The notes below the pieces were generated by a model that was not told the origin of the DNA, did no database searches, and saw nothing but the letters and a program-made list of their open reading frames with translations. DNA of 64,000 nt from Conexibacter sp. SYSU D00693. Lineage in GTDB: Bacteria; Actinomycetota; Thermoleophilia; Solirubrobacterales; Solirubrobacteraceae. The stretch lies in NCBI RefSeq assembly GCF_017084525.1, contig NZ_CP070950.1, forward strand, positions 930,001-994,000, in the 5' to 3' direction. This document shows, piece after piece, positions 1 through 64,000 of this stretch (position 1 is its first letter; every line of letters starts with the position of its first letter). The position numbers and the translations under genes were made by a program.

Positions 1-928
1 GCCGCCCGTCCGCGGTCAGGCGGCCGAGGTCGCCCGTGTGCAGGACGGGCCCGCTCCCCGGCGCCACCGTGAGGCCCCGGACCGTGATCTCGCCGTCGGC
101 CTCGAGGCCCACGCGGGTGCAGAACAGCGGGACGCCGAACGTGGTGACCTGGGAGGCGGCCTCGGTCAGCCCGTAGGTCGGGGCGACCCGGATGCCCGCG
201 GCGGTCGCGCGCTCGAGGAGGTGCCCGGCGATCGGTGCCCCGCCGAGCAGCGCGTGGCGCAGCGCGGGCGGGCGGTCCAGGCCGCCGTCGAGCAGGCGGG
301 CGAGGGTGGTGGGCACCACGCTGACCAGCGAGGCCCGGCCCGCCTGCAGCTCGTGGGCGACGCGCTCGGTGTCCCAGCGCTCGAGGATCGTGGCGGCCGT
401 GCCGTAGATCGCGCTGCGCACCAGGACGCTCAGGCCGCCCACGTGGGACGGCGGCAGGGCGCTGAGCCAGCGGTCGCCGGGCGCGACCCCGAGCAGCGCG
501 GCGGAGCCCAGCGCGCTGAACAGGAGGTTGCGGAAGGTGAGCTCCACGGGCTTGGGGCGCCCGGTGGAGCCGGAGGTCTGCAGCGCGACGGCGACCGCGT
601 CGAGGTCGTGCCGCGCGCCGGGCGGTACGGCCCGCGCGGGGTCGAGGAGGTCGACGGCGTCGACGACGACGTCGGCCGGCGGGCGCTCGTGGGGCTGCAG
701 GCGCAGGTCGTGGGGCACCGCGATCGCGCCCCGCAGCCAGGTCGCATGGAGGGCGACGGCGAAGTCCGTGCCGGGCGGCAGGGCGATCCCGACGCGGTCG
801 CCCGGTCCCGCGCCCTGGAGGTCGGCACGCCGGGCGCGGTCGAGCAGGGCGCCGGCGTCGAGCGCGTTGACGGCGGGCCCGTGGGGCCGCGTGCGCGCCG
901 CGCGCTCGAGCCAGGACTCCACCTGCAC
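1..928 (-). CDS. menE: o-succinylbenzoate-CoA ligase MenE (C-terminus off the left edge)
   Basis: The minus strand reads open from a GTG at 928 to the window edge, giving 309 residues. The protein is an acyl-adenylate-forming ligase. The AMP/phosphate-binding loop TSGSTGRPK lies near residues 118-126, and the motif PTYGLTEA, typical of the family, lies near residue 240. MenE activates o-succinylbenzoate with ATP and CoA for ring closure by MenB. The N-terminus is short compared with typical ANL enzymes. The C-terminal lobe with the catalytic lysine is outside the window. The assignment rests on the ANL motifs plus the divergent menB 24 bases away and the other men genes downstream. There is no Shine-Dalgarno sequence; a TACGTT box sits 7 bases before the GTG. 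A second in-frame GTG at 922 is possible. Confidence 0.88.
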
Positions 929-935
929 GGGGCCC

Positions 936-945
936 AACGTAGTGT
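936..945. promoter_or_regulatory. overlapping divergent -10 boxes for menE and menB
   Basis: Minus-strand TACGTT (941 to 936) ends 7 bases before the menE GTG. Plus-strand TAGTGT (940-945) ends 7 bases before the menB ATG. The two boxes share the TA pair at 940-941. With only 24 bases between the start codons, both mRNAs would begin at or next to the start codon. The promoter role is inferred from position and sequence only. Confidence 0.55.
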
Positions 946-952
946 GCGGCCC

Positions 953-1780
953 ATGGAGCAGGTCGACTGGCAGCGCGAGGGCGACTTCACCGACATCCGC
1001 TACGAGCTCAGCGGTGACGGGATCGCGAAGATCACGATCGACCGGCCCGAGGTCCGCAACGCGTTTCGCCCGCAGACGATCGTCGAGATCAGCGAGGCGC
1101 TCGAACGCGCCCGCGAGGACACCGAGGTCGGCGTCGTCGTCCTGACCGGCGAGGGGCCGCACGCGTTCTGCTCGGGCGGCGACCAGCGGGTGCGCGGCGA
1201 CACGGGCTACGTGCCGGAGGGCGCGAAGGTCGGCCGCTTCCACGTCACCGACCTCCACGTGCAGATGCGCCGGCTGCCCAAGCCGGTCGTCGCCTCGGTC
1301 GCGGGCTTCGCGGTGGGCGGCGGGCACGTCCTGCACCTCGTGTGCGACCTCACGATCGCCGCCGACAACGCGATCTTCGGGCAGACCGGACCGAAGGTCG
1401 GCTCCTTCGACGGCGGCTTCGGCGCGACGATCCTGCGCGACCTCGTCGGCCCGAAGAAGGCCAAGGAGATCTGGTTCCTGTGCCGGCAGTACACGGCGGC
1501 GCAGGCGCTCGAGATGGGGCTGGTGAACACCGTGGTCGCGCTCGACGAGCTCGAGGCCGAGACCGTGCGGTGGTGTCGCGAGATGCTGCAGCTCTCCCCC
1601 TTCGCGCTGCGCCTGCTCAAGGCGAGCTTCAACGCCTCGGAGGACGGCTACGCCGGCATCCAGCAGCTCGCGCACGACGCCAACCTCCTCTTCTACGCCT
1701 CCGAGGAGGCCAAGGAGGGCCGGGAGGCCTACAAGGAGAAGCGCACGCCGGACTTCTCGAAGTTCCCGAAGCGCCCGTAG
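953..1780 (+). CDS. menB: 1,4-dihydroxy-2-naphthoyl-CoA synthase MenB
   Basis: 275 aa, a normal length for MenB. It is a crotonase-fold enzyme that cyclises o-succinylbenzoyl-CoA to dihydroxynaphthoyl-CoA. Family signatures are FCSGGDQR (oxyanion-hole region), [13 protein letters not shown] in mid-protein, and a C-terminus ending in [11 protein letters not shown], close to MenB of other phyla. The ATG at 953 is chosen because the family N-terminus begins here; the frame stays open far upstream but only as antisense of menE. menA follows 5 bases after the stop, so the two genes are probably co-transcribed. Confidence 0.96.
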
Positions 1781-1785
1781 CTGCG

Positions 1786-2676
1786 ATGCCGCAGACCTCC
1801 CCCGTCCGCATCTGGGTCATGGCCGCGCGCCTGCGCACGCTGCCCGCGGCCGTCGCCCCCGTCCTCGTCGGCACCGCGCTGGCGATCTGGGACGACGAGT
1901 TCCGCGCCGGCGCGTTCGTCGCGGCGCTCCTCGGCGCGCTCTTCATCCAGGTCGGGACGAACCTCTCCAACGACTACTCCGACGCCCGGCGCGGCGCCGA
2001 CACCGAGGACCGCCTCGGGCCGGTGCGCGTGACGGCGGGCGGCCTCGTGCCGCCCCAGCGCGTCCTGCTGGCGACGTACCTCACCTTCGGCCTCGCGGTC
2101 CTCTGCGGCGTGTACCTCGTCGCGGTGGCGGGGCCGGTCGTCCTGGCCATCGGCGCGGCGTCGATCCTCGCGGGCGTGCTCTACACCGGCGGACCGCGGC
2201 CCTACGGCTACGAGGGCCTGGGCGAGGTCTTCGTCTTCTCGTTCTTCGGCGTCGTCGCGGTCTGCGGCACGTACTTCGTGCAGGCCGAGGAGCTGCGCTG
2301 GGAGGCCTTCGCGCTCTCGGTCCCGGTGGGCCTGCTGGCCAGCGCGATCCTCGTCGTCAACAACGTCCGCGACGCCGACACCGACAAGCGGGCGGGCAAG
2401 CGGACGCTGGCGGTCCGGCTCGGCCGCGACCGCGCCCGCGGCCTCTTCGCGGCGATGGTCTACCTCGCGTTCCCGCTGGCGCTCGTGCCGTGGGTCCTCG
2501 GGCCGCTGGACCCGACGGTCGCGCTGTGCTGGCTGGCGGTCCCGCTCGCCGCGCCGCTGGTGCGCACGGTGCGCAACCACGCCGACGGACCGACGCTGAA
2601 CGCCGCGCTGGCGAGGACCGGCGCCCTGCAGCTCGCGTTCTGCGTGCTGCTGAGCGCCGGGATCGTCCTCAGCTAG
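1786..2676 (+). CDS. menA: 1,4-dihydroxy-2-naphthoate polyprenyltransferase MenA
   Basis: 296-aa integral membrane prenyltransferase of the UbiA superfamily with about eight hydrophobic segments. It attaches the isoprenoid tail to dihydroxynaphthoate, giving demethylmenaquinone. The first aspartate-rich motif appears as NDYSDARRGAD near residue 62. The second appears as NNVRDADTDKRAGKRTLAVRLG near residues 187-208, and is characteristic of MenA. It starts five bases after the menB stop without a clear ribosome site, consistent with translational coupling. Its TAG stop overlaps the stop of the convergent LysR gene in a shared CTAG. Confidence 0.95.
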   Translation: MPQTSPVRIWVMAARLRTLPAAVAPVLVGTALAIWDDEFRAGAFVAALLGALFIQVGTNLSNDYSDARRGADTEDRLGPVRVTAGGLVPPQRVLLATYLTFGLAVLCGVYLVAVAGPVVLAIGAASILAGVLYTGGPRPYGYEGLGEVFVFSFFGVVAVCGTYFVQAEELRWEAFALSVPVGLLASAILVVNNVRDADTDKRAGKRTLAVRLGRDRARGLFAAMVYLAFPLALVPWVLGPLDPTVALCWLAVPLAAPLVRTVRNHADGPTLNAALARTGALQLAFCVLLSAGIVLS

Positions 2677-3593
2677 GCGACGCTGCGCAGCAGCGCCGGC
2701 GTGCTGGGCTGCGCCTCGCGCTCGAGGGCGAGCGCGAGGAACGCCTTGGCCGCCGGCGGCTGGCGGCGGCGGGCGCGCCAGACCAGGGCGACCGGCCAGG
2801 TGAGCGGCTCGGGACCGACCGGGCGCAGCGCGATGGCCGGTCCGGCCTGCTCGGCCGCGGAGCGCGGCATGACGGCGATGCCCATGCCCTTGGCGACGAG
2901 CGCGCGGACCGCGGCCATCTCGGTGCAGATGAAGGCGTTGCGGGGCTCGAGGCCCAGCGGCGCCATGGCGGCCTCCAGGCGGCGGCGCAGCGCGGAGTTC
3001 TCGCGGAAGGCGACGAGGTCCTCGCCGGCGAGCTCGGCGAGCGTGACGTGCTCCTTGGCGGCCAGCGGGTGCTGCGGCGGCAGCGCGACGACGAACTCCT
3101 CCTCGGAGAGCAGCGTCGCGGCGAAGTCGTCGCCGATGCGGTCGGGGTCGACCGCCGTGAAGATCGCGTCGAGGCCGTCGGAGCGCAGCTCGTCGAGGAG
3201 GTCCTCCTGCGTGCCCTCGACGAAGTGCACGGCCACGCCGGGGTGGCGGCTGCGGAACTCGGCGAGCGTGCTGAAGAGGTCGTAGAGCCCCGTCGGGTAC
3301 ATGCCGCCGAGGCGCAGCTCGCCCTTGACCAGGCCGCTGAGCTCGTCGAGCTCGGAGCGCAGGCCGTCGACCTCGGCGATGACGCGCTGGGCGTAGTCGA
3401 GGACCAGCCGGCCCTCGGCGGTCAGCTCGACCCGGCGCGAGGAGCGGCGGAAGACCTCGCAGCCCAGCTCCTGCTCGAGGCGGCTGACCTGCTGGCTGAC
3501 GGCGCTCTGCGCCAGGTGCAGCTCCTCACCGGCCTTCGTGAACGACCCGGTGCGAGCGACGGCGGCGATGGTCCTCAGGTGGCGGAGCTCCAT
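2673..3593 (-). CDS. LysR-family transcriptional regulator
   Basis: 306 aa. Residues 1-60 form the LysR winged helix-turn-helix (ELRHLRTIAAVARTGSFTKAGEEL, with QSAVSQQVSRLE as recognition helix), followed by a periplasmic-binding-like effector domain. It is transcribed divergently from menC, whose start lies 97 bases from its own, and convergently with menA. The position suggests control of menC or autoregulation, but the ligand cannot be read from the sequence. GAGGAT lies 10 bases before the ATG and is a weaker -10 candidate. Confidence 0.93.
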   Translation of the reverse strand: MELRHLRTIAAVARTGSFTKAGEELHLAQSAVSQQVSRLEQELGCEVFRRSSRRVELTAEGRLVLDYAQRVIAEVDGLRSELDELSGLVKGELRLGGMYPTGLYDLFSTLAEFRSRHPGVAVHFVEGTQEDLLDELRSDGLDAIFTAVDPDRIGDDFAATLLSEEEFVVALPPQHPLAAKEHVTLAELAGEDLVAFRENSALRRRLEAAMAPLGLEPRNAFICTEMAAVRALVAKGMGIAVMPRSAAEQAGPAIALRPVGPEPLTWPVALVWRARRRQPPAAKAFLALALEREAQPSTPALLRSVA

Positions 3594-3676
3594 GGCCCGA
3601 TCGATCCTCCCACCGTGCGGGGCAGAAGTCGAAGACGGGTTCCTGGGCGCAGCGATCAGCCCGGCTTATGGCTCCG

Positions 3677-3682
3677 TAGGCT
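3677..3682 (+). promoter_or_regulatory. -10 box of menC (TAGGCT)
   Basis: TAGGCT ends 8 bases before the menC GTG in the 97-base gap shared with the divergent LysR gene. No Shine-Dalgarno sequence precedes the GTG. Confidence 0.5.
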
Positions 3683-3690
3683 GGTGGCTC

Positions 3691-4722
3691 GTGGAGGTCA
3701 CGATCGAGCGGCAGTCGCTGGCGCTGCGGGCGCCGCTGCGCACGGCGTTCGGCGAGGTCCGCTCGCGCGACCTGCTGCTGCTGCGCGTGCGCGACGAGGA
3801 GGGCCTGGAGGGCGTCGGCGAGGCGGCGCCGCTCGAGGCCTACGACGGCGTGCCGTCCGCGGTGTGCGAGGCGGCCCTCGAGCGTCACGCCGAGGTGCTG
3901 CGCGCCTGGGACGGCGCGTGGGGCCCGGCGGTCGTGGAGGCGTGCCGCGAGGCCGCCGACCTCCCCCAGGCGCTGGCGGCGGTCGACCTGGCCCTCTGGG
4001 ACCGCGCCGGACGGCGGGCGGGCAAGCCGGTGGCGGGCGTCCTGGCCGAGGACGGGCAGGCGCCGGCCGTGCGCGTCAACGCGACGATCGGCGCGCAGGA
4101 CGCCGCCGGCGCGGCGGCCGAGGCGGCGACGGCGGCGCGGGCGGGCTTCCGCTGCGTGAAGGTCAAGGTCGGCGTCGGCGACGACGCGCGGCGCGTCGCG
4201 GCCGTGCGGGCGGCGGTCGGGCCGGAGGTCGCCCTGCGCCTGGACGCCAACGGCGCCTGGGAGGTCGACGAGGCGGTCCGCTGGATCGACGTGCTCTCGG
4301 CCGCGGGGCTCGAGCTCGTGGAGGAGCCGGTCCACGGCGTCGCGGCCTTGCGCGCGGTCCGCGAGCGCGTCCCCGTGCGCATCGCGATGGACGAGACGGC
4401 CGCCCAGGCGGGCGCGATCGGCTCGGGCGCGGCGGACGCCGTCGTGCTGAAGCTCGGGCGGGCGGGCGGCATCAGCGCGCTCCTGGCCCAGGCCGCCTAC
4501 GTCAAGGCGACGGGCGCCGACGTCCTGCTCGCCTCGACCTTCGACGGTCCGCGCGGGATCGCCGCCGCCGTCCACGTCGCGGCGGCCCTGGGGCTCGACG
4601 CCCCGTGCGGCCTGGCGACGCTCGGCCTCTTCGAGGACGCCTCGCTCGCCGACCTCCTCCCCGTCCGCGACGGCCAGATCGCCGTCCCGGGAGCGCCGGG
4701 CCTCGGCGTCGCTTGGCCGTGA
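3691..4722 (+). CDS. menC: o-succinylbenzoate synthase MenC
   Basis: 343 aa, enolase superfamily (muconate-lactonising subgroup). It dehydrates SHCHC to o-succinylbenzoate. The catalytic set is visible: KVKVG with the base lysine, metal ligands in LRLDANGAW, VEEPV and AMDET, and the second lysine in VLKLGRAGG. Related enzymes can be N-succinylamino-acid racemases or dipeptide epimerases; the men context favours OSBS. The GTG at 3691 is preferred because the protein homology starts there and a TAGGCT box lies 8 bases upstream, although the frame is open from 3538. The TGA stop lies inside a perfect palindrome. Confidence 0.93.
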   Translation: MEVTIERQSLALRAPLRTAFGEVRSRDLLLLRVRDEEGLEGVGEAAPLEAYDGVPSAVCEAALERHAEVLRAWDGAWGPAVVEACREAADLPQALAAVDLALWDRAGRRAGKPVAGVLAEDGQAPAVRVNATIGAQDAAGAAAEAATAARAGFRCVKVKVGVGDDARRVAAVRAAVGPEVALRLDANGAWEVDEAVRWIDVLSAAGLELVEEPVHGVAALRAVRERVPVRIAMDETAAQAGAIGSGAADAVVLKLGRAGGISALLAQAAYVKATGADVLLASTFDGPRGIAAAVHVAAALGLDAPCGLATLGLFEDASLADLLPVRDGQIAVPGAPGLGVAWP

Positions 4723-4745
4723 AAGGTGCCAGGCACCTTTCACGG
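4717..4745. repeat. 29-base perfect palindrome at the menC stop (family copy 1)
   Basis: Two 14-base arms, CCGTGAAAGGTGCC and GGCACCTTTCACGG, flank a single A. The menC stop TGA (4720-4722) lies in the left arm. The core GGTGCC-A-GGCACC is shared with copies at 4813 and 10271. It could fold as a hairpin in RNA from either strand, so a bidirectional terminator is possible, but no U-run follows. Confidence 0.85.
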
Positions 4746-4772
4746 GGATTCCCGACGGGCACGGGGCGCTCG

Positions 4773-4799
4773 GGTGAAAAGTACCTGGCACTTTCCACC
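4773..4799. repeat. imperfect copy of the GGTGCC palindrome (copy 2)
   Basis: Arms GGTGAAAAGTACC and GGCACTTTCCACC flank a single T and differ at two pairing positions. It lies between copies 1 and 3 in the gap between menC and the GH3-like gene, and looks like a diverged member of the same family. Confidence 0.7.
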
Positions 4800-4812
4800 G
4801 GCTTGCGCGTGC

Positions 4813-4837
4813 GTGAAAGGTGCCAGGCACCTTCCAC
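4813..4837. repeat. near-perfect copy of the GGTGCC palindrome (copy 3)
   Basis: Arms GTGAAAGGTGCC and GGCACCTTCCAC around one A, with one mismatch. It ends three bases before the stop of the minus-strand GH3-like gene, so the 118-base gap between two convergent genes is nearly filled by three palindromes. Confidence 0.8.
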
Positions 4838-4840
4838 CCT

Positions 4841-5941
4841 CTAGCGCGTCTTGAGGGCCGCTCGGAGGGCGAGGACGCGGCGGGCGCCGGCATCGAGGTC
4901 GGCCCGCGTGAGCGCGCCCTCGGCGACGGCGCGGCGCAGGCCCTCGGCCGCCCGGGCCGCGGTGCGGTAGTCCTTGGCGAAGAGCGGGAGGTCGACCCCG
5001 GCCTGGACCGCGAAGAACGCGAGCTGGGCCGGGCTGCCGTAGCGGGCCACGGCGGGCGTCTGGAGGTCGTCGGTGATCGCGACGACGTCGGGGAGGCGCA
5101 GGCGGGTGCGCAGCTCGTCGGTGACCCAGCGGCGGCTGAAGGCGGCCGGGCGCGGGTCGCGGGCCGGGTAGACCGCGGTCGAGAGCATGACCATCCTCAG
5201 GGCCTGGCGCTCGAGCTCGTAGGGCTTGAGGTCGCGCTCGCGCAGGGTGGCGAGCGGGGTCGTGATGCGGGCGGGCGCGTCGTCGGTGTTGACGGTCGCC
5301 GCGCCGAAGCCGGGGAAGTGCTTGAACGCCGCCTCGACGTTCGCGGCGCGCAGGCCGCCGGCGAACGCGCCGGCCAGGCGGGCGACGCTCGGGGCGTCGC
5401 CGGGGTAGGCGCGGCGCTCGCGGCGCATCGCGCTGCCGGGCCGGCCGACGTCGACGACCGGGGCGAGGTCGACGTTCACGCCGCCCCGCCGCAGCAGGCG
5501 CCCGGCGGTGACCCCGGCGGCGCGGGCCTGGGTCGCGGTGGTGGTCTGCGCGGCGGCCCGGTCGGGACCGCCGGGGAGGCGGCGGACCGGCCCGCCCTCG
5601 TGGTCGGCGAGCACGAGCAGGGGCGCGCGCAGGCCCGGCGGACGCGGGATGGCCTGGAGCCGGCGGGTCATCGCACGCACCCGGCCGACCGAGCGCACGT
5701 TGCGCCCGAAGAGGATCACGCCCGCCGCCTCGCCGCGGCGGATGCGCCGCTCGAGCGCCTTGGGCGGCGTCGTCCCCGCGAAGGGGAAGACGAAGCGCTG
5801 CCCGATCGCCTGGCGCAGCGAGAGCGCCACCGGTGCCTGAGCCTGGCGGGCGGTCGCGCGGTCGGCGTCGTCGCCTCCGCACGCGGCGGTCGAGCACCCG
5901 GCGGCGATCGTGGCGGCGATGGACAAGGCGGTGCGCAGCAC
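4841..5941 (-). CDS. GH3-family beta-N-acetylhexosaminidase-like lipoprotein with altered catalytic loop
   Basis: 366 aa starting with GTG. The N-terminus is a signal sequence with a lipobox-like IAAGC near residue 16, so a surface lipoprotein is likely. Family blocks are present: GVILFGRNV, LADHEGG, the KHFPG block near residue 210, and AITDDLQ carrying the nucleophile aspartate. The GH3/NagZ loop is normally KHFPGHGDT followed by DSH; here it is KHFPGFGAA followed by NTDD. The histidine of the catalytic His/Asp dyad is therefore missing at its usual place. The enzyme may use another residue, or may only bind peptidoglycan fragments. Confidence 0.8.
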   Translation of the reverse strand: MLRTALSIAATIAAGCSTAACGGDDADRATARQAQAPVALSLRQAIGQRFVFPFAGTTPPKALERRIRRGEAAGVILFGRNVRSVGRVRAMTRRLQAIPRPPGLRAPLLVLADHEGGPVRRLPGGPDRAAAQTTTATQARAAGVTAGRLLRRGGVNVDLAPVVDVGRPGSAMRRERRAYPGDAPSVARLAGAFAGGLRAANVEAAFKHFPGFGAATVNTDDAPARITTPLATLRERDLKPYELERQALRMVMLSTAVYPARDPRPAAFSRRWVTDELRTRLRLPDVVAITDDLQTPAVARYGSPAQLAFFAVQAGVDLPLFAKDYRTAARAAEGLRRAVAEGALTRADLDAGARRVLALRAALKTR

Positions 5942-5948
5942 GGGCGCC

Positions 5949-5954
5949 AGGCTA
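5949..5954 (-). promoter_or_regulatory. -10 box TAGCCT of the GH3-like gene, overlapping the upstream stop codon
   Basis: TAGCCT ends 7 bases before the GTG at 5941. Its first three bases are the TAG stop codon of the upstream LysR gene. Confidence 0.5.
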
Positions 5955-6863
5955 GGCGCTGGCCACGTCGCGCATCGCCTCGCGCAGCACGCGCACAGAC
6001 GGCCGCGCCTCGTCGGCGGCCCGGGTCGCGCAGAAGATCGTGCGCCCCACGTCGCCCTCGGCGATCGGCCGGACCGCCACCCGCGCCCGATCCTCCGGCT
6101 GGACGAAGGCGGGCAGGAGCGTCACGGCGTGGCCCTCCGCGACGAGGTCGAGCAGGACGGTCGCGTCGTTGGCGCGGTGGCGCAGGTCGGGCTCGAAGCC
6201 GCCGAGCTCGCGGCAGGCCCGCACGGTCATGGCGGCGTAGCCGGTCCCGGGCTGGCCGGTCGTCCACGGCTCGTCGCGCAGGTCGGCCAGCGCCACCCGC
6301 GCGGCCGGGTCCTCCCCGGCCAGCCGGTGGCCGGCCGGCAGGACGACGTGGACGGGGTCGCGCAGGAGGTCCTCGCGGTGGACGCCGGCGAGCCGCGGGC
6401 GCGGCTGGTGGTCCCACTCGTCGGCGAGGACGAGGTCGAAGTCCCCGAGGGCCAGCGCCGGCAGGGCGTCCTCGGGCTCGGCCTCGTGGACCTCCGCGCG
6501 CAGGGCCGGTGCGCGATCGCGCAGCAGCCCGAGCGCCGGGATGGCCAGGCGCTTGAAGACCGACTGGAAGGCGGCGATGCGCGCGCGGCCGACGGGCGCG
6601 CCGCCCGCCGCCGCGAGCTCGGCCTCAGCCAGGGCGGCGCGGTCGAGCAGCGCCTCGGCGTGGGCGACGAGGACCCGGGCGGCGTCGGTGAGGCGCACCC
6701 CGCGCCCCGCGCGCTCGACGAGCGGGACGCCGGCCTCGCGCTCGAGGACGGCGAGCTGCTGGGAGACCGCGGACGGGCTGTACTGCAGCGCGTCGGCGAC
6801 CGCGGTGACGGTCCCGCGCTCGGCGAGCTCGCGCAGCAGCCGCAGACGGCGGAGGTCGAGCAT
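5952..6863 (-). CDS. LysR-family transcriptional regulator
   Basis: 303 aa. The N-terminal winged helix-turn-helix (LDLRRLRLLRELAERGTVTAVADAL, recognition helix YSPSAVSQQLAVLE) is followed by a substrate-binding domain. It is divergent from the DMT permease gene (80-base gap), the usual arrangement for a LysR regulator and its target exporter. The frame is open upstream to 7007, but the family begins at MLDLRRL, so ATG 6863 is used. AAGGAT lies 9 bases upstream as a possible -10 box. Confidence 0.92.
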   Translation of the reverse strand: MLDLRRLRLLRELAERGTVTAVADALQYSPSAVSQQLAVLEREAGVPLVERAGRGVRLTDAARVLVAHAEALLDRAALAEAELAAAGGAPVGRARIAAFQSVFKRLAIPALGLLRDRAPALRAEVHEAEPEDALPALALGDFDLVLADEWDHQPRPRLAGVHREDLLRDPVHVVLPAGHRLAGEDPAARVALADLRDEPWTTGQPGTGYAAMTVRACRELGGFEPDLRHRANDATVLLDLVAEGHAVTLLPAFVQPEDRARVAVRPIAEGDVGRTIFCATRAADEARPSVRVLREAMRDVASA

Positions 6864-6893
6864 CGTGCAGCGATCCTTCCAGATGTCCTTCAC

Positions 6894-6905
6894 CAACGTG
6901 CGTTG
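6894..6905. promoter_or_regulatory. dyad CAACG-TG-CGTTG between LysR and DMT genes
   Basis: A five-base inverted repeat with a two-base spacer lies in the only intergenic gap between a LysR gene and its divergent neighbour. It is a candidate regulator site; it does not fit the classic T-N11-A box cleanly. Confidence 0.35.
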
Positions 6906-6942
6906 TTCCTGGACGGTCGTGTCGGGCAGGATCGTCGTCGTC

Positions 6943-7905
6943 GTGCGTGGTCCCGTCCTCTGCCTCCTCTCCGCCGTCGCCTTCGGGGCCATGGGCGTGT
7001 TCGGCAAGCTCGCCTACGACGAGGGCGCGACCGTCGGCACCCTGCTGTCGGTGCGCTTCGTGCTGGCGGCGGCGCTCTTCTGGCTGCTCGTCGCGGCCAC
7101 CGGCCGGATGGGCGCGGTGCGGTCCGCCCCGCGACGGGTCGTCCTCTTCGGCATCGGCCTCGGTGCCGTCGGCTACGCCCTGCAGGCGGGCGGCTTCTTC
7201 GCCGCGCTGGAACGCCTCGACGCCTCCCTGACGGCCCTGGTCCTCTACACGTACCCGACGCTGGTGACGGCGGGGGCGATCGTGCTCGGCCGCGAGCGCG
7301 CGAGCCGCCGGCGGGTCGGGGCGCTGCTGCTCGCGTCCACGGGCGTCGCGCTCGTGCTCCTCGGCGCGGGCAGCGGCCGCCTCGACCCGCTCGGCGTGGC
7401 CTTCGCGCTCGGCGCCGCCGCCGTCTACGCGACCTACATCCTCGTCTCCGACGGCGTCGTGGACGCCGTGGACCCGCTGGTGCTCAGCGCGTTCGTGGCG
7501 ACCGGCGCGGCCGTGACGCTCACCGGCGCCTCCCTGGTCGGCGGCGACTTCCGGCCCGGCGCGCTGACCGGCGCCGGCTGGGGCTGGATCGCGGGCATCG
7601 CCGTGGTCTCGACGGTCATCGCCATCAACCTCTTCTTCGCCGGCCTCGCGCAGGTCGGGCCTTCGGCGGCGGCGATCTTCTCGTCGCTGGAGCCGGTGAC
7701 GACGGTGGTGCTCGCGGCGCTCGCCTTCGGCGAGGCGCTCACCGCCGTCCAGCTCGGCGGCGGCGCGCTGGTGCTCAGCGCCGTCGTCCTGCTCAACCTG
7801 CGCCGGCGGCGAGCAGCCGTGCCAGCGGCTGGGGCGCCTCCCGTGGCAGCCCGTGCCCTGCTCCTGGGACGAGCACGAGCCGCGCGCGCGGCAGCGCGCG
7901 GCTGA
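6943..7905 (+). CDS. EamA/DMT-superfamily permease
   Basis: 320 aa with ten hydrophobic segments arranged as two EamA repeats (about residues 3-135 and 145-275). Such proteins export amino acids or other small metabolites; the substrate is not readable. The start GTG at 6943 begins the first membrane helix (VRGPVLCLLSAVAFG); GTG 6919 in the same frame is an alternative. The last 113 bases run antisense through the 3' end of menH, giving a soluble Arg/Ala-rich tail after residue 280. Control by the divergent LysR is likely. Confidence 0.88.
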   Translation: MRGPVLCLLSAVAFGAMGVFGKLAYDEGATVGTLLSVRFVLAAALFWLLVAATGRMGAVRSAPRRVVLFGIGLGAVGYALQAGGFFAALERLDASLTALVLYTYPTLVTAGAIVLGRERASRRRVGALLLASTGVALVLLGAGSGRLDPLGVAFALGAAAVYATYILVSDGVVDAVDPLVLSAFVATGAAVTLTGASLVGGDFRPGALTGAGWGWIAGIAVVSTVIAINLFFAGLAQVGPSAAAIFSSLEPVTTVVLAALAFGEALTAVQLGGGALVLSAVVLLNLRRRRAAVPAAGAPPVAARALLLGRARAARAAARG

Positions 7906-8527
7906 GCCGCTCGGCCAGCGCCACGAACTTCGCGTCGCGCTCGCCCGCCACGACGGTGGCCGGGACGTCGAGCGCGCCCAGGCGGTCCCACAGCGGCGGG
8001 TCCATGTGGCCGGTGCCGATCGTGCGCAGGACCTCGGCCAGGTGGCGCGGGTCGTTGCGCAGGAGGTCCTCCCGCCAGCGGGCGGCCGCCGCGGGCGGGG
8101 TGCCGGCGAAGAGCGGGAGCGCCTGCCAGCGGTCGGCGAACTGCTCGGGGGTGGCGTCCTGGGCCCACTCGGCGAGCGCCGCGTCGGCCGCGACCCGTGC
8201 CCGGCGCTCCGTGGGGTCCTCGATCCCGGCCGTCGTGGCGACCAGGACCAGGTGCGCGAACCGCTCGGGCGCGGCCAGCGCGGCGTGGAGCGCCAGCCGG
8301 CCACCCATCGAGTAGCCGGCGACGACGGCCGGGCGGTCGGGCTCGAGCTCGGCCACGACGTCCTGCGCGCAGTCGGCGAACGAGATCGGGCGGGCGCTGG
8401 CGCGCGTGCCGTGGCCGCGCACGTCCGGCGCGCGGACGTCGAGCCCGGCGGGGAGGTGCTCGCGGACGGGGTCCCACGAGCGCCCGGTGCCCGCGAAGCC
8501 GTGGAGCAGGACGACGGGCGCGGGCAT
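7793..8527 (-). CDS. menH: alpha/beta hydrolase, probable SHCHC synthase MenH
   Basis: 244 aa alpha/beta hydrolase. It has the HGFAG oxyanion segment near residue 9, nucleophile elbow GYSMGG near residue 72, a late acid in VVAGERD, and PGAGHGLPRE with the catalytic histidine. MenH eliminates pyruvate from SEPHCHC after MenD. The role is assigned mainly from context: it is divergent from menD with 21 bases between start codons. Its 3' end overlaps the DMT permease gene on the other strand by 113 bases. Confidence 0.82.
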   Translation of the reverse strand: MPAPVVLLHGFAGTGRSWDPVREHLPAGLDVRAPDVRGHGTRASARPISFADCAQDVVAELEPDRPAVVAGYSMGGRLALHAALAAPERFAHLVLVATTAGIEDPTERRARVAADAALAEWAQDATPEQFADRWQALPLFAGTPPAAAARWREDLLRNDPRHLAEVLRTIGTGHMDPPLWDRLGALDVPATVVAGERDAKFVALAERLSRALPRARLVLVPGAGHGLPREAPQPLARLLAAGAG

Positions 8528-8534
8528 CGGGCGG

Positions 8535-8541
8535 GATGATG
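8535..8541. promoter_or_regulatory. symmetric divergent -10 element between menH and menD
   Basis: Plus-strand GATGAT (8535-8540) ends 8 bases before the menD GTG. Minus-strand CATCAT (8541 to 8536) ends 8 bases before the menH ATG. Both match the xATxAT pattern of a -10 element, and the spacers are identical in length. Confidence 0.45.
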
Positions 8542-8548
8542 GCGCCCC

Positions 8549-10273
8549 GTGCCTGCCGGCCTCGACAGCCACCTCCTCCTGCGCGCCTTCTGCGACGAGC
8601 TCGTGCGCTGCGGCGTGCGCCATGCGGTGACGTCGCCCGGGTCGCGCTCCACGCCGCTGGTCCTGGCGCTGGCGCGCGAGCGGCGGCTGCGGTCGTGGTC
8701 GCACGTCGACGAGCGCAGCGCCGCGTTCTTCGCGCTGGGGACGGCGAAGGCCACGGGCGTCCCCGCGGCGGTCGCGTGCACGAGCGGGACCGCCGCGGCC
8801 AACTACCTGCCGGCGGTCGTCGAGGCCCACGAGGCGGGGGTCCCGATGGTGGTGCTCACCGCCGACCGGCCGCCCGAGCTGCGCGACGTCGGCGCCGGCC
8901 AGACCATCGACCAGCTCAAGCTCTTCGGCGCGAACGTCCGCTGGTTCGTCGAGCTCGACGTCGCCGAGGCCTCGCCGGAGCGCCTGGCGTGGGTGCGCCA
9001 GCTCGCCTGCCGCGTGGTGGGGGCGGCGCTCGGTGCCGCGGGCGGGCGTCCCGGCCCGGTCCACGTCAACGTGCCGCTGCGCGAGCCGCTCGTGCCGGAA
9101 GGCCCCCTGCCCGCACCCGAGCCCGCGGAGGCGGGACGGGCCGGCGGCCGGCCGTGGACGGCGCTCGAGCGTCGCGCCCCCGCGCCTCCGGGCGCGCGCC
9201 TGGCCGAGCTCGTCGCCGGCGCCCGGCGGCCGCTCGTCGTCGCGGGCCGCACGGAGCCCGCGGCGTCCGCCGCGCTGGCCGACGCCGCGGCGGCGCTGGG
9301 CTGGCCCGTGCTGGCCGACCCCCTCTCCGGCGCCCGGCGCGGCGGCGCGGCCATCGCCCACTACGACGCGCTGCTGCGCACCCCCGACCGCCTGCCCGGC
9401 CCACCGGACCTCGTGGTGCGCTGCGGCGACCTGCCGACCTCGAAGCCGCTGCGCCAGTGGCTCGCGGCGCTCGACCCCGCGACGACCACGCAGGTCGCCT
9501 TCTCCCCCACGGGCGTCTGGCACGACCCGCAGGCGACGCTCGCCGAGCTGCTGCCCGGCGACCCGGCCGCGGCGCTGGCGGCGCTGGGCACCCAGCCGCA
9601 GCCCGAGGGGGGCGCGTGGCTCGGCGCCTGGCGCCAGGCCGACGCGGCCGCCGCCCGGGCGCTGGACGCCACCCTGGCCGGCGGCCTCTCCGAGCCCGCC
9701 GTGGCCCGGGAGCTCGCCCGCGCGCTGCCGTCCCGCGGTGCCCTCGTCGTGGCGGCCTCGATGCCCGTGCGCGACGTCGAGACGTTCTGGCCCGCGCTCG
9801 ACGCTCCGGCGCGCGTGCTGGCCAACCGCGGCGCCAACGGCATCGACGGGACCGCCTCGACGGCCTTCGGCGTGGCCGCCGCGCACGACGGCCCGACCGC
9901 GCTGCTCGTCGGGGACGTGACCGTCGCGCACGACCTGGGCGGGCTGCTCGCCGCCAAGCGCCTGCACCTCCCCCTCGCCCTCGTCGTCCTCGACAACGCC
10001 GGCGGTGGCATCTTCGACTTCCTGCCGGTCGCCACCCAGACCGACGTCTTCGAGGAGCACGTCGCCACCCCGACCGGCCTGGACCTCGAGCAGGTCGCCC
10101 GGCTGTTCGACCTCGGCTACACCGCGCCGACGACGCTCGACGACCTGCGCGCCGACCTGCGCGACGCCCTCGCCGCACCCGCGGCGACGATGGTCCACGT
10201 CCGCACGGACCGCGCCCAGAACGTCGCCCTGCACCGGGCCTGCTGGGAGGCCGTCGCCACGGCGCTCGGATGA
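8549..10273 (+). CDS. menD: SEPHCHC synthase MenD
   Basis: 574 aa, thiamine-diphosphate enzyme joining isochorismate and 2-oxoglutarate in the first committed step of the classical menaquinone route. The N-terminal PYR domain shows TSPGSRSTPL and VDERSAAFFALG. The C-terminal PP domain shows the GDVTVAHDLGGL cofactor block and LDNAGGGIFDFLP, both MenD hallmarks. The GTG at 8549 starts the conserved N-terminus and no Shine-Dalgarno sequence is present. Its TGA stop is the first three bases of a 23-base palindrome that also ends the convergent menF. Confidence 0.97.
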   Translation: MPAGLDSHLLLRAFCDELVRCGVRHAVTSPGSRSTPLVLALARERRLRSWSHVDERSAAFFALGTAKATGVPAAVACTSGTAAANYLPAVVEAHEAGVPMVVLTADRPPELRDVGAGQTIDQLKLFGANVRWFVELDVAEASPERLAWVRQLACRVVGAALGAAGGRPGPVHVNVPLREPLVPEGPLPAPEPAEAGRAGGRPWTALERRAPAPPGARLAELVAGARRPLVVAGRTEPAASAALADAAAALGWPVLADPLSGARRGGAAIAHYDALLRTPDRLPGPPDLVVRCGDLPTSKPLRQWLAALDPATTTQVAFSPTGVWHDPQATLAELLPGDPAAALAALGTQPQPEGGAWLGAWRQADAAAARALDATLAGGLSEPAVARELARALPSRGALVVAASMPVRDVETFWPALDAPARVLANRGANGIDGTASTAFGVAAAHDGPTALLVGDVTVAHDLGGLLAAKRLHLPLALVVLDNAGGGIFDFLPVATQTDVFEEHVATPTGLDLEQVARLFDLGYTAPTTLDDLRADLRDALAAPAATMVHVRTDRAQNVALHRACWEAVATALG

Positions 10274-10293
10274 AAGGTGCCTGGCACCTTTCA
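10271..10293. repeat. 23-base perfect palindrome carrying the stop codons of menD and menF
   Basis: TGAAAGGTGCC-T-GGCACCTTTCA. The first TGA is the menD stop on the plus strand and the terminal TCA is the menF stop on the minus strand. The hairpin would form at the end of both mRNAs. It is a perfect member of the family at 4717-4837. Confidence 0.9.
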
Positions 10294-11733
10294 GGCCGCG
10301 AGGACCGGGAGCAGCGCGCCGAGCTTGATCTCGGTCTCGGCGAGCTCCGCGGCGGGGTCCGAGTCGCGCACGACGCCGACCCCGGCGTAGCAGCGGGCGA
10401 CCGGGCCTTCGAGCAGGGCGCAGCGCAGGGCGACGCAGAGCTCGCCGTCCTCGTGGAGGTCGGTCCAGCCGACGGGCCCGGCGTACCAGCCGCGGTCGAG
10501 GCCCTCGAGGGCCGGGATGAGCGGGGCGGCGACGGCGTGGGGCTCGCCGCCGACGGCGGGCGTCGGGTGCAGGACGCCGGCGAGCTCGATCGCGCTCACC
10601 GGCCTGGCGAGCTGCGCGCGGATCGGCGTGCCGAGGTGCTGGATGTTGGCCATCTTCACCAGCACCGGCTCCTCGGCGCTCGTGACCCAGACGGCGTGCG
10701 GCGCGAGGGCCCGCTCGATGCGGCGCGTGACGATCGCCTGCTCCTCGCGGTCCTTGGGCGACTGCAGGAGCTGCTCGCCGAGGTGCACGTCGACGGCGGG
10801 GTCGGCGCTGCGGCGGGTCGAGCCGGCGAGCGCGAGCGTCCCGGCGCGCAGGCCGTCGCGCCGGACGAGGAGCTCGGGCGAGGCGGCGACGAAGGCGCGT
10901 TCGCCGCGGCCGACGACGAAGACGTGGCAGGCGCGGAACGCCTCGCGCAGGACACCCAGCACGGCGGCCGCGTCGTGCGCCGCCGCGGCGTGCACCTCGA
11001 CCGACCGAGCGAGGACGACCTTCGACAGCCCGCCCTCGCGGATGCGCGCGACGGCGCGGGCGACGGCGGCCTCGTAGTGCTCGGGCGCCATGGTCGAGAC
11101 GACCCGCGCGCGGTCGCCGGCCGGCTCGGGATCCCACAGCGCCAGCGCCGGTGCGGGCACGAGCGAGGCCAGCCGGGCCTCGACGCGCCCGACGACCTCG
11201 TCGGCGACGTCGTCGGGCGCCACGAGCGCGCAGGCCGTCAGTCGCGCCTCGCCCCCGCGGCGCACGAGCGCCACCTCGGGGACGTGGAGCGAGGCGGCGC
11301 CGAAGCCCGCCCAGTGCGGCGCGCGCGGCGCCTGCGGGGTGAAGCCGAACCCGCCGACCGCGACCGGCCCGCTGCCCCGCGGCCCGTCGGGCGGGTCGCA
11401 CTGGGCCTCGGCGATGAGCGCCCGCCAGTCCGCCGCGAGCGCCCGGAAGCGCCCGTCGCCCTCGGCCTCGAGCGCCTGCACGCAGCCGAGCGCCGCGAGC
11501 GCGAAGCCCTCGCGGTCGGGCTGCTCGAAGCAGAACCACGGCTCGCCGGGCCGGCGCGACGCCGCGACGACGGCCGACGGGTCGACGTCGCCCGCGACCG
11601 GGACGGTGACCGCGGCGAGGGCCGCGCCGCGGCGGCGCGCCCGGCGCAGCGCCCGCTCCACGTGGCGGGCCAGGCGCTCGCGGTCGGCGCGCCGGAGGGC
11701 GAAGGCGGGTGCCTGGCCGGTGCGCAGCTCCAT
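10291..11733 (-). CDS. menF: isochorismate synthase MenF
   Basis: 480 aa chorismate-binding enzyme converting chorismate to isochorismate. Conserved blocks lie in the C-terminal half: GGLSKVVLAR, VVGRGERAFVAASPELLVRR, GSTRR, KDREEQAIVTRRIE, VKMANIQHLGTPI, LHPTPAVGGEP and CYAGVGVV. The family also contains salicylate and anthranilate synthases; the men context supports MenF. The frame is open upstream, but ATG 11733 is preferred because a TAGCCT box lies 8 bases before it. The gene converges on menD. Confidence 0.94.
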   Translation of the reverse strand: MELRTGQAPAFALRRADRERLARHVERALRRARRRGAALAAVTVPVAGDVDPSAVVAASRRPGEPWFCFEQPDREGFALAALGCVQALEAEGDGRFRALAADWRALIAEAQCDPPDGPRGSGPVAVGGFGFTPQAPRAPHWAGFGAASLHVPEVALVRRGGEARLTACALVAPDDVADEVVGRVEARLASLVPAPALALWDPEPAGDRARVVSTMAPEHYEAAVARAVARIREGGLSKVVLARSVEVHAAAAHDAAAVLGVLREAFRACHVFVVGRGERAFVAASPELLVRRDGLRAGTLALAGSTRRSADPAVDVHLGEQLLQSPKDREEQAIVTRRIERALAPHAVWVTSAEEPVLVKMANIQHLGTPIRAQLARPVSAIELAGVLHPTPAVGGEPHAVAAPLIPALEGLDRGWYAGPVGWTDLHEDGELCVALRCALLEGPVARCYAGVGVVRDSDPAAELAETEIKLGALLPVLAA

Positions 11734-11741
11734 CGCCCGAC

Positions 11742-11747
11742 AGGCTA
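11742..11747 (-). promoter_or_regulatory. -10 box of menF (TAGCCT)
   Basis: TAGCCT ends 8 bases before ATG 11733; no ribosome-binding sequence intervenes. Confidence 0.5.
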
Positions 11748-11811
11748 GACCGGGACCTGGCGCGCCGCCGTGCGACCGCGCACAGCAGGTCTCGGGCACC
11801 GGCTGCAGCAG

Positions 11812-11828
11812 CAGGTGTCAGCCACCTG
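11812..11828. repeat. CAGGTGTC-type palindrome, one mismatch (copy 5)
   Basis: CAGGTGTC-A-GCCACCTG, in the 106-base gap between the menF start and the stop of the PhoX-like gene. It differs by one base from the perfect 17-base palindrome at 58134 and shares the GGTGYC/GRCACC core with the copies around menC and menD. Confidence 0.7.
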
Positions 11829-11839
11829 CCGTGGTCGGG

Positions 11840-13414
11840 TCAGCCGGCCGCGCGGCGGGCGGGGGTCCCGCGCTGCTCGCCGCCGCCGCGGCGCAGCTCG
11901 ACCGGGCGCGTGGCGCGGCGGCTGCCGGGCCCCGTGACGACGACGTCCGCCGCGATGCGCCGGCCGCGCAGCCGGCGCAGGTCGTCGCGCGCCGAGCGGG
12001 CGACCTTCAGCGTCACCCTCCTGCGCCCGGCCGCGGTGACGTCGACGACCCGGCGGGCCAGCGTCAGACGCTTGCCGCCGGCCGTCGCCTGGAGACGCAC
12101 CACGTGGCGCCCGGGCGCCGCCGCGTCGAAGCTCACCGGCAGCCCCTGGTCGCGGAAGGTCGCCAGGCGCATCGCCGGGCGCGCCCGCACCGCCATCGGC
12201 GTGGCCGAGCCCGTGGGCAGCAGCGTCTTGCGCTGGGCGACCTTGCGGAACGGGCCGGTCACCTCGAACGTCATCCCCAGGCCGACGCCCGCGCGCTGCG
12301 AGGAGAAGTACAGCCGCTCGCCCGACGGGTCGAACGTCGCGCCGGAGAGCTCGGTGTCGGCGCCGGTGTGCAGCGGTCCGCTGAGCTTGACGAACGGCGC
12401 GACCTCGCGGTCGGGCGTCAGCAGCACCATCTGCAGGTCGTCGGCGTCCTCGCACACGAGCAGGTCGCCCGACGGCGCGTGGACGGTCAGCGCGTCGGGG
12501 TCGCGCAGCGGCGCGTCGTCGCCGACGACCTTGGCGTCGTAGACGCACTCGAGGCGCTCGGTGGCACATTCGTAGGCCCACACCCGGTCGTCGCTGGTCG
12601 ACGAGAAGTAGACGACGCCGGAGTCGAACCACATCCCCTCGCCGCGCTTGAAGCGCTGCGCGCCCTCGACCTGCCGGCGCACCGGCGTGCCGCGCTGGGC
12701 CAGCGGGTCAGGGACCGCGAGCCAGCGCACACGTCCGTCCTCCATCGGCCCGGCGACCTCCAGCGTCCCGGCCGACAGGTCGGGGTACGACGCCGGCGTG
12801 AACCGGTAGAAGCCCGAGTCGCCCTCGTCCTCGGTGAGGTACAGGCGCTTGCCGACCGGGTCGACGACCGCCGCCTCGTGGGTGAAGGCGCCCATGGCGG
12901 GCCGCGCCACGGCGCGCACCTCCCCCGTGGGGTCGCACTCCCACACCAGGCCGCCGTCGACCTCCTCGCAGCTCAGCCACGTCCCCCACGGCGTCTGCCC
13001 GCCACCGCAGTTCGTCGACGTGCCCGAGAGGATGGAGCGCGCCCCCATCACCCGGCCGCTGCGGTCGAAGGTGATGGACGACGCGCCGCCGATGACCGGG
13101 ACCTCGGAGTTCACGGCGAGGATCCAGCCACCGTCGGGCTGCGGGTAGGTCGCCGCGCCGTCCGGGAACGGCGGCCAGATGAACCCGGTGCCCGGCACCG
13201 GCACCCCGGAGGCCGCCACGAGACGCGACGTGAAGCCCTCGGGGACCGCGACACCGAAGCGGTCGGGCGACAGCGGCGGGCCGTACGGACCGCGCCCGGC
13301 GCGCGCCGGCGACTGCGCGAGCGCCTGGCGCCACCACGACGGGCCCATGGCGAGCGCCGAGGCGCTCAGGACGGAGGTCTGCAGGAACCGGCGGCGCGAG
13401 ACGACGTGTGGCAC
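11840..13414 (-). CDS. Tat-exported PhoX/DUF839-family phosphatase-like protein
   Basis: 524 aa. The N-terminus (SRRRFLQTSV, a hydrophobic run, then a signal-peptidase-like AQS) is a twin-arginine signal, so the folded protein is exported. The body matches the DUF839/PhoX beta-propeller: GFIWPPFPDGAATYPQPDGGWILAVNSE, a cysteine-containing GTSTNCGGGQTPWGTWLSCEE block, FTHEAAVVDP and GEGMWFDSGVVYFSS. PhoX enzymes are calcium/iron-dependent phosphomonoesterases; activity on phosphate esters is inferred. About the last 100 residues form a basic beta-rich extension. GTG 13414 is the start that places the Tat motif correctly. Confidence 0.88.
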   Translation of the reverse strand: MPHVVSRRRFLQTSVLSASALAMGPSWWRQALAQSPARAGRGPYGPPLSPDRFGVAVPEGFTSRLVAASGVPVPGTGFIWPPFPDGAATYPQPDGGWILAVNSEVPVIGGASSITFDRSGRVMGARSILSGTSTNCGGGQTPWGTWLSCEEVDGGLVWECDPTGEVRAVARPAMGAFTHEAAVVDPVGKRLYLTEDEGDSGFYRFTPASYPDLSAGTLEVAGPMEDGRVRWLAVPDPLAQRGTPVRRQVEGAQRFKRGEGMWFDSGVVYFSSTSDDRVWAYECATERLECVYDAKVVGDDAPLRDPDALTVHAPSGDLLVCEDADDLQMVLLTPDREVAPFVKLSGPLHTGADTELSGATFDPSGERLYFSSQRAGVGLGMTFEVTGPFRKVAQRKTLLPTGSATPMAVRARPAMRLATFRDQGLPVSFDAAAPGRHVVRLQATAGGKRLTLARRVVDVTAAGRRRVTLKVARSARDDLRRLRGRRIAADVVVTGPGSRRATRPVELRRGGGEQRGTPARRAAG

Positions 13415-13440
13415 ACGCCCATCAGACCGGACGGGGGTGC

Positions 13441-13472
13441 CACACGCGTCACCGCGCGGTGAACGGCGTGTG
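13441..13472. terminator. nested hairpin between ilvN and the PhoX-like gene
   Basis: An outer inverted repeat CACACGC/GCGTGTG encloses the perfect 14-base palindrome TCACCGCGCGGTGA. It starts 18 bases after the ilvN stop on the minus strand and could end the ilvBN mRNA. There is no U-run, so termination may depend on Rho or on the hairpin alone. Confidence 0.5.
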
Positions 13473-13489
13473 AGCCGCTCGTGAAGCCG

Positions 13490-14056
13490 CTACGTCTCGG
13501 CGCGCCCGCGCGAGATCGCGATCTCGCCGGTGCGCATCATCTCGACCAGCCCGAACGGCCGGACCATCCGGTCGAACGCGTCGATCTTGTCGGTCGTGCC
13601 CGTGATCTCCATGATCAGCGAGCGCTTGCCGACGTCGACGACCTTGCCGCGGAAGATCTCGCAGATCTGCAGGACCTCGGCGCGCTGCTGGCCGTCGACC
13701 GCGACCTTGAACATCGCGAGCTCGCGCGCGACCGTCTCGGCCGGCTCGAGGTCGCGGATCTTCAGGACGTTGATCAGCTTGTGCAGCTGCTTGGTGACCT
13801 GGTCGATCGGGTGCAGGGCCCCGTCGAGGGTCAGGGTGATCCGCGAGATGCGGTCGTCGTCGGTCGGTCCGACCGTCAGCGTGTCGATGTTGAAGCCGCG
13901 CCGGGCGAACAGCCCCGCGATGCGGGTCAGGACGCCGGGCTTGTCCTCCACCAGGATGGAGAGGACGTGCTTGCGGCCGGTGCGCAGCGAGCCGGAGGCC
14001 TCGAGCTCCTCGAGGCTCAGCAGCTCCTTGGTGCCGGGATCGCCCACGAGCGCCAC
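13490..14056 (-). CDS. ilvN: acetolactate synthase small (regulatory) subunit IlvN
   Basis: 188 aa. The N-terminal ACT domain (HVLSILVEDKPGVLTRIAGLFARRG, about residues 28-105) binds valine for feedback control. The C-terminal domain (about 110-180) includes EIFRGKVVDVG and the FDRMVRPFG block. It pairs with IlvB for branched-chain amino acid synthesis. The GTG start follows the ilvB TAG stop with no gap, so the two are translationally coupled. No ilvC follows, unlike many ilvBNC operons. Confidence 0.96.
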   Translation of the reverse strand: MALVGDPGTKELLSLEELEASGSLRTGRKHVLSILVEDKPGVLTRIAGLFARRGFNIDTLTVGPTDDDRISRITLTLDGALHPIDQVTKQLHKLINVLKIRDLEPAETVARELAMFKVAVDGQQRAEVLQICEIFRGKVVDVGKRSLIMEITGTTDKIDAFDRMVRPFGLVEMMRTGEIAISRGRAET

Positions 14057-15745
14057 CTAGCCCACCATGTCGCGGGCGGCGGCGCCGGGCGCGATCATCG
14101 GGTACACGTTCTCCTCGCGCGTCACGCGGACGTCGACCATGACGGGGCCGGGCGTCGCGAACGCCGCCTTGAGGTCGTCGACGAGCGTCGTCTTGTCCTC
14201 GAGGCGGATGCCGGTCGCGCCGTGGGCCTCGGCGAGCTTGACGAAGTCCGGCCACGGGGCGGTGTCGGGCCGCAGGTCCACGTGGGAGTAGCGCTTCTCC
14301 CAGAAGAGCTCCTGCCACTGGCGGACCATGCCCAGGTAGCCGTTGTTGAGGATGACGGTCTTGACGTCGATCCCCTCGGTGGCGCAGGTCGACAGCTCCT
14401 GCATGTTCATCTGGATGGAGCCGTCGCCGGTCACGCAGACCACGAGCTCGTCGGGCTTGCCGACCTTGGCGCCCATCGCGGCCGGCAGGCCGAAGCCCAT
14501 CGTCCCCAGGCCACCGCTCTGCAGCCACGTGCGCGGCCGCGAGAAGTGGAAGTGCTGGGCCGTCCACATCTGGTGCTGGCCGATGTCGGTGGCGACGATG
14601 CCCTCGCCGCCGGTCGCCTCGTAGAGCGCCTGGATGACGCGCTGCGGGCGGATCTCGGTGCCCTCGGTGTCGTCGAAGCGCAGCGGGTGCTTGGACTGCC
14701 AGTCGCGGATGCGCTGCCACCAGGCGTCGAGCCGCGTCGCGTCGGTCTCCAGGGCGCGGTACTCGGCCGTGAGCTTCGCCAGGACCTTCTTGGCGTCGCC
14801 CACGATCGGGATGTGCGCCGGCACGTTCTTGGAGATCTCGGCCGGGTCGATGTCGATGTGGATGAACTTCGCGCGCGGGGCGAACTCGCTGAGCTTGCCG
14901 GTCACGCGGTCGTCGAACCGGGCGCCGATGCAGCAGATGAGGTCGGCCTCGTCCATGGCGTAGTTCGCCGTGCGCGTGCCGTGCATGCCGGGCATGCCCA
15001 GCCACTGCTCGTGCGGGGCCGGGAACGCGCCCAGCGCCATGAGCGTGCAGGTCACGGGGAAGCGGTCCGACGCCGCCAGCTCGCGCAGCTCCTCGGAGGC
15101 GTTGGCGTTGATGACGCCGCCGCCGACGTAGAGCACGGGACGCCGCGCCGACGCCAGCGCCTTGGCGGCCTGGCGGATCTGCTTGGCGTTGCCCTCGGTC
15201 GTGGGCTGGTAGCCGGGCAGCCGCACGTCGGTGACCGGCTCGTAGTCGATGTCGGCCCGTGAGAGGTCGACCGGGATGTCCACCACGACCGGCCCGGGGC
15301 GGCCCGTGCGCGCGAGGTGGAAGGCCTCGTGGATCGCGCGGGGCACCTCGGTCGGGTGCTGGATCATGAAGGAGTGCTTGACGGCCGGCATCGTGATGCC
15401 GATGACGTCGGTCTCCTGGAAGCCGTCGGTGCCGAGCAGGTGCGTGCCGACCTGGCCGGTGATGAACACCGTCGGGCACGAGTCCATCATCGCGTCGACG
15501 ATCGGCGTGACGACGTTCGTGGCGCCCGGACCCGACGTGGCGAAGCACACGCCGACCTTGCCGGTCGCCTTGGCGTAGCCCTGCGCGGCGTGGCCGCCGC
15601 CGGCCTCGTGGCGGACGAGGACGTGGCGGATCCCAGCGTCGTAGAGGGCGTCGTAGGTCGGGATGTTCGCCCCGCCCGGGAGGCCGAATACGACGTCGAC
15701 ACCCTCCGCCTTCAGGCACTCCATCACGGCATCAACTGCTCGCAT
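14057..15745 (-). CDS. ilvB: acetolactate synthase large (catalytic) subunit IlvB
   Basis: 562 aa ThDP- and FAD-dependent enzyme making acetolactate or acetohydroxybutyrate from pyruvate. It shows FGLPGGANIPTYDAL, VRHEAGGGHAAQGYA with the catalytic glutamate, the central FAD domain, and the GDGSIQMNMQELST cofactor motif. The frame is open to 15787, but ATG 15745 has AGGAGG ten bases upstream and begins the conserved MRAVDAVMECLKAEGV, so it is the likely start. This is one of the few genes here with a strong Shine-Dalgarno sequence. Confidence 0.96.
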   Translation of the reverse strand: MRAVDAVMECLKAEGVDVVFGLPGGANIPTYDALYDAGIRHVLVRHEAGGGHAAQGYAKATGKVGVCFATSGPGATNVVTPIVDAMMDSCPTVFITGQVGTHLLGTDGFQETDVIGITMPAVKHSFMIQHPTEVPRAIHEAFHLARTGRPGPVVVDIPVDLSRADIDYEPVTDVRLPGYQPTTEGNAKQIRQAAKALASARRPVLYVGGGVINANASEELRELAASDRFPVTCTLMALGAFPAPHEQWLGMPGMHGTRTANYAMDEADLICCIGARFDDRVTGKLSEFAPRAKFIHIDIDPAEISKNVPAHIPIVGDAKKVLAKLTAEYRALETDATRLDAWWQRIRDWQSKHPLRFDDTEGTEIRPQRVIQALYEATGGEGIVATDIGQHQMWTAQHFHFSRPRTWLQSGGLGTMGFGLPAAMGAKVGKPDELVVCVTGDGSIQMNMQELSTCATEGIDVKTVILNNGYLGMVRQWQELFWEKRYSHVDLRPDTAPWPDFVKLAEAHGATGIRLEDKTTLVDDLKAAFATPGPVMVDVRVTREENVYPMIAPGAAARDMVG

Positions 15746-15788
15746 GCGCTCCGACCTCCTCTCGACTCGTTCGCCGTCAGGACGCACA

Positions 15789-15809
15789 GAGCCGCCCCGG
15801 TGGCGGCTC
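15789..15809. terminator. GC hairpin between the zinc-ribbon gene and ilvB
   Basis: GAGCCGCC-CCGGT-GGCGGCTC, eight-base arms, begins 2 bases after the minus-strand stop at 15812 and lies 44 bases before the ilvB start. Terminator of the upstream gene is the simplest reading. It could also be part of an ilvB leader, but I see no leader peptide rich in branched-chain codons. Confidence 0.45.
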
Positions 15810-15811
15810 GT

Positions 15812-16093
15812 CTACGCGCGAGTGTACCGAGGGTCGAGCGACGCCTCGGCAGGGAACTCGAGCTCGGCGCCGCACCGCGTGCAGAGCGCGTCGTGGAGCT
15901 TGACCCGGCGCCCGCACGTCGGGCACTCGCCGTCGGGCTCCTCGCTCTCCCAGCGGTAGACGACCGCCGTCAGCAGCCCGATGAACGGGACCAGGCCGCT
16001 GATGATGAACCAGATCCAGAACGACGAGCCCTTGAGGTGGCCGATGATGCCGCCGGCGAGGGCGAACGAGAGGGCGATGGTGAGGTAGACCAC
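15812..16093 (-). CDS. small membrane protein with C-terminal zinc ribbon
   Basis: 93 aa, GTG start. Two hydrophobic helices (about residues 1-20 and 25-47) are followed by a zinc ribbon with two CxxC knuckles (CPTC and CTRC, near residues 58-74). The function is unknown; the ribbon suggests a metal-stabilised cytoplasmic tail. It is the last of a run of small minus-strand genes, 16 bases after the 56-aa gene. Confidence 0.7.
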   Translation of the reverse strand: MVYLTIALSFALAGGIIGHLKGSSFWIWFIISGLVPFIGLLTAVVYRWESEEPDGECPTCGRRVKLHDALCTRCGAELEFPAEASLDPRYTRA

Positions 16094-16109
16094 CGGGGCC
16101 TCCGCGGCG

Positions 16110-16280
16110 TCAGAGCGTCCGGACGGCCCAGATGACGGCGACGACCGCCACGATCACGGCGAGCGTCGTGGCGATCCCCGCGACGATCCCGATGACGATC
16201 TTCAGCAGGATCCACGCGGCGACCGCGAGGACGACGATCGCCAGGAGCCGGCGACCGAGCGAGGAGGCGGCCTCTTGCAC
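16110..16280 (-). CDS. 56-aa predicted membrane protein
   Basis: The GTG at 16280 opens a 56-aa frame: a short amphipathic start (QEAASSLGRRLL) followed by two adjacent hydrophobic stretches (LLAIVVLAVAAWILLKIVIG and AGIATTLAVIVAVVAVIWAV). A TACCCT box 7 bases before the GTG and strong third-position GC support it. No family is recognised. Confidence 0.65.
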   Translation of the reverse strand: MQEAASSLGRRLLAIVVLAVAAWILLKIVIGIVAGIATTLAVIVAVVAVIWAVRTL

Positions 16281-16287
16281 GCCCCCT

Positions 16288-16293
16288 AGGGTA
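16288..16293 (-). promoter_or_regulatory. -10 box TACCCT of the 56-aa membrane protein
   Basis: Ends 7 bases before GTG 16280 and starts 7 bases after the stop of the next upstream small gene. Confidence 0.45.
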
Positions 16294-16299
16294 CTCCGG

Positions 16300-16467
16300 T
16301 CAGTCGTGGCTGCGGCGGAGGTGCGCGAAGCGCTCGTCGCGGCGCTCGAGCTGGAGCCGCGCGAGGCGGTAGCGGCGGATCTTGGCCTCCGTGCCGGTGG
16401 CGCGCTCCTTCTCGGCGACGAGCACGACGCGGTGGGCGAGGTCGGCGGTGGTGGGCATGGACAGCAT
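16300..16467 (-). CDS. 55-aa basic hypothetical protein
   Basis: A short reading frame from ATG 16467 (or 16458) to TGA 16300: about 55 residues, highly charged, with mid-section AEKERATGTEAKIRRYRLA and a likely single long helix. GAGGT precedes the ATG by six bases. Codon use matches neighbouring genes, while the other minus-strand frame across this stretch is an Arg/Pro-rich shadow. The function is unknown. Confidence 0.5.
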   Translation of the reverse strand: MLSMPTTADLAHRVVLVAEKERATGTEAKIRRYRLARLQLERRDERFAHLRRSHD

Positions 16468-16513
16468 GGTCCACCTCGGGGCGCCGCGCGCCCATCGCCG
16501 GGCGGTCCCAGCT

Positions 16514-17242
16514 TCAGGAGGAGCGCTTGTACCGCTGGTCGGTCGTCACGACGCGCTGGGCGGCGTCGACGGCGGGCCGCATCTCGCCGGGCAGTCGGCG
16601 GCGCACGCGCCACGGGGCGCCCGAGAACGTCTGGTTGGCGACCGTCGCGAAGCCCTGCTCGTCGGCGCGCAGCGCGAGCAGCAGGTGGGCGACGCGGTCG
16701 CCGCAGGGCAGGCGCGGGTCGTCGACGCGCACGCACCAGCAGTGCACGCGCCCGCGCGCGAGCGGGCCGCGGCGCGGCGCGCGGACGAGCAGCGCGCCGG
16801 CCTCCCCCACGAGCCACACGCCCAGGCGCCCGCGCTCGAGGACCAGGCCGGTCCGGCCCTGCAGGTCGCGCGCCTCGTGGCCCAGCAGGTCGCCCAGCAG
16901 GCCCAGGGCCGTGCGCTCGGCCTCCTCGGTCGGCCGGCGCCTGCCGTGGCGACGCTTGGGCCGCACGACGTCGGCCCCGCGGCGCGCGTAGAGCTCGGGG
17001 ATGATCCAGGCGTGCGCCCACGCCGCCAGGGCGACGGGCAGCGTGATCGGGTCCAGCAGCAGGAGGCCGACCCCCGTCGCCAGGAACGGGACGACGTGCG
17101 CGAGCGTCGTGAGCGTCCAGAGCGCGCCGAGGCGCCGGAGGCGCCGGTCGTCGACGCGGGCGCGCCAGTGGACCTGCGCGGTCTCGGGCAGGACCTCCGG
17201 CGCGCAGGGCGCGCCGACCGCCGGCGCCGGCTCAGCCGCCAC
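16514..17242 (-). CDS. hypothetical membrane-anchored protein
   Basis: 242 aa, GTG start. Residues 39-75 hold two hydrophobic helices (LWTLTTLAHVVPFLATGVGLLL and TLPVALAAWAHAWIIP). The remainder is soluble with basic linker RPKRRHGRRRP and a C-terminal domain containing RVHCWCVRVDDPRLPCGDR. I do not recognise the family. The start overlaps the stop of the 74-aa gene by 11 bases, indicating translational coupling. Confidence 0.7.
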   Translation of the reverse strand: MAAEPAPAVGAPCAPEVLPETAQVHWRARVDDRRLRRLGALWTLTTLAHVVPFLATGVGLLLLDPITLPVALAAWAHAWIIPELYARRGADVVRPKRRHGRRRPTEEAERTALGLLGDLLGHEARDLQGRTGLVLERGRLGVWLVGEAGALLVRAPRRGPLARGRVHCWCVRVDDPRLPCGDRVAHLLLALRADEQGFATVANQTFSGAPWRVRRRLPGEMRPAVDAAQRVVTTDQRYKRSS

Positions 17243-17456
17243 TGATGGGCAGGCGCATGATCACCAGGTCGGCGCCGACCGGCAGCTCGCGGACCTGCTC
17301 GGCGTGGCCCTCGCCCGTGGAGACCATGCCGAAGTACCCCCGGTCGAGCTGCTCGCGGAAGGCCGTCACGGCCCGCTCGACCGCGGCGGGGTCGTCGGCC
17401 GTCCACTCCGCGAGGGTCGTGTGGCCGGTGTGGTCCATGCGGACGAGGCGCGCCAT
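17232..17456 (-). CDS. 74-aa conserved-looking small protein
   Basis: 74 aa from ATG 17456, soluble, with MDHTGHTTLAEW, VTAFREQLDRGYFGMVSTGEGH and a C-terminus rich in beta-branched residues (DLVIMRLPISGG). No known family recognised. The codon pattern and the TAGCAT box 7 bases upstream support a real gene. It lies between gatB and the membrane-anchored protein gene. Confidence 0.65.
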   Translation of the reverse strand: MARLVRMDHTGHTTLAEWTADDPAAVERAVTAFREQLDRGYFGMVSTGEGHAEQVRELPVGADLVIMRLPISGG

Positions 17457-17463
17457 GGACCCG

Positions 17464-17469
17464 ATGCTA
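17464..17469 (-). promoter_or_regulatory. -10 box TAGCAT of the 74-aa gene
   Basis: Ends 7 bases before ATG 17456, in the 44-base gap after gatB, so this gene probably has its own promoter. Confidence 0.45.
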
Positions 17470-17500
17470 CGCCCGCGCTCAAGCGCGAGCACGCCCGGAC

Positions 17501-18937
17501 CTAGAGCCCGAGCTGCTCGCGCACGAGGCGGGTGACCTCCTTGCCGTCCGCGCGGCCCTTCGTCTGCTTCATGACGAACCCGACGATGACGCCGACCGGC
17601 TTCATGTCGCCGCCGCGCAGCTTCTCCGCGACGTCGGGGTTGGCCTCGAGCGCGGCCGCCACGATCGGCGCGAGCTCGTCGGCGCCGCCGACGGCGCCCA
17701 GGCCCTCGGCCTCGACGATCGCCTTGGGGTCGCCGCCCTCGGCCGCGAGCTTGTCGAGGACCTGGCGGGCGGCCTGCTGGGTGACCTCGCGGCGGGTGAC
17801 CATGCCCACGAGCGTGGCGAGCGCGGCGGGCTCGATCCGGCCCGACTGCGGGTCGTCCTCGCCCACGCGCGGCACGAGCTCGTTGGCCACCCAGTTGGCC
17901 AGGGGCTGGGGCTCGGCGCCATCCGCAGCCAGGGCGGCCTCGAAGAAGTCCGCCAGCTCGGTGCGGAAGGCCAGGTAGTGGGCGCTCTCGGCGCTCAGGC
18001 CGGCGGCCTCCAGGCGCGCGGCGCGCTCGGCGGGCAGCTCGGGCAGCGCCGCCCTGGCGCGGTCGAGCATCTCCTGGGTGATGGCGATCGGGACGAGGTC
18101 GGGCTCGGGGAAGTAGCGGTAGTCGTGCGCCTGCTCCTTGGAGCGCAGCGACGTGATCGAGCCCGACACCGGGTCGAAGTGCAGCGTCTCCTGGACGACC
18201 TCGCCGCCGTCGCGCAGCAGCGCCTCCTGCCGGGCCACCTCGGCGCGGATGCCGCGCTCGATGAACCGGAAGGAGTTCATGTTCTTGAGCTCGGTCTTCG
18301 TGCCGAGCTCGCGCGAGCCCTTGGGACGGATGGAGATGTTGGCGTCGCAGCGCAGCGACCCCTCCTCCATGTTCACGTCGGAGATCCCGAGGCGCTTGAC
18401 CGTCGCGCGCAGCAGGCGCAGCCAGTCGCCGGCCTGCTCGGCGCTGCGCACGTCGGGCTCGGTGACGATCTCCACCAGCGGCGTGCCGCCGCGGTTGAAG
18501 TCGACGACCGACGCCTCGGAGCCGTGGATGCGCCCGCTGCCGCCCGAGTGGATGAGCTTCGCCGCGTCCTCCTCGAGGTGGACGCGGTGGATGCGCACGT
18601 CGCCCAGGCGCCCGGGCCCGCAGAGAGGCTCGTCGTACTGGGAGATCTGGTAGCCCTTGGGCAGGTCGGCGTAGAAGTAGTTCTTGCGGTGGAAGATCGA
18701 CCGCGGCGCCAGCTCGCACCCGAGCGCCATGCCGATGAGCAGCCCGGCGTGGATCGCCTCGGCGTTGACCACCGGCAGCGTCCCGGGCAGCCCGAGGCAC
18801 ACCGGGCAGGTCCGCGTGTTGGGCGGCTCGCCGAACGTCAGCTCGCACCCGCAGAACATCTTCGTGCGGGTCGAGAGCTGGACGTGGATCTCCAGCCCGA
18901 TGACGGGCTCGTACTCGACCTGGGTCGCGGTGCTCAC
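17501..18937 (-). CDS. gatB: Asp/Glu-tRNA amidotransferase subunit B
   Basis: 478 aa, GTG start. The N-terminal cradle domain shows EPVIGLEIHVQL, a Cys4 zinc site (CGCELTF then CPVCLGLPG), and KNYFYADLPKGYQISQYDEP. The tail is the helical YqeY-like domain (about 330-478), ending KGRADGKEVTRLVREQL. GatB binds tRNA and transamidates Glu- or Asp-tRNA in GatCAB. The GTG overlaps the gatA TGA in GTGA. Confidence 0.97.
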   Translation of the reverse strand: MSTATQVEYEPVIGLEIHVQLSTRTKMFCGCELTFGEPPNTRTCPVCLGLPGTLPVVNAEAIHAGLLIGMALGCELAPRSIFHRKNYFYADLPKGYQISQYDEPLCGPGRLGDVRIHRVHLEEDAAKLIHSGGSGRIHGSEASVVDFNRGGTPLVEIVTEPDVRSAEQAGDWLRLLRATVKRLGISDVNMEEGSLRCDANISIRPKGSRELGTKTELKNMNSFRFIERGIRAEVARQEALLRDGGEVVQETLHFDPVSGSITSLRSKEQAHDYRYFPEPDLVPIAITQEMLDRARAALPELPAERAARLEAAGLSAESAHYLAFRTELADFFEAALAADGAEPQPLANWVANELVPRVGEDDPQSGRIEPAALATLVGMVTRREVTQQAARQVLDKLAAEGGDPKAIVEAEGLGAVGGADELAPIVAAALEANPDVAEKLRGGDMKPVGVIVGFVMKQTKGRADGKEVTRLVREQLGL

Positions 18938-20349
18938 TGCGCTCGCCTCCACGGGGCGCCGTCGAAGCCGATGGTCTGCTCGAGGGCGAAGGACGCGTCG
19001 AGCAGCCGGTTCTCGCCGAAGGCCGGCGCGGCGAGCTGGAAGCCCACCGGCAGGCCGTCGCTCGTCCCGCAGGGGATCGACACGGCCGGGATGCCGGCCA
19101 GGGACATCGGGACGGTGAAGTAGTCGTTGAGGTACATCGCCAGCGGGTCGCTGGTCAGCTCGCCGAGGCCGAAGGCGACGGTCGGCGACGTCGGGGTGAC
19201 GACGAAGTCGACCTGCTCGAAGGCCTGGCGGAAGTCCTGCGCGATGAGCGTGCGGACCTTCTGGGCCGAGGCGTAGTACGCGTCGTAGTAGCCCGAGCTC
19301 AGCGCGTAGGTGCCGAGCATCACGCGGCGCTTGACCTCCGCGCCGAAGCCGTCGTGGCGGGTGCGCGTGTACATCGTCAGGAGGTCCTTGGCCTCCTTGT
19401 CGCGCATGCCGTAGCGCACGCCGTCGAAGCGCGCGAGGTTCGACGAGCACTCCGCCGGGGCGAGCACGTAGTAGGCGCTCAGGCCGTAGTCGGCGTGGGG
19501 CAGCGGCACGCGCTTGATCGTGGCGCCGAGCCCCTCGGCCAGCTGCAGCGTCTCCTCGAAGCGGGCGAAGACGCCGTCCTCGATGCCCTCGCCGGTGAGC
19601 TCCTCGGGGACGCCGAGCGTGATGCCGTCGAGGCGCTGCGCGCTGGGCAGGGCGATCTCGTCGGGGTGCTGCAGCGAGGTCGAGTCGCGCGGGTCGTCGC
19701 CGACCATGTGGCGGTACAGCAGCGCGGCGTCGGTGACGTCGCGCGTGAGCGGGCCCGCCTGGTCCAGCGACGAGGCGAAGGCGATCATCCCGTAGCGCGA
19801 GACCGTCCCGTAGGTCGGCTTGAGCCCGACGATCCCGCACAGCGCGGCGGGCTGGCGGATCGAGCCGCCGGTGTCGGTCCCCAGCGCCCAGGGCGCGGTG
19901 CCGTCGGCGACCGCCGCGGCGCTGCCGCCGCTCGAGCCGCCCGGGACGCGGCCGCGGTCCCACGGGTTGAGGACGGCGCCGTAGGCCGAGTTCTCGTTGG
20001 ACGAGCCCATGGCGAACTCGTCCTGGTTGGTCTTGGCCAGCAGCGGCGCGCCGGCCCTGGTCAGCCGGTCGACGACGGTCGCCGTGTAGGGCGGGCGGTA
20101 GTCCTCGAGGATCTTCGAGCCGGCCTGCGACGGCACGCCCTCGGTGCAGAAGAGGTCCTTGACGCCGAGCGGGACGCCGCCCAGCGGGCCGTCCTGGTGC
20201 AGCTCGGCCGGCGCCTGGTCGGCGACCCAGACGTACGCGTTGAGCTCGTCGGCCGCGGCGGCGCCGCGGTAGGCCTCGAACAGCTCGCGCGCGTCGAGGT
20301 CGCCCGCGGCCACGGCGTCGGCGGCCTGCTTGGCCGTGAGCTGCCTCAC
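18934..20349 (-). CDS. gatA: Asp/Glu-tRNA amidotransferase subunit A (amidase)
   Basis: 471 aa amidase-signature enzyme that releases ammonia from glutamine or asparagine. The Ser-cisSer-Lys triad is visible: lysine in GVKDLFC near residue 70, and serines in the glycine-rich [14 protein letters not shown] and [12 protein letters not shown]. The GTG start overlaps the gatC stop by four bases, and the 3' end overlaps gatB likewise, forming a tight gatCAB operon. Confidence 0.97.
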
Positions 20350-20630
20350 GCCTGCGGGCTCGGGACGAGGAAGCCGCCGTCCTGCACGGCCGGGGCGTTG
20401 GCCAGCGCGACGTCGCGCGGCAGCGACGGGGTGACCTCGTCGGGACGCAGCGCGTTGGCGACCTCGACGACGTGGCTCGTCGGCGGCACGTCGGTCAGGT
20501 CGAGCGTCTGGAGCTTCTCGATGTGGCCGAGGATCTTCGTGAGCTCCTCGCTCATCCGGCCCACCTCGTCGTCGGTGAGCTCCAGGCGCGCCAGGCGGGC
20601 GACGTGCAGGACCTGCTCGCGGTCGATCAT
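20346..20630 (-). CDS. gatC: Asp/Glu-tRNA amidotransferase subunit C
   Basis: 94 aa, the usual GatC length. Family features are the N-terminal VLHVARLARLELTDDE and the C-terminal LRPDEVTPSLPRDVALANAP. GatC wraps around GatA and GatB and stabilises the complex. It is the first gene of the operon; TAGACT lies 10 bases before its ATG, leaving at most a very short leader. Confidence 0.95.
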   Translation of the reverse strand: MIDREQVLHVARLARLELTDDEVGRMSEELTKILGHIEKLQTLDLTDVPPTSHVVEVANALRPDEVTPSLPRDVALANAPAVQDGGFLVPSPQA

Positions 20631-20640
20631 GCGACGGCCC

Positions 20641-20646
20641 AGTCTA
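20641..20646 (-). promoter_or_regulatory. -10 box TAGACT of gatCAB
   Basis: Ends 10 bases before the gatC ATG in a 31-base gap after the preceding gene. Confidence 0.4.
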
Positions 20647-20661
20647 GGACCGTCGCCGCCC

Positions 20662-21144
20662 TCAGGACCCTGCGCCCGGGATGGGCCGCGCCGGGGGCGG
20701 CGTGTACGCCGACTCCGGCGCGTCCTTGCGCTCGTCGCCCATCGCCAGCCACGAGCCGACCGGGATGAGGACCGCGACGAGCAGGCCGGCCCAGCCCGCC
20801 GGCTCCAGGGCGACCTGCGTGTTGCCCAGGCCGGCGTCGAGGGCGGGCTGGAGGACGAGGGCGCGCAGCAGCAGCGCGGGCACGAGCAGGATCCCGAGCA
20901 TCGAGGTCCAGATGTCGGCGGTCATGATCCACGCGACCGGCCGGCCCTTCGCGGTGACCACGACGAGCGCCAGGCCCAGGAGGGCGAGCACGACCAGCAG
21001 GACCACGAGGACGATGCCCAGGCCGCCGTAGCCCGTGGCGGTCAGGCCCTCGCCCTCGAACCAGTCGAGGGCGAGCAGGACCAGGAGCGCGGCGCTCGCC
21101 GCGCCGCACAGCAGCTCGCCGTGACGCAGGCGCCCGAGGCCCAT
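20662..21144 (-). CDS. hypothetical four-helix membrane protein
   Basis: 160 aa with four hydrophobic segments (about residues 10-28, 42-66, 78-98 and 117-135) and a proline-rich soluble tail. No family recognised. Its ATG overlaps the TGA of folD (TGATG), so it is probably translated from the folD mRNA. It has no evident link to folate metabolism. Confidence 0.75.
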   Translation of the reverse strand: MGLGRLRHGELLCGAASAALLVLLALDWFEGEGLTATGYGGLGIVLVVLLVVLALLGLALVVVTAKGRPVAWIMTADIWTSMLGILLVPALLLRALVLQPALDAGLGNTQVALEPAGWAGLLVAVLIPVGSWLAMGDERKDAPESAYTPPPARPIPGAGS

Positions 21145-22007
21145 CAGGCCGCGACCTCCTCGAGCTGGAGCTCGGCCGCGCGCAGCGTGTTGCGCAGCAG
21201 GCAGGCGATCGTCATCGGGCCCACGCCGCCGGGGACGGGGGTGATGGCCGACGCGGCCTCGGACGCCGCAGCGAAGTCCACGTCCCCGGTGAGCCCGGTC
21301 TCGAGCCGGTTCATGCCCACGTCGATCACGACGGCGCCCGGCTTGACCCAGTCGCCCTTCACGAGGTGCGCGACGCCGACCGCCGCGATGAGGACGTCGG
21401 CGCGCCGGCAGACCTCGCGCAGGTCGCGCGTTCGCGAGTGGCAGACGGTGACCGTCGCGTTGGCCGCCAGCAGCAGCTGGGCCATCGGCTTGCCGAAGAG
21501 GTTGGACCGGCCGATGACGACGGCCTCGGCGCCCCGGAGCTCGGCGCCCGCCTCGGCGAGCAGGAGCATCACGCCCTCGGGCGTGCACGGCCGCAGCCCC
21601 TCCATCCCCAGCGCCAGGCGGCCGGCGCTCGCGACCGTCAGGCCGTCGACGTCCTTGCGCGCGTCGATGCGGTTGGTGAGCTCGACGCCGTCGAGGTGGT
21701 CCGGGACCGGCAGCTGGCAGAGGATGCCGCTGACGTCGGGGTCCTCGTTGAGGCGGTCGAGCAGCGCGACGACCTCCTCGCGCGGCGCGTCGCCCGGCAG
21801 GCGGTGGTCGAAGCCCTGGATGCCGACCTCGGCGCAGGCCTTCTGCTTGCCGCCGACGTACACCGCGCTGGCGGGGTCGTCGCCGACGAGGACGGTGGCC
21901 AGGCCGGGGCGGCGGCCGTGGCGGTCCACGAACGCCTGCACCTCCTCCGCGACCGCGGCTCGGGTGCGTGCCGCGAGGGCCTTGCCGTCGATGATCTGGG
22001 CCGCCAT
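21144..22007 (-). CDS. folD: methylenetetrahydrofolate dehydrogenase/cyclohydrolase FolD
   Basis: 287 aa bifunctional enzyme interconverting methylene-, methenyl- and formyl-tetrahydrofolate with NADP. Signatures are LATVLVGDDPASAVYVGGKQKA with the catalytic lysine, GILCQLPVPDHLD, VIGRSNLFGKPMAQLLL and the C-terminal PVPGGVGPMT. ATG 22007 begins the conserved N-terminus (AAQIIDGKALA). No Shine-Dalgarno; a TAGGGT box sits 8 bases upstream. Confidence 0.97.
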   Translation of the reverse strand: MAAQIIDGKALAARTRAAVAEEVQAFVDRHGRRPGLATVLVGDDPASAVYVGGKQKACAEVGIQGFDHRLPGDAPREEVVALLDRLNEDPDVSGILCQLPVPDHLDGVELTNRIDARKDVDGLTVASAGRLALGMEGLRPCTPEGVMLLLAEAGAELRGAEAVVIGRSNLFGKPMAQLLLAANATVTVCHSRTRDLREVCRRADVLIAAVGVAHLVKGDWVKPGAVVIDVGMNRLETGLTGDVDFAAASEAASAITPVPGGVGPMTIACLLRNTLRAAELQLEEVAA

Positions 22008-22015
22008 CGGGCCGG

Positions 22016-22021
22016 ACCCTA
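22016..22021 (-). promoter_or_regulatory. -10 box TAGGGT of folD, overlapping the helicase stop codon
   Basis: TAGGGT ends 8 bases before the folD ATG. Its TAG is the stop codon of the upstream helicase gene. Confidence 0.5.
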
Positions 22022-24223
22022 GCGCTTGGTCAGCGGGGCGAAGTCGGCCATGAGCTTGCGCTCGACGCCGTCCTTGGCGAAGCGCACGACGACGACGCCG
22101 CCCGGCTCCACGGACAGCACGACGCCGTCGCCGAAGGCGGCGTGGACGACGTCGTCGCCCTGGGCGAAGCCGGCGGCCGGCGCGTCCTGGCGGGCGGCGG
22201 CCCAGCTCGACATCGCCCGCGGGCGACCGCCGCCGGACGGCCCCGAGCCCGCGAAGGCGCCCAGGCCGCCCTCGCGGTCCAGGAGGTCGGGCGGCAGCTC
22301 GCCGAGGAAGCGGCTGGGCAGCCCCGGCGTCGCGGCGCCGAAGACCGACCGCCGGCGCGCGTGCGAGAGCGTGAGGTCCTTCATCGCGCGGGTGATGCCG
22401 ACGTAGCAGAGCCGGCGCTCCTCCTCGAGCGTGCCCTCGTCGACCGAGCGCGAGTGCGGGAAGACGCCCTCCTCCATCCCCAGGATGAAGACCGTCGGGT
22501 ACTCGAGGCCCTTGGCGTTGTGGAGCGTCATGAGGGTCACGAGCCCCTCGTCGTCGCGGCGCGTGTCGGCGTCGGCCACGAGCGCGAGCTGCTGGAGGAA
22601 CAGGTCGAGCCGGTCCTCCGACGGGTCGGTCGTCGCGTCGAACTCCCGCGCCGCCTCACCGAGCGCGGCGAGGTTCTCGATGCGCCCCTGCGCCTCGATC
22701 GTGCGCTCGGCCTCCAGCGCCTCGAGGTAGCCGGTCTCGTGGAGGATCGCCTCGAGCAGGTCGCCCACCGGCACGCCCTCCTGCGCGCGCGAGCGCAGGT
22801 CCTGCATCGTCGCCATGAACCGCGTGAGCGCCTTGATCGCCGCGGTCCCCAGGCCGGGCACCGCCGTCGGCTCCGCGGCCGCCTCCCAGACCGGGATGCC
22901 CATCGCGTCGGCGTGGCTGAGCACGCGCTGCAGTGAGGTGTTGCCGATGCCGCGCCGCGGCGTGTTGACGATCCGGGCGAAGGCGATGCCGTCGGCCGGG
23001 TTGGCCAGGACGGTGAGGTAGGCGATCGCGTCCTTGACCTCGGCGCGCTCGTAGAACTTCGTGCCGCCGACGACCTGGTAGCCGATCTCGCGGCGCACGA
23101 GCTGGTCCTCGAGCACCCGGGACTGCGCGTTGGTGCGGTAGAAGACCGCGATCTCGCTGCGGCTGTGGCCCTCGTCGACGAGCCGCTCGACCTCGCCCAC
23201 GACGAACCGCGCCTCGGCGTGCTCGTCGTCGAGCTCGCGCACCCGGATGGGCTCGCCGCGGCCGTTGTCGGTCCACAGCTCCTTCTCCATCTGGTCGCGG
23301 TTGTGGCGGATGAGCGCGTTGGCCGCGTCGAGGATCGTCTGCGTCGAGCGGTAGTTCTGCTCGAGGCGCACGACCTTCGCCTCCGGGAAGTCGTCCTGGA
23401 AGTCGAGGATGTTGCGGATGTCCGCGCCGCGGAACGAGTAGACCGACTGCGCGTCGTCGCCGACGACCATGAGGTTGCCGTGCTCGCCGGCGATGAGCTG
23501 CAGCAGCCGGTACTGCGCGTGGTTGGTGTCCTGGTACTCGTCGACGAGGACCCAGCGGAAGGCGGCGCTGTAGCGGGCGCGCACCTCGGGGAAGAGCTCG
23601 AGGACGTTGACGACGCGCACGAGCAGGTCGTCGAAGTCCATGGCGTTGGCCTTCAGCAGCGCCTGCTCGTAGAGCTCGAAGGCCTCGCCGACGACCTCCT
23701 CGTAGGGGCCCGACACGAGCTCGCGGTGGGCGGCGGCGTCGCGCAGCTTGTTCTTGGCGTCGGAGATCTGGTGCTGGACGCTGGCCGGCGTGAAGCGCTT
23801 GACGTCGGCGCCGATCTCCTCGAGGCAGCGCTTGACCAGCCGTCGGGAGTCGGCCGCGTCGTAGATCGTGAAGGAGCGGGTGTAGCCCAGCCGCGGCGCC
23901 TCGGCCCGCAGGATCCGCGCGCAGGCGGCGTGGAACGTCGAGACCCACATCGCGCGCGTGGAGTGGCCGAGCAGCCCCTCGACGCGCTCGCGCATCTCCC
24001 CCGCGGCCTTGTTGGTGAACGTGATGGCCAGGACCTCGCCCGGCCGCGCCAGCCCGGTGTGCACGAGGTAGGCGATGCGGTGCGTGAGCACGCGCGTCTT
24101 GCCCGAGCCTGCGCCCGCGAGGACCAGCAGCGGGCCCTCCTCGTGGGTGACGGCGTCGCGCTGCGGGTCGTTGAGCCCCTCCAGCAGCGAGGCGATGCGG
24201 TCGTCGGCGGCGGTGGGGCCCAT
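22019..24223 (-). CDS. pcrA: PcrA/UvrD-type 3'-5' DNA helicase
   Basis: 734 aa, superfamily 1A helicase. Motif I is LVLAGAGSGKTR, Ia ITFTNKAAGEM, II VDEYQDTNHAQY, III VGDDAQSVYSFRGAD, IV LEQNYRSTQTIL, V VTLMTLHNAKGLEYP, VI EERRLCYVGITRA. The C-terminal 60 residues form a Tudor-like domain (GDDVVHAAFGDGVVLS) as in PcrA, which contacts RNA polymerase or other partners. It acts in nucleotide-excision repair and removal of blocked complexes. ATG 24223 has a TATCCT box 8 bases upstream; upstream in-frame codons are antisense of the next gene. Confidence 0.95.
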   Translation of the reverse strand: MGPTAADDRIASLLEGLNDPQRDAVTHEEGPLLVLAGAGSGKTRVLTHRIAYLVHTGLARPGEVLAITFTNKAAGEMRERVEGLLGHSTRAMWVSTFHAACARILRAEAPRLGYTRSFTIYDAADSRRLVKRCLEEIGADVKRFTPASVQHQISDAKNKLRDAAAHRELVSGPYEEVVGEAFELYEQALLKANAMDFDDLLVRVVNVLELFPEVRARYSAAFRWVLVDEYQDTNHAQYRLLQLIAGEHGNLMVVGDDAQSVYSFRGADIRNILDFQDDFPEAKVVRLEQNYRSTQTILDAANALIRHNRDQMEKELWTDNGRGEPIRVRELDDEHAEARFVVGEVERLVDEGHSRSEIAVFYRTNAQSRVLEDQLVRREIGYQVVGGTKFYERAEVKDAIAYLTVLANPADGIAFARIVNTPRRGIGNTSLQRVLSHADAMGIPVWEAAAEPTAVPGLGTAAIKALTRFMATMQDLRSRAQEGVPVGDLLEAILHETGYLEALEAERTIEAQGRIENLAALGEAAREFDATTDPSEDRLDLFLQQLALVADADTRRDDEGLVTLMTLHNAKGLEYPTVFILGMEEGVFPHSRSVDEGTLEEERRLCYVGITRAMKDLTLSHARRRSVFGAATPGLPSRFLGELPPDLLDREGGLGAFAGSGPSGGGRPRAMSSWAAARQDAPAAGFAQGDDVVHAAFGDGVVLSVEPGGVVVVRFAKDGVERKLMADFAPLTKR

Positions 24224-24231
24224 CCCCTCCG

Positions 24232-24237
24232 AGGATA
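24232..24237 (-). promoter_or_regulatory. -10 box TATCCT of the helicase gene
   Basis: Ends 8 bases before ATG 24223, in a 46-base divergent gap shared with the queuosine-salvage gene. Confidence 0.5.
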
Positions 24238-24256
24238 GGCGCGAGACCGGGCGGCA

Positions 24257-24262
24257 TAGGCT
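24257..24262 (+). promoter_or_regulatory. -10 box TAGGCT of the queuosine-salvage gene
   Basis: Ends 7 bases before GTG 24270. With the helicase box at 24232-24237 it makes two back-to-back promoters. Confidence 0.5.
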
Positions 24263-24269
24263 GCGCGGC

Positions 24270-25169
24270 GTGCCCGGCCTGCTCGACGAGGTGCGCGCGT
24301 CCTGCGCGGCCATCGCTGCGGACGCGCGCTCGGTGCGCATCGCGCCCGAGGCGCTCGAGCGCCTCGTGGTCAGCGAGGACGTCCCGGCCCCCACGCTGGA
24401 CCCCGAGCGCCACTTCCTCGAGGGCTCCGAGCTCGAGGTCGCGACCTACCTCCTGGTCCTCGACGCGGTGAACTTCGGCTCGGGCTGGTTCCCGACGCTG
24501 CGCAAGCGCGCGCTGCCCGACGGCTCGACGGTCTCCGGCTACTTCACGGTCGCCTGGGCGCTGGCCGACCGCTGGCGCGCCCACGGCTCCTGGACCAACG
24601 ACGAGCTGCGCGCGATGCGCACCGAGGAGGTCGCCGACGTCCTGGGCCAGCGGCGTGACCACGAGCTCATGAGCCTCTACGCGCAGGCGCTGCGCGAGCT
24701 GGGGCGCTTCCTCGGCGACCACACCGCGCTGGACCTCGTGACCGTCGCGCGCGGGAGCGCCGAGCGGCTCGCGGAGGCCGTGGTCGAGCACATGGCGCTG
24801 TGGGACGACCGCGGCTTCTTCAAGCGCGCGCAGATCCTCGCCCACGACCTGGCGATCGCCGGCCTCGCCTCGTTCACCGACCTCGACCGGCTCACGATCT
24901 TCGCCGACAACCTCGTCCCCCACGTCCTGCGGGTGGAGGGCGCCCTCGTCCTCGACCCCGAGCTCGAGGCCCGGATCGACCGCGAGGAGCTCCTGCCCCC
25001 CGGCCGCGAGGAGCGCGAGCTGCGGGCGTGCGCCCTGCACGCCTGCGAGCTCGTCAGCGCCCGGACCGGGGTCGCTCCCCGCGTGCTCGACGTCTGGCTG
25101 TGGAACCGCGGCCAGGCTCAAGCGGTCAAGGCGCGGCCCCGACACCGGACGAGGTGCGTCTTCTACTAG
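24270..25169 (+). CDS. queuosine 5'-phosphate N-glycosylase (QNG1/DUF2419 family)
   Basis: 299 aa, full length for the family. Diagnostic segments are LDAVNFGSGWFP near residue 70, SGYFTVAWAL, FADNLVPHVLRVEG near residue 218, DVWLWNRGQ, and a C-terminus ending RTRCVFY (family form RTRS-x-YY). Members hydrolyse queuosine 5'-phosphate to release queuine for salvage. The assignment is by motif; no other queuosine gene is nearby. GTG 24270 is chosen from the TAGGCT box and the start of homology. Confidence 0.88.
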   Translation: MPGLLDEVRASCAAIAADARSVRIAPEALERLVVSEDVPAPTLDPERHFLEGSELEVATYLLVLDAVNFGSGWFPTLRKRALPDGSTVSGYFTVAWALADRWRAHGSWTNDELRAMRTEEVADVLGQRRDHELMSLYAQALRELGRFLGDHTALDLVTVARGSAERLAEAVVEHMALWDDRGFFKRAQILAHDLAIAGLASFTDLDRLTIFADNLVPHVLRVEGALVLDPELEARIDREELLPPGREERELRACALHACELVSARTGVAPRVLDVWLWNRGQAQAVKARPRHRTRCVFY

Positions 25170-26020
25170 CGGCTGCCGCCTCCCTCACGCTCCTCCTCGC
25201 CCCGCCGGCCCACGCGGTCGTCGGCGGCACCCCGCTGGACGTGGCCGCCGACGCGCCGTGGCTCGTCAAGGCCGGCCCGTGCTCCGGCACGCTCGTCGCG
25301 CCCGACCTCGTCGTGACCGCCGCGCACTGCGCGGACGGGACGCCCCTGGCGCAGCTCGCGGCGCGGCCCGCCGCCGGCGGCCCCGCGGTCCCCGCCGTCG
25401 CCCTGACGGTCCACCCCTCCTACGGCCTCGCGCCCACGCCCCACCACGACGTCGCGGCGATCGGCCTGGCCGCCGCGCCCGCCGGCACGGCGGTCCTCCC
25501 CGTCGCGGGTGGCCCGCCCGCCGCGGCGACGCCCGTGTGGGTCGCCGGCTGGGGCGCGACGGACGTCGCGGGGACCGAGCGCAAGCCGGTCTTCGGCCCG
25601 CGCGCGGCCGACCCGCTGCGCGGCGCGCTCGCCGCGCTGGACCGCACGACGTGCACGCGCTGGTACGCGGGCCACAAGCCGCGCACCCCGCTCGACGCGT
25701 CGATGGTCTGCGCGCGCGACCCGCTCGAGCCGGCCGGTCTGGGCCGTGCGGTGGCGCCGTGCCTGGGCGACTCGGGCGGCGCGCTCGTGGCGCCCGGACC
25801 GGTGCTGGCCGGCGTCTTCTCGTGGACGCACCGCTGCGGCGACGAGGGCGACCCGTCCGTCTTCACCGGCGCGGGGGCCGTGCGGGCGGTCGTGGCGCGC
25901 GCTAGCCGCCGGCCGGGTTCGGCCCGCGCACGGGGCGCAGCTTCGTCACGGGGGCGGCGGGCGGCTCGACGTCCTGGAGCGACGCGACGCGGCGCTCGAG
26001 GTCGCGCAGCCGCGCGCTGA
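25154..26020 (+). CDS. secreted trypsin-like serine protease (S1 family)
   Basis: 288 aa, GTG start overlapping the preceding gene by 16 bases. Residues 1-19 are a signal peptide (LLLAAAASLTLLLAPPAHA). Catalytic triad: His in VVTAAHC, Asp in HHDVAAIGL, Ser in CLGDSGGAL. The mature protein starts VVGGTP, like a trypsin propeptide-cleavage product, and has three likely disulfide pairs. After residue about 250 the frame runs 119 bases antisense into cysE, adding about 40 Arg/Ala/Gly residues; this tail may be non-functional. Confidence 0.88.
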   Translation: MRLLLAAAASLTLLLAPPAHAVVGGTPLDVAADAPWLVKAGPCSGTLVAPDLVVTAAHCADGTPLAQLAARPAAGGPAVPAVALTVHPSYGLAPTPHHDVAAIGLAAAPAGTAVLPVAGGPPAAATPVWVAGWGATDVAGTERKPVFGPRAADPLRGALAALDRTTCTRWYAGHKPRTPLDASMVCARDPLEPAGLGRAVAPCLGDSGGALVAPGPVLAGVFSWTHRCGDEGDPSVFTGAGAVRAVVARASRRPGSARARGAASSRGRRAARRPGATRRGARGRAAAR

Positions 26021-26639
26021 GCTCCTTGATCGCGTCGGCGACCGGGTCGGGCAGGTGGATCCAGTCGGCGTCCGGCCCATCGGGGCGGCGGCCCTCGATG
26101 CGCACGACGTGACCGGGGTTGCCGACGACCGTCGAGTCCGGCGGCACGTCGGTGATGACGACCGAGCCCGCGCCGATCTTCGCGCCGTCGCCGACCTCGA
26201 TCGGCCCCAGGAGCTTGGCGCCCGAGCCGATGACGACGCGGTCGCCGACCGTCGGGTGGCGCTTGCCGGTGGCGAAGCCCGTGCCGCCGAGCGTGACCCC
26301 CTGGTAGAGCGTCACGTCGTCGCCGACCTCGGCGGTCTCCCCCACCACGACGCCCATGCCGTGGTCGATGAACAGCCCGCGGCCGATGCGCGCGCCGGGG
26401 TGGATCTCCACGCCTGTGACGGCGCGCGTGACGTAGGCGATGGAGCGCGGCGCGAGCGGGACGCCCGCGTCGTGCAGGGCCTTGGCGACGCGGTGGGCCA
26501 GGACGGCCTGGACGCCGGGCCAGCTCGCGAGGATCTCCACGGAGGAGACGCCGCGGGCGGCGGGGTCGCGCTCGTGCGCGGCGGCGACGTCGCGGCGCAC
26601 CTCGCCGGCGACCCGCCAGACCAGCCCAAGGCCGAGCAT
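25902..26639 (-). CDS. cysE: serine O-acetyltransferase CysE
   Basis: 245 aa. A short N-terminal helical region leads into the left-handed beta-helix. Active-site motifs are DHGMGVVVGETAEVGDDVTLYQGVTLGGTG and KRHPTVGD. It makes O-acetylserine from serine and acetyl-CoA for cysK, whose stop lies 20 bases upstream. The C-terminus adds a coiled-coil-like segment (DAIKELSARLRDLERRVASLQ) beyond the usual end. TACCCT lies 9 bases before ATG 26639. Confidence 0.94.
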   Translation of the reverse strand: MLGLGLVWRVAGEVRRDVAAAHERDPAARGVSSVEILASWPGVQAVLAHRVAKALHDAGVPLAPRSIAYVTRAVTGVEIHPGARIGRGLFIDHGMGVVVGETAEVGDDVTLYQGVTLGGTGFATGKRHPTVGDRVVIGSGAKLLGPIEVGDGAKIGAGSVVITDVPPDSTVVGNPGHVVRIEGRRPDGPDADWIHLPDPVADAIKELSARLRDLERRVASLQDVEPPAAPVTKLRPVRGPNPAGG

Positions 26640-26648
26640 CTGCGATCG

Positions 26649-26654
26649 AGGGTA
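26649..26654 (-). promoter_or_regulatory. -10 box TACCCT of cysE
   Basis: Ends 9 bases before ATG 26639 in the 20-base gap after cysK, so cysE may also be transcribed separately from cysK. Confidence 0.4.
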
Positions 26655-26659
26655 GCGGC

Positions 26660-27586
26660 CTAGGTCGGGGCGAAGAAGGGGGCGCTCACGTAGCGCTCCC
26701 CGCTGTCGGGGAGCACGAGCGCGATGCGCTTGCCCTGGGACTCGGGCCGGCGCGCGACCTCCAGTGCCCCGTACAGCGCGGCGCCGCACGACATGCCGCT
26801 GAGGATCCCCTCGCGCGCGGCCAGCAGGTGGGCGAGCTGGATCGCGTCGTCGTCGGGGCACTGCAGGACCTCGTCGACGACGTCGCGGTCGAAGACCTGC
26901 GGGACGAAGCCGGCGCCGATGCCCTGGATGCGGTGCGGGCCCGGCGGGCGCCCGGAGAGGACCGCCGAGGAGGCGGGCTCGACGGCCACGACCTGGCACG
27001 TCGGGTTGCGGCTCTTGAGGAACCGCCCGACGCCGGTGACGGTGCCGCCGGTCCCCACGCCGCCGACGAAGACGTCGACGTCGCCGTCCAGGGCCTCCCA
27101 GATCTCCGGGCCGGTGCCGGTCTCGTGGGCGGCGGGGTTCGCGGGGTTGGAGAACTGGTCGGGCAGGAAGACGTCGGGGCCCGTGGCCAGGCGCCGGGCG
27201 GCGGCGACCGCCTCGTCCATCCCGCCCATCGACTCGACGATCTCCACGCGCGCGCCGTAGAGCTTGAGCAGGGCCTCGCGCTCCCGGCTCATGCCCTGGG
27301 GCAGGAAGATCGCGAGGTCGTAGCCCTTGGCGGCGCAGACGAAGGCGAGCGCGATGCCGGTGTTGCCCGAGGTCGCCTCGACGATCGTCGTGCGGCCCGG
27401 CTCGATCTGGCCCGCGCGCTCGGCCGCCTCGACCATGGCGACGCCGATGCGGTCCTTGACCGAGCCGCCCGGGTTGGCCGCCTCGAGCTTGGCGAAGAGC
27501 TCGACGCCCTCGGGCGCCAGGCGGGTCAGCTGGACCATCGGCGTGTGGCCGACGTGCTCGGCGATGTTCGTCGGGACGCGGGCCAC
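26660..27586 (-). CDS. cysK: cysteine synthase A (O-acetylserine sulfhydrylase)
   Basis: 308 aa PLP enzyme (fold type II). The PLP lysine is in NPGGSVKDRI near residue 43, the substrate loop is EATSGNTGIAL, the phosphate-binding loop is GVGTGGTVTGVG, and EGILSGMSCGAAL follows. It converts O-acetylserine and sulfide to cysteine. GTG start; TAGCGT lies 12 bases upstream. It precedes cysE on the same strand. Confidence 0.96.
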   Translation of the reverse strand: MARVPTNIAEHVGHTPMVQLTRLAPEGVELFAKLEAANPGGSVKDRIGVAMVEAAERAGQIEPGRTTIVEATSGNTGIALAFVCAAKGYDLAIFLPQGMSREREALLKLYGARVEIVESMGGMDEAVAAARRLATGPDVFLPDQFSNPANPAAHETGTGPEIWEALDGDVDVFVGGVGTGGTVTGVGRFLKSRNPTCQVVAVEPASSAVLSGRPPGPHRIQGIGAGFVPQVFDRDVVDEVLQCPDDDAIQLAHLLAAREGILSGMSCGAALYGALEVARRPESQGKRIALVLPDSGERYVSAPFFAPT

Positions 27587-27598
27587 GTGCGGCCCCTC

Positions 27599-27604
27599 AC
27601 GCTA
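27599..27604 (-). promoter_or_regulatory. -10 box TAGCGT of cysK
   Basis: Ends 12 bases before GTG 27586, predicting about five untranslated bases. Confidence 0.35.
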
Positions 27605-27614
27605 CAGGGACCGC

Positions 27615-28829
27615 TCAGGGCTCCACGGGCCGCGCCGTCGGGTCGACGATCGACCCGCCGGCGTCCGGGCGCTTGCACAGGACGCCCAGGACGAGCGGCT
27701 CGGCGGTCGTCCGGCTGATGCCGGCGTGGGGCGCGACGAGGACCGTCGCGGTCGCGTCGGTCCCGATGCGCGTGCCGGGCGCGTACGCGGCGTCGACGCG
27801 CCCGCCCTCGGGGGGCAGCAGGTCGGCGACGCGCAGGCCCGGCGGGCAGGCGACGTCCAGGCGCTGCTCGCGCGGCACGACGCGGTGGCGGACGACCGCC
27901 GTCCCCGACGGCAGCGGCGCGGCCATCGCGACGGCGCCGCCGGGCAGCGCGAGGCTGCGCAGGGCGACGGGTGACGGGTCGCCGGCGGCGAAGACCTGCA
28001 CCCCCAGCGTCGTGCCGGCCGCGACGACGGCGGCCGTGCCGGCCGCGGCCTTCGCGCCGCCCGTCGCCTTGCCCGCGGCGAAGAGCTTCACGCCGGTCAG
28101 CGCCAGGAGGAGCCCGGCGGGCGGCGCAAGGACGTGCAGCTGCCGGCGCTGGGCCTTCAGCGCCCCGCGCAGGGCCCGGCACTCGGGGCATGTCGCCACG
28201 TGGCGCAAGGTCCGGGCGTTCGCGCGGCGCCGCTCGTCGTGGGCGGCGAGGAGGTCGTCGCGGAACGGTCCGCAGTCGGCCGAGCGTGCCTCGTGGGCGC
28301 GGGCCAGGCCGCAGCGCGCGCGGTGCACCAGGCTGCGGGCCGCCAGCGGGGTGACCTGCAGCTCGGCGGCGACCTCGGCGTGGCTGAGGCCGTCGAGCTC
28401 GCGGCGCACGAGCGCGTGGCGCTGGGAGGTCGGCAGCGCCGCGACGTCGTCGAGCAGCCGGCGCAGGTCGTCGCGGCGCTCGGCGGCGACCACGGGCTCG
28501 TCGCGCGGGTCGGCGAGCAGGACGGTGTCCTCCAGCTCGACGGCGCCCCCGCGCACGCGCCCGAGCTCGTCCAGGCAGCAGTTGCGCACGAGGCGGTAGA
28601 GCCACGGGCGCAGCTGCATCGGGCGGTCGTCGCGGCGCAGCGCGCGGTGCGCCCGCCACAGCGCCTCCTGGACGACGTCCTCGGCGAGGTCCGGGCCCGC
28701 CTGGCGCAGGACCTTGCCGGCGAAGCGCGTGAGCTGCGGGCGGTAGCGCGCGTCGAGCTGCTCGAACGCCGCCTCGTCGCCGCCGCGGAAGGCGGCGACG
28801 AGGCGCTCGTCGTCCAGGCGCCGGGTCAC
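27615..28829 (-). CDS. ECF sigma factor fused to zinc-finger and transmembrane/extracytoplasmic region
   Basis: 404 aa, GTG start overlapping the SH3-domain gene by four bases. Region sigma-2 spans about 10-90 (DLAEDVVQEALWRAHRAL) and sigma-4 about 125-178 (LPTSQRHALVRRELDGLSHAEVAAEL). A zinc-binding H210-x3-C214-x2-C217 signature, typical of ZAS anti-sigma factors, follows. One or two hydrophobic stretches (about 236-283) precede a beta-rich C-terminal domain likely outside the membrane. The fusion implies a membrane-tethered sigma factor held inactive in cis and released by proteolysis or ligand; that mechanism is inferred. A similar protein is encoded at 30360-31844. Confidence 0.85.
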   Translation of the reverse strand: MTRRLDDERLVAAFRGGDEAAFEQLDARYRPQLTRFAGKVLRQAGPDLAEDVVQEALWRAHRALRRDDRPMQLRPWLYRLVRNCCLDELGRVRGGAVELEDTVLLADPRDEPVVAAERRDDLRRLLDDVAALPTSQRHALVRRELDGLSHAEVAAELQVTPLAARSLVHRARCGLARAHEARSADCGPFRDDLLAAHDERRRANARTLRHVATCPECRALRGALKAQRRQLHVLAPPAGLLLALTGVKLFAAGKATGGAKAAAGTAAVVAAGTTLGVQVFAAGDPSPVALRSLALPGGAVAMAAPLPSGTAVVRHRVVPREQRLDVACPPGLRVADLLPPEGGRVDAAYAPGTRIGTDATATVLVAPHAGISRTTAEPLVLGVLCKRPDAGGSIVDPTARPVEP

Positions 28830-29116
28830 GAGCGTCCCGGCGCGCACAGGACCTTCGAGACGAGCCAGCCCTGGGCGCCGGTGCGCTGGGCGCGCACGAG
28901 CGACCAGCGGCCGTTGGCGGTCCGTCCCAGGACGACGAACCGCTGGGGCTTGCGCAGCTGGGCGACGGCGAACCCGCCGGGCGCGTCGCGCAGGGCCACG
29001 CGGTCGACGCACAGCGCACGCGCCGGCGCGGCCGCCGCGGCCGGAGCCGCGGCGGCGAGGAGGGCGCCGCCCGTCAGGGCGAGGGCGACCGCGTGGGTGG
29101 CGCGGCCGGCGCTCAC
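28826..29116 (-). CDS. secreted SH3-like domain protein
   Basis: 96 aa, GTG start overlapping the upstream stop by four bases. Residues 1-35 form an alanine-rich signal peptide. The rest matches a bacterial SH3 fold: VALRDAPGG, VVLGRTANGRWSLVRAQ, GWLVSKVLC. Such domains bind cell-wall peptides. Two cysteines (CVDRV and VLC) could form a disulfide. It sits between the secreted 246-aa protein and the fused sigma factor. Confidence 0.75.
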   Translation of the reverse strand: MSAGRATHAVALALTGGALLAAAAPAAAAAPARALCVDRVALRDAPGGFAVAQLRKPQRFVVLGRTANGRWSLVRAQRTGAQGWLVSKVLCAPGRS

Positions 29117-29853
29117 TGCTGGGCGCTGGGCGTCTGGCGCAGCACGCGGGAGTGCATGGCGAGCGTCGTGCGGCCGGTGAGCTGGCCGGTGCTGACGCGC
29201 ACCACGAGGTCCATGCTGTCCCCGCGCGCGCGGGTCGTGCCGACGAGCGTCACGGTGACGGGCCCGCTCTGGGCGGCGCGGCCCTTGACCTTCTTCTTGG
29301 CGGTCTTCAGGCGCTTGGCCTTCAGGGCGCGGCTGGCCTTCGCCGTCCGGGCCTTGCCGGAGGCCGGGTACGGGTTGCCGTAGGGGTCGAGCGTCGGCTT
29401 GCCGTCGGCGCCGACGAAGTCCCATCCGACGGCCTTGCAGCTCGCGCCGAAGCGCAGCGACTCGGCGTTGAGCTTGGCCTCGCTCTCCGGGCGGACGAAC
29501 GTGCCGTCGGGCTGCTTGACGGCGCCGGGGATGCCGCCGTTCGGGGTGTTCGCGGCGGCCGGCTCGGGCTCGACGACGCCGAAGTACTCGAACGTCTGGG
29601 CGGCCAGGTCGATGCCGGGGCCGCTGATCTCGATGCCCTGGCACGGCAGGACGGTGTTCCAGTCCTGGCCGAGCGCCTCGACCGGGAGGCGGTACTCCTT
29701 GGAGGTGTTGGACTCGAGGGTGTAGGTCGCGTCGTACTTGACGACCTTGCTCGGGTCGAAGTGCGGCGCGGGCCGGTCCTGGGCCGCGACGGCGGTGCTC
29801 GAGGCGGTGGCGGCGAGCAGGGCGGCGGCGGCGATGGTGCGGGTCTTGGTCAC
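29113..29853 (-). CDS. secreted protein of unknown function
   Basis: 246 aa, GTG start with AAGGAG eight bases upstream. It has a signal peptide (residues 1-24, ending AVAAQ), a globular region with two cysteines (LPCQG, ASCKA), then a strongly basic stretch near residues 175-195 (KAKRLKTAKKKVKGR) and a beta-rich end. No family recognised. It is first in a three-gene coupled operon with the SH3 protein and the sigma fusion, so it may be the envelope partner of that sensor. Confidence 0.75.
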   Translation of the reverse strand: MTKTRTIAAAALLAATASSTAVAAQDRPAPHFDPSKVVKYDATYTLESNTSKEYRLPVEALGQDWNTVLPCQGIEISGPGIDLAAQTFEYFGVVEPEPAAANTPNGGIPGAVKQPDGTFVRPESEAKLNAESLRFGASCKAVGWDFVGADGKPTLDPYGNPYPASGKARTAKASRALKAKRLKTAKKKVKGRAAQSGPVTVTLVGTTRARGDSMDLVVRVSTGQLTGRTTLAMHSRVLRQTPSAQQ

Positions 29854-29943
29854 TTGCGGTGCTCCTTCGGGGTTGGCGAGGGGAGAACCGCCCGCCGCAC
29901 GTCGATGTTGCGGCACTTGTGCGCCGGTCGTGGTGGAGCTGCC

Positions 29944-29949
29944 TAGAGT
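29944..29949 (+). promoter_or_regulatory. -10 box TAGAGT of the cupin gene
   Basis: Ends 7 bases before ATG 29957 in a 103-base divergent gap. Confidence 0.5.
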
Positions 29950-29956
29950 CGCTGCC

Positions 29957-30358
29957 ATGGGCAGCCACGCCACGAAGCGCAACCTCCTCACCGATGTCGA
30001 GGACCAGGCCGCGAAGCACGGGATGGGCGCCGTGCTCGAGGGGCGGTTCCTGCGCGAGCAGCTCGACGCGGAGGGCGTCGGCCTGAGCCTCCAGCGCATC
30101 AAGCCGGGGCAGCGCGTGCCGTTCGGCCACCGCCACCGGCGCCAGGAGGAGCTCTACGTCGTGGTGCGCGGCGGGGGACGGGCGAAGGTCGAGGACGAGG
30201 TGCTCGAGCTGGGCCAGTGGGACGTCCTGCGGGTGGCCGCCGCGGCGTGGCGCGGGTTCGAGGCGGGGCCCGACGGGCTGGACGTCATCGCCTTCGGCGC
30301 GCCGGCCGGCGGCGATCGCAGCGAGGCCGAGACGGAGATGGGCTGGTGGGCGGACTGA
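29957..30358 (+). CDS. cupin-domain protein
   Basis: 133 aa single cupin barrel. Motif 1 has HRHRRQEELYVVVRGGG with two metal-type histidines and the conserved glutamate; motif 2 has LGQWDVLRV but lacks the second histidine. The role is unknown. It lies between the two fused sigma-factor genes, divergent from one operon and converging with one base of separation on the other. Confidence 0.82.
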   Translation: MGSHATKRNLLTDVEDQAAKHGMGAVLEGRFLREQLDAEGVGLSLQRIKPGQRVPFGHRHRRQEELYVVVRGGGRAKVEDEVLELGQWDVLRVAAAAWRGFEAGPDGLDVIAFGAPAGGDRSEAETEMGWWAD

Positions 30359-30359
30359 G

Positions 30360-31844
30360 CTAGCCGGCCGGCGGCGCCGTCTGCGGCGTCGCCGTCGGGC
30401 CCGGCGTCGCGAGCGGGGGCGGGGCGGGCTGCTCCGGAGCCGCTGCGGGGCTCGGGGCGGGCGGCGAAGGAGGCGGCGACTCGGTCGTCGGCGCGGGCGT
30501 CGGCTCGGGCGCCGGCTGCGGGGCGGGCGTCGGTGCCGGTGTGGCTCCGGCCTCGCGCAGGATCCGCTCGCGGGAGCGCTCGCGCAGGGCACGCGCCTCG
30601 ACCTGGGCGCGGAAGCGGTCGCGCTCCGTGGGCCGGCTGCGGGCCACCATCCGGCGGGCGCGGGCGTTGCAGGCGTCGTCCTTCGGGCCCTCGCAGCCCA
30701 GGGTCGCCTTGGCCTCGGTGAGCCGCTGCCACTTCAGGACCCGCTCCTCGAGCAGGTCGGGCTGCTCGCGGTCCTGGCGGTGGGCGACCGCCACGCCGCG
30801 CCCGCGCGGCGCGGGCGTGCCCGAGGCCGGGGTCGTCGTGTATGCGGGCGGGGCCGGCACCGCGACCGCCGGGCCGAGGGCGAGCGCGGCGCGGGTCGTC
30901 CTGCCGGGGGCGTCGCTGCGCTGCGCCCCACCGGGCGCGGGCTGACCGCTGGTGGTGGCGGCGCCCTCGCGCCGCGACGTCGTCTCGGCGTCCGGGCGCA
31001 CGGCCGGCGCGCCCGCGAGCAGCACGGACGCGGCGCACGCTGCGGCGCAGAGCTTCGCGCTCAGCGCGCTCACGCTCGCCTCACCGGGCGCCTGGGCGAG
31101 GCTGAGGACCCGCAGCGAGGCGTCGCCGCGCACGAACGCCGTCGCGGCCGACCACCAGCCGAGCAGGCCGCCGCCGAGGACGGGCAGCGCGCGCGGGCCG
31201 CGGCCCAGCTCCGCTGCGAGGACGGCGCAGTCGTCGCAGCGGCGCACGTGGCGGTGCACGGCCGCCGAGGCGCGGATGCCGCGCGCGGCGCTGGTCCGCA
31301 GCGCGGCGCGGACGTCGTCGCAGCGCAGGCTCGTGCGCTCGTCGACGTGGCGGCGCACCGCCGCGCGGGCGCGCGCGACGAGGGCCTTGGCCGCCGGCTC
31401 GGGGGTCGTCAGCGTCTGGCCGATCTCGGCGAGCGTCGCGCCGCCCAGGGCGCTGAGGACGAACGCCCGGCGCTGGCGCTCGGGCAGCGCGTGGAGCGCG
31501 TCGAACGCCGCCTCGAGGTCCTCGCGGGTGCAGAGCGTCGCGTGGACGTCCGGCCCGGGCACCTCGAGCCCCTCCGACAGTGCGGTGCTCGTGCGCACCG
31601 CGGCGCTGCGCAGGGTGTCGAGCGCGCGGCGCAGGGCGACGGTGTAGAGCCAGGCCCGCGGCTGGTCGAGCCGGCCGCCGGCGCGCAGGTGGTGGACCGC
31701 CGCCTCGAAGGCCTCCTGGCAGGCGTCCTCGGCCAGCTCGCGCGACCCGACCCGCCGCTCCACCAGCCGCAGCACCGCGGCCCAGTGAGCGGTCAGCGCC
31801 TGCTCGTCGGGGTGGGCGGGCGGCGCGCAGGACGGGCTCGGCAT
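30360..31844 (-). CDS. second ECF sigma factor fused to zinc-finger and membrane segment
   Basis: 494 aa. Sigma-2 at about 14-82 (SRELAEDACQEAFEAAVHHL, QPRAWLYTVALRRALD), sigma-4 at about 112-165 (LPERQRRAFVLSALGGATLAEIGQTL). A zinc signature H199-x3-C203-x2-C206 follows, then hydrophobic stretches near 219-237 and 258-280. The long C-terminal part ends in an extended Pro/Ala-rich tail (from about residue 440). Same architecture as the protein at 27615-28829 but weakly similar in sequence. The frame is open far upstream, but ATG 31844 with GGAG six bases before it starts the sigma homology. Confidence 0.83.
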   Translation of the reverse strand: MPSPSCAPPAHPDEQALTAHWAAVLRLVERRVGSRELAEDACQEAFEAAVHHLRAGGRLDQPRAWLYTVALRRALDTLRSAAVRTSTALSEGLEVPGPDVHATLCTREDLEAAFDALHALPERQRRAFVLSALGGATLAEIGQTLTTPEPAAKALVARARAAVRRHVDERTSLRCDDVRAALRTSAARGIRASAAVHRHVRRCDDCAVLAAELGRGPRALPVLGGGLLGWWSAATAFVRGDASLRVLSLAQAPGEASVSALSAKLCAAACAASVLLAGAPAVRPDAETTSRREGAATTSGQPAPGGAQRSDAPGRTTRAALALGPAVAVPAPPAYTTTPASGTPAPRGRGVAVAHRQDREQPDLLEERVLKWQRLTEAKATLGCEGPKDDACNARARRMVARSRPTERDRFRAQVEARALRERSRERILREAGATPAPTPAPQPAPEPTPAPTTESPPPSPPAPSPAAAPEQPAPPPLATPGPTATPQTAPPAG

Positions 31845-31991
31845 CGCTCCGGTGACGGACGAACGCCGACGAGGTGACGCACCTTCGTCGGACACCGGCA
31901 GGGGCGTCACCGGCGGCCGCCTGGGCCGACGACCTGGTGCCCCCGTCGCGGGGCGCACCCACCACCACCGACTCCACGGAGGACGACCACC

Positions 31992-32576
31992 ATGCAGCTC
32001 CGCATCCTCACACGGCCCGTGCTCGCCGCGGGCGCCGTCGCCGCCGCACTGGGGATGTCCCCGGCCGCGGCCTCCGCCGCCCCCGCCGCCCCCGCCGGCC
32101 CGCCCCCGCCCATCCCGTCCGACCCGGCCGACCCGCCGACGGTCACGGCCCACGTCGAGCTCCTCCGCGAGGACGGCAGCCTCATCCGCCGCTACGACTG
32201 CGCCTGGCAGACCGCGCCCGACACCGACGACTGCTGGTTCGTCGTCCACGACGGCCCGGATCGCGTGAGGTTCCTCAAGGCCCAGGGCGCCGCGAAGGCC
32301 ACGACCACCACCGGCGTCCCGGGCCGCGGTCAGGGCGAGGGCACGCTCGAGCAGCGCGCCGACGGCACCTGGCTGTACCGCGGCTCGCACACCTTCGAGA
32401 ACGGCTTCACCCGCACCTGGGGCTTCGTCGCCGATCCGTCCGGCACGACGTGGGTGCGCTGGGAGGTCTCGGACCAGCCGAGCACCGCCGGCGTCGCGCG
32501 CGCCTCGACCTCGCGCCGGGCGATCGGCCGGGCGTCGTCGAAGCTGAGGGCCAAGCGGAAGGTGCGCGGGCGCTAG
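31992..32576 (+). CDS. secreted protein of unknown function beside the sigma fusion
   Basis: 194 aa. ATG 31992 follows GGAGG at 8-10 bases. Residues 1-29 are a signal peptide (ending ASAAPA), then a Pro-rich linker, a globular domain with two cysteines (DCAW, DCWF) and several Trp/Phe-rich strands, and a basic C-terminus (SKLRAKRKVRGR). It is divergent from the 494-aa sigma fusion with a 147-base gap, so it is a candidate target of that sigma factor. Confidence 0.72.
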   Translation: MQLRILTRPVLAAGAVAAALGMSPAAASAAPAAPAGPPPPIPSDPADPPTVTAHVELLREDGSLIRRYDCAWQTAPDTDDCWFVVHDGPDRVRFLKAQGAAKATTTTGVPGRGQGEGTLEQRADGTWLYRGSHTFENGFTRTWGFVADPSGTTWVRWEVSDQPSTAGVARASTSRRAIGRASSKLRAKRKVRGR

Positions 32577-32586
32577 CTCGCCCCGA

Positions 32587-32623
32587 TGACGCCTCGTGCA
32601 TGTCCTGCATGCACGAGGCGTCA
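32587..32623. repeat. perfect 16-base inverted repeat at the 3' end of the DUF559 gene
   Basis: TGACGCCTCGTGCATG, a five-base loop, then CATGCACGAGGCGTCA. The stop TGA of the minus-strand DUF559 gene lies in the right arm (32621-32623). Long perfect arms suggest a strong terminator or mobile-element-like end. One arm recurs exactly at 33472-33487. Confidence 0.88.
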
Positions 32624-33493
32624 CGCGGCGCGCTCCAAGGCCGCCCGCAGCGCCGAGAGGACCGCGACCGGCTGCTCCTCGACCTGCACGCGGGTGAAGC
32701 GCAGCACCTGCCATCCACGAGCGACCGCGCGGGCGTCGCGGTCGTGGTCGCGGTTCCACTGCCGCACGTTGCCGTGCCACGTCCAGCTGTCCGTCTCGAC
32801 GGCGACCCGCCGCTCGGGCCACGCGAAGTCGACGTGGTGGCCCTTCGCCAGACGATGCTGCGTGGCCGGCCGCGGCAGGCCGCCGTGCCGGCACAGGGCG
32901 AAGAAGGTGCGTTCGAGCTTGGAGCGCGTGCCCTCGTCCAACTGCTCGAGCAGGGCATCGAGCGACCGAGCCCCGGGTCGACGGAGCGCACGTGCCTCCA
33001 GCACGCGCGACACGTCCAGCTGGCGGCGGTGGAGGAGCTCCATGGCGAGGTCGAGCAGTCGGCCGCGCTCCCACTGCGCCGCGAGGTCGACGAGCGTCCG
33101 CGTCGGGGACGTGACGGGGATGCCATGACGGCGTGTGCGGTCGCTGGGCGTCAGGACCTTGGCGCGGTGCACGACGATGCCCGGCCGGCCGTCGGCCCGG
33201 CCGAGCGCGATCACGTCGACCTGCGGCCGGCGCTGCGGCGCGAGTCCGTGGAGCGCGGCGGCCGACTCGTGGCTCAGCACGCCGTTGCTCGCAAGCGTCG
33301 CGGCGAGCCAGCGTGCGTGCGGCGTGAGCACGGGTGTGACGCTGAAGACGCCGACGTGGACGCGGTGCAGCCAGCGTTGAGCCACGGCGTGCTGGATCGC
33401 GCCGCGCCCCCACCCGAGGTCGCGAAGCTGAGCCGTGGTGATCAGCGCGTGCTGCCGGCGCGCGATCTCGATGACGCCTCGTGCATGCATCAC
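32621..33493 (-). CDS. AbiEi-like winged-helix protein with C-terminal DUF559 nuclease-like domain
   Basis: 290 aa. The N-terminus (ARRQHALITTAQLRDLGW) is the winged-helix domain found in AbiEi-type antitoxins and related proteins. The middle resembles the AbiEi region (GVLSHESAAALHG, PVTSPTRTLVDLA). The C-terminal part is DUF559/Vsr-like: HHVDFAWPERRVAVETDSW and DHDRDARAVARGWQVLRFT, consistent with a PD-(D/E)xK core. This architecture is common and uncharacterised in actinobacteria. No AbiEii-type toxin is next to it. The first codons (GTG 33493 or ATG 33490) lie in a palindrome copy. Confidence 0.75.
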   Translation of the reverse strand: MMHARGVIEIARRQHALITTAQLRDLGWGRGAIQHAVAQRWLHRVHVGVFSVTPVLTPHARWLAATLASNGVLSHESAAALHGLAPQRRPQVDVIALGRADGRPGIVVHRAKVLTPSDRTRRHGIPVTSPTRTLVDLAAQWERGRLLDLAMELLHRRQLDVSRVLEARALRRPGARSLDALLEQLDEGTRSKLERTFFALCRHGGLPRPATQHRLAKGHHVDFAWPERRVAVETDSWTWHGNVRQWNRDHDRDARAVARGWQVLRFTRVQVEEQPVAVLSALRAALERAA

Positions 33494-33508
33494 CTGCTCT
33501 AGGCGTCA
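33472..33508. repeat. degenerate palindrome copy at the 5' end of the DUF559 gene
   Basis: The 16-base arm TGACGCCTCGTGCATG is identical to the arm at 32587. It is followed after 13 bases by AGGCGTCA, so the outer eight bases pair (TGACGCCT/AGGCGTCA). It covers the start of the gene and encodes its first residues. Confidence 0.75.
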
Positions 33509-33540
33509 ACGGGTCGAAGTCCGCCCCCCTTGGCTGCCGC

Positions 33541-33582
33541 CGAGCGCAACGTCAAGGCCCCGGATTGCGCCCGAGCGCAACG
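33541..33582. promoter_or_regulatory. repeated CGAGCGCAACG boxes upstream of the permease/amine-oxidase operon
   Basis: CGAGCGCAACG occurs at 33541-33551 and again at 33572-33582, 31 bases apart (about three helical turns). TTGCGC at 33565-33570 is the inverse of the GCGCAA core. This lies 99-140 bases before the permease ATG in the only intergenic gap. It is a candidate activator or repressor site, possibly for the PucR-type protein encoded downstream. Confidence 0.45.
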
Positions 33583-33680
33583 CCGCCCCGCCCGCAGGAC
33601 CGCACGTCCAACGCCCGCGGCGACGGCTTGGACCGCCACCCCGTACGGCCCGCGAGACCCACGCCGCAGGCTGCACCGCC

Positions 33681-35270
33681 ATGAGCACCGTGGCCCAGCC
33701 GGCCGGGGCGTCCGCCCTCGCCGAGCCCAAGGCCCGGGAGCAGCACGGCCGCCTGTCGGCCGGCGCTCTCGGGCTCCCCAGCGTCCTGTTCTGCATCGTC
33801 ACCGGCGCGGCGCCGCTGGCGGCGATGATGTTCAACGTCCCGATCACCGTCCTGGGTGGCGGGTTCGGGGCGCCGGCGGCGTTCCTGATCGCGACCGTCG
33901 TCCTGACGATCTTCTCCGTCGGCTACATCGAGATGAGCCGGCGGGTGACCGCGGCCGGCGGCTTCTACACGTTCGTCACGCGCGGGCTCGGACCGGTGGC
34001 CGGGCTGGGCTGCGGGATCCTCATCGCCTTCTGCTACATCGTCTTCGCGGCGGCGGTGATGGGCTCGCTGGGCTACTTCACCGCCACGAGCTTCGAGGCG
34101 TGGTTCGGCATCGACCTGCCCGGCTACGTCTACACGCTGCTCGGCCTCGCGGTCATCTCCGCCTTCGGCTGGTTCCACATCGAGCTGACCGCCAAGGTCC
34201 TCGGCGTCGCGCTCGTCGCGGAGGTCCTGGCGCTCACGATCCTCGCCGTCGGCGTGCTGGTCGCGGGCGGCGACAGCGGCCTGAGCCTGTCGCCGATCAA
34301 CCCGGTCGAGGTCTTCGACAACGAGGGGGCCATCCAGACCTTCGGCGCCGCGGCGGCCGGCGTCGCCCTCTTCGGCGCGTTCTGGTCGTGGGTGGGCTTC
34401 GAGATGGCGCCCAACTACGCCGAGGAGTCGCGCGACCCCAAGCGCATCGCCAAGGCCGCGACGTACGGCTCGGTCATCGGCCTGGGCATCTTCTACGTCT
34501 TCATCAGCTGGGTCTTCGTGATGGGCTGGGGCACCGACGGCGTCGCCCCGGCGGTCAACGCCCAGTTCGAGGGCGAGTACGGCTCGGCCTTCTACCCCCT
34601 GACCGACCGCTACGTCGGCGGCGCGCTGACCACGGGCCTCGAGGTCCTCGTCATCACGAGCTCCTTCGCCTGCGCGATGGCCTTCTACAACACGGCCGCG
34701 CGCTACCTGTACTCGCTCTCGCGCGAGCGGATCCTCCCCGCCCAGCTCGGCCGGACCCACCCGGACCGCCACAGCCCGTACTTCGCCTCCATGGTCGTCA
34801 CGGCGATCGTCGGCCTCTACGTCCTGGGCTTCACGCTCTACGACTCCTCCACCGAGGCGTCGCTGCTCAAGCTCGGGACCTGGTCGCCGCTGCTCGGCGT
34901 CCTCGGGATCCTCGCCGTCCAGGCCATCGCGTCCTTCGCGATCCTGCGCTACTTCCTCACCGCCGCGAAGGACGGCTTCCACTGGTTCAAGACGCTGGTC
35001 GCCCCCGTCATCGGCGGCCTCGCGCAGGTCGGTGCCTGCTGGCTGCTGATCGACAACCGCGGCGACCTCGCGGGCGACAGCGACGTCTTCTTCGTCAAGG
35101 CGATCCCGTGGCTCGTGGTCGGCGGCTTCCTCGTCGGCGTCGTCATGGCGCTCTGGCTGCGCAGCTCGGCCAAGGACGTCTACGCGGAGATCGGCGCCTA
35201 CGAGCACGACGACCCCCAGGTCCACGAGCCCCGCGCGGCCGGCGGCGCCCTGAGCCCCGTCGGCGCCTGA
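33681..35270 (+). CDS. APC-family amino acid/amine permease
   Basis: 529 aa with about twelve hydrophobic helices. The first helix region (GLPSVLFCIVTGAAPLAAM) and the TM6-like FGAFWSWVGFEMAPNYAEESRDPKR are typical of the APC superfamily. ATG 33681 is used because upstream in-frame sequence has non-coding character. The copper amine oxidase gene follows after 40 bases, so it probably imports an amine for that enzyme. The substrate is inferred from context only. Confidence 0.9.
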   Translation: MSTVAQPAGASALAEPKAREQHGRLSAGALGLPSVLFCIVTGAAPLAAMMFNVPITVLGGGFGAPAAFLIATVVLTIFSVGYIEMSRRVTAAGGFYTFVTRGLGPVAGLGCGILIAFCYIVFAAAVMGSLGYFTATSFEAWFGIDLPGYVYTLLGLAVISAFGWFHIELTAKVLGVALVAEVLALTILAVGVLVAGGDSGLSLSPINPVEVFDNEGAIQTFGAAAAGVALFGAFWSWVGFEMAPNYAEESRDPKRIAKAATYGSVIGLGIFYVFISWVFVMGWGTDGVAPAVNAQFEGEYGSAFYPLTDRYVGGALTTGLEVLVITSSFACAMAFYNTAARYLYSLSRERILPAQLGRTHPDRHSPYFASMVVTAIVGLYVLGFTLYDSSTEASLLKLGTWSPLLGVLGILAVQAIASFAILRYFLTAAKDGFHWFKTLVAPVIGGLAQVGACWLLIDNRGDLAGDSDVFFVKAIPWLVVGGFLVGVVMALWLRSSAKDVYAEIGAYEHDDPQVHEPRAAGGALSPVGA

Positions 35271-35310
35271 CGCCTCCCCCACCCCTCACCAGCACGTCAA
35301 GGAGCGAGCC

Positions 35311-37299
35311 ATGAACCCGCTGACCACCCCTGCCCCCGACACCACGACGACCGCCCTGCACCCGCTCGAGCCGCTGAGCGCCGAGGAGGTCGAGGCCGCC
35401 GCCGCGGTCCTCAAGGCGCAGCGCGGCCTCGGCGCGAGCTGGCGCTTCGTCTTCGTGATGCTCCACGAGCCGCCCAAGGAGGCGGTGCGCGGCTGGACGC
35501 CCGAGCGGGCCGTCCCGCGCGAGGCCTTCGTCGTCCTGCGCGACCGCGAGACGCGCGGCACCTACGAGGCGACGGTGTCCCTGACCACCAAGGAGGTCCT
35601 GACCTTCGAGCGCGTCGAGGGCATGCAGGCGCCCATCACCATGGAGGAGTTCATGGCGACCGAGGAGCTGGTGCGCGCCGACGCGCGCTGGCAGGACGCC
35701 ATGCGCAAGCGCGGGGTCGAGGACTTCGAGCTCTGCATGCTCGACCCCTGGGCCTCCTCCTACACCGGTCCGGCGGACGACCCCGGCACGCGCCGCATCT
35801 GCCGCCCGCTGACCTGGGTGCGCTCGGGCCCCGGCGACCACGGCTACGCGCGGCCGGTCGAGGGACTGCTCGTCGTCGTCGACCTCGACGAGATGGCCGT
35901 CGCGGAGGTCGTCGACCACGGCGTCGTCCCGCTGCCCCCCAAGCCGGGCAACTACGTCCCCGAGCTGCTCGGCGCCGACAACGTCCCGTCGGTCACCGCC
36001 CTGCGCGACGACGTCAAGCCGATCGACATCACCCAGCCGCAGGGCCCGAGCTTCTCGGTCGACGGCCATCACGTGATCTGGCAGAAGTGGCACCTGCGCC
36101 TGGGCTTCAACGCCAAGGAGGGCCTCGTCCTGCACGACGTCGGCTACGAGGACGGCGGCACCGTGCGCCCGATCATCGCGCGCGCGTCGCTCTCGGAGAT
36201 GTACGTGCCCTACGGCGACCCGGCGCCCACCCACCAGTTCAAGAACGTCTTCGACATGGGCGAGTACGGCATCGGCTGGCTCGCCAACCCGCTGACCCTC
36301 GGCTGCGACTGCCTCGGCGACATCCGCTACTTCGACGGCGTCGTCAGCGACCAGGACGGCGGCGCGATGACGATCCCCAACGCCATCTGCATGCACGAGG
36401 AGGACGCCGGCATCAGCTGGAAGCACACGGACTTCCGCACCGAGGAGGTCGAGGTCCGCCGGCTGCGCCGCCTCGTCGTCTCGATGATCGCCACCGTCGG
36501 CAACTACGAGTACGGGTACTTCTGGTACCTCTACACCGACGGGACGATCGAGTACGAGGTCAAGCTCACCGGCGTGATCTCGACCGGCGCGGTGCCCGAC
36601 GGCGTCAAGCCCAAGCACGGCACGCTCGTCGCCCCCGGCCTCTACGGCCCCCACCACCAGCACTTCTTCTGCGTGCGGCTGGACATGGAGGTCGACGGGC
36701 CGCAGAACACCGTCGTCGAGGTCGACTCCGAGCCCTTGCCCCTCGGCCCCGACAACCCCGTCGGCACGGCGTGGGTGACCAAGCGCAAGGTCCTCGCCAC
36801 CGAGCAGGAGGCCCAGCGCGTCATCGACCCGCTGCGCGCGCGGTACTGGAAGGTCGAGAACCCGGGACGGCTCAACGGCGTCGGCGAGCCCGTCTCCTAC
36901 AAGCTCATGCCGGGCGACAACGTCCTGCCGATGGCCCACGCCGACAGCCAGCAGGCCCCGCGCAGCGGCTTCGCCCACAAGCACCTGTGGGTGACGCCCT
37001 ACGCGCCCGAGGAGCGCTACGCCGCGGGCGACTACCCCAACCAGCACCCCGGCGGCGAGGGCCTGCCGAAGTGGACGGCCGCCGACCGGCCGGTCGAGGA
37101 CACGGACCTGGTCGTCTGGTACTCGTTCGGCGCCCACCACGTGGTGCGTCCCGAGGACTGGCCGGTCATGCCGGTGAGCCACATCGGCTTCAAGCTCAAG
37201 CCCGTCGGCTTCTTCGACGGCAACCCGGCGCTGGACATGCCCCGCAGCGCGGCCGGTGCGCACTGCGAGCACCACCACAGCGAGGGTCCGATCGTCTAG
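35311..37299 (+). CDS. copper-containing primary-amine oxidase
   Basis: 662 aa, close to bacterial copper amine oxidases. The topaquinone precursor tyrosine is Y399 in TVGNYEYGYFW. Copper ligands are H449 and H451 (HHQHF) and H609 or H610 (AHHVVRPEDWP). The catalytic-base aspartate is D315 in VFDMGEYG, 84 residues before Y399, as I recall for the Arthrobacter enzyme. It oxidises a primary amine to aldehyde, ammonia and hydrogen peroxide. No signal peptide is seen. AAGGAG lies seven bases before the ATG. Confidence 0.96.
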   Translation: MNPLTTPAPDTTTTALHPLEPLSAEEVEAAAAVLKAQRGLGASWRFVFVMLHEPPKEAVRGWTPERAVPREAFVVLRDRETRGTYEATVSLTTKEVLTFERVEGMQAPITMEEFMATEELVRADARWQDAMRKRGVEDFELCMLDPWASSYTGPADDPGTRRICRPLTWVRSGPGDHGYARPVEGLLVVVDLDEMAVAEVVDHGVVPLPPKPGNYVPELLGADNVPSVTALRDDVKPIDITQPQGPSFSVDGHHVIWQKWHLRLGFNAKEGLVLHDVGYEDGGTVRPIIARASLSEMYVPYGDPAPTHQFKNVFDMGEYGIGWLANPLTLGCDCLGDIRYFDGVVSDQDGGAMTIPNAICMHEEDAGISWKHTDFRTEEVEVRRLRRLVVSMIATVGNYEYGYFWYLYTDGTIEYEVKLTGVISTGAVPDGVKPKHGTLVAPGLYGPHHQHFFCVRLDMEVDGPQNTVVEVDSEPLPLGPDNPVGTAWVTKRKVLATEQEAQRVIDPLRARYWKVENPGRLNGVGEPVSYKLMPGDNVLPMAHADSQQAPRSGFAHKHLWVTPYAPEERYAAGDYPNQHPGGEGLPKWTAADRPVEDTDLVVWYSFGAHHVVRPEDWPVMPVSHIGFKLKPVGFFDGNPALDMPRSAAGAHCEHHHSEGPIV

Positions 37300-37307
37300 G
37301 GCTCCAC

Positions 37308-37556
37308 GTGCCCTTCGCGCACGTCGGGGGTGTGCCGGTGGAGGAGGTCCTGGCCGCGGGCCCGGGCCTCCTCGCCGCCGGCGGCGCCTGCCTGGTGGTG
37401 CTGCGCGCGCGGGTGGCCGGCGGCGGCGAGGCTCAGCCGGCGGGCGGCGCCGGCGGCCCCGCGAAGAGGCGGTGGACGCGCAGGGCCGTCTCGAGCTCCG
37501 CCCGCCGCGCGGCGACGGGATGGCCGAGCAGGTCCTCGACGCGGCGCAGGCGGTAG
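37308..37556 (+). CDS. possible small membrane protein after the amine oxidase
   Basis: GTG 37308, 8 bases after the amine-oxidase stop, opens 82 codons. The first 40 residues look plausible: PFAHVGGVPVEEVL then a hydrophobic helix (LLAAGGACLVVLRARVAGG). The remainder is Arg/Ser-rich and antisense to the 3' end of the PucR-type gene. It may be a real short gene whose tail drifted into the overlap, or chance. No family assigned. Confidence 0.35.
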   Translation: MPFAHVGGVPVEEVLAAGPGLLAAGGACLVVLRARVAGGGEAQPAGGAGGPAKRRWTRRAVSSSARRAATGWPSRSSTRRRR

Positions 37557-38599
37557 GAGACCGTCCGCGGCGCCACCCCGAGCGTCGCGGCCGCGCCGGC
37601 GACGCTCTCGCGCGCGGCGAACCACGCCTCGAGCGTCTCGACCAGCGCGCCGTGGCGCCCCGGCTCGGCGGCGAGCGGGCCGAGCTCGGCGCGCGCGACG
37701 TCGGCGGCGGTGCGGGCGTCCCCCAGCGCGAGCGCCTCGAGCGCCGCGCTGCGCACGTCGACCAGGCCGGAGCCGCGCGACGTGGCGATCCGCGCGGCGA
37801 GCAGCGCCTGGCGGTGGGCGGCGGCGAAGCCCGCGGGCCCGCCGAGCCCCGCCGGCCCCTGCAGCCCCGCGGCGCGCAGGCGGTGCAGCGCCGCCGGCGC
37901 GTCGGCGGTGGCCAGCCACGCCCAGAGCCGGCCGTCGGGCGCCCGGACGGCCAGGTGCGGGACGCCGAGCGCGTCGGCCGTGGCCGCCACCGCCGCCTCG
38001 CCCGCCGGGTCCGCCGCGACGAGCGCGAGCTGCGTGGCACCGACGTCGTGCCCGAGCGCCTGCGCGTCGCCGCCGGCGAGCGCCGTCTGCACCAGGCGCA
38101 GTCGCCGCAACCCCGGCCACGCCTCGAGCCGGGCCCGCTCCGCGGCGTACTCGCGCGCGACGAGCGGCATGACGGCGTCCATGTAGGCGTGCACGGCCAG
38201 CGTGGCGGCGCGCAGCTCGCGCAGCGCCTCGCGCGGCTGGGCCACCGGCTCGCGGTCCAGCACCTCGAAGACGTGGTCGAGGACCACCTGCTCGCCCAGG
38301 CGGTAGGTGCGCAGCAGCGCCTGGACCTGCGCCCCGCACTGGGCGACGACGTCGGCCTCCAGGCGCGCGCCGTCCGGCAGGCCGCGCGGCGGCACCAGCG
38401 GCTCGCGCAGCGCGAGGACCATGAGCTCGGTGTTGTCCCTGGTGCTGCGCTGCACGGCATCGCGCAGCGCCGGGTCGTCGGTCACCCACAGCTCGGGCAC
38501 CTCGCGCAGCTGGCGCTCCATGAGCTCCTCGACGATCGCGTCCGTCCGCTGCTGCACCCGGTCGGCGAGCACCGTGCCTGGGGCCTGGCTGTCGCGCAT
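37433..38599 (-). CDS. PucR/CdaR-type transcriptional regulator
   Basis: 388 aa. The C-terminal 60 residues are the PucR helix-turn-helix (LVETLEAWFAARESVAGAAATLGVAPRTVSYRLRRVEDLLG). The N-terminal and central parts resemble the GGDEF-like ligand region of this family (LLRTYRLGEQVVLDHVFEVLD, RRLRLVQTALAGGDAQALGHDVG). Convergent with the amine-oxidase operon and a likely regulator of it. No TANNNT box is seen close to the ATG. Confidence 0.88.
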   Translation of the reverse strand: MRDSQAPGTVLADRVQQRTDAIVEELMERQLREVPELWVTDDPALRDAVQRSTRDNTELMVLALREPLVPPRGLPDGARLEADVVAQCGAQVQALLRTYRLGEQVVLDHVFEVLDREPVAQPREALRELRAATLAVHAYMDAVMPLVAREYAAERARLEAWPGLRRLRLVQTALAGGDAQALGHDVGATQLALVAADPAGEAAVAATADALGVPHLAVRAPDGRLWAWLATADAPAALHRLRAAGLQGPAGLGGPAGFAAAHRQALLAARIATSRGSGLVDVRSAALEALALGDARTAADVARAELGPLAAEPGRHGALVETLEAWFAARESVAGAAATLGVAPRTVSYRLRRVEDLLGHPVAARRAELETALRVHRLFAGPPAPPAG

Positions 38600-38677
38600 C
38601 CCCCGACGGTGCCAAGCGACTCGCGATCACGACACGGACCGCGGGCCAGAGCGCGTTGGACCGCGCGGCGCGTCGTG

Positions 38678-39109
38678 CTAGGTCTCGCAGGCGATGCCGT
38701 CGCCGTCGGGGTCGAGCCCGTAGGGGTCGGTGCCCACGGAGTCGAAGTCGGCGTCCGGGATGTCGCTGCAGCCGACGTCGCCGAGGTCGGTCGGGACGCA
38801 GGCGCCCTCGTAGTCGGCGGAGCAGGCGTCGCCGTCGGCGGAGGCGGTGTCCGTCGTGTCGGTGTCGGTCTCGTCGCCGATCGCGTCGGTGTCCGTGTCG
38901 CCGTAGAGGCCGTCGTCGGCGGTGACGGTGCGCGTGCGCGTCCGCGTGACCGTCTTCGTCACCGTGTCGGTCGCCGCGACGGTCACGACCCGGTCGACGG
39001 TGCGCTCACCGCCGCCACCGGCGCCGCCGATGACGATGCCGAGGACCAGCCCGGCCAGCGCGAGGGCGACCATCGCCGCCGTGGCCCGGCCGGTGGACAT
39101 CTGCTCCAT
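38678..39109 (-). CDS. membrane-anchored Excalibur-domain protein
   Basis: 143 aa. A hydrophobic helix near residues 10-30 (AAMVALALAGLVLGIVIGGAG) anchors a Thr/Asp-rich linker (residues 38-90). The C-terminus is an Excalibur calcium-binding domain ending DPYGLDPDGDGIACE, with paired cysteines. Likely cell-surface. ATG 39109 is used; ATG 39100 is possible. GATGCT lies 8 bases upstream as a -10-like box. Confidence 0.82.
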   Translation of the reverse strand: MEQMSTGRATAAMVALALAGLVLGIVIGGAGGGGERTVDRVVTVAATDTVTKTVTRTRTRTVTADDGLYGDTDTDAIGDETDTDTTDTASADGDACSADYEGACVPTDLGDVGCSDIPDADFDSVGTDPYGLDPDGDGIACET

Positions 39110-39149
39110 CGCGTCCGAGCATCACCGCCGGTTGACGCCGCGTCAAGCG

Positions 39150-40304
39150 CTACAGGGCCTCGAGCGCGACCAGCGCGGCCCCGCGTTCGCGCACGCGCTC
39201 GGTGAGCGGCGAGCCCAGCAGCTGCTCGGCGCGGGCCAGGCGACGGGCGACCGTGTTGCGGTGCAGCCCGAGGGCGTGGGCGGTGCGCGACTGGTCGTGG
39301 GCGGCGGCGTAGAACGCCGAGAGCGTCGCCCGCAGCAGGGCGGCGCCGGGAGCGGCGAGCGGGCCGAGCTCCTCGTCGGCGAAGCGCCGCGCGGCGTCGG
39401 CGTCGCGGGTGAGCAGGGCGGCGAGGGCGACGTCCTCGTAGCGGGTCAGCACCGCGTCGCCGCCGCGGCGGGCGACGACGAGCGCGAGGTCGGCCTGCTC
39501 GCGCGAGCGGGCGAAGCCGGCGGCGCCGTCCTGCGCGCTCCCGGCGACCGCGCGCAGGCCCGCCGCCGCCAGCGCCTCCGTGAGCGCCGACCACCTCGGC
39601 GCGGTGAGCCAGGCCACCACCGCGCCGCCGGGCTCGGCCACGAGCAGCGGCCGCTCGCTGCCGGCGGTGCGCAGCGCGGCCCGGACCTCGTCGACGAGGG
39701 CCTCGCCCTCCTGCCCGTCGCGCCACGCGAGCACCGCGACGTGCGCGCCGTCGAGGCGGTGGCCGAGCACGCGCTCGGCCTCCTCGGTGTCCACGACGGT
39801 GCCGGTGAGCAGCGCGCGCAGGACCTGGTCGCGGCGGGCGGCGTCGCGGCGGATGCTGGCCTCGCGCTCGGCGTCGTAGGCGGCGGCGACGTCGGCCATC
39901 GCGGCGTCCGCGTAGCGGAAGGTCAGCAGCCCGATCCGCGCGACGGCGGCGGTGACGTCGGCCTCGTCGGCCAGCGGCGCGAGCTCGACCGCCCGGGCGA
40001 AGGACGCCTCCTGGCCCAGGCGGTAGGAGCGCAGGAGCTCGGCGAGCGGGACGCCCTCGCGGGCGAGGTGCTGGCCGAACGCGAGCGCCGCGGGCGGCGC
40101 GTGGAAGCCGTCGGTGAGCCCGAGGCGCAGCACCTCCGCGAAGCCCTGGAGCAGCGCGCGCGTGCCCTCGGCCGCGAGCTGCCGGCGGCGCGGGTCGCCG
40201 ACGACCGCGGGGACCTCGGCCTCCACGCGCTCGAGCACGAGCCGCGTCGCGGTCTCGCCCTGGAGCGCGACGTCGCGCCCGAGCACCTCCTCCAGCGTCG
40301 CCAT
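39150..40304 (-). CDS. PucR/CdaR-type transcriptional regulator
   Basis: 384 aa. The C-terminal helix-turn-helix is LLRATLSAFYAAAHDQSRTAHALGLHRNTVARRLARAEQLLG. The central region has RRDQVLRALLTGTVVDTEEAERVLGHRLD, typical of PucR proteins. It is divergent from the SDR/BVMO/LDI operon and is the obvious candidate regulator. Upstream in-frame codons belong to antisense of the SDR gene, so ATG 40304 is preferred. CATTGT, 7 bases before it, lies within a perfect inverted repeat. Confidence 0.9.
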   Translation of the reverse strand: MATLEEVLGRDVALQGETATRLVLERVEAEVPAVVGDPRRRQLAAEGTRALLQGFAEVLRLGLTDGFHAPPAALAFGQHLAREGVPLAELLRSYRLGQEASFARAVELAPLADEADVTAAVARIGLLTFRYADAAMADVAAAYDAEREASIRRDAARRDQVLRALLTGTVVDTEEAERVLGHRLDGAHVAVLAWRDGQEGEALVDEVRAALRTAGSERPLLVAEPGGAVVAWLTAPRWSALTEALAAAGLRAVAGSAQDGAAGFARSREQADLALVVARRGGDAVLTRYEDVALAALLTRDADAARRFADEELGPLAAPGAALLRATLSAFYAAAHDQSRTAHALGLHRNTVARRLARAEQLLGSPLTERVRERGAALVALEAL

Positions 40305-40305
40305 C

Positions 40306-40322
40306 TGGTGCACAATGCACCA
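40306..40322. promoter_or_regulatory. operator-like dyad TGGTGCA-CAA-TGCACCA
   Basis: Seven-base perfect arms with a three-base spacer begin 2 bases upstream of the regulator ATG and contain its -10-like box (CATTGT on the minus strand). A half-site TGCACC recurs at 40362-40367, nearer the SDR start. This fits autorepression plus control of the divergent operon. Confidence 0.6.
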
Positions 40323-40389
40323 CACAGCACCCTGGATGCAACGCAATCGCCCTTGCTGCGCTGCACCGCGCCCCGGGACACTCGCTCGC

Positions 40390-41247
40390 ATGCTGCAGCA
40401 GGCAGGAGGGGCGCAGCCGGGGTCACGCGGGGTCGCCATCACGGGCGGCGCGCGCGGGATCGGGCTCGCCACCGCGAAGGCCCTCTCCGCCCAGGGGGAC
40501 CGGGTGGTCCTCGGCGACCTCGACGGCGAGCTCGCCGCGCTCGAGGCGTCGAGGATCCCCGGGGCCGCCGGCTTCGCGCTCGACGTCACCGACGAGGCCT
40601 CCTTCGCCGGCTTCCTCGACGAGGCCCGCGCCCACCTCGGCCGCCTCGACGTCCTCGTCAACAACGCGGGGATCATGCCCACGGGCCCCTTCCTCGAGCA
40701 GTCGCCCGAGCTCGCCGCCCGCATGCTCGAGGTCAACGTCCTCGGCGTCGCCCGCGGCGTCCGGCTCGCGCTGCCCGAGATGCTCGAGCGCCGCCACGGC
40801 CAGGTCGTCAACGTCGCCTCGGTCGCCGGCCGCAGCGTGGCCGCGGGCATGGCCACCTACTGCGCGACGAAGCACGCCGTCGTCGGCCTCACCCGCGCCC
40901 TGCGCCGCGAGCACCACGCCAGCGGCGTGCGCTTCACGCTCGTCATGCCGTCGTTCACCAACACGCGCCTGGTCGACGGCGCCGACGCCGGACTCGTCCC
41001 CGTCGCCGAGCCCGGCGAGGTCGCGGCCGCGATCGCCCAGGCCATCGCCCAGCCGCGCGACGAGCTCGTCGTCCCGCGCGCCGCCGCCGTGCTCACCCAC
41101 GCGATCGAGCGCCTCCTCCCCCGCGCCGCCGCCGACGCCCTCGCCCGCCGGCTCGGCGCCGACCGGATGTTCCTCACCGCCGACGGCCGCGATCGCGGTG
41201 CCGGCCCGACCCAGCGCGAGGCCGTGCTCCTCGGCGATCGCCCGTGA
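40390..41247 (+). CDS. short-chain dehydrogenase/reductase
   Basis: 285 aa classical SDR. Cofactor motif TGGARGIG near residue 18, LGDLDGE, NNAGIMPTGPF near residue 95, catalytic Ser in NVASVAGRS, and YCATK with the Tyr/Lys pair near residue 157. An acidic residue after the second strand suggests NAD. It is first in a tightly coupled operon and would oxidise an alcohol or reduce a ketone. The substrate is unknown. Confidence 0.93.
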   Translation: MLQQAGGAQPGSRGVAITGGARGIGLATAKALSAQGDRVVLGDLDGELAALEASRIPGAAGFALDVTDEASFAGFLDEARAHLGRLDVLVNNAGIMPTGPFLEQSPELAARMLEVNVLGVARGVRLALPEMLERRHGQVVNVASVAGRSVAAGMATYCATKHAVVGLTRALRREHHASGVRFTLVMPSFTNTRLVDGADAGLVPVAEPGEVAAAIAQAIAQPRDELVVPRAAAVLTHAIERLLPRAAADALARRLGADRMFLTADGRDRGAGPTQREAVLLGDRP

Positions 41248-41603
41248 GGGCGACGACCCTCGCCGCGGCCGCCGGCCTCGCCGCTTCCGCGCTGTTCGCC
41301 GCGCTCCTCGCGGCAGCGGGAGCGGGACACCTCGACGGACCGCCTGCCGGCGTCCTGGCCCTGCCGCTCCTGGGCCTGGCCGTCGCGCCGGCGGTCCGCG
41401 AGGCGGTCCGCCGCGACGACGGGCGCCTGCTCCTCGTCCTCGGCGCCGCCTGGACGATCGCGCCGCTGCTCGACCAGCACCTGGTCGGGGCCGTCGCGGT
41501 CGACGGCACCCTCCCCCACCTCCTGCTGCACACCGCCGGCTGGGCGCCGCTCCTCGCCGGCTCCCAGCGCCTCACCCACCCGCGACCCGTCGTGATCCGA
41601 TGA
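41244..41603 (+). CDS. small membrane protein in the SDR/BVMO/LDI operon
   Basis: 119 aa, GTG start overlapping the SDR stop (GTGA). Three or four hydrophobic segments: residues 3-26, 36-50, 60-78 and 88-104. No family recognised. Four-base overlaps on both sides show it belongs to the operon; it could aid membrane association or transport of a hydrophobic substrate. Confidence 0.75.
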   Translation: MRATTLAAAAGLAASALFAALLAAAGAGHLDGPPAGVLALPLLGLAVAPAVREAVRRDDGRLLLVLGAAWTIAPLLDQHLVGAVAVDGTLPHLLLHTAGWAPLLAGSQRLTHPRPVVIR

Positions 41604-43114
41604 CCGCCACCGCCACCAGGACCCAGACCCCCACGGTCGCCATCGTCGGCGCCGGCTTCGGCGGCCTCGCCGCCGCCATCGAGCTCAAGCGCCACGGCAT
41701 CGAGTCCTTCACCGTACTCGAGCGCGCCGACCACGTCGGCGGGGTCTGGCAGGCCAACCAGTACCCCGGCGCCGCGTGCGACGTCCCGTCGGTCATCTAC
41801 CAGTTCTCCTTCGCGCTCAAGCCGGACTGGTCGCGGCGCTTCGGCACGCAGGACGAGATCCGCCGCTACCTGCACGACGTCGCGCGCGAGCAGGGCGTGC
41901 TCGACCACGTCCGCTTCGGCGCCGAGGTCACCGCCGCCACGTTCGACGAGGGCACCGGCCGGTGGACGGTCGAGCTCGCCGGCGGGGAGCAGCTCGAGGT
42001 CGACGTCCTGCTCTGCGCCCCCGGGCAGCTCAGCCGCCCGAAGGTGCCCGACCTCCCGGGCCGCGCGGACTTCGCGGGCGCGCAGTTCCACTCGGCCGAG
42101 TGGGACCACGGCGTCAGCCTCGAGGGCAAGCGCGTCGTCGTCGTGGGCGGCGGCGCGAGCGCCGTCCAGGTCGTCCCGGCCATCGCCGACACCGCCGCGC
42201 ACGTGACCGTCGTCCAGCGCTCGCCCAGCTGGATCGTCAACAAGTGGGACTGGACGCCCGGCCGCGTCGAGCGCGCGCTGATGCGCTCGCCGCGCGCGCA
42301 GCGGCTCTACCACAACGCGATGTGGCTCTGGTTCGAGTCGCGCTACCCCGTGGTCAAGCGCGCGAGCCGGCCGCTGCGCTGGGCGTGGGAGCAGGAGCGC
42401 AAGGCGACGATGCGCCGCATCCTCAAGGACCCCCAGAAGGTCAGGGCCTGCACGCCCGACTACCAGATGGGCTGCAACCGGCTGCTGCTCTCGCGCGCCT
42501 GGTACCCGACCCTCGCACGCCCGGACGTCGACGTCGTGGGCGCGGGCGTCGACCGGCTCACGGCCGGTGGCGTGGTCTGCAGCGACGGCACCCACGTGGC
42601 CGCCGACGTCGTCGTGTGGTGCACGGGCTTCACCGCCACCGAGTACCTCGCGCCCATGGAGATCACGGGGCGCGGCGGGCGGACGATCCGCGAGGCGTGG
42701 GCCGAGGGCCCCGAGGCCTACCTCGGGCTGACGACGCCCGGCTTCCCGAACCTCTTCATGAGCTACGGCCCCAACACCGGGTCGCTGACCAACACGATCG
42801 TCTACCTGCTCGAGCGCCAGGCGTCCTACATGCGCCAGGCCGTCGAGCACCTCGGCGCCCGCGGCGGCTGGATCGACGTGCGCGAGGATGTCCACGCCGC
42901 CTTCAACGCCGAGGTGCAGGAGCGGCTGGCCGGGACGGTCTTCACCACGGGCTGCCCCGGCTGGTACACGACCGACTCGGGGAAGGTGACCCAGGTCTGG
43001 TGTGGCAGCCACGTCGAGTACGGCAAGCGCGTGGCCCGCTTCGACCCGCGCGCCTACGAGCACCACCCGGCGCGTGACCGCACGCCCGACGAGCCCCAGG
43101 AGGTCGCGGCGTGA
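41600..43114 (+). CDS. flavin monooxygenase, Baeyer-Villiger type
   Basis: 504 aa. FAD motif VAIVGAGFGGLAAA near residue 14, NADPH motif VVVVGGGASAVQ near residue 180, and the Baeyer-Villiger fingerprint FAGAQFHSAEWD near residue 158 between them. Such enzymes insert oxygen next to a ketone or oxidise an aldehyde. ATG 41600 overlaps the upstream stop (ATGA); the stop overlaps the next gene the same way. It would act on a ketone produced by the SDR. Confidence 0.93.
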   Translation: MTATATRTQTPTVAIVGAGFGGLAAAIELKRHGIESFTVLERADHVGGVWQANQYPGAACDVPSVIYQFSFALKPDWSRRFGTQDEIRRYLHDVAREQGVLDHVRFGAEVTAATFDEGTGRWTVELAGGEQLEVDVLLCAPGQLSRPKVPDLPGRADFAGAQFHSAEWDHGVSLEGKRVVVVGGGASAVQVVPAIADTAAHVTVVQRSPSWIVNKWDWTPGRVERALMRSPRAQRLYHNAMWLWFESRYPVVKRASRPLRWAWEQERKATMRRILKDPQKVRACTPDYQMGCNRLLLSRAWYPTLARPDVDVVGAGVDRLTAGGVVCSDGTHVAADVVVWCTGFTATEYLAPMEITGRGGRTIREAWAEGPEAYLGLTTPGFPNLFMSYGPNTGSLTNTIVYLLERQASYMRQAVEHLGARGGWIDVREDVHAAFNAEVQERLAGTVFTTGCPGWYTTDSGKVTQVWCGSHVEYGKRVARFDPRAYEHHPARDRTPDEPQEVAA

Positions 43115-45102
43115 GCGCGACGATCGACCGGCCGGCCCCCGCGCCCGCCACCTACCTGCGCCCCGGCGAGCGGCTCGACCGCCCGCCCGTCGCCCTCATC
43201 CCCGAGCGCGACCGGCCCGACGGCCCGGTGACCACCTCCCGCCTGCGCCGCAGCGTCGCCGCCTACGCCGCGATGGCCGGCGCGGGAGCGGTCGCCGCGC
43301 GCGTCCTGGGCGCCCGCCCGGCCGCGAACGCCGCGCTGGGCACCGTCCTGCCCGGCGCCGGCTACCTCAGCGCCGGTCGGCCGGTCGCCTTCGCCTCGAC
43401 GCAGGCCGCCTTCGGCCTGTCGCTCGTCGCGTGGCTGGGCAGCGGCAACGTCGTCGCGCCCGTCGCGACGTGGGCGGGCAGCGCGCTGCACAGCGCCCGG
43501 CGCCCCGCCGCCCGCCGCGGCGCCACCACCGCCGTGCCCGCCACCGCCGCTGCCGTCCTGGCCTCCGGCTGGGCCGCGCGCGAGCTCGCCCATCGCGGCG
43601 CCGTCCGCCGGCGCGACCGGCGCAACGCCCGCCTGCGCGCGCTGGCGGCCGACGAGGCCGTCAGCGCGGCCCCGCGCGTCGAGACGCCGAAGGGCCCCGC
43701 CCGCCCCCAGGTCGGTCCCGAGCTCACCGCCGACGAGCTCGCCCACGCCCGCTGGGTGCTCGACCGCGCCCTGCAGCCCGTCGACCAGTTCGAGGGCTTC
43801 GACAAGATCGAGCAGTTCCAGACGAGCTCGGTCCGCTACCAGGTCACCACGCTCGGCCACGCGCTGTCGACGCTGCAGTTCGAGCGCACGCCGGCCTTCC
43901 ACGGCTACCTGTCCGAGGCCCAGCGCCGCCTCATCGACAAGTGGCAGGAGCGCATCTGCTGGGCCTACTGGGCCAAGGAGTCGGTCTGGGGCCACCTCGC
44001 CTACAACCCCGACCCCGTCCCGCGCGACAACATCATGCTCACGGGCTGGCTGGGCTACCAGATCGCCTCCTACGCCTCGAACACCGGCGACCGCCGCTAC
44101 GAGGAGCCCGGCTCGATCACGTTCCGCCACCCGCGCGGCCAGGCCTACGAGCACTCCTTCCACTCGATCGTCCACGCCCTCGTGCGCGGCTTCGAGGGCT
44201 CGGACTTCACGCTCTTCCCCTGCGAGCCCAACTGGATCTACGCGCTGTGCAACGGCTACGGCGTCCTGCCCCTGCCGGTGCACGACCGGCTCCACGGCAC
44301 GGACTTCTCCGAGCGCGTGCTGCCGAGCTTCCGCCGCGCGTTCGAGCAGGAGTTCCTGAGCGTCGACGGCCGGACCGTCGGCATCCGGTCCTCGCTCACC
44401 GGCTTCTCGCTGCCGGCGATGACGTCGATCCTCAGCGACTGCGCGGTGATCTGGCAGCTCTCCCCCGTCTTCCCCGACCTCGCCCGCGGCCTCTGGGAGG
44501 TCGTGCGCGACGAGTGGATCGAGGTCCCCTCCACGGGGCCGGTCCGGATCGCCATGAAGGGCTGGGACAAGGTCGACCTGGGCAACTACAAGCGCGAGGT
44601 CCCGGCCACCGCGTTCAGCGCGATCAGCTGGGCGGCGCTCGAGATGGGCGACACGGAGCTCGCCGCCCGCCTGCGTGCCGACGCCGAGGCGACGCTCGAC
44701 CCGGTCGTCGACGGCGGCGTCAAGCACTATCGCCGCATCTCGACGCTGAACAACGGCGCACTGCTCGGCGCGTTCGCCGGCGGGGTGAGCACCCACCGCC
44801 GGCGGATCGCGGGCGGCCTGCCCGAGGCGCTGGCGCGCGGTCCCGTCCTCGACGGCGCCGCCTACCCGGACGTCCTGGTCGCGCGGGCCACGAGCGACGG
44901 CGAGGACCTCGAGCTCGTGCTGCGCCCCGGTCGCGACGACGCCGGACGCCAGACCCTGGAGGTCGCCCGCCTGACGCCGGGCCGGACCTACGCCCTGCGC
45001 GGAGCGACGACCGAGGCGGTCACCGCCGGCCCGGACGGCAGAGCCCGCGTGGACGTCGACCTGGACGGGCGCACCGAGGTGCGCCTGGTCCCGGAGGCCT
45101 GA
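43111..45102 (+). CDS. linalool dehydratase/isomerase-family membrane protein
   Basis: 663 aa, GTG start. Residues about 45-160 have three or so hydrophobic segments, absent from the short secreted enzyme of Castellaniella. From about 200 the catalytic (alpha/alpha) barrel domain follows, with WAKESVWGHLAYNPDPV, NIMLTGWLGYQ, YEHSFHSIVHALV and FPCEPNWIYALCNGYG. C371 and C380 are nine residues apart, like the catalytic pair C171/C180 I recall for linalool dehydratase/isomerase. A beta-rich C-terminal domain (about 560-663) completes the protein. It probably hydrates, dehydrates or isomerises an isoprenoid alcohol; the substrate is inferred. Confidence 0.82.
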   Translation: MSATIDRPAPAPATYLRPGERLDRPPVALIPERDRPDGPVTTSRLRRSVAAYAAMAGAGAVAARVLGARPAANAALGTVLPGAGYLSAGRPVAFASTQAAFGLSLVAWLGSGNVVAPVATWAGSALHSARRPAARRGATTAVPATAAAVLASGWAARELAHRGAVRRRDRRNARLRALAADEAVSAAPRVETPKGPARPQVGPELTADELAHARWVLDRALQPVDQFEGFDKIEQFQTSSVRYQVTTLGHALSTLQFERTPAFHGYLSEAQRRLIDKWQERICWAYWAKESVWGHLAYNPDPVPRDNIMLTGWLGYQIASYASNTGDRRYEEPGSITFRHPRGQAYEHSFHSIVHALVRGFEGSDFTLFPCEPNWIYALCNGYGVLPLPVHDRLHGTDFSERVLPSFRRAFEQEFLSVDGRTVGIRSSLTGFSLPAMTSILSDCAVIWQLSPVFPDLARGLWEVVRDEWIEVPSTGPVRIAMKGWDKVDLGNYKREVPATAFSAISWAALEMGDTELAARLRADAEATLDPVVDGGVKHYRRISTLNNGALLGAFAGGVSTHRRRIAGGLPEALARGPVLDGAAYPDVLVARATSDGEDLELVLRPGRDDAGRQTLEVARLTPGRTYALRGATTEAVTAGPDGRARVDVDLDGRTEVRLVPEA

Positions 45103-45105
45103 GCG

Positions 45106-45225
45106 ATGTGCCCCGCATGCCTGGCGGTCGCGGCCCTGGTGGGCGCCGTCTTCCGCCCGTGGCGGGCACGCCGGCGGGCGCACGCCGCGGCCGAGGCCGC
45201 GGCGTGGCGCCCTGAGGCGTCCTAG
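45106..45225 (+). CDS. 39-aa peptide at the operon end
   Basis: ATG 45106, 3 bases after the LDI stop, to TAG 45225. The peptide begins [16 protein letters not shown] (a CxxC next to a short hydrophobic helix) and ends in a basic Arg/Ala-rich tail. Codon use matches the operon, and the stop shares CTAG with the convergent chemoreceptor gene. Function unknown; a small membrane-associated accessory is possible. Confidence 0.55.
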
Positions 45226-47078
45226 GCGACGAGCTTGAACTCGCCGACGAGGCGCGCGAGCTCCTCGGCGGTCTGGTTCAGCGTCCCGGCCGACGCGGCG
45301 ATCTGCTCCGTCGCGGTCGACGTCTGCTGCGTGGAGGCGGAGACCTGCTGCGTGGCGGCCGAGGTCTGCTCGGACACCGTGGCGACCGCGTCCACCTCCT
45401 CGCCCATGCGCTGCGAGGTGTGCGACAGGTGGTCGACCGCCGCGGCGATCTCCCCGACGCGCGCGCCCATCTCCTCGACCTGGGCGGAGATCCGCTCGAA
45501 GGCCGCACGGGCCTGCTCCACGGTCTGCGCGCCCTGGTCGGTGCGGTCGGCGCCGAGCTCGACGACCGACACGGCCCGCGAGGTCTCGGCCTGGATCTCC
45601 CGGATCAGCTCGGCGATGGAGCCCGCGGCCTTCGAGGACTCCTCGGCGAGCTTGCGGACCTCCTCGGCGACCACGGCGAAGCCGCGGCCCTGCTCCCCGG
45701 CCCGGGCCGCCTCGATGGCGGCGTTGAGCGCCAGGAGGTTCGTCTGCTCGGAGATGCCGGTGATGGCGTCGACGATGCCGCCGATCTGCTCGGACTTCGC
45801 GCCCAGGCCGCGGATGGCCTCGGTCGCCTGCCCGGAGGCATCGCGCACCGCCGCCATGGCCTCGGTGGCCTGGCGGACGGCGTCGGCACCCTCGCCGGCC
45901 AGCTCCCGCGCGGCGACGGCCGCCTTCGTGGTCTCGTCGGCCGTGCGGGCCGACGTGCGCGCCGCGTCGAGCATGTCGCCGGTCAGGCGACGGGCGCCCT
46001 CGACGGCCTGGACCTGGCGCTCGGCGCCGCCGGCGACGTCGTCGACCGCGTGGGCGATCTCCGCGACGGCGCGGCCGGTGTCCTGCGACGTCGTGGCCAT
46101 CTCGGCCGAGGCGCTCGACAGCGTGCGCGCGCCCTGCGAGACGCGGCTGATCATGCCGCCCAGCCCGTCGAGCGAGCGGTTGTAGCTCTCGATCGAGGCG
46201 GCGGTGTCGCGGCGGATCTCCTCCACGACCTCGGCGACCGTGCCGATCTCGTCCGACGAACGAGGCGTGACGGCCTCGGTCTGCGCCGTCGCCCGGACCG
46301 TCAGGTCGCCCTGGGCGACGGCGTCGAGGCCGCGGCGCAGGTCGGCGGTGTCCTGCTCGCGCAGGGAGCGCAGCGCCTTGACGATGTCGCCGACGCTGCG
46401 GCGCAGCAGCGCCGAGATGCGCAGCGACAGGCCGGCGCCCACCAGGACCGCCAGCAGCAGCGTGAGGAGGATGGCCTTCCTGCCGTTGCCGTAGGCGTCG
46501 TCGATCTTGTCGTTGGAGGCGGTGGCGAACTTGTCCGACGCGGCGGAGAAGGAGCCGGCGAACGTCTCGATGTCGGCGGCGGCCTTGGGGATCTCGACGC
46601 CTGCCTTGGCCTGCGCGTCCTTGGTGGACTTCGGGTTGATCGCCGTGGCGAGCGCGCTGTTGTAGCGGGTCACGGCGTCGGTGATCTTCGCCGCGGCGGC
46701 CTGCTGCTCGGGCGGCGCCGCCTTCAGCGACGCGAGCGCGACCTTGAGGTTCTTCTGGTCCTGGCGGATGGCGGGCAGGATCGGCTTGCCCTGCTTCGCG
46801 GTGCCGGCCTTCTCAGGGCCGTACTGGAGGACGAGCTTCTCGTAGCGGGTGGACTGGAGCATGAGGTCCTTGGCGAGGCCCTGGATCCAGACGGCGGCGA
46901 CCGTCGGGGTGTAGGCCTTGTCGTGCAGGTCGTGGCCCGACTGCTTGACGGACCCGAGCTGGCCGATCGCCACGAACGACCCGATCGCGCAGAGCACGAT
47001 CAGGGCCGCCGAGGTCCCCAGGAGCTTGGTGCGGATGGAGAGGCGCATGACCAGGGTCATCGGCCGGACGTGCGACAT
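45222..47078 (-). CDS. methyl-accepting chemotaxis protein
   Basis: 618 aa from ATG 47078 (47060 and 47048 are alternatives). TM1 lies near residues 18-40 ([20 protein letters not shown]), followed by a four-helix-type extracellular sensor (about 41-205), TM2 near 212-232, HAMP domain (about 235-310) and a long coiled-coil signalling domain. The signalling tip is [48 protein letters not shown]. It signals to CheA/CheW; no che genes are in the window. Ligand unknown. Confidence 0.94.
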
Positions 47079-47091
47079 CTTCGTGCAGATC

Positions 47092-47105
47092 CCCGGTTCC
47101 GGGGG
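47092..47105. other. 14-base palindrome upstream of the chemoreceptor
   Basis: CCCCGG-TT-CCGGGG lies 14 bases before the chemoreceptor start in the 114-base gap after the TetR gene. A second inverted repeat (CGGCGGC/GCCGCCG) is near 47106-47130. The pair could terminate the TetR transcript or act as a leader structure; no decision is possible from sequence. Confidence 0.4.
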
Positions 47106-47192
47106 TCCGGCGGCGCGCTGCCGCCGCCGATCGGGCGTCAGTGGACAGATCGACGACGAACGGCAGCGCGCCACCGGCCGGTAGGGGGAGGG

Positions 47193-47801
47193 TCAGCGCT
47201 GGCGGGCGGGATCGAGCACGGCCTTGACGACGTCCTTGGCGACCGCGCTGATGCTCGCCGGCTCGCCGCCCTGCTCGGCGCGGCGCGTGACGAGCTCCCG
47301 CAGACCGCCGACGAGCATGACCGCCGTCTCCGGCGCCACGGGCGGCACCCCGGCGTCGCGCATGCTCTCCGTGTCCGCCAGGCGCATCACCAGGTCGGCG
47401 AAGCGGTCCATCAGCGCCCGCTCGCGCGCGACCGCCGCCGCGCCGAGCGCCGGCAGCTCGCGGGCGTAGCTCACCATCAGGTCCGCGTCGAGCGCGAGGC
47501 CCGCGACGTACGCGTCGATGGCCTGGTCGACCTGGCGGTCCCAGGGCGCGGCCGGGTCGACGGCAGCCTCGACGTGCTCCACGAGTGCCGTTCCCGTGGC
47601 CTCGAAGAGCTCGAGGTAGCACGTCTCCTTGTCGGGGAACTGCTCGTAGAACGTCCGTCGCGACGTGCGCGCGTGGCGCACGACGTCCGAGATCTTGGTC
47701 TGCCGGAAGCCCTTCTCGCGCACGGACGCGGCCATCCCCGCGAGCAGCCGCTCGCGATGGCCCGTGCTGGCGGGCGGCGCCTGCGCAGCGACCTCGCTCA
47801 T
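47193..47801 (-). CDS. TetR-family regulator
   Basis: 202 aa. The N-terminal helix-turn-helix spans about 15-62 (RERLLAGMAASVREKGFRQTKISDVVRHARTSRRTFYEQFPDKE); a helical ligand domain follows. It is divergent from the ABC-F gene and upstream of the chemoreceptor gene on the same strand. TACGTT lies 9 bases before the ATG. Target and ligand unknown. Confidence 0.92.
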   Translation of the reverse strand: MSEVAAQAPPASTGHRERLLAGMAASVREKGFRQTKISDVVRHARTSRRTFYEQFPDKETCYLELFEATGTALVEHVEAAVDPAAPWDRQVDQAIDAYVAGLALDADLMVSYARELPALGAAAVARERALMDRFADLVMRLADTESMRDAGVPPVAPETAVMLVGGLRELVTRRAEQGGEPASISAVAKDVVKAVLDPARQR

Positions 47802-47810
47802 CCTCGGCCC

Positions 47811-47816
47811 AACGTA
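47811..47816 (-). promoter_or_regulatory. -10 box TACGTT of the TetR gene
   Basis: Ends 9 bases before ATG 47801, in a 53-base divergent gap before the ABC-F gene. Confidence 0.4.
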
Positions 47817-47854
47817 CCCGCGCCGCAGGACGCCGAGCGCCAGGATGCAGGGGG

Positions 47855-49657
<1,803 letters not shown>

Positions 49658-49661
49658 GCCC

Positions 49662-52475
49662 CTACTGCCCGGCGCCAGGCGCCCGCGCGGCGGTCACCCG
49701 GACGGTCGCCTGGCGCTCCTCCTTCGCGTTGCGCACCGTGATCGACACGCCCAGCTGCTTGCCCTCGTCACCCGGGTTGCCCGACCCGAGGACGATCGCG
49801 CCGCCCTGCAGCGTCTTGCCGTAGAGCTCGGTCGCGGGCTTGCCGTTGGCCTGCACCACGCGCGTCGAGTAGCGCTCGTTGCCGCGCGACGGGATCACGA
49901 CGGACCCGTCGACGTCGCGGAAGAAGATGGAGCTCCCCCGCGCCTCCAGCCCCGGGTACCAGCCCAGGCTGTCGGTGAACGCCGCGACGCCCGGACGGGG
50001 CTGCACCGTGGTGCAGAGCACCGCGGTCGGCTGCCCGTCGTCGGCGAAGCAGTCCTTGGCCTGGGACGTCGTGCGTGAGCTGAACGCCGCGTCGGAGGCG
50101 TTCACGCGGACCGGGAAGTTCTCCAGGTCCGACTCCCCGTCGACGTAGTGCTCGGCCGCCCTGCCGGTGTGGCGCAGGGGATCGAAGTGCGAGTCGACCA
50201 GGAGGAGGCCGCCCTTCGAGCCGGTGCTGGGCAGGTCGAACAGGTGCGCCGTCGGGTGGTTGTCCTCGCCGTAGGTCGTGTCGCGGTACCAGACCAGCAT
50301 GCCCGGGGCGTTGTAGGCGACCTTCTCGACGCGCCAGGCGCCGCCCGCCGCCGGGTCCGACGGCGCGTAGGTCGAGTCGTAGCCGTAGGCCAGGCCGCGG
50401 TCGAACCCGTCGAGGTTGCGCCACTCCGCGAGGTAGTAGTGCGCGCGCTCCGAGACGCCGGGGTCAAGCCGCCAGCCCTCGCCGGTGGTGGAGGTGAACG
50501 ACGCGACCGTCGGCGTCCAGCCGTTGTTGGCCTCCGCGTCGTCGCTCCACACCGTCTCGGCGCCGTTGGTCAGCGACAGGTCGTCCACGAACCAGCCGCG
50601 CTCCTCGAACGCCTCGTCGGTGGCGTAGCGCAGACGCACCTGGACCGTCTGGCCCGCGAACGGGGCGAGGTCCACGTAGTCGTGGCGCCAGCCGCCGCTG
50701 GACCCGGTCAGGCCGAACCGCTTGCCGCCGAAGTCCTGCATGCGGCCGTTGGGGTCCTCGTAGTCGGCGGGCGTGCTCACGCGCGCGCCGCCCTCGGTGA
50801 AGACCTCCTGCTCGGCCCAGGTCTGGCCGCCGTCGGTCGAGACCTCGACGAAGCCGAAGTCCCAGTCCTCCTCGATGACGTAGTCGTTCCACATCCGGAG
50901 CTTCACGTCGGTGCCCTGCGGCACGGCGAGCGTCCGGGTGAGGCGCACGTCGGCCCACTCCTGGTCGTCACCGGTCCACCAGGCGCGCTGCCCGCTGTGC
51001 GGCGTCGTGAGGCGCAGCTGCTTGGGCGGCAGCTCCACGCGCAGGCCGTCCTCGGTGCCGACCGGCGTCCGCGAGGTCTGGCCGAGCGTGACGTCGCGCG
51101 GCCGGGCGCCGACGGGGACGACGGCGGGGTCGGCCCAGCCCAGGACCCACTTGTCCCAGATGCCCATGTGCGTGGGCAGCGACTGGAAGATCGGCCCGGA
51201 GTGCGAGCCCGAGCTCATGAGGTCCCAGAACTCGATGTCGGAGTCCGCCGCGTTCGACGTGTCGTAGAGGTCCGGCAGGCCGAGGTCGTGGCCGTACTCG
51301 TGGGAGAAGACGCCGACGCCGGAGTCCTCGGGCTGGACGATGTAGTTGTCGAGCCGGAGGCCGGTGTCGCCGATCTCGTCGCCGTCGATGACGCTCGACG
51401 AGTGCGCCCAGATCGCGTACGGGCCCTGGGCACCGCCGCCCGAGGACTTGTCCTTGCCGGCGTGCACGAGCACGACGTGGTCGACGTAGCCGTCGGGCTC
51501 GTCGACGACCTCGTCGCCGTCGCGGTCGAACTGGTCCTCGGCGTCGTAGTCCTCGAGCGGGAACTCCGGGTCCTGCTCGACGAGGGCGTTGACGGCGTCG
51601 ATGGCCAGCTGGCCCGGGCCCTTCGGGTTGTCGGGGTGGCCGACCTGGCGCTGGGGCTCGCCGGCCTCCCAGCCGCCGTCGTCGGTCTTCGTGCAGCGGT
51701 CGGCGCCGTACCAGGCCTCGGAGTGGTCGACCTTGACCCACGGGGTCGCGGCGCCCGTCACGGTGTAGGCGCCCTTGGACATCTCGAGGTAGTGGTTGCG
51801 CATCGTCGACCCGGAGATGTCGATCCCCCGCTGGCCGTCGGGCCCGCGCAGGTCGGGGCGCACGCGCTCGGTGATGCCCTCGGTGCTGTAGAGCAGCTTG
51901 TCGTAGTGGGCCGGGCTGAAGTCCGGGACCCAGAAGGTGTTGTTGTCGGGGAAGGGCGCCTTGGCCGGGTCGGGCATCTGGTTGTGCAGCGGCCCGCTCT
52001 GGACCGTGCCGGGCACGCAGGTGCGGTCGCCGAAGACGGTCTTCGGGACCATGACGCCGGAGAAGTCGTCCTTGGCCGCCTCGTCGAACTCGACGAGGAT
52101 CGTCAGGAGCTTGGCCTCCTGGGTCTCGGGCGCCTGCTTGAACTCGGCGGGGTTGCGGCCGGTCTTGGTCGCCTTGTCCTCGTCGGCGGCCAGCAGCCGC
52201 GCGGCCTTCGGGTTGCCGCCGGTGTGGGAGCGCTCGAAGCGCCACGCGTCCTCGAGCGCCTTGGGCTGCGGCGTCTTCTCGTCCTTGCGCTGGCGGAAGG
52301 CCGGGGCGACCGGGTTGAGCCACGCCTGGCCGGCGCGGTCGGGCAGGGCGGCGCTGGCCGCGGTGCGCCGCTCGTCGTCGTCGGCGACGGCAAGCGGGAT
52401 GCCGGCGCCCGCGAGCAGGGCGAACGCCGTGGCGACGGCCGCGATGCGACCGCCGGTCGAGCCCTCGTTGGACAA
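49662..52475 (-). CDS. secreted M6-family (immune inhibitor A-like) zinc metalloprotease
   Basis: 937 aa. The start is read as TTG 52475 because GGAGG lies seven bases upstream and a signal peptide (residues 1-31) follows directly. A propeptide precedes the catalytic domain with HEYGHDLGLPDLYD near residue 395, the HExxH-type zinc site with downstream aspartate. The C-terminal half has beta-sandwich modules with DFGFVEVSTDGGQTW and RGWFVDDLSL. An Asp-rich stretch (DRDGDEVVDEPDG) may bind calcium. It degrades extracellular proteins. Confidence 0.93.
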   Translation of the reverse strand: MSNEGSTGGRIAAVATAFALLAGAGIPLAVADDDERRTAASAALPDRAGQAWLNPVAPAFRQRKDEKTPQPKALEDAWRFERSHTGGNPKAARLLAADEDKATKTGRNPAEFKQAPETQEAKLLTILVEFDEAAKDDFSGVMVPKTVFGDRTCVPGTVQSGPLHNQMPDPAKAPFPDNNTFWVPDFSPAHYDKLLYSTEGITERVRPDLRGPDGQRGIDISGSTMRNHYLEMSKGAYTVTGAATPWVKVDHSEAWYGADRCTKTDDGGWEAGEPQRQVGHPDNPKGPGQLAIDAVNALVEQDPEFPLEDYDAEDQFDRDGDEVVDEPDGYVDHVVLVHAGKDKSSGGGAQGPYAIWAHSSSVIDGDEIGDTGLRLDNYIVQPEDSGVGVFSHEYGHDLGLPDLYDTSNAADSDIEFWDLMSSGSHSGPIFQSLPTHMGIWDKWVLGWADPAVVPVGARPRDVTLGQTSRTPVGTEDGLRVELPPKQLRLTTPHSGQRAWWTGDDQEWADVRLTRTLAVPQGTDVKLRMWNDYVIEEDWDFGFVEVSTDGGQTWAEQEVFTEGGARVSTPADYEDPNGRMQDFGGKRFGLTGSSGGWRHDYVDLAPFAGQTVQVRLRYATDEAFEERGWFVDDLSLTNGAETVWSDDAEANNGWTPTVASFTSTTGEGWRLDPGVSERAHYYLAEWRNLDGFDRGLAYGYDSTYAPSDPAAGGAWRVEKVAYNAPGMLVWYRDTTYGEDNHPTAHLFDLPSTGSKGGLLLVDSHFDPLRHTGRAAEHYVDGESDLENFPVRVNASDAAFSSRTTSQAKDCFADDGQPTAVLCTTVQPRPGVAAFTDSLGWYPGLEARGSSIFFRDVDGSVVIPSRGNERYSTRVVQANGKPATELYGKTLQGGAIVLGSGNPGDEGKQLGVSITVRNAKEERQATVRVTAARAPGAGQ

Positions 52476-52544
52476 GGGGTCCTCCGTGTGGGAATGGGGT
52501 GGGTCGCCGGGGCGGCGCGCCCGGCGTCCCCCCGGAAGCGCGGC

Positions 52545-52550
52545 AAGCTA
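52545..52550 (-). promoter_or_regulatory. -10 box TAGCTT of the M6 protease gene
   Basis: TAGCTT lies 69 bases before the TTG start, predicting a leader of about 60 bases that carries the GGAGG ribosome site. This contrasts with the leaderless pattern elsewhere. Confidence 0.35.
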
Positions 52551-52574
52551 CACCTGTCAGGGGCTCCTGTGTGG

Positions 52575-52601
52575 CCGGCGGGTCGCCTGCGGACCCGCCG
52601 G
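52575..52601. terminator. hairpin between the ECF sigma gene and the M6 protease gene
   Basis: Perfect ten-base arms CCGGCGGGTC and GACCCGCCGG with a seven-base loop, beginning 37 bases after the sigma-factor stop on the minus strand. Likely terminator without a U-run. Confidence 0.55.
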
Positions 52602-52638
52602 TCCGGCAGAGGTTTCAAGATCGGTGCTGACCGACCGC

Positions 52639-53616
52639 TCAGGCGCCCTGCTCGGGCAGCACCTCGGGCAGGCCGAACGCCGGGATCAGGCGACCGGAGA
52701 ACGTCGTGAACTCGGCGATCTTGTCGCCGCGCACCCGCAGGACGTCGAGCTTGAACGCGCGGAAGCGGTCGTCACCCGGGGCCCGCAGGTAGCAGGCCGC
52801 GGCGGGGTGCCGGTTGGCGCGGGTCGGCAGCAGGCGCCACTCCCCCATCCCGCTCTCGTGGGCGCGGGCGAGCAGCGGCCGCAGCGCGTCGATGCCCTGG
52901 AAGGCCATCGGGTGGGGCGGCATGGTGATGCGGATGTCCTCGGTCACCATCGCGAGGGCGGCGGCGCTGTCGCCCGACTCGTGCGTGGCGATGTAGCCGG
53001 CCAGGAGCCTGGCCTCCGTCTCGGTCGTCTCGCGGGCGGTCCAGTCCTCGCGACGATCGTGCGGCAGGTGCTCGCGCAGCGTCGCGCGCGCCCGCTGCAG
53101 CGCGCTGTTGACCGCCGCCACCCCCATGTCGAGGTGCTCGGCCACGTCGCGCGCCGGCCAGTCGAGGACCTCGCGCAGGACCAGCACCGCGCGCTGCCGG
53201 GCCGGCAGGAGCTGGATCGCGGCGAGGAACGCGAGCTCGATCGTCTCGCGCGCGACGAGCGCCGCGTCGGGCTCCTCGTCGGCGGGCGCGACCTCCTCGA
53301 GCAGCTGGTCGGGGTAGGGCTGCAGCCACGGGACGTCGCCGAAGGACGCCAGTGACGGGACGCGCCGCCCGTCGCGCTTGATCGCGTCGAGGCACGCGTT
53401 CGTGGCGATCCTGTAGAGCCACGCCCGCAGCCACTCGCGGCGCTCCAGCGTGTCGCGGCGGTTCCACGCGCGCGCGAAGGTCTCCTGGACGAGGTCCTCG
53501 GCCTCCTCGAAGTTCCCCACCATCCGGTAGCAGTGGACGTGGAGCTCGCGCCGGTGGCGCCGGGCCGCCACCTCGAACTCCGCCTCGCTGTCGAGCACCC
53601 GCGCATCCTCGGTCAT
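52639..53616 (-). CDS. ECF sigma factor with C-terminal SnoaL-like domain
   Basis: 325 aa. Sigma-2 at about 20-90 (HCYRMVGNFEEAEDLVQETFARAWNRRD), sigma-4 at about 145-200 (LPARQRAVLVLREVLDWPARDVAEHL, DMGVAAVNSALQRAR). Residues about 215-325 form a SnoaL-like fold (LLAGYIATHESGDSAAALAMVTEDIRITMPPHP) as in ECF groups that use this domain in place of a separate anti-sigma factor. ATG 53616 is used; ATG 53649 adds 11 residues. Divergent from the P450 gene. Confidence 0.9.
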   Translation of the reverse strand: MTEDARVLDSEAEFEVAARRHRRELHVHCYRMVGNFEEAEDLVQETFARAWNRRDTLERREWLRAWLYRIATNACLDAIKRDGRRVPSLASFGDVPWLQPYPDQLLEEVAPADEEPDAALVARETIELAFLAAIQLLPARQRAVLVLREVLDWPARDVAEHLDMGVAAVNSALQRARATLREHLPHDRREDWTARETTETEARLLAGYIATHESGDSAAALAMVTEDIRITMPPHPMAFQGIDALRPLLARAHESGMGEWRLLPTRANRHPAAACYLRAPGDDRFRAFKLDVLRVRGDKIAEFTTFSGRLIPAFGLPEVLPEQGA

Positions 53617-53667
53617 GGATGATGGGACGGCGCCGGCAGCGAGACTCATCGGTCGCCCGGGCTTGCG

Positions 53668-53682
53668 CTGACGGTCCGTCAG
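53668..53682. promoter_or_regulatory. operator-like palindrome CTGACGG-T-CCGTCAG
   Basis: Perfect 15-base palindrome in the divergent sigma/P450 gap, 4 bases upstream of the P450 -10 box, so a bound protein would block the core promoter. It resembles TetR-type operators in form; the binding protein is unknown. Confidence 0.5.
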
Positions 53683-53685
53683 AGC

Positions 53686-53691
53686 TACGGT
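53686..53691 (+). promoter_or_regulatory. -10 box TACGGT of the P450 gene
   Basis: Ends 9 bases before ATG 53701; directly downstream of the 15-base palindrome. Confidence 0.45.
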
Positions 53692-53700
53692 TGCGTAGGT

Positions 53701-55119
53701 ATGGCGCTCCTCGACGAGCCGGCGACCACCCCGACGGCCCTCGTGGGCGAGGCTCCGCCCTCCCCCGCCGGCCCGATCAGCGAGGAGGAGCTGGCGGGCC
53801 TTGCGGCGCCGCCCGAGGTCCCGCTGCCCGGAGCGCTCCAGGTCCTGCGCTTCAGCCAGCGCCAGATCGAGTTCGTGTTCGGCGGCCGCCGGCGCCTGGG
53901 CGACGTCTTCCGCTTCCACGGCCCCGTCCCCGGCCGTCCCGTGCTCACCGCGCACCCCGACCACGTCCGGTCGATCTTCACCGCGAAGGTCGAGCACGTG
54001 CCCACGCTCACGTCGGAGTCGCCGCTGCGTCCGGTCGTCGGGCCCAACTCGGTCCTGACCGCCAACGGCCCGCGCCACCTGCGCCAGCGCAAGCTCCTGC
54101 TCCCCCCGTTCCACGGCGAGGCGATCGCGCAGTACCGCGAGATGATCACCGAGGCCGCGGAGCGCGAGATCGCCCGCTGGCCCGTCGGGAGGCCGCTCGC
54201 CCTGGCCCCGCGCATGCAGGCGATCACGCTGGACGTGATCATGGCCGGGATCTTCGGCATCGAGGGCAAGCCGTCGCCCGGCACGCCGGAGTTCGGCCTG
54301 CGCCAGGCCACGCGCCAGCTCGTGCAGGCCTCGACGTGGCCGGTCTACGGGCTCGTCGAGCTCATGAACCTCGGCAACGACGAGCCGATCGGCTTCACGA
54401 AGGCGGGCCTGCGCATCCTCGACGGCTTCACCTTCTCGGTCATCAAGCGCCGCCGCGCCGCCGCCGACCTGGAGGAGCGCCGGGACATCCTCTCGCTGCT
54501 GCTCCAGGCCCGCACGGAGGAGGGCGAGCCCCTCACCGACCAGGAGCTGCGCGACGAGCTGCTGACGCTCGTGCTCGCCGGCCACGAGACGACGGCCAAC
54601 CAGCTCGCCTGGACCTGGGAGCGGCTCACCCGCACGCCCGCGGCGCACGAGCGGCTGCTGGACGCGGTGCGCGAGGGCGACGACGCCGCGGCCAGCGCCG
54701 AGGTCGACGCGGTCCTGCACGAGTCGATGCGCTCGCGGCCGGTGATCCCGGTGATCGGGCGCCGGGTGCAGGCGCCCTGGCAGCTGGGTCGGTACGGCGT
54801 GCCGGCCGGGACGCCCATCTCGATGAGCATCCTCCTCGTCCACCACCGCGAGGACGTCTACCCCGACCCGTTCAGCTTCCGGCCCGAGCGCTGGCACGAC
54901 GCGAAGCCCGGGACGTACTCGTGGCTGCCGTTCGGCGGCGGGACGCGGCGCTGCCTGGGCGCCGCGCTCGCCATGGCGGAGATGCGTGTCGTCCTGCGCG
55001 CGATGGCGCAGCGCCTGGACCTCGAGGCCGTCGACCCCGAGCCCGAGCGCGCGGTGCACCGCAACGTCACGATGATCCCCCGCCACGGGGCGCGGGTCGT
55101 GGTGCGCCGGCGCCTCTAG
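53701..55119 (+). CDS. cytochrome P450
   Basis: 472 aa. I-helix LVLAGHETTANQ near residue 295, K-helix ESMR, the PERW motif, and the heme loop FGGGTRRCLGAALA with the proximal cysteine near residue 419. The N-terminus is soluble with no membrane anchor. No ferredoxin or reductase gene is adjacent, so redox partners are elsewhere. The substrate cannot be inferred; the divergent ECF sigma factor may control it. Confidence 0.95.
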   Translation: MALLDEPATTPTALVGEAPPSPAGPISEEELAGLAAPPEVPLPGALQVLRFSQRQIEFVFGGRRRLGDVFRFHGPVPGRPVLTAHPDHVRSIFTAKVEHVPTLTSESPLRPVVGPNSVLTANGPRHLRQRKLLLPPFHGEAIAQYREMITEAAEREIARWPVGRPLALAPRMQAITLDVIMAGIFGIEGKPSPGTPEFGLRQATRQLVQASTWPVYGLVELMNLGNDEPIGFTKAGLRILDGFTFSVIKRRRAAADLEERRDILSLLLQARTEEGEPLTDQELRDELLTLVLAGHETTANQLAWTWERLTRTPAAHERLLDAVREGDDAAASAEVDAVLHESMRSRPVIPVIGRRVQAPWQLGRYGVPAGTPISMSILLVHHREDVYPDPFSFRPERWHDAKPGTYSWLPFGGGTRRCLGAALAMAEMRVVLRAMAQRLDLEAVDPEPERAVHRNVTMIPRHGARVVVRRRL

Positions 55120-55180
55120 CGTCGCCGGACCGACCCGGCCCCGGGCTGTGACCGGGCGCACGTAGGCCCGGAGGAGGAGG

Positions 55181-55197
55181 ATCGATGTACCATCGAT
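55181..55197. other. palindrome ATCGATG-TAC-CATCGAT over the kinase start codon
   Basis: Seven-base perfect arms contain the ATG at 55185 and end just before a second ATG at 55200. It could fold in the mRNA over the ribosome site or serve as a DNA operator. Confidence 0.4.
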
Positions 55198-56635
55198 CGA
55201 TGTCGACTTCGACGCTCGCGCGCATCGACGAGGTCGCCCGGTGGCGCGGCGACCTCCCGCGGGTACGGCTGGCGCTCGAGGCCGAGGCCGCGGCGATCGC
55301 CCGGCCCCGCATCTGGCCGGACACGCTCGGCGCCCTGGCCTCGACGGGCTGGCGCGTGCTGCGCGCCGCCGCGCCCGACGCACCGGTGGCGCTCCTCACC
55401 GCGGCGGCCTCGGCGGCGGGCCTGCCGGTCGCGCCGCCGGCCGCCTCGGCCGGGACGCTGGAGCGCGCGCAGCGCCTGGTCCGGGCGGGCGGGCCGACGT
55501 ACGTGAAGCTGGGGCAGTTCATCGCCAGCGCCCGGGGACTGCTCCCGGACGCGTGGGTGGACGCCTTCGGCTGGTGTCGCGACGCGGCCCCGCCGCTGGC
55601 GCCTGGGGTGGTGGCGGAGGTCGTCGCCCGCGAACTGGGCGACGCGCGAGGGCGGCTGGCCTGGCTCGACGACGAGCCGCTGGCCGCCGGGTCCATCGGC
55701 CAGGCCCACCGCGGACGCCTCGACGACGGCACCGACGTCGTCGTGAAGGTCCGCCGCCCCGGCCTGCGCCGCCAGGTGCGCTCGGACGTCGAGACGCTCG
55801 CGCTCGCCGCGGCCGCCGCCGAGCGCCTGCACCCCGCCGCCGCCGCGGCGAACCTGACGGGCTTCGTCGAGCTCTTCGCCTCGCTGGTCCTGCAGGAGCT
55901 CGACCTGCGCCTCGAGGCGCTCAACCTCGTCGAGAGCGCGGCGATGTTCGAGCGGCGCGGGCTGGACCACGTCCGTGTCCCGCGTCCTGTCGAGGGCCTG
56001 GTGACCGAGCGCCTGCTCGTCATGGACGCACTGCCCGGGGTCCCCTACGACCGCGCAGCGGCCGAGCAGGGCCCCGTCGACGGCGAGCGCCTGCTGGGGC
56101 TGGCGATCCAGGGCGTGCTGCAGTGCACCCTGCTCGACGGCCTCTTCCACGGCGACCTGCACGCGGGCAACGTCCTCGTCGCACCCGACGGCGACTTCTC
56201 GCTCGTCGACTTCGGCATCTGCGGTCGCCTGGACGACCGCCGGCGCGCGGCGCTCGTCCGCTACCTCCTCGGCTTCGCCGCCTCGGACGCCGCCGCGCAG
56301 GTCGCGGCGATGCAGCAGTTCGGCGCCGTACCGGCCGACGCGCACGTCGGCGCGCTCGCCCGCGAGCTCCAGGCCGAGCTCGACCGCCTGGACGCCCGCG
56401 CCGACGGCGCCGTGACCTTCGACCGCCTCGGCGACACCCTCGGCCGGCTGCTGCGCGTCCTGGCGGCCAACGGCTTCACGATGCCCAAGGAGCTCGTCCT
56501 CTTCTTCAAGAACCTGCTCTACCTCAGCGCCTTCGCCGCGTCGGTCGCGCCCGAGGCCGACCTGTTCGCCGAGGTGACGGGCGTCCTGGGCCGCATCGGC
56601 GAGGAGCACGGGGACGAGCTGTCGGCGCTGCTGGC

Positions 56636-56639
<4 letters not shown>
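55185..56639 (+). CDS. ABC1/AarF/UbiB-family atypical kinase
   Basis: 484 aa. Family hallmarks are GPTYVKLGQFIASARGLLP (KxGQ), AAGSIGQAHRG (Ala-rich nucleotide loop), VVVKVRRPG, HGDLHAGNVLV and SLVDFGICGRL. Members support isoprenoid-quinone or lipid metabolism; here a link to menaquinone is only a guess. ATG 55185 has AGGAGGAGG just upstream; the second ATG at 55200 has a TACCAT box 6 bases before it. Its stop shares CTAG with the convergent lipoprotein gene. Confidence 0.9.
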
Positions 56640-57559
<920 letters not shown>

Positions 57560-58090
57560 TGCGCCTTGTGGACGCGCTTGAGGGCCTGGTACTCCGCCAG
57601 GGCCTCGGGCGAGTCGACGTCGCCGAGCGTCGGGTGCCACGGCACCAGCTCGTGCGCGGCCGCGACGCCGAAGCGCTTGGCCAGGACGGCGCCCAGCGCC
57701 TTGACCTTCATCTCGCCGAAGCCGGGGAGCGCCTCCAGGTTGGCCCTGAGCTCCGCGGCGTCCTGCGCGTCGGTCCACACCCGCGCGGCGTCGCCGTCGT
57801 AGTGGTCGCGGACGTGGACGGCCAGCTCGTGCACCCGCTGGGCCATCGACCCCGGGAAGCGGTGCACGGCCGGCTTCTCGCGGAAGACCGCCTCGAGGTC
57901 GGCGTCGGCCAGCGCGGCGGCGTCGAGCGACCCGATCCGCTCCTTGATGGCCAGCGGCCCGACGAAGGCCTTCTGGACGGTCACCTGCTGGTCGAGGACG
58001 AAGCCCACCAGGAGCGCCATGGGGTCCTGCGCGATGAGCGCGTTGGCCTCCTCGGACGCCGTGAAGTGCAGCTGCTCGGGCACGGCCGCG

Positions 58091-58096
58091 ATCCTA
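58091..58096 (-). promoter_or_regulatory. -10 box TAGGAT of the HhH-GPD gene
   Basis: Ends 7 bases before GTG 58083; no Shine-Dalgarno sequence. Confidence 0.5.
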
Positions 58097-58133
58097 CGCC
58101 TGCCCGACGAGCGTCTGACGCCGGTCCGGGCAG

Positions 58134-58150
58134 CAGGTGTCAGACACCTG
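58134..58150. repeat. perfect palindrome CAGGTGTC-A-GACACCTG (copy 6)
   Basis: A 17-base odd palindrome in the divergent gap between the HhH-GPD gene and the 147-aa gene. It shares the GGTGYC/GRCACC core with the men-cluster copies 46 kb away, but unlike most of those it lies between two 5' ends. Confidence 0.8.
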
Positions 58151-58201
58151 TCGCGCGGGGTGGCGTCGGGCTACGCTCGGCCGGGAACACCCCGCCCTCC
58201 G

Positions 58202-58645
58202 ATGCCGCCGCTCGTCCTCGCCCTCCTCGCCGTCCTGGCCGCCGGCGCCCTCCTCGTCGAGGCGGTGCCCGTCCCGCGGCCGCTGCGCCGCCACGCGTCG
58301 TCGCTGTGCGTCGCCTTCCTGGCGCTCTCGGTCGCGGCCGCCGGCGCGACGGTCGTGCTGGCGCTCGTCGAGCAGTGGGCCGGCGTCGCGGCCGGGATCC
58401 TCACGACGCCCGGGCTCGGGCTGCTGGCCCTCTGGGTGGCCGGGCGCTACGAGGTCCCCGCGCGCAACGCGGCACCGGCGCGCGACGCCGAGGACGACGA
58501 GGGCGGCGGCGGGCCGCCGCCGCGCCGTCCCTCCCCCGCGGGACCGTCGCCGCAGGGCCTGCCGTGGCCCGACTTCGACGCCGCGCGGGTGGCGTGGGAG
58601 CGCGACGCCGCGCCGGCGCGCGAGCGCGAGCCGGTCGGCGTCTAG
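58202..58645 (+). CDS. hypothetical membrane protein with proline-rich tail
   Basis: 147 aa with three hydrophobic segments (about residues 3-24, 32-56 and 60-80), then a disordered Asp/Gly/Pro-rich stretch and a short charged end. No family recognised. ATG 58202 is used; an in-frame GTG near 58160 would precede a TACGCT box, so it is less likely. The stop shares CTAG with the convergent hydrolase gene. Confidence 0.65.
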   Translation: MPPLVLALLAVLAAGALLVEAVPVPRPLRRHASSLCVAFLALSVAAAGATVVLALVEQWAGVAAGILTTPGLGLLALWVAGRYEVPARNAAPARDAEDDEGGGGPPPRRPSPAGPSPQGLPWPDFDAARVAWERDAAPAREREPVGV

Positions 58646-60387
58646 CGGCGCCGGGCGCGCCTGCGCGCCTGCCCGAGCGCCGCCGGCAGGTCGCTCTCCG
58701 GCAGCACCGGGAGGAGCAGCCGCGACGGACGCTCGCCGCCGAGGCGCACGGTCGTGACGCCGGGCAGGGTCGGCAGGGAGGCCAGCGATGCCCCGACCAG
58801 CGTGAGGCGGATGCGGTGCCCCGCGCGGAAGCGGTTGCCGATCGGCCAGAGCTCCACCTGCAGGCGGCGGCTGCGGCCCGGGGCGGTCGGGCGCTTGCGC
58901 GAGAAGTCGCCGTAGGGCTGGACGAGCGCGCCCGACGCATCGCGCAGCGACCGGGCCTCGTCGACCTCCGGGAAGGACGACAGCAGCCGGCCGCTGGCCA
59001 CCGGATGCGGCACGCCGGCGGCGTCGACGTCCGAGACGACCGCCCACACGGCGGTCTCCGGGGCCGTCGTCGCGAGGTCGACCTCGACCGCCGCGGGCCC
59101 CGCGGCGACGACGTCCCGGCGCAGCGGCGCGGTCGTGTACGACAACCCGAGCGGCTCGCTGAGCGTCATGTCGCTCAGCACGGGCAGGGCGCTCGTGAGC
59201 GCGTTGATCCCGAAGCCGCCGACGATCCCGGCGTTCGGCGGGTCCGTCTGCAGCGGGATCGACGGCAGCGCCGCGAAGGACTGCCGTCCGCCCTTCGCCG
59301 GCGCGCCGAGGGTGAGCGTCCCGGCGCTGGGCGACAGCGAGGTGCCGCTGCGCCGCGCGTCGAGCGCCAGACGCTCCCAGCGCGTGCCGGGCACGGGCCA
59401 GTCCCCCGCGTCGCGCGCGACGACCTTGCCGCCGACGGTGAAGTCCTCCCGGTCGCCGTCGGCCAGGAGCATCCGCACCCGCGGCTCGCGCTCGGCGCCG
59501 TTGTCGACGCCGCGCACGTGGTGGTCCAGCCACGCCCGGGACGCGGCGAGCCCGCCGTCGGTGCCCTTCGGCGCGCCGTCGTGGGCGCCCACCACCAGCA
59601 GGTGGGCGCCGTCGTCGCGCAGCGCCTGGAAGGCCTGGAAGGCCCCGCGCGACTCGACGTCGAAGAACGACCCGACCATGAGGACCGGCAGGTCGTTGAC
59701 GTCGCCGCGGAAGCCGCGGGCGCGCCACCAGCCGTCGAGCGTCGGGTGCGCGAGCTCGTCCAGGCCGGCCTTGAGCAGGCCCCCCAGGACACCCAGCGCC
59801 GAACCCGGGTCGCGCCGGATCCGGTCGAGGCCCTGCGCCAGGGCCGGCACGCCGATGAGGCCCATCACGCCGGCCCCGGGCACGAGGTTGTTCACGCCGC
59901 CAGGGACGAGCAGGTCGCGGTAGAGCTCGAACGTCCCCGAGCCGAGGACCGCCGCCTCGACGCAGGGCAGCTCGAGGTGGAGGCTGTTGTAGATGGTGAT
60001 CGCGCTGGCGCTGAACCCGCGCAGCGCGAGCCTGCCGGCGCTCCACGGCTGGTCGCAGGCCCATCGCAGGACCTCGGCGACGTCGCGTTGGGTGCGCGGA
60101 CCGAGCGCGTCGAACGACCCGTCGCTGTCCCCGGTCCCGCGGATCTGGACGAGCAGGTGGTTGTAGGCCGGGCCGGCGTCGAGCGTCCCGCTGGCGCGGC
60201 CGTACGGGCTGAACTCGACGAGCGTCGGGCGTGCGAGCAGCGGGGCTTGACCGGTCAGCGTCGTCTGCAGGGTCACGCCGTCCGACGCGCGGGCGCGGTC
60301 CTGCCTCAGCGTCGCCGCGAAGACCGGGCCGGCGGCGGCGAGGACGACCGCCGTGGCGGCCAGCACGGCGAGGACGGCGCGGCGCAT
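58642..60387 (-). CDS. secreted CocE/NonD-family (S15-type) hydrolase
   Basis: 581 aa with signal peptide (residues 1-25, VVLAAAGPVFA). The alpha/beta domain has LVQIRGTGDSDGSF and QRDVAEVLRWACDQPWSAGRLALRGFSASA. In this family the nucleophile elbow is usually GxSYxG; here it is GFSASA, with the serine kept. The acid/histidine region lies near VGAHDGAP, with no clear catalytic histidine context. The C-terminal jelly-roll starts near residue 430. It may cleave esters or acyl-peptides outside the cell. TAGGGT ends 6 bases before the ATG. Confidence 0.85.
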   Translation of the reverse strand: MRRAVLAVLAATAVVLAAAGPVFAATLRQDRARASDGVTLQTTLTGQAPLLARPTLVEFSPYGRASGTLDAGPAYNHLLVQIRGTGDSDGSFDALGPRTQRDVAEVLRWACDQPWSAGRLALRGFSASAITIYNSLHLELPCVEAAVLGSGTFELYRDLLVPGGVNNLVPGAGVMGLIGVPALAQGLDRIRRDPGSALGVLGGLLKAGLDELAHPTLDGWWRARGFRGDVNDLPVLMVGSFFDVESRGAFQAFQALRDDGAHLLVVGAHDGAPKGTDGGLAASRAWLDHHVRGVDNGAEREPRVRMLLADGDREDFTVGGKVVARDAGDWPVPGTRWERLALDARRSGTSLSPSAGTLTLGAPAKGGRQSFAALPSIPLQTDPPNAGIVGGFGINALTSALPVLSDMTLSEPLGLSYTTAPLRRDVVAAGPAAVEVDLATTAPETAVWAVVSDVDAAGVPHPVASGRLLSSFPEVDEARSLRDASGALVQPYGDFSRKRPTAPGRSRRLQVELWPIGNRFRAGHRIRLTLVGASLASLPTLPGVTTVRLGGERPSRLLLPVLPESDLPAALGQARRRARRR

Positions 60388-60393
60388 CGGCCG

Positions 60394-60399
60394 ACCCTA
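60394..60399 (-). promoter_or_regulatory. -10 box TAGGGT of the CocE/NonD hydrolase gene
   Basis: Ends 6 bases before ATG 60387 and abuts the hairpin at 60400-60429. Confidence 0.45.
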
Positions 60400-60429
60400 C
60401 CTCCTACGAACAGCCGTGTTCGCAGGAGG
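60400..60429. terminator. 13-base-arm hairpin after the 91-aa gene
   Basis: CCTCCTACGAACA-GCCG-TGTTCGCAGGAGG, one mismatch, four-base loop. On the minus strand it starts 4 bases after the stop at 60434 and ends directly at the -10 box of the next gene. Probable terminator separating the two units. Confidence 0.6.
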
Positions 60430-60433
60430 GCCG

Positions 60434-60709
60434 CTAGCCCTCGTCGCCCTCCACCCACCAGCGCTGCGGCGCGTGGACGTGCCGGACGTTGATGTCGACG
60501 CCCTGCTCGACGGCCTGGGCGAGCACCTCCGTCTGCCCGGCGTCGGCCCCGGCGAGGTAGGCCTGCGCGAGGGCGACGGCCAGCAGCCCGCGAGCGCGCT
60601 CGTCGTCCTCCTCGATGCCCAGCGACGCCGCCGCCCGCGCGATGATCGGCGGGAGCGCCTGGCCGGCGTGGGAGGTGTAGTTGCGCAGCAGGTCCCCGAA
60701 CTCCGGCAT
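60434..60709 (-). CDS. conserved hypothetical protein (91 aa)
   Basis: 91 aa, soluble, mainly helical: MPEFGDLLRNYTSHAGQ, a middle helix LLAVALAQAYLAGADAGQ and the ending VRHVHAPQRWWVEGDEG. No family recognised. A TAGGCT box 6 bases before the ATG overlaps the modC stop. Between the molybdate operon and the hydrolase, without a clear link to either. Confidence 0.65.
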   Translation of the reverse strand: MPEFGDLLRNYTSHAGQALPPIIARAAASLGIEEDDERARGLLAVALAQAYLAGADAGQTEVLAQAVEQGVDINVRHVHAPQRWWVEGDEG

Positions 60710-60715
60710 CCGCCC

Positions 60716-60721
60716 AGCCTA
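60716..60721 (-). promoter_or_regulatory. -10 box TAGGCT of the 91-aa gene, overlapping the modC stop
   Basis: Ends 6 bases before ATG 60709; its TAG is the modC stop codon. Confidence 0.5.
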
Positions 60722-61729
60722 GGACGGCGGCCGGTGAGGGCCTGGGTCCTCGGCCAGGACACGCGGCGCGCCAGGCAGGACGGCCCACGCGGCGTCCCCG
60801 GGGCGCAGCGGCGCCTCGCTCAGCCCCTCCACCCCGGCCACCCGGACGCGGTGGCGGTCGCCCTCGGGCGCGACGGCGCTGACCGTCCCGGCGATCGCCG
60901 GCGCGCCGTCCTGCGGCGCCGCCGGCACGACGCGCAGCTCGTGGGCGTGGACGGCCACGACGACGCGGCCGCTGCCGGGCACCGGCACGACCGGTCCCGC
61001 GTCGAGCTGGACCGTGGCGCCGGTCCCCCGACCCCGGAGGAGCTGGGCCCCCGTGAACGCCGCGACGAAGGGCGTGGCGGGCGCGGCGAGCAGCGCGTCG
61101 GGCGTGCCGGTCTGGACGACGGCGCCGTCGCGCAGCACGCACACCCGGCCCGCGAGCGCAGCGGCGTCGCGGAAGTCGTGGGTGACGAGGAGCGTCGGGA
61201 GCCCGGCCTCGGCGAGGTGCTCGGCCAGCTCTCCGCGGACGCCGATGCGGGTGTGCGCGTCGAGCGCCGCCAGCGGCTCGTCGAGCAGCAGGACGCGCGG
61301 GCGGCGCGCCAGGGCACGGGCCAGCGCCACGCGCTGGCGCTCGCCCCCGCTCAGGCGCCCCGGGCGCTCGCCGGCGAGGTGGCCGACGCCCAGGCGCTCG
61401 AGCAGGTCGCCGGGATCGCCCGCGAAGGCGACGTTGCGCGCCACGGTGAGGTGCGGGAAGAGCGCGTGCTCCTGGGGCACCCAACCCACGGCGCGCCGCT
61501 CGGGCGCCAGGTCGATGCGGGCGCCCGCGTCGAACCACGTCTCCCCCGCGCTCGCGATCCGGCCGCGCGCCGGCCGCTCGAGCCCGGCGACGGCCCGCAG
61601 GACCGTGGTCTTCCCGCTGCCCGACGGACCGACGACCGCGACGACCTCCGCGCCCGCGGCGAGGCTCAGGCCGACGGCGAAGGCGCGACGCGGGACGACG
61701 ACGTCGTCGAGCTCGAGGAGGTCCGCCAT
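60719..61729 (-). CDS. modC: molybdate ABC transporter ATP-binding protein ModC
   Basis: 336 aa. Walker A GPSGSGKTT near residue 35, Q-loop in VGWVPQEHALFPHLTV, signature RLSGGERQRVALARAL, Walker B VLLLDEPLAALD and H-loop LLVTHD. The C-terminal third (about 225-325) has a TOBE/Mop-type region with IAGTVSAVAPEGDRHRVRV. It powers molybdate uptake with ModB and ModA. The start lies 64 bases inside the modB gene. Confidence 0.92.
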   Translation of the reverse strand: MADLLELDDVVVPRRAFAVGLSLAAGAEVVAVVGPSGSGKTTVLRAVAGLERPARGRIASAGETWFDAGARIDLAPERRAVGWVPQEHALFPHLTVARNVAFAGDPGDLLERLGVGHLAGERPGRLSGGERQRVALARALARRPRVLLLDEPLAALDAHTRIGVRGELAEHLAEAGLPTLLVTHDFRDAAALAGRVCVLRDGAVVQTGTPDALLAAPATPFVAAFTGAQLLRGRGTGATVQLDAGPVVPVPGSGRVVVAVHAHELRVVPAAPQDGAPAIAGTVSAVAPEGDRHRVRVAGVEGLSEAPLRPGDAAWAVLPGAPRVLAEDPGPHRPPS

Positions 61730-62511
61730 GCGAGGAGCAGCTTGTAGGAGAGCAGGACGCCGGCGCTGACGACGACGAGCAGGACGCCGATGGCCAGCGC
61801 GAGGTCGAAGTCCGCCTCGAGCTGGTCGTAGACCGCCAGGGTCAGCGTCTGGGTCTCGCCGGCGACGTTGCCGGCGAAGATGATCGTCGCGCCGAACTCG
61901 CCCATGCCGCGCGCGAACGCGAGCACCCACCCGGCGACGAGGCCGGGCAGCGCGAGCGGCACCACGACGCGGGCGAAGGTCCGCGCGCGCGAGGCGCCCA
62001 GCGTCCGGGCGAGGTCGCGCAGCGTCGGGTCGACGGCCTCGAACGCGGCGATCGCCTGGCGGACGTAGAACGGCGACGCGACGAACGCGACGGCGACGAC
62101 GACCGCCCACTGCGAGAAGGGCAGCACGACCCCCGCGTCCTGCAGCTCGTCGCCGAGCAGACCGCCGGCGCCCAACGCGCTGAGCAGCGCCACGCCCGCG
62201 ACGGCCGGCGGCAGGACGAGCGGGAGCTCGACGAGCGTCACCAGGAGGGCGCGGCCGCGGAAGCGCCTCGTCGCCAGCATCCATGCCGCGGGCGTCCCGA
62301 GCGCGAGGACGAGGACGTTGGCCAGGCCGTTGGTGATCGCGGTCACGCGCAGCGCCTTGCGCACGTGCTCGTCGCCGAGCAGCGACGGCACGTCCCCCAG
62401 CGGCGCCTCGACCAGCAGCGCGACGACGGGCAGCGCGAGGAGCGCGAGCAGCAGGCCGGTGGCCAGGGCGAGCCCGGCGGTCCCGGCCAGGCCGCGCCGG
62501 TCCAGGGTCAT
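61666..62511 (-). CDS. modB: molybdate ABC transporter permease ModB
   Basis: 281 aa with about six transmembrane helices and the ABC permease EAA-like loop FEAVDPTLRDLARTLGASRARTFARVVVPLALPGL near residues 155-190. The end (TSSSSTTSSSRVAPSPSA) is a Ser-rich tail coded within the overlap with modC. ATG 62511 overlaps the modA stop (ATGA). Confidence 0.92.
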   Translation of the reverse strand: MTLDRRGLAGTAGLALATGLLLALLALPVVALLVEAPLGDVPSLLGDEHVRKALRVTAITNGLANVLVLALGTPAAWMLATRRFRGRALLVTLVELPLVLPPAVAGVALLSALGAGGLLGDELQDAGVVLPFSQWAVVVAVAFVASPFYVRQAIAAFEAVDPTLRDLARTLGASRARTFARVVVPLALPGLVAGWVLAFARGMGEFGATIIFAGNVAGETQTLTLAVYDQLEADFDLALAIGVLLVVVSAGVLLSYKLLLAWRTSSSSTTSSSRVAPSPSA

Positions 62512-63233
62512 CGCGGCGGCAGGCCGAAGCCGAAGCGCTGGAGGACCGCCCGCCCGCGGGCGCCGAGCAGTGCGCGCACATAGGCCTTCGCGCCCTCGCC
62601 GTCGCCGCCGCGACGCCGGACGATGCAGCCCTGGTAGCGGACGGTCGGCTGCGCCCGGCGCGGCAGCGCGATGGCGTCGGTCCGCCCCGCCGCGGCGCGG
62701 GCGTCGGTCGCGTAGACGAAGCCCGCGTCCGCGCTGCGCAGCGCGACCTTCGCGACGACCCCGCTCACCGCCGCCTCCTGGGAGACGGTGTTGGTCCGCA
62801 GGACCGAGCTGAGGCGCAGGCGCTGGAGCACCTGCCGCGTGTAGTCGCCGATCGGGACGCCGCGGCTGCCGACCGCCAGGCGACGCCGTCCGCTGCGCAG
62901 CCCGAAGACCGACCGCACCTTCGCCGGGTCTCCCTGCGGCACGAGGAGCACGAGGCGGTTGGTCGCGAAGGTCAGCGGCCGGGTGCAGCGGCCCGCGCGG
63001 TAGAGGGCGAGCGGCTCCCTCGGGCTGGCGGCGAGGAGGACGTCGGCCGGCGCGCCCCGCTCGACCTGGCGCTGGAGCGTGTTGGAGCCGGCGAAGCTGT
63101 AGCGGGGACCGTCGTCGAACGCCGGCAGCGCCTCGCGCAGGGAGGCGGCGGCGTAGACGGTCAGCGCGTGCGCGGGCGCCGCGAGGCCGAGCGCGAGCAG
63201 GAGGGTCAGGAGCGCCGTGCGGCGGACGGGCAC
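62508..63233 (-). CDS. modA: molybdate-binding protein ModA
   Basis: 241 aa, GTG start with signal peptide (residues 1-23, LGLAAPAHA). The mature protein begins LTVYAAASLREALPAF, the ModA signature for oxyanion binding, with SFAGSNTLQRQVERGAPADVLLAAS next. No lipobox cysteine follows the signal, so it is secreted or retained by the transporter. TACGCT ends 7 bases before the GTG. Confidence 0.92.
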   Translation of the reverse strand: MPVRRTALLTLLLALGLAAPAHALTVYAAASLREALPAFDDGPRYSFAGSNTLQRQVERGAPADVLLAASPREPLALYRAGRCTRPLTFATNRLVLLVPQGDPAKVRSVFGLRSGRRRLAVGSRGVPIGDYTRQVLQRLRLSSVLRTNTVSQEAAVSGVVAKVALRSADAGFVYATDARAAAGRTDAIALPRRAQPTVRYQGCIVRRRGGDGEGAKAYVRALLGARGRAVLQRFGFGLPPR

Positions 63234-63240
63234 GTCGTGC

Positions 63241-63246
63241 AGCGTA
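63241..63246 (-). promoter_or_regulatory. -10 box TACGCT of modABC
   Basis: Ends 7 bases before GTG 63233, within the 25-base gap after the Mop regulator gene. Confidence 0.45.
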
Positions 63247-63258
63247 CCTCGGCAATGC

Positions 63259-63639
63259 CTAGGCGCGCTCGACGACGACGGTCGTCGCCTTGACGACCGC
63301 GGTCGCGACGGAGCCGGGCTCGAGGCCGAGGTCGTCCGCCGCCTCGCGCGACATGAGCGAGACCACGCGGTACGGCCCGCAGGCGAGGTCGACCTGCGCC
63401 ATGACGCCGTCGCGCTTGATGTCGACGACGACGCCCGTGAACCGGTTGCGCGCGCTGGACCGGCCGTCGGTCGGCGTCCGCTCGCGCAGCAGCCGCGCGA
63501 GCTCCTCGGGCGCCATCACCCGCTCGCCCCCGACGCGCTCGAAGGCCACCTTGCCGTCGCGCTCCCAGCGGCGCAGCGTGTCGACGCTGACGCCGAGGGC
63601 CTGCGCCACCGCGCCGATCCGGATGCCGTTCTCGCTCAC
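63259..63639 (-). CDS. MerR-type HTH protein with molybdate-binding Mop/TOBE domain
   Basis: 126 aa. Residues about 5-55 are a MerR-like helix-turn-helix (IGAVAQALGVSVDTLRRWERDGKVAFER). Residues about 68-126 are a Mop/TOBE domain (RNRFTGVVVDIKRDGVMAQVDLACGPYRVVSLMSREAADDLGLEPGS). This is a compact alternative to ModE: one domain binds DNA, the other molybdate. Upstream of modABC on the same strand. GTG 63639 with TAGCGT 10 bases upstream; longer in-frame starts are less likely. Confidence 0.85.
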   Translation of the reverse strand: MSENGIRIGAVAQALGVSVDTLRRWERDGKVAFERVGGERVMAPEELARLLRERTPTDGRSSARNRFTGVVVDIKRDGVMAQVDLACGPYRVVSLMSREAADDLGLEPGSVATAVVKATTVVVERA

Positions 63640-63649
63640 GGGCGAGGCC

Positions 63650-63655
63650 ACGCTA
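63650..63655 (-). promoter_or_regulatory. -10 box TAGCGT of the Mop regulator gene
   Basis: Ends 10 bases before GTG 63639, in a 55-base gap shared with the divergent DUF2867 gene. Confidence 0.35.
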
Positions 63656-63694
63656 CTCGACGGACGCGCCGCCGCGCGGGAGGATGCGCGGGCG

Positions 63695-64000
63695 ATGACG
63701 CTGCCCAGGAGCGCGCACACGTCGCGGCCGTGGCTGATCCACGAGCTGGCGCCCGACTTCCGCCTGGAGGACGTCTGGGCGCTGCCCGCCCGCGGCGGTC
63801 CGGACGACTTCCCCCGCCTGGTCCGGGCGTTCGCGGCACTCGACCCGGCCCGTGGGTCGTCCCGGCTCTCGCGGCTGCTCTTCGCGATCCGCCTGCGGGC
63901 CGGCGAGCTCCTGGGCTGGGACGGCGAGGACGGCGGGCTCGGGCAGCGTGTGCCGAGCCTGCGCGACCGCCTGCCCGAGGTCCTGCGCCACGACCCGGCC
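63695..64000 (+). CDS. DUF2867-family protein (C-terminus off the right edge)
   Basis: 102 codons are visible from ATG 63695. Segments match DUF2867 proteins: SRPWLIHELAPDFRLEDVWALP near residues 10-31, then LSRLLFAIRLRAGELLGWD near residue 67. The function of the family is unknown. GAGGAT lies 9 bases before the ATG. Divergent from the Mop regulator gene. Confidence 0.7.
   Translation, partial: MTLPRSAHTSRPWLIHELAPDFRLEDVWALPARGGPDDFPRLVRAFAALDPARGSSRLSRLLFAIRLRAGELLGWDGEDGGLGQRVPSLRDRLPEVLRHDPA

Follow-up and report, generated by a model that had tools for sequence, protein, structure and literature searches.

A dithiol peptide beside Ldi-type genes, and its place in a Conexibacter operon with a dehydrogenase and a Baeyer-Villiger monooxygenase

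The window, the whole 64,000-nucleotide stretch of Conexibacter sp. SYSU D00693 DNA that was analysed, contains a set of five genes that probably reworks terpene-like alcohols. The reading frames agree with the original prediction of a single co-directional run (40390-45225, plus strand), with four-base overlaps among the first four genes and a 3-base gap before the fifth. The features are as follows.

39150..40325, minus strand: PucR-type regulator, divergent from the operon (HTH_30 6e-12, GGDEF_2 6.5e-11)
40390..41247, plus strand: short-chain dehydrogenase/reductase (SDR), PRK07825-like, 285 aa (adh_short 5e-50; NF005878 321 bits, cut-off 287)
41244..41603, plus strand: small membrane protein, 119 aa, matching the C-terminal membrane domain of long peptide-fused proteins
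41600..43114, plus strand: type I Baeyer-Villiger monooxygenase (BVMO), 504 aa (phenylacetone monooxygenase 9e-68; FMO-like 4.8e-20)
43111..45102, plus strand: Ldi-fold protein, long and probably membrane-anchored, with C371/C380, 663 aa (PF18566 1.2e-81)
45106..45225, plus strand: dithiol peptide, Ldi partner, 39 aa (MCPAC, one hydrophobic stretch, a basic stretch and a W-x-P end)

With a minimum length of 35 aa, a codon-model gene caller returned genes one to four and passed over the 39-aa frame, so that support for the fifth gene comes from its relatives as opposed to codon usage.

The SDR translation contains TGGARGIG, NNAG and YCATK, in line with the classical SDR motifs TGxxxGxG, NNAG and YxxxK. 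It shares 63% identity with the SDR of locus L047, from a genome of the same order, where an SDR - peptide/membrane fusion - Ldi run has a PucR gene divergent from it; the regulator in the window is 44% identical to that PucR gene. In the BVMO, fingerprints were found for Rossmann at 17, BVMO1 at 47, BVMO2 at 158 and Rossmann at 183, the order by which type I enzymes are defined in the available text of PMC9044951. Together with the adh_short match, this upholds the SDR and BVMO identities originally proposed. The BVMO is 57-59% identical to BVMOs located near Ldi in L015, L016 and L129, and a single run in Nocardia nova (L015) holds BVMO, SDR, Ldi and peptide. When runs with gaps of at most 250 bases were surveyed by blastp (E <= 1e-10 for SDR, <= 1e-20 for BVMO), an SDR was present in 10 of 62 Ldi directons and a BVMO in 3. 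The anticipated conservation of gene order is seen in part, in L047 and L015; SDR and BVMO are genuine but minority neighbours. On these counts, isomerisation followed by oxidation and oxygen insertion, which had been put forward for this gene set, is a local variant and not the family core.

A Pfam profile search scored the protein encoded at 43111..45102 at 275.2 bits against PF18566 (Ldi; curated cut-off 26.1), the only Ldi match in the Conexibacter genome. The AlphaFold2 model (pLDDT 93.4, pTM 0.92) finds ten solved Ldi entries as its best matches, with Z scores of 35.3-36.4 for 339-344 aligned residues, against Z 21.4 for the next fold; the profile search and the predicted structure both bear out the Ldi homology first suggested from the translation. 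The two cysteines nine residues apart that had been singled out, C371 and C380, sit in FPCEPNWIYALCNGYG. They align with the active-site pair C170/C179 of 5hlr and are invariant in 53/53 aligned rows, the rows being our own selection. The catalytic His128 of the Castellaniella-type linalool dehydratase, named a key residue in the available text of PMC12455561, corresponds to W313 here, and the aligned rows have W (21), Y (19) or F (13) at this position (n=53). The profile alignment begins at 5hlr residue 64, and both Asp38 and Tyr44 fall before that start. Helices are present in the predicted model where N-terminal membrane segments had been claimed (39-66, 91-111, 115-128 and 138-185), but they are only mildly hydrophobic, with a best 19-residue Kyte-Doolittle mean of 1.43. 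Most long Ldi relatives have two or more clear membrane segments. The beta-rich C-terminal domain described earlier is likewise predicted, with strands between 579 and 661. The closest Ldi relatives are those of loci L015 and L016.

While the 119-aa membrane protein has no Pfam match, it can be related to proteins in which the dithiol peptide, a separate gene in the window, is fused to the membrane protein. Against a profile of the fused membrane domain it scores 31 bits (E 8.4e-9), compared with 6 bits for the best of 200 shuffles. The window protein has W70, D77-x-H79 and H96; the fused domain has W141, H150 and H169 invariant in 12 rows. The predicted model of the L047 fused protein (pLDDT 70.5) gave no PDB match at E <= 0.001. 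In Nocardia an additional stand-alone copy of the Ldi anchor domain occurs (E 2e-11 and 1e-9). We considered whether the 119-aa protein is such a copy, and rejected this on the basis of its -1.3 bits to the Ldi profile versus 31 bits to the fused domain.

The 39-aa peptide is one of a family of tiny proteins with two cysteines that are encoded beside Ldi-type genes of distantly related bacteria, and this peptide, left unexplained by the original prediction, is the most widely kept Ldi partner. We scanned 62 close Ldi genes (> 550 bits with a profile built from 44 seed proteins, > 400 aa, 5 duplicates removed), which span fewer loci, as there is a pair in each of L023, L051 and L121, and include the near-identical L031/L042 and L116/L124/L125; genes were called with our own codon-model caller, and some Ldi starts are unsure. 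A small hydrophobic protein with M-x-CC or M-C-x-x-C was found near 47 of the 62 (within 900 bases upstream or 500 downstream). For 5 more the peptide lies elsewhere in the locus, at distances from 37 bases to 6.4 kb, including L028 (6.4 kb) and L052 (5.3 kb, other strand). The same fixed scan was positive for 2/154 control genes, one of these inside an Ldi operon. Exactly 4 bases of overlap with the Ldi start occur in 25/47, and the peptide precedes Ldi in 40/47 and follows it in 7/47. The window and both Nocardia peptides follow it, and these carry MCPxC rather than MxCC. The strict M-x-CC form accounts for 44/47 although the search pattern permitted other spacings. Only Met1 and the two cysteines are invariant columns in 36 aligned peptides, a constancy that arises partly by construction since the peptides were selected by cysteine motif. 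Peptide pairs had dN < dS in 17/18 cases, with equality in one; this and the 2/154 controls argue against the frames being by-products of high G+C. An assignment as a TadE/G pilus piece was also rejected, as the Pfam Tad match (0.0016) is below cut-off and 0/9 other peptides match Tad. None of ten peptide representatives scored above cut-off with any Pfam or NCBIfam model, and a search of the open-access literature (PMC) found nothing on an Ldi-linked small protein.

The peptide is lacking for 10 of the 62 Ldi genes: L026, L030, L035, L049, L053, L112, L114, L118, the first Ldi gene in L121 and one member of the L051 pair. L049 is on a contig edge, L030, L114 and L118 were called short, making their start positions unsure, and the remainder are plain misses. 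No peptide was seen at 12 distant Ldi homologues, hence the Ldi fold per se does not require one. The order of G1224 (109 genomes) yielded 3 Ldi genes (E 1e-28 to 1e-33), the two new ones without a peptide in short flanks.

The motif was first spotted in the window and L015-L056; in the loci added afterwards (L109-L142), 18/23 close Ldi genes have the peptide by pattern, plus L131 by profile. A family profile was positive (E <= 1e-5) in 18/24 Ldi genomes versus 1/277 Ldi-less genomes of one family (Fisher 6.6e-23), the sole Ldi-less match being located at a contig end. In this 301-genome test only the specificity is independent, as 16/18 of the positive Ldi genomes contributed profile sequences, and the 1e-5 line was drawn after a gap was seen; at E <= 0.01 there is a weak match in 39 further genomes. 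In one Ldi genome with a weak profile match (G694), PCC with a like helix was observed 14 kb from Ldi, and was left uncounted. The window peptide is the best family-profile match in its own genome (3.7e-5, next 0.14), its sequence being itself in the profile. Two further plasmid Ldi loci, found later, also carry the peptide. The R. opacus plasmid locus, with the peptide 1.05 kb downstream, is 97% identical to L131, so that only two of the three plasmid loci constitute new evidence.

The data show the genes and their order, an Ldi fold with its cysteine pair, the fingerprints of the BVMO, and a tight genomic linkage of dithiol peptides to long Ldi genes. The reading we favour, at a little under an even chance, is a membrane-attached, Lis-type Ldi-fold enzyme with a small dithiol partner, coupled to the SDR and type I BVMO. 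The Ldi domain would act on the cytoplasmic side of the membrane, using C371/C380 to shift a hydroxyl, or to add or remove water, on a hydrophobic allylic isoprenoid alcohol. The SDR may then oxidise the alcohol product, with the BVMO inserting oxygen into the resulting carbonyl compound. The MCPAC peptide is postulated to bind either the Ldi protein or the membrane partner, where its second thiol pair would keep the Ldi enzyme reduced and active. An MpaB/Lcp-type gene follows Ldi in 11/62 directons, and in Aureimonas an undecaprenyl-diphosphate-synthase-family gene (a prenyltransferase) overlaps Ldi. These neighbours suggest isoprenoids longer than linalool as candidate substrates. Somewhat more tentatively, we propose that anchored Ldi/Lis enzymes are two-component in general, with the peptide an obligate redox subunit that would keep the active-site cysteines reduced in aerobic cells, or bring them into that state, and whose absence would explain inactive recombinant Lis.

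The peptide might instead be a structural or assembly subunit (a membrane anchor or folding aid) with cysteines solely for packing, which we regard as rather unlikely. Its short hydrophobic stretch does adjoin a basic stretch, and the window and Nocardia anchors are among the least hydrophobic of long Ldi, Nocardia having the extra anchor-domain copy; however, the restriction of invariance to Met1 and two cysteines (even if the motif guided selection) and the prevalence of strict M-x-CC under a looser search pattern point away from a packing role. Also unlikely is a metal site, such as one for Cu(I), shared between the dithiol peptide and the His-containing membrane protein, which would deliver or hold metal for the complex. 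The M-C-x-x-C motif resembles those of copper chaperones, which counts for such a site, as do a Caa3_CtaG-like protein beside Ldi in Mycobacterium L018 (5e-7) and Rhodococcus opacus L184 (3e-39), the invariant Trp and two His of the fused membrane domain, and a weak, sub-cut-off DUF2243 similarity in L047 that recurs in L117, L111 and L052 among ten proteins tested. Nevertheless, the L023 protein, which clusters with the CtaG-like protein of L018, is without a Pfam match, as is the window membrane protein, and UV-VIS spectroscopy of Lis gave no sign of a cofactor according to the available text of PMC4791888.

The substrate could be a non-terpenoid lipid (a sterol side chain or fatty alcohol), Ldi being a mere fold relative. 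The aromatic residue in place of His128 in all aligned rows is compatible with this, as are the WS/DGAT gene in L015 (with a homologue by clustering in L016) and the AMP-ligase or aldehyde dehydrogenase genes in L018, L028 and L129, indicative of a lipid-catabolism setting. We nonetheless consider it improbable, given that the MpaB/Lcp-type and prenyltransferase-family neighbours favour isoprenoids and that Lis, of similar architecture, acts on linalool and geraniol (available text of PMC4791888). Finally, the low SDR and BVMO counts could mean that both are passengers, the unit comprising Ldi, membrane protein and peptide only. The four-base overlaps in the window argue against this, as does the recurrence of related BVMOs close to the Ldi genes of L015, L016 and L129, the first two of which hold the nearest Ldi relatives, and it appears decidedly unlikely.

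Ldi/Lis enzymes are sought as a means of adding, removing or shifting water or a hydroxyl to obtain alkenes or terpenoid alcohols. In the available text of PMC4791888, native Lis requires a reductant, while lis alone in E. coli gave protein in the membrane without activity, for which its authors suggested misfolding. The lack of a peptide partner might lie behind the inactivity of this enzyme when made alone. A widely kept partner, short enough for gene tables to miss, turns the failed Lis expression into a simple co-expression test, and the dithiol peptide provides a marker for locating further members.

Phenylacetone monooxygenase has the same two BVMO fingerprints and pair of Rossmann motifs as the window BVMO, which is ~30 residues shorter, between residues 213 and 270. 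The MymA/EthA group of Mycobacterium comprises shorter type I BVMOs, with the same fingerprints and Rossmann motifs in the published order. Castellaniella defragrans Ldi/LinD (PDB 5g1u, 5hlr, 5i3t) has the same fold as the Ldi-like protein (Z 36, with 340 residues superposed at rmsd 2.5) at 20% identity; the window protein differs in having W313 for His128, a probable extra anchor and a predicted extra C-terminal beta domain. The long anchored form had been set apart from this short enzyme, yet it has a published precedent in Lis from Thauera linaloolentis 47Lol (EC 5.4.4.4; 644 aa versus 663 for the window protein). By its published description (PMC4791888, available text), Lis has an N-terminal four-helix membrane anchor before the Ldi-like domain, a layout that the window protein probably resembles, and neither is of the short secreted form. 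The lis gene is located near geoAB and atu genes, with the word 'Baeyer' absent from the available text of PMC4847356.

The operon's five frames and their overlaps, as set out in the original prediction, were borne out by re-reading the window's frames. The SDR, BVMO and Ldi-like identities assigned there were backed by Pfam and NCBIfam matches, which placed the SDR in the PRK07825 group, identified the third gene as encoding a BVMO-like flavoprotein and located an Ldi domain in the fourth gene product. The BVMO also satisfies the published four-motif definition (Rossmann, BVMO1, BVMO2, Rossmann, in order; PMC9044951). No match in Pfam or NCBIfam was found for the 119-aa membrane protein, and the sole match of the 39-aa peptide, Tad, fell below the cut-off. 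As our own gene caller (floor 35 aa) did not choose the 39-aa frame, the evidence for this peptide gene is comparative. The window occupies positions 930001-994000 of the source genome, a single 4.43-Mb contig that contains one Ldi match.

Operon and flanking genes (window positions)
39150-40325, divergent from the operon: PucR regulator, flanking on one side
40390-41247, + strand: SDR
41244-41603, + strand: 119-aa membrane protein
41600-43114, + strand: BVMO
43111-45102, + strand: Ldi-like protein
45106-45225, + strand: 39-aa peptide
Other flank, convergent with the operon: chemotaxis receptor

An amino-acid permease, a copper amine oxidase and two PucR-type regulators cluster at 33681-40325, a probable amine-catabolism cluster beside the operon. 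Further features are an InhA-like M6 metallopeptidase of 937 aa with MAM and VEG domains (49662-52475) and a cytochrome P450 (53701-55119, 1.9e-58) ~8.5 kb downstream of the operon, with no apparent tie to it.

Dithiol membrane peptides are genomically linked to long Ldi genes. Short frames next to Ldi at many loci encode an M-x-CC protein with a single hydrophobic stretch. A fixed scan (900 bases upstream, 500 downstream; N-terminal cysteine pair, hydrophobic start) detected the peptide beside 47 of the 62 close Ldi genes and beside 2 of the 154 control genes, where one of the two hits was due to the last gene of the Sinimarinibacterium (L028) Ldi operon; none was found at 12 distant Ldi genes. 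The pair is strictly M-x-CC in 44 peptides and MCPxC in three (the window and the Nocardia loci L015 and L016), CPxC being a common redox spacing. The peptide lies upstream of Ldi in 40 of the 47, with a 4-base overlap in 25, and 26 of the 47 are no longer than 56 aa. An alignment of 36 peptides leaves Met1 and the two cysteines as the sole invariant positions, partly due to selection by motif. dN was below dS in 17 of 18 peptide pairs and equal to it in the remaining one, and none of ten representatives matched a Pfam or NCBIfam model above cut-off. Profile searches and inspection added five peptides in the same loci, beyond the scan range or off strand.

Additional peptides, by locus
L039: on the opposite strand, 37 bases beyond the end of Ldi
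L131: 1.05 kb from Ldi
L051: one count for two Ldi genes, which lie 1.2 to 1.4 kb away
L052: 5.3 kb from Ldi, opposite strand
L028: 6.4 kb from Ldi, same run

By fixed scan, profile and inspection, no peptide was found for 10 of the 62 genes. Among loci L051, L052 and L053, which belong to one genome of the phylum with four diverged Ldi genes, L053 yielded no M-x-CC peptide, unlike the other two. The genome of L118 holds a frame with PCC and a similar helix 14 kb from Ldi (L181, about 11182-11439).

Across 301 genomes of one family, the peptide profile (E 1e-5) matched 18 of 24 genomes with Ldi versus 1 of 277 without. Because 16 of the 18 positives had supplied profile sequences, the independent part of this result is the near absence in other genomes. 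In the single Ldi-less positive, the contig is 3,018 bases long and the peptide sits near its end, so that any Ldi gene behind it would be cut off. Twelve plasmid records contained an Ldi match, and five of them were examined. The peptide of the Aureimonas plasmid (38 aa) starts inside the Ldi stop, that of the Novosphingobium plasmid lies 6 bases past Ldi, and that of the Rhodococcus opacus plasmid lies 1.05 kb downstream; the last adds no new evidence, since the Ldi proteins of this plasmid and of L131 share 97% identity. No peptide was found at two plasmid loci with distant Ldi. The Aureimonas and R. opacus frames are absent from the gene table, itself incomplete.

In actinobacterial relatives the cysteine peptide is fused in front of a membrane domain, giving a longer protein in which C3, C4, W141, H150 and H169 are invariant (12 rows). 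The window's 119-aa protein, with W70, H79 and H96, matches the fused membrane domain at E 8.4e-9 with 31 bits, whereas the highest score among 200 shuffles was 6 bits. Thus a single gene in L047, from the window's order, corresponds to two window genes flanking BVMO and Ldi, and this fusion or fission links peptide, membrane protein and Ldi beyond mere adjacency.

The predicted Ldi-like character held for domain and fold. A 53-row profile (window plus 52 relatives) matched solved Ldi at 2.3e-35, and the AlphaFold2 model (pLDDT 93.4, pTM 0.92) superposed on solved entries with Z ~36 and rmsd ~2.5 across 340 residues at 20% identity. The proposed C371/C380 pair aligns with C170/C179 of 5hlr and is invariant in all 53 rows; in Ldi these cysteines are described as reduced and near the bound monoterpenoid (PMC6600392). 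His128, counted among the key residues of Ldi (PMC12455561), is replaced by W313, and the 53 rows carry W (21), Y (19) or F (13), so that the name linalool dehydratase is not warranted for this Ldi-fold protein. The window's anchor is helical in the model and weakly hydrophobic. The Nocardia Ldi anchors are also weakly hydrophobic, and a separate homologue of the anchor domain precedes the SDR in L015 (6674-7096, E 2e-11) and L016 (6726-7088, 1e-9).

The window's class had Ldi matches in 6 of 299 genomes, against 6 of 396 in the phylum sample (own genome included in both), 24 of 301 in the family of Nocardia coubleae and 6 of 369 in the sample of Sinimarinibacterium's class (namesakes included); the class survey covered three further members of the window's genus, all without a match. 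Actinobacterial and proteobacterial genome contigs yielded 30 Ldi loci on scanning. A quick tree built from 72 Ldi proteins groups the window with two Nocardia proteins (SH-aLRT 100; 57% identity to L016 across kept columns) and not with L047. The SDR (63%) and PucR (44%), by contrast, have their nearest counterparts, among loci compared, in L047. The operon looks like a mosaic.

An SDR shares the Ldi directon for 10 of the 62 genes and a BVMO for three (window, Nocardia nova L015, Sinimarinibacterium L028). L015 encodes, near Ldi, a BVMO that shares 57-59% identity with the window enzyme, as do L016 and L129 on the opposite strand. L015 also holds WS/DGAT, and L016 holds WS/DGAT, AMP-ligase and aldehyde dehydrogenase homologues by cluster membership. 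An MpaB/Lcp-type gene lies after Ldi in 11 of 62 directons (identified in L122 by Pfam, PF09995 3.6e-10, and in the rest by profile), and an undecaprenyl diphosphate synthase-family gene (1.2e-70) overlaps Ldi on the Aureimonas plasmid. These neighbours point to isoprenoid substrates, though to no particular one. The Aureimonas row (L182, 6294-9443) runs synthase-family gene, Ldi, M-x-CC peptide, diacylglycerol-kinase-family gene, and hints at polyprenols. On the R. opacus plasmid (L184, 55-12669), Ldi is accompanied by a CtaG-like gene, the peptide, aldehyde dehydrogenase, P450 and ferredoxin, with an FAD oxidoreductase, alcohol dehydrogenase, hydrolases and SDRs on the opposite side.

As to the functional meaning of the linkage, we infer on the simplest reading that the peptide is a thiol partner of an Ldi/Lis-type enzyme, because Lis needs reductant, the catalytic pair of its relatives consists of cysteines and the peptide pair is kept as CC or CPxC. 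A metal site and a purely structural role of the peptide are less probable alternatives. The operon may shift the hydroxyl of an isoprenoid alcohol, or exchange water on it; the SDR would then oxidise the alcohol, and oxygen insertion would come last, in an order that is itself proposed. The long anchored form is already known, its precedent being Lis of Thauera linaloolentis, which PMC4791888 describes as a 644-aa protein whose N-terminus carries four predicted membrane helices, ahead of an Ldi-like domain in the cytoplasm. Lis showed activity only after reduction, and its expression in E. coli yielded no active enzyme, for which the authors propose wrong folding.
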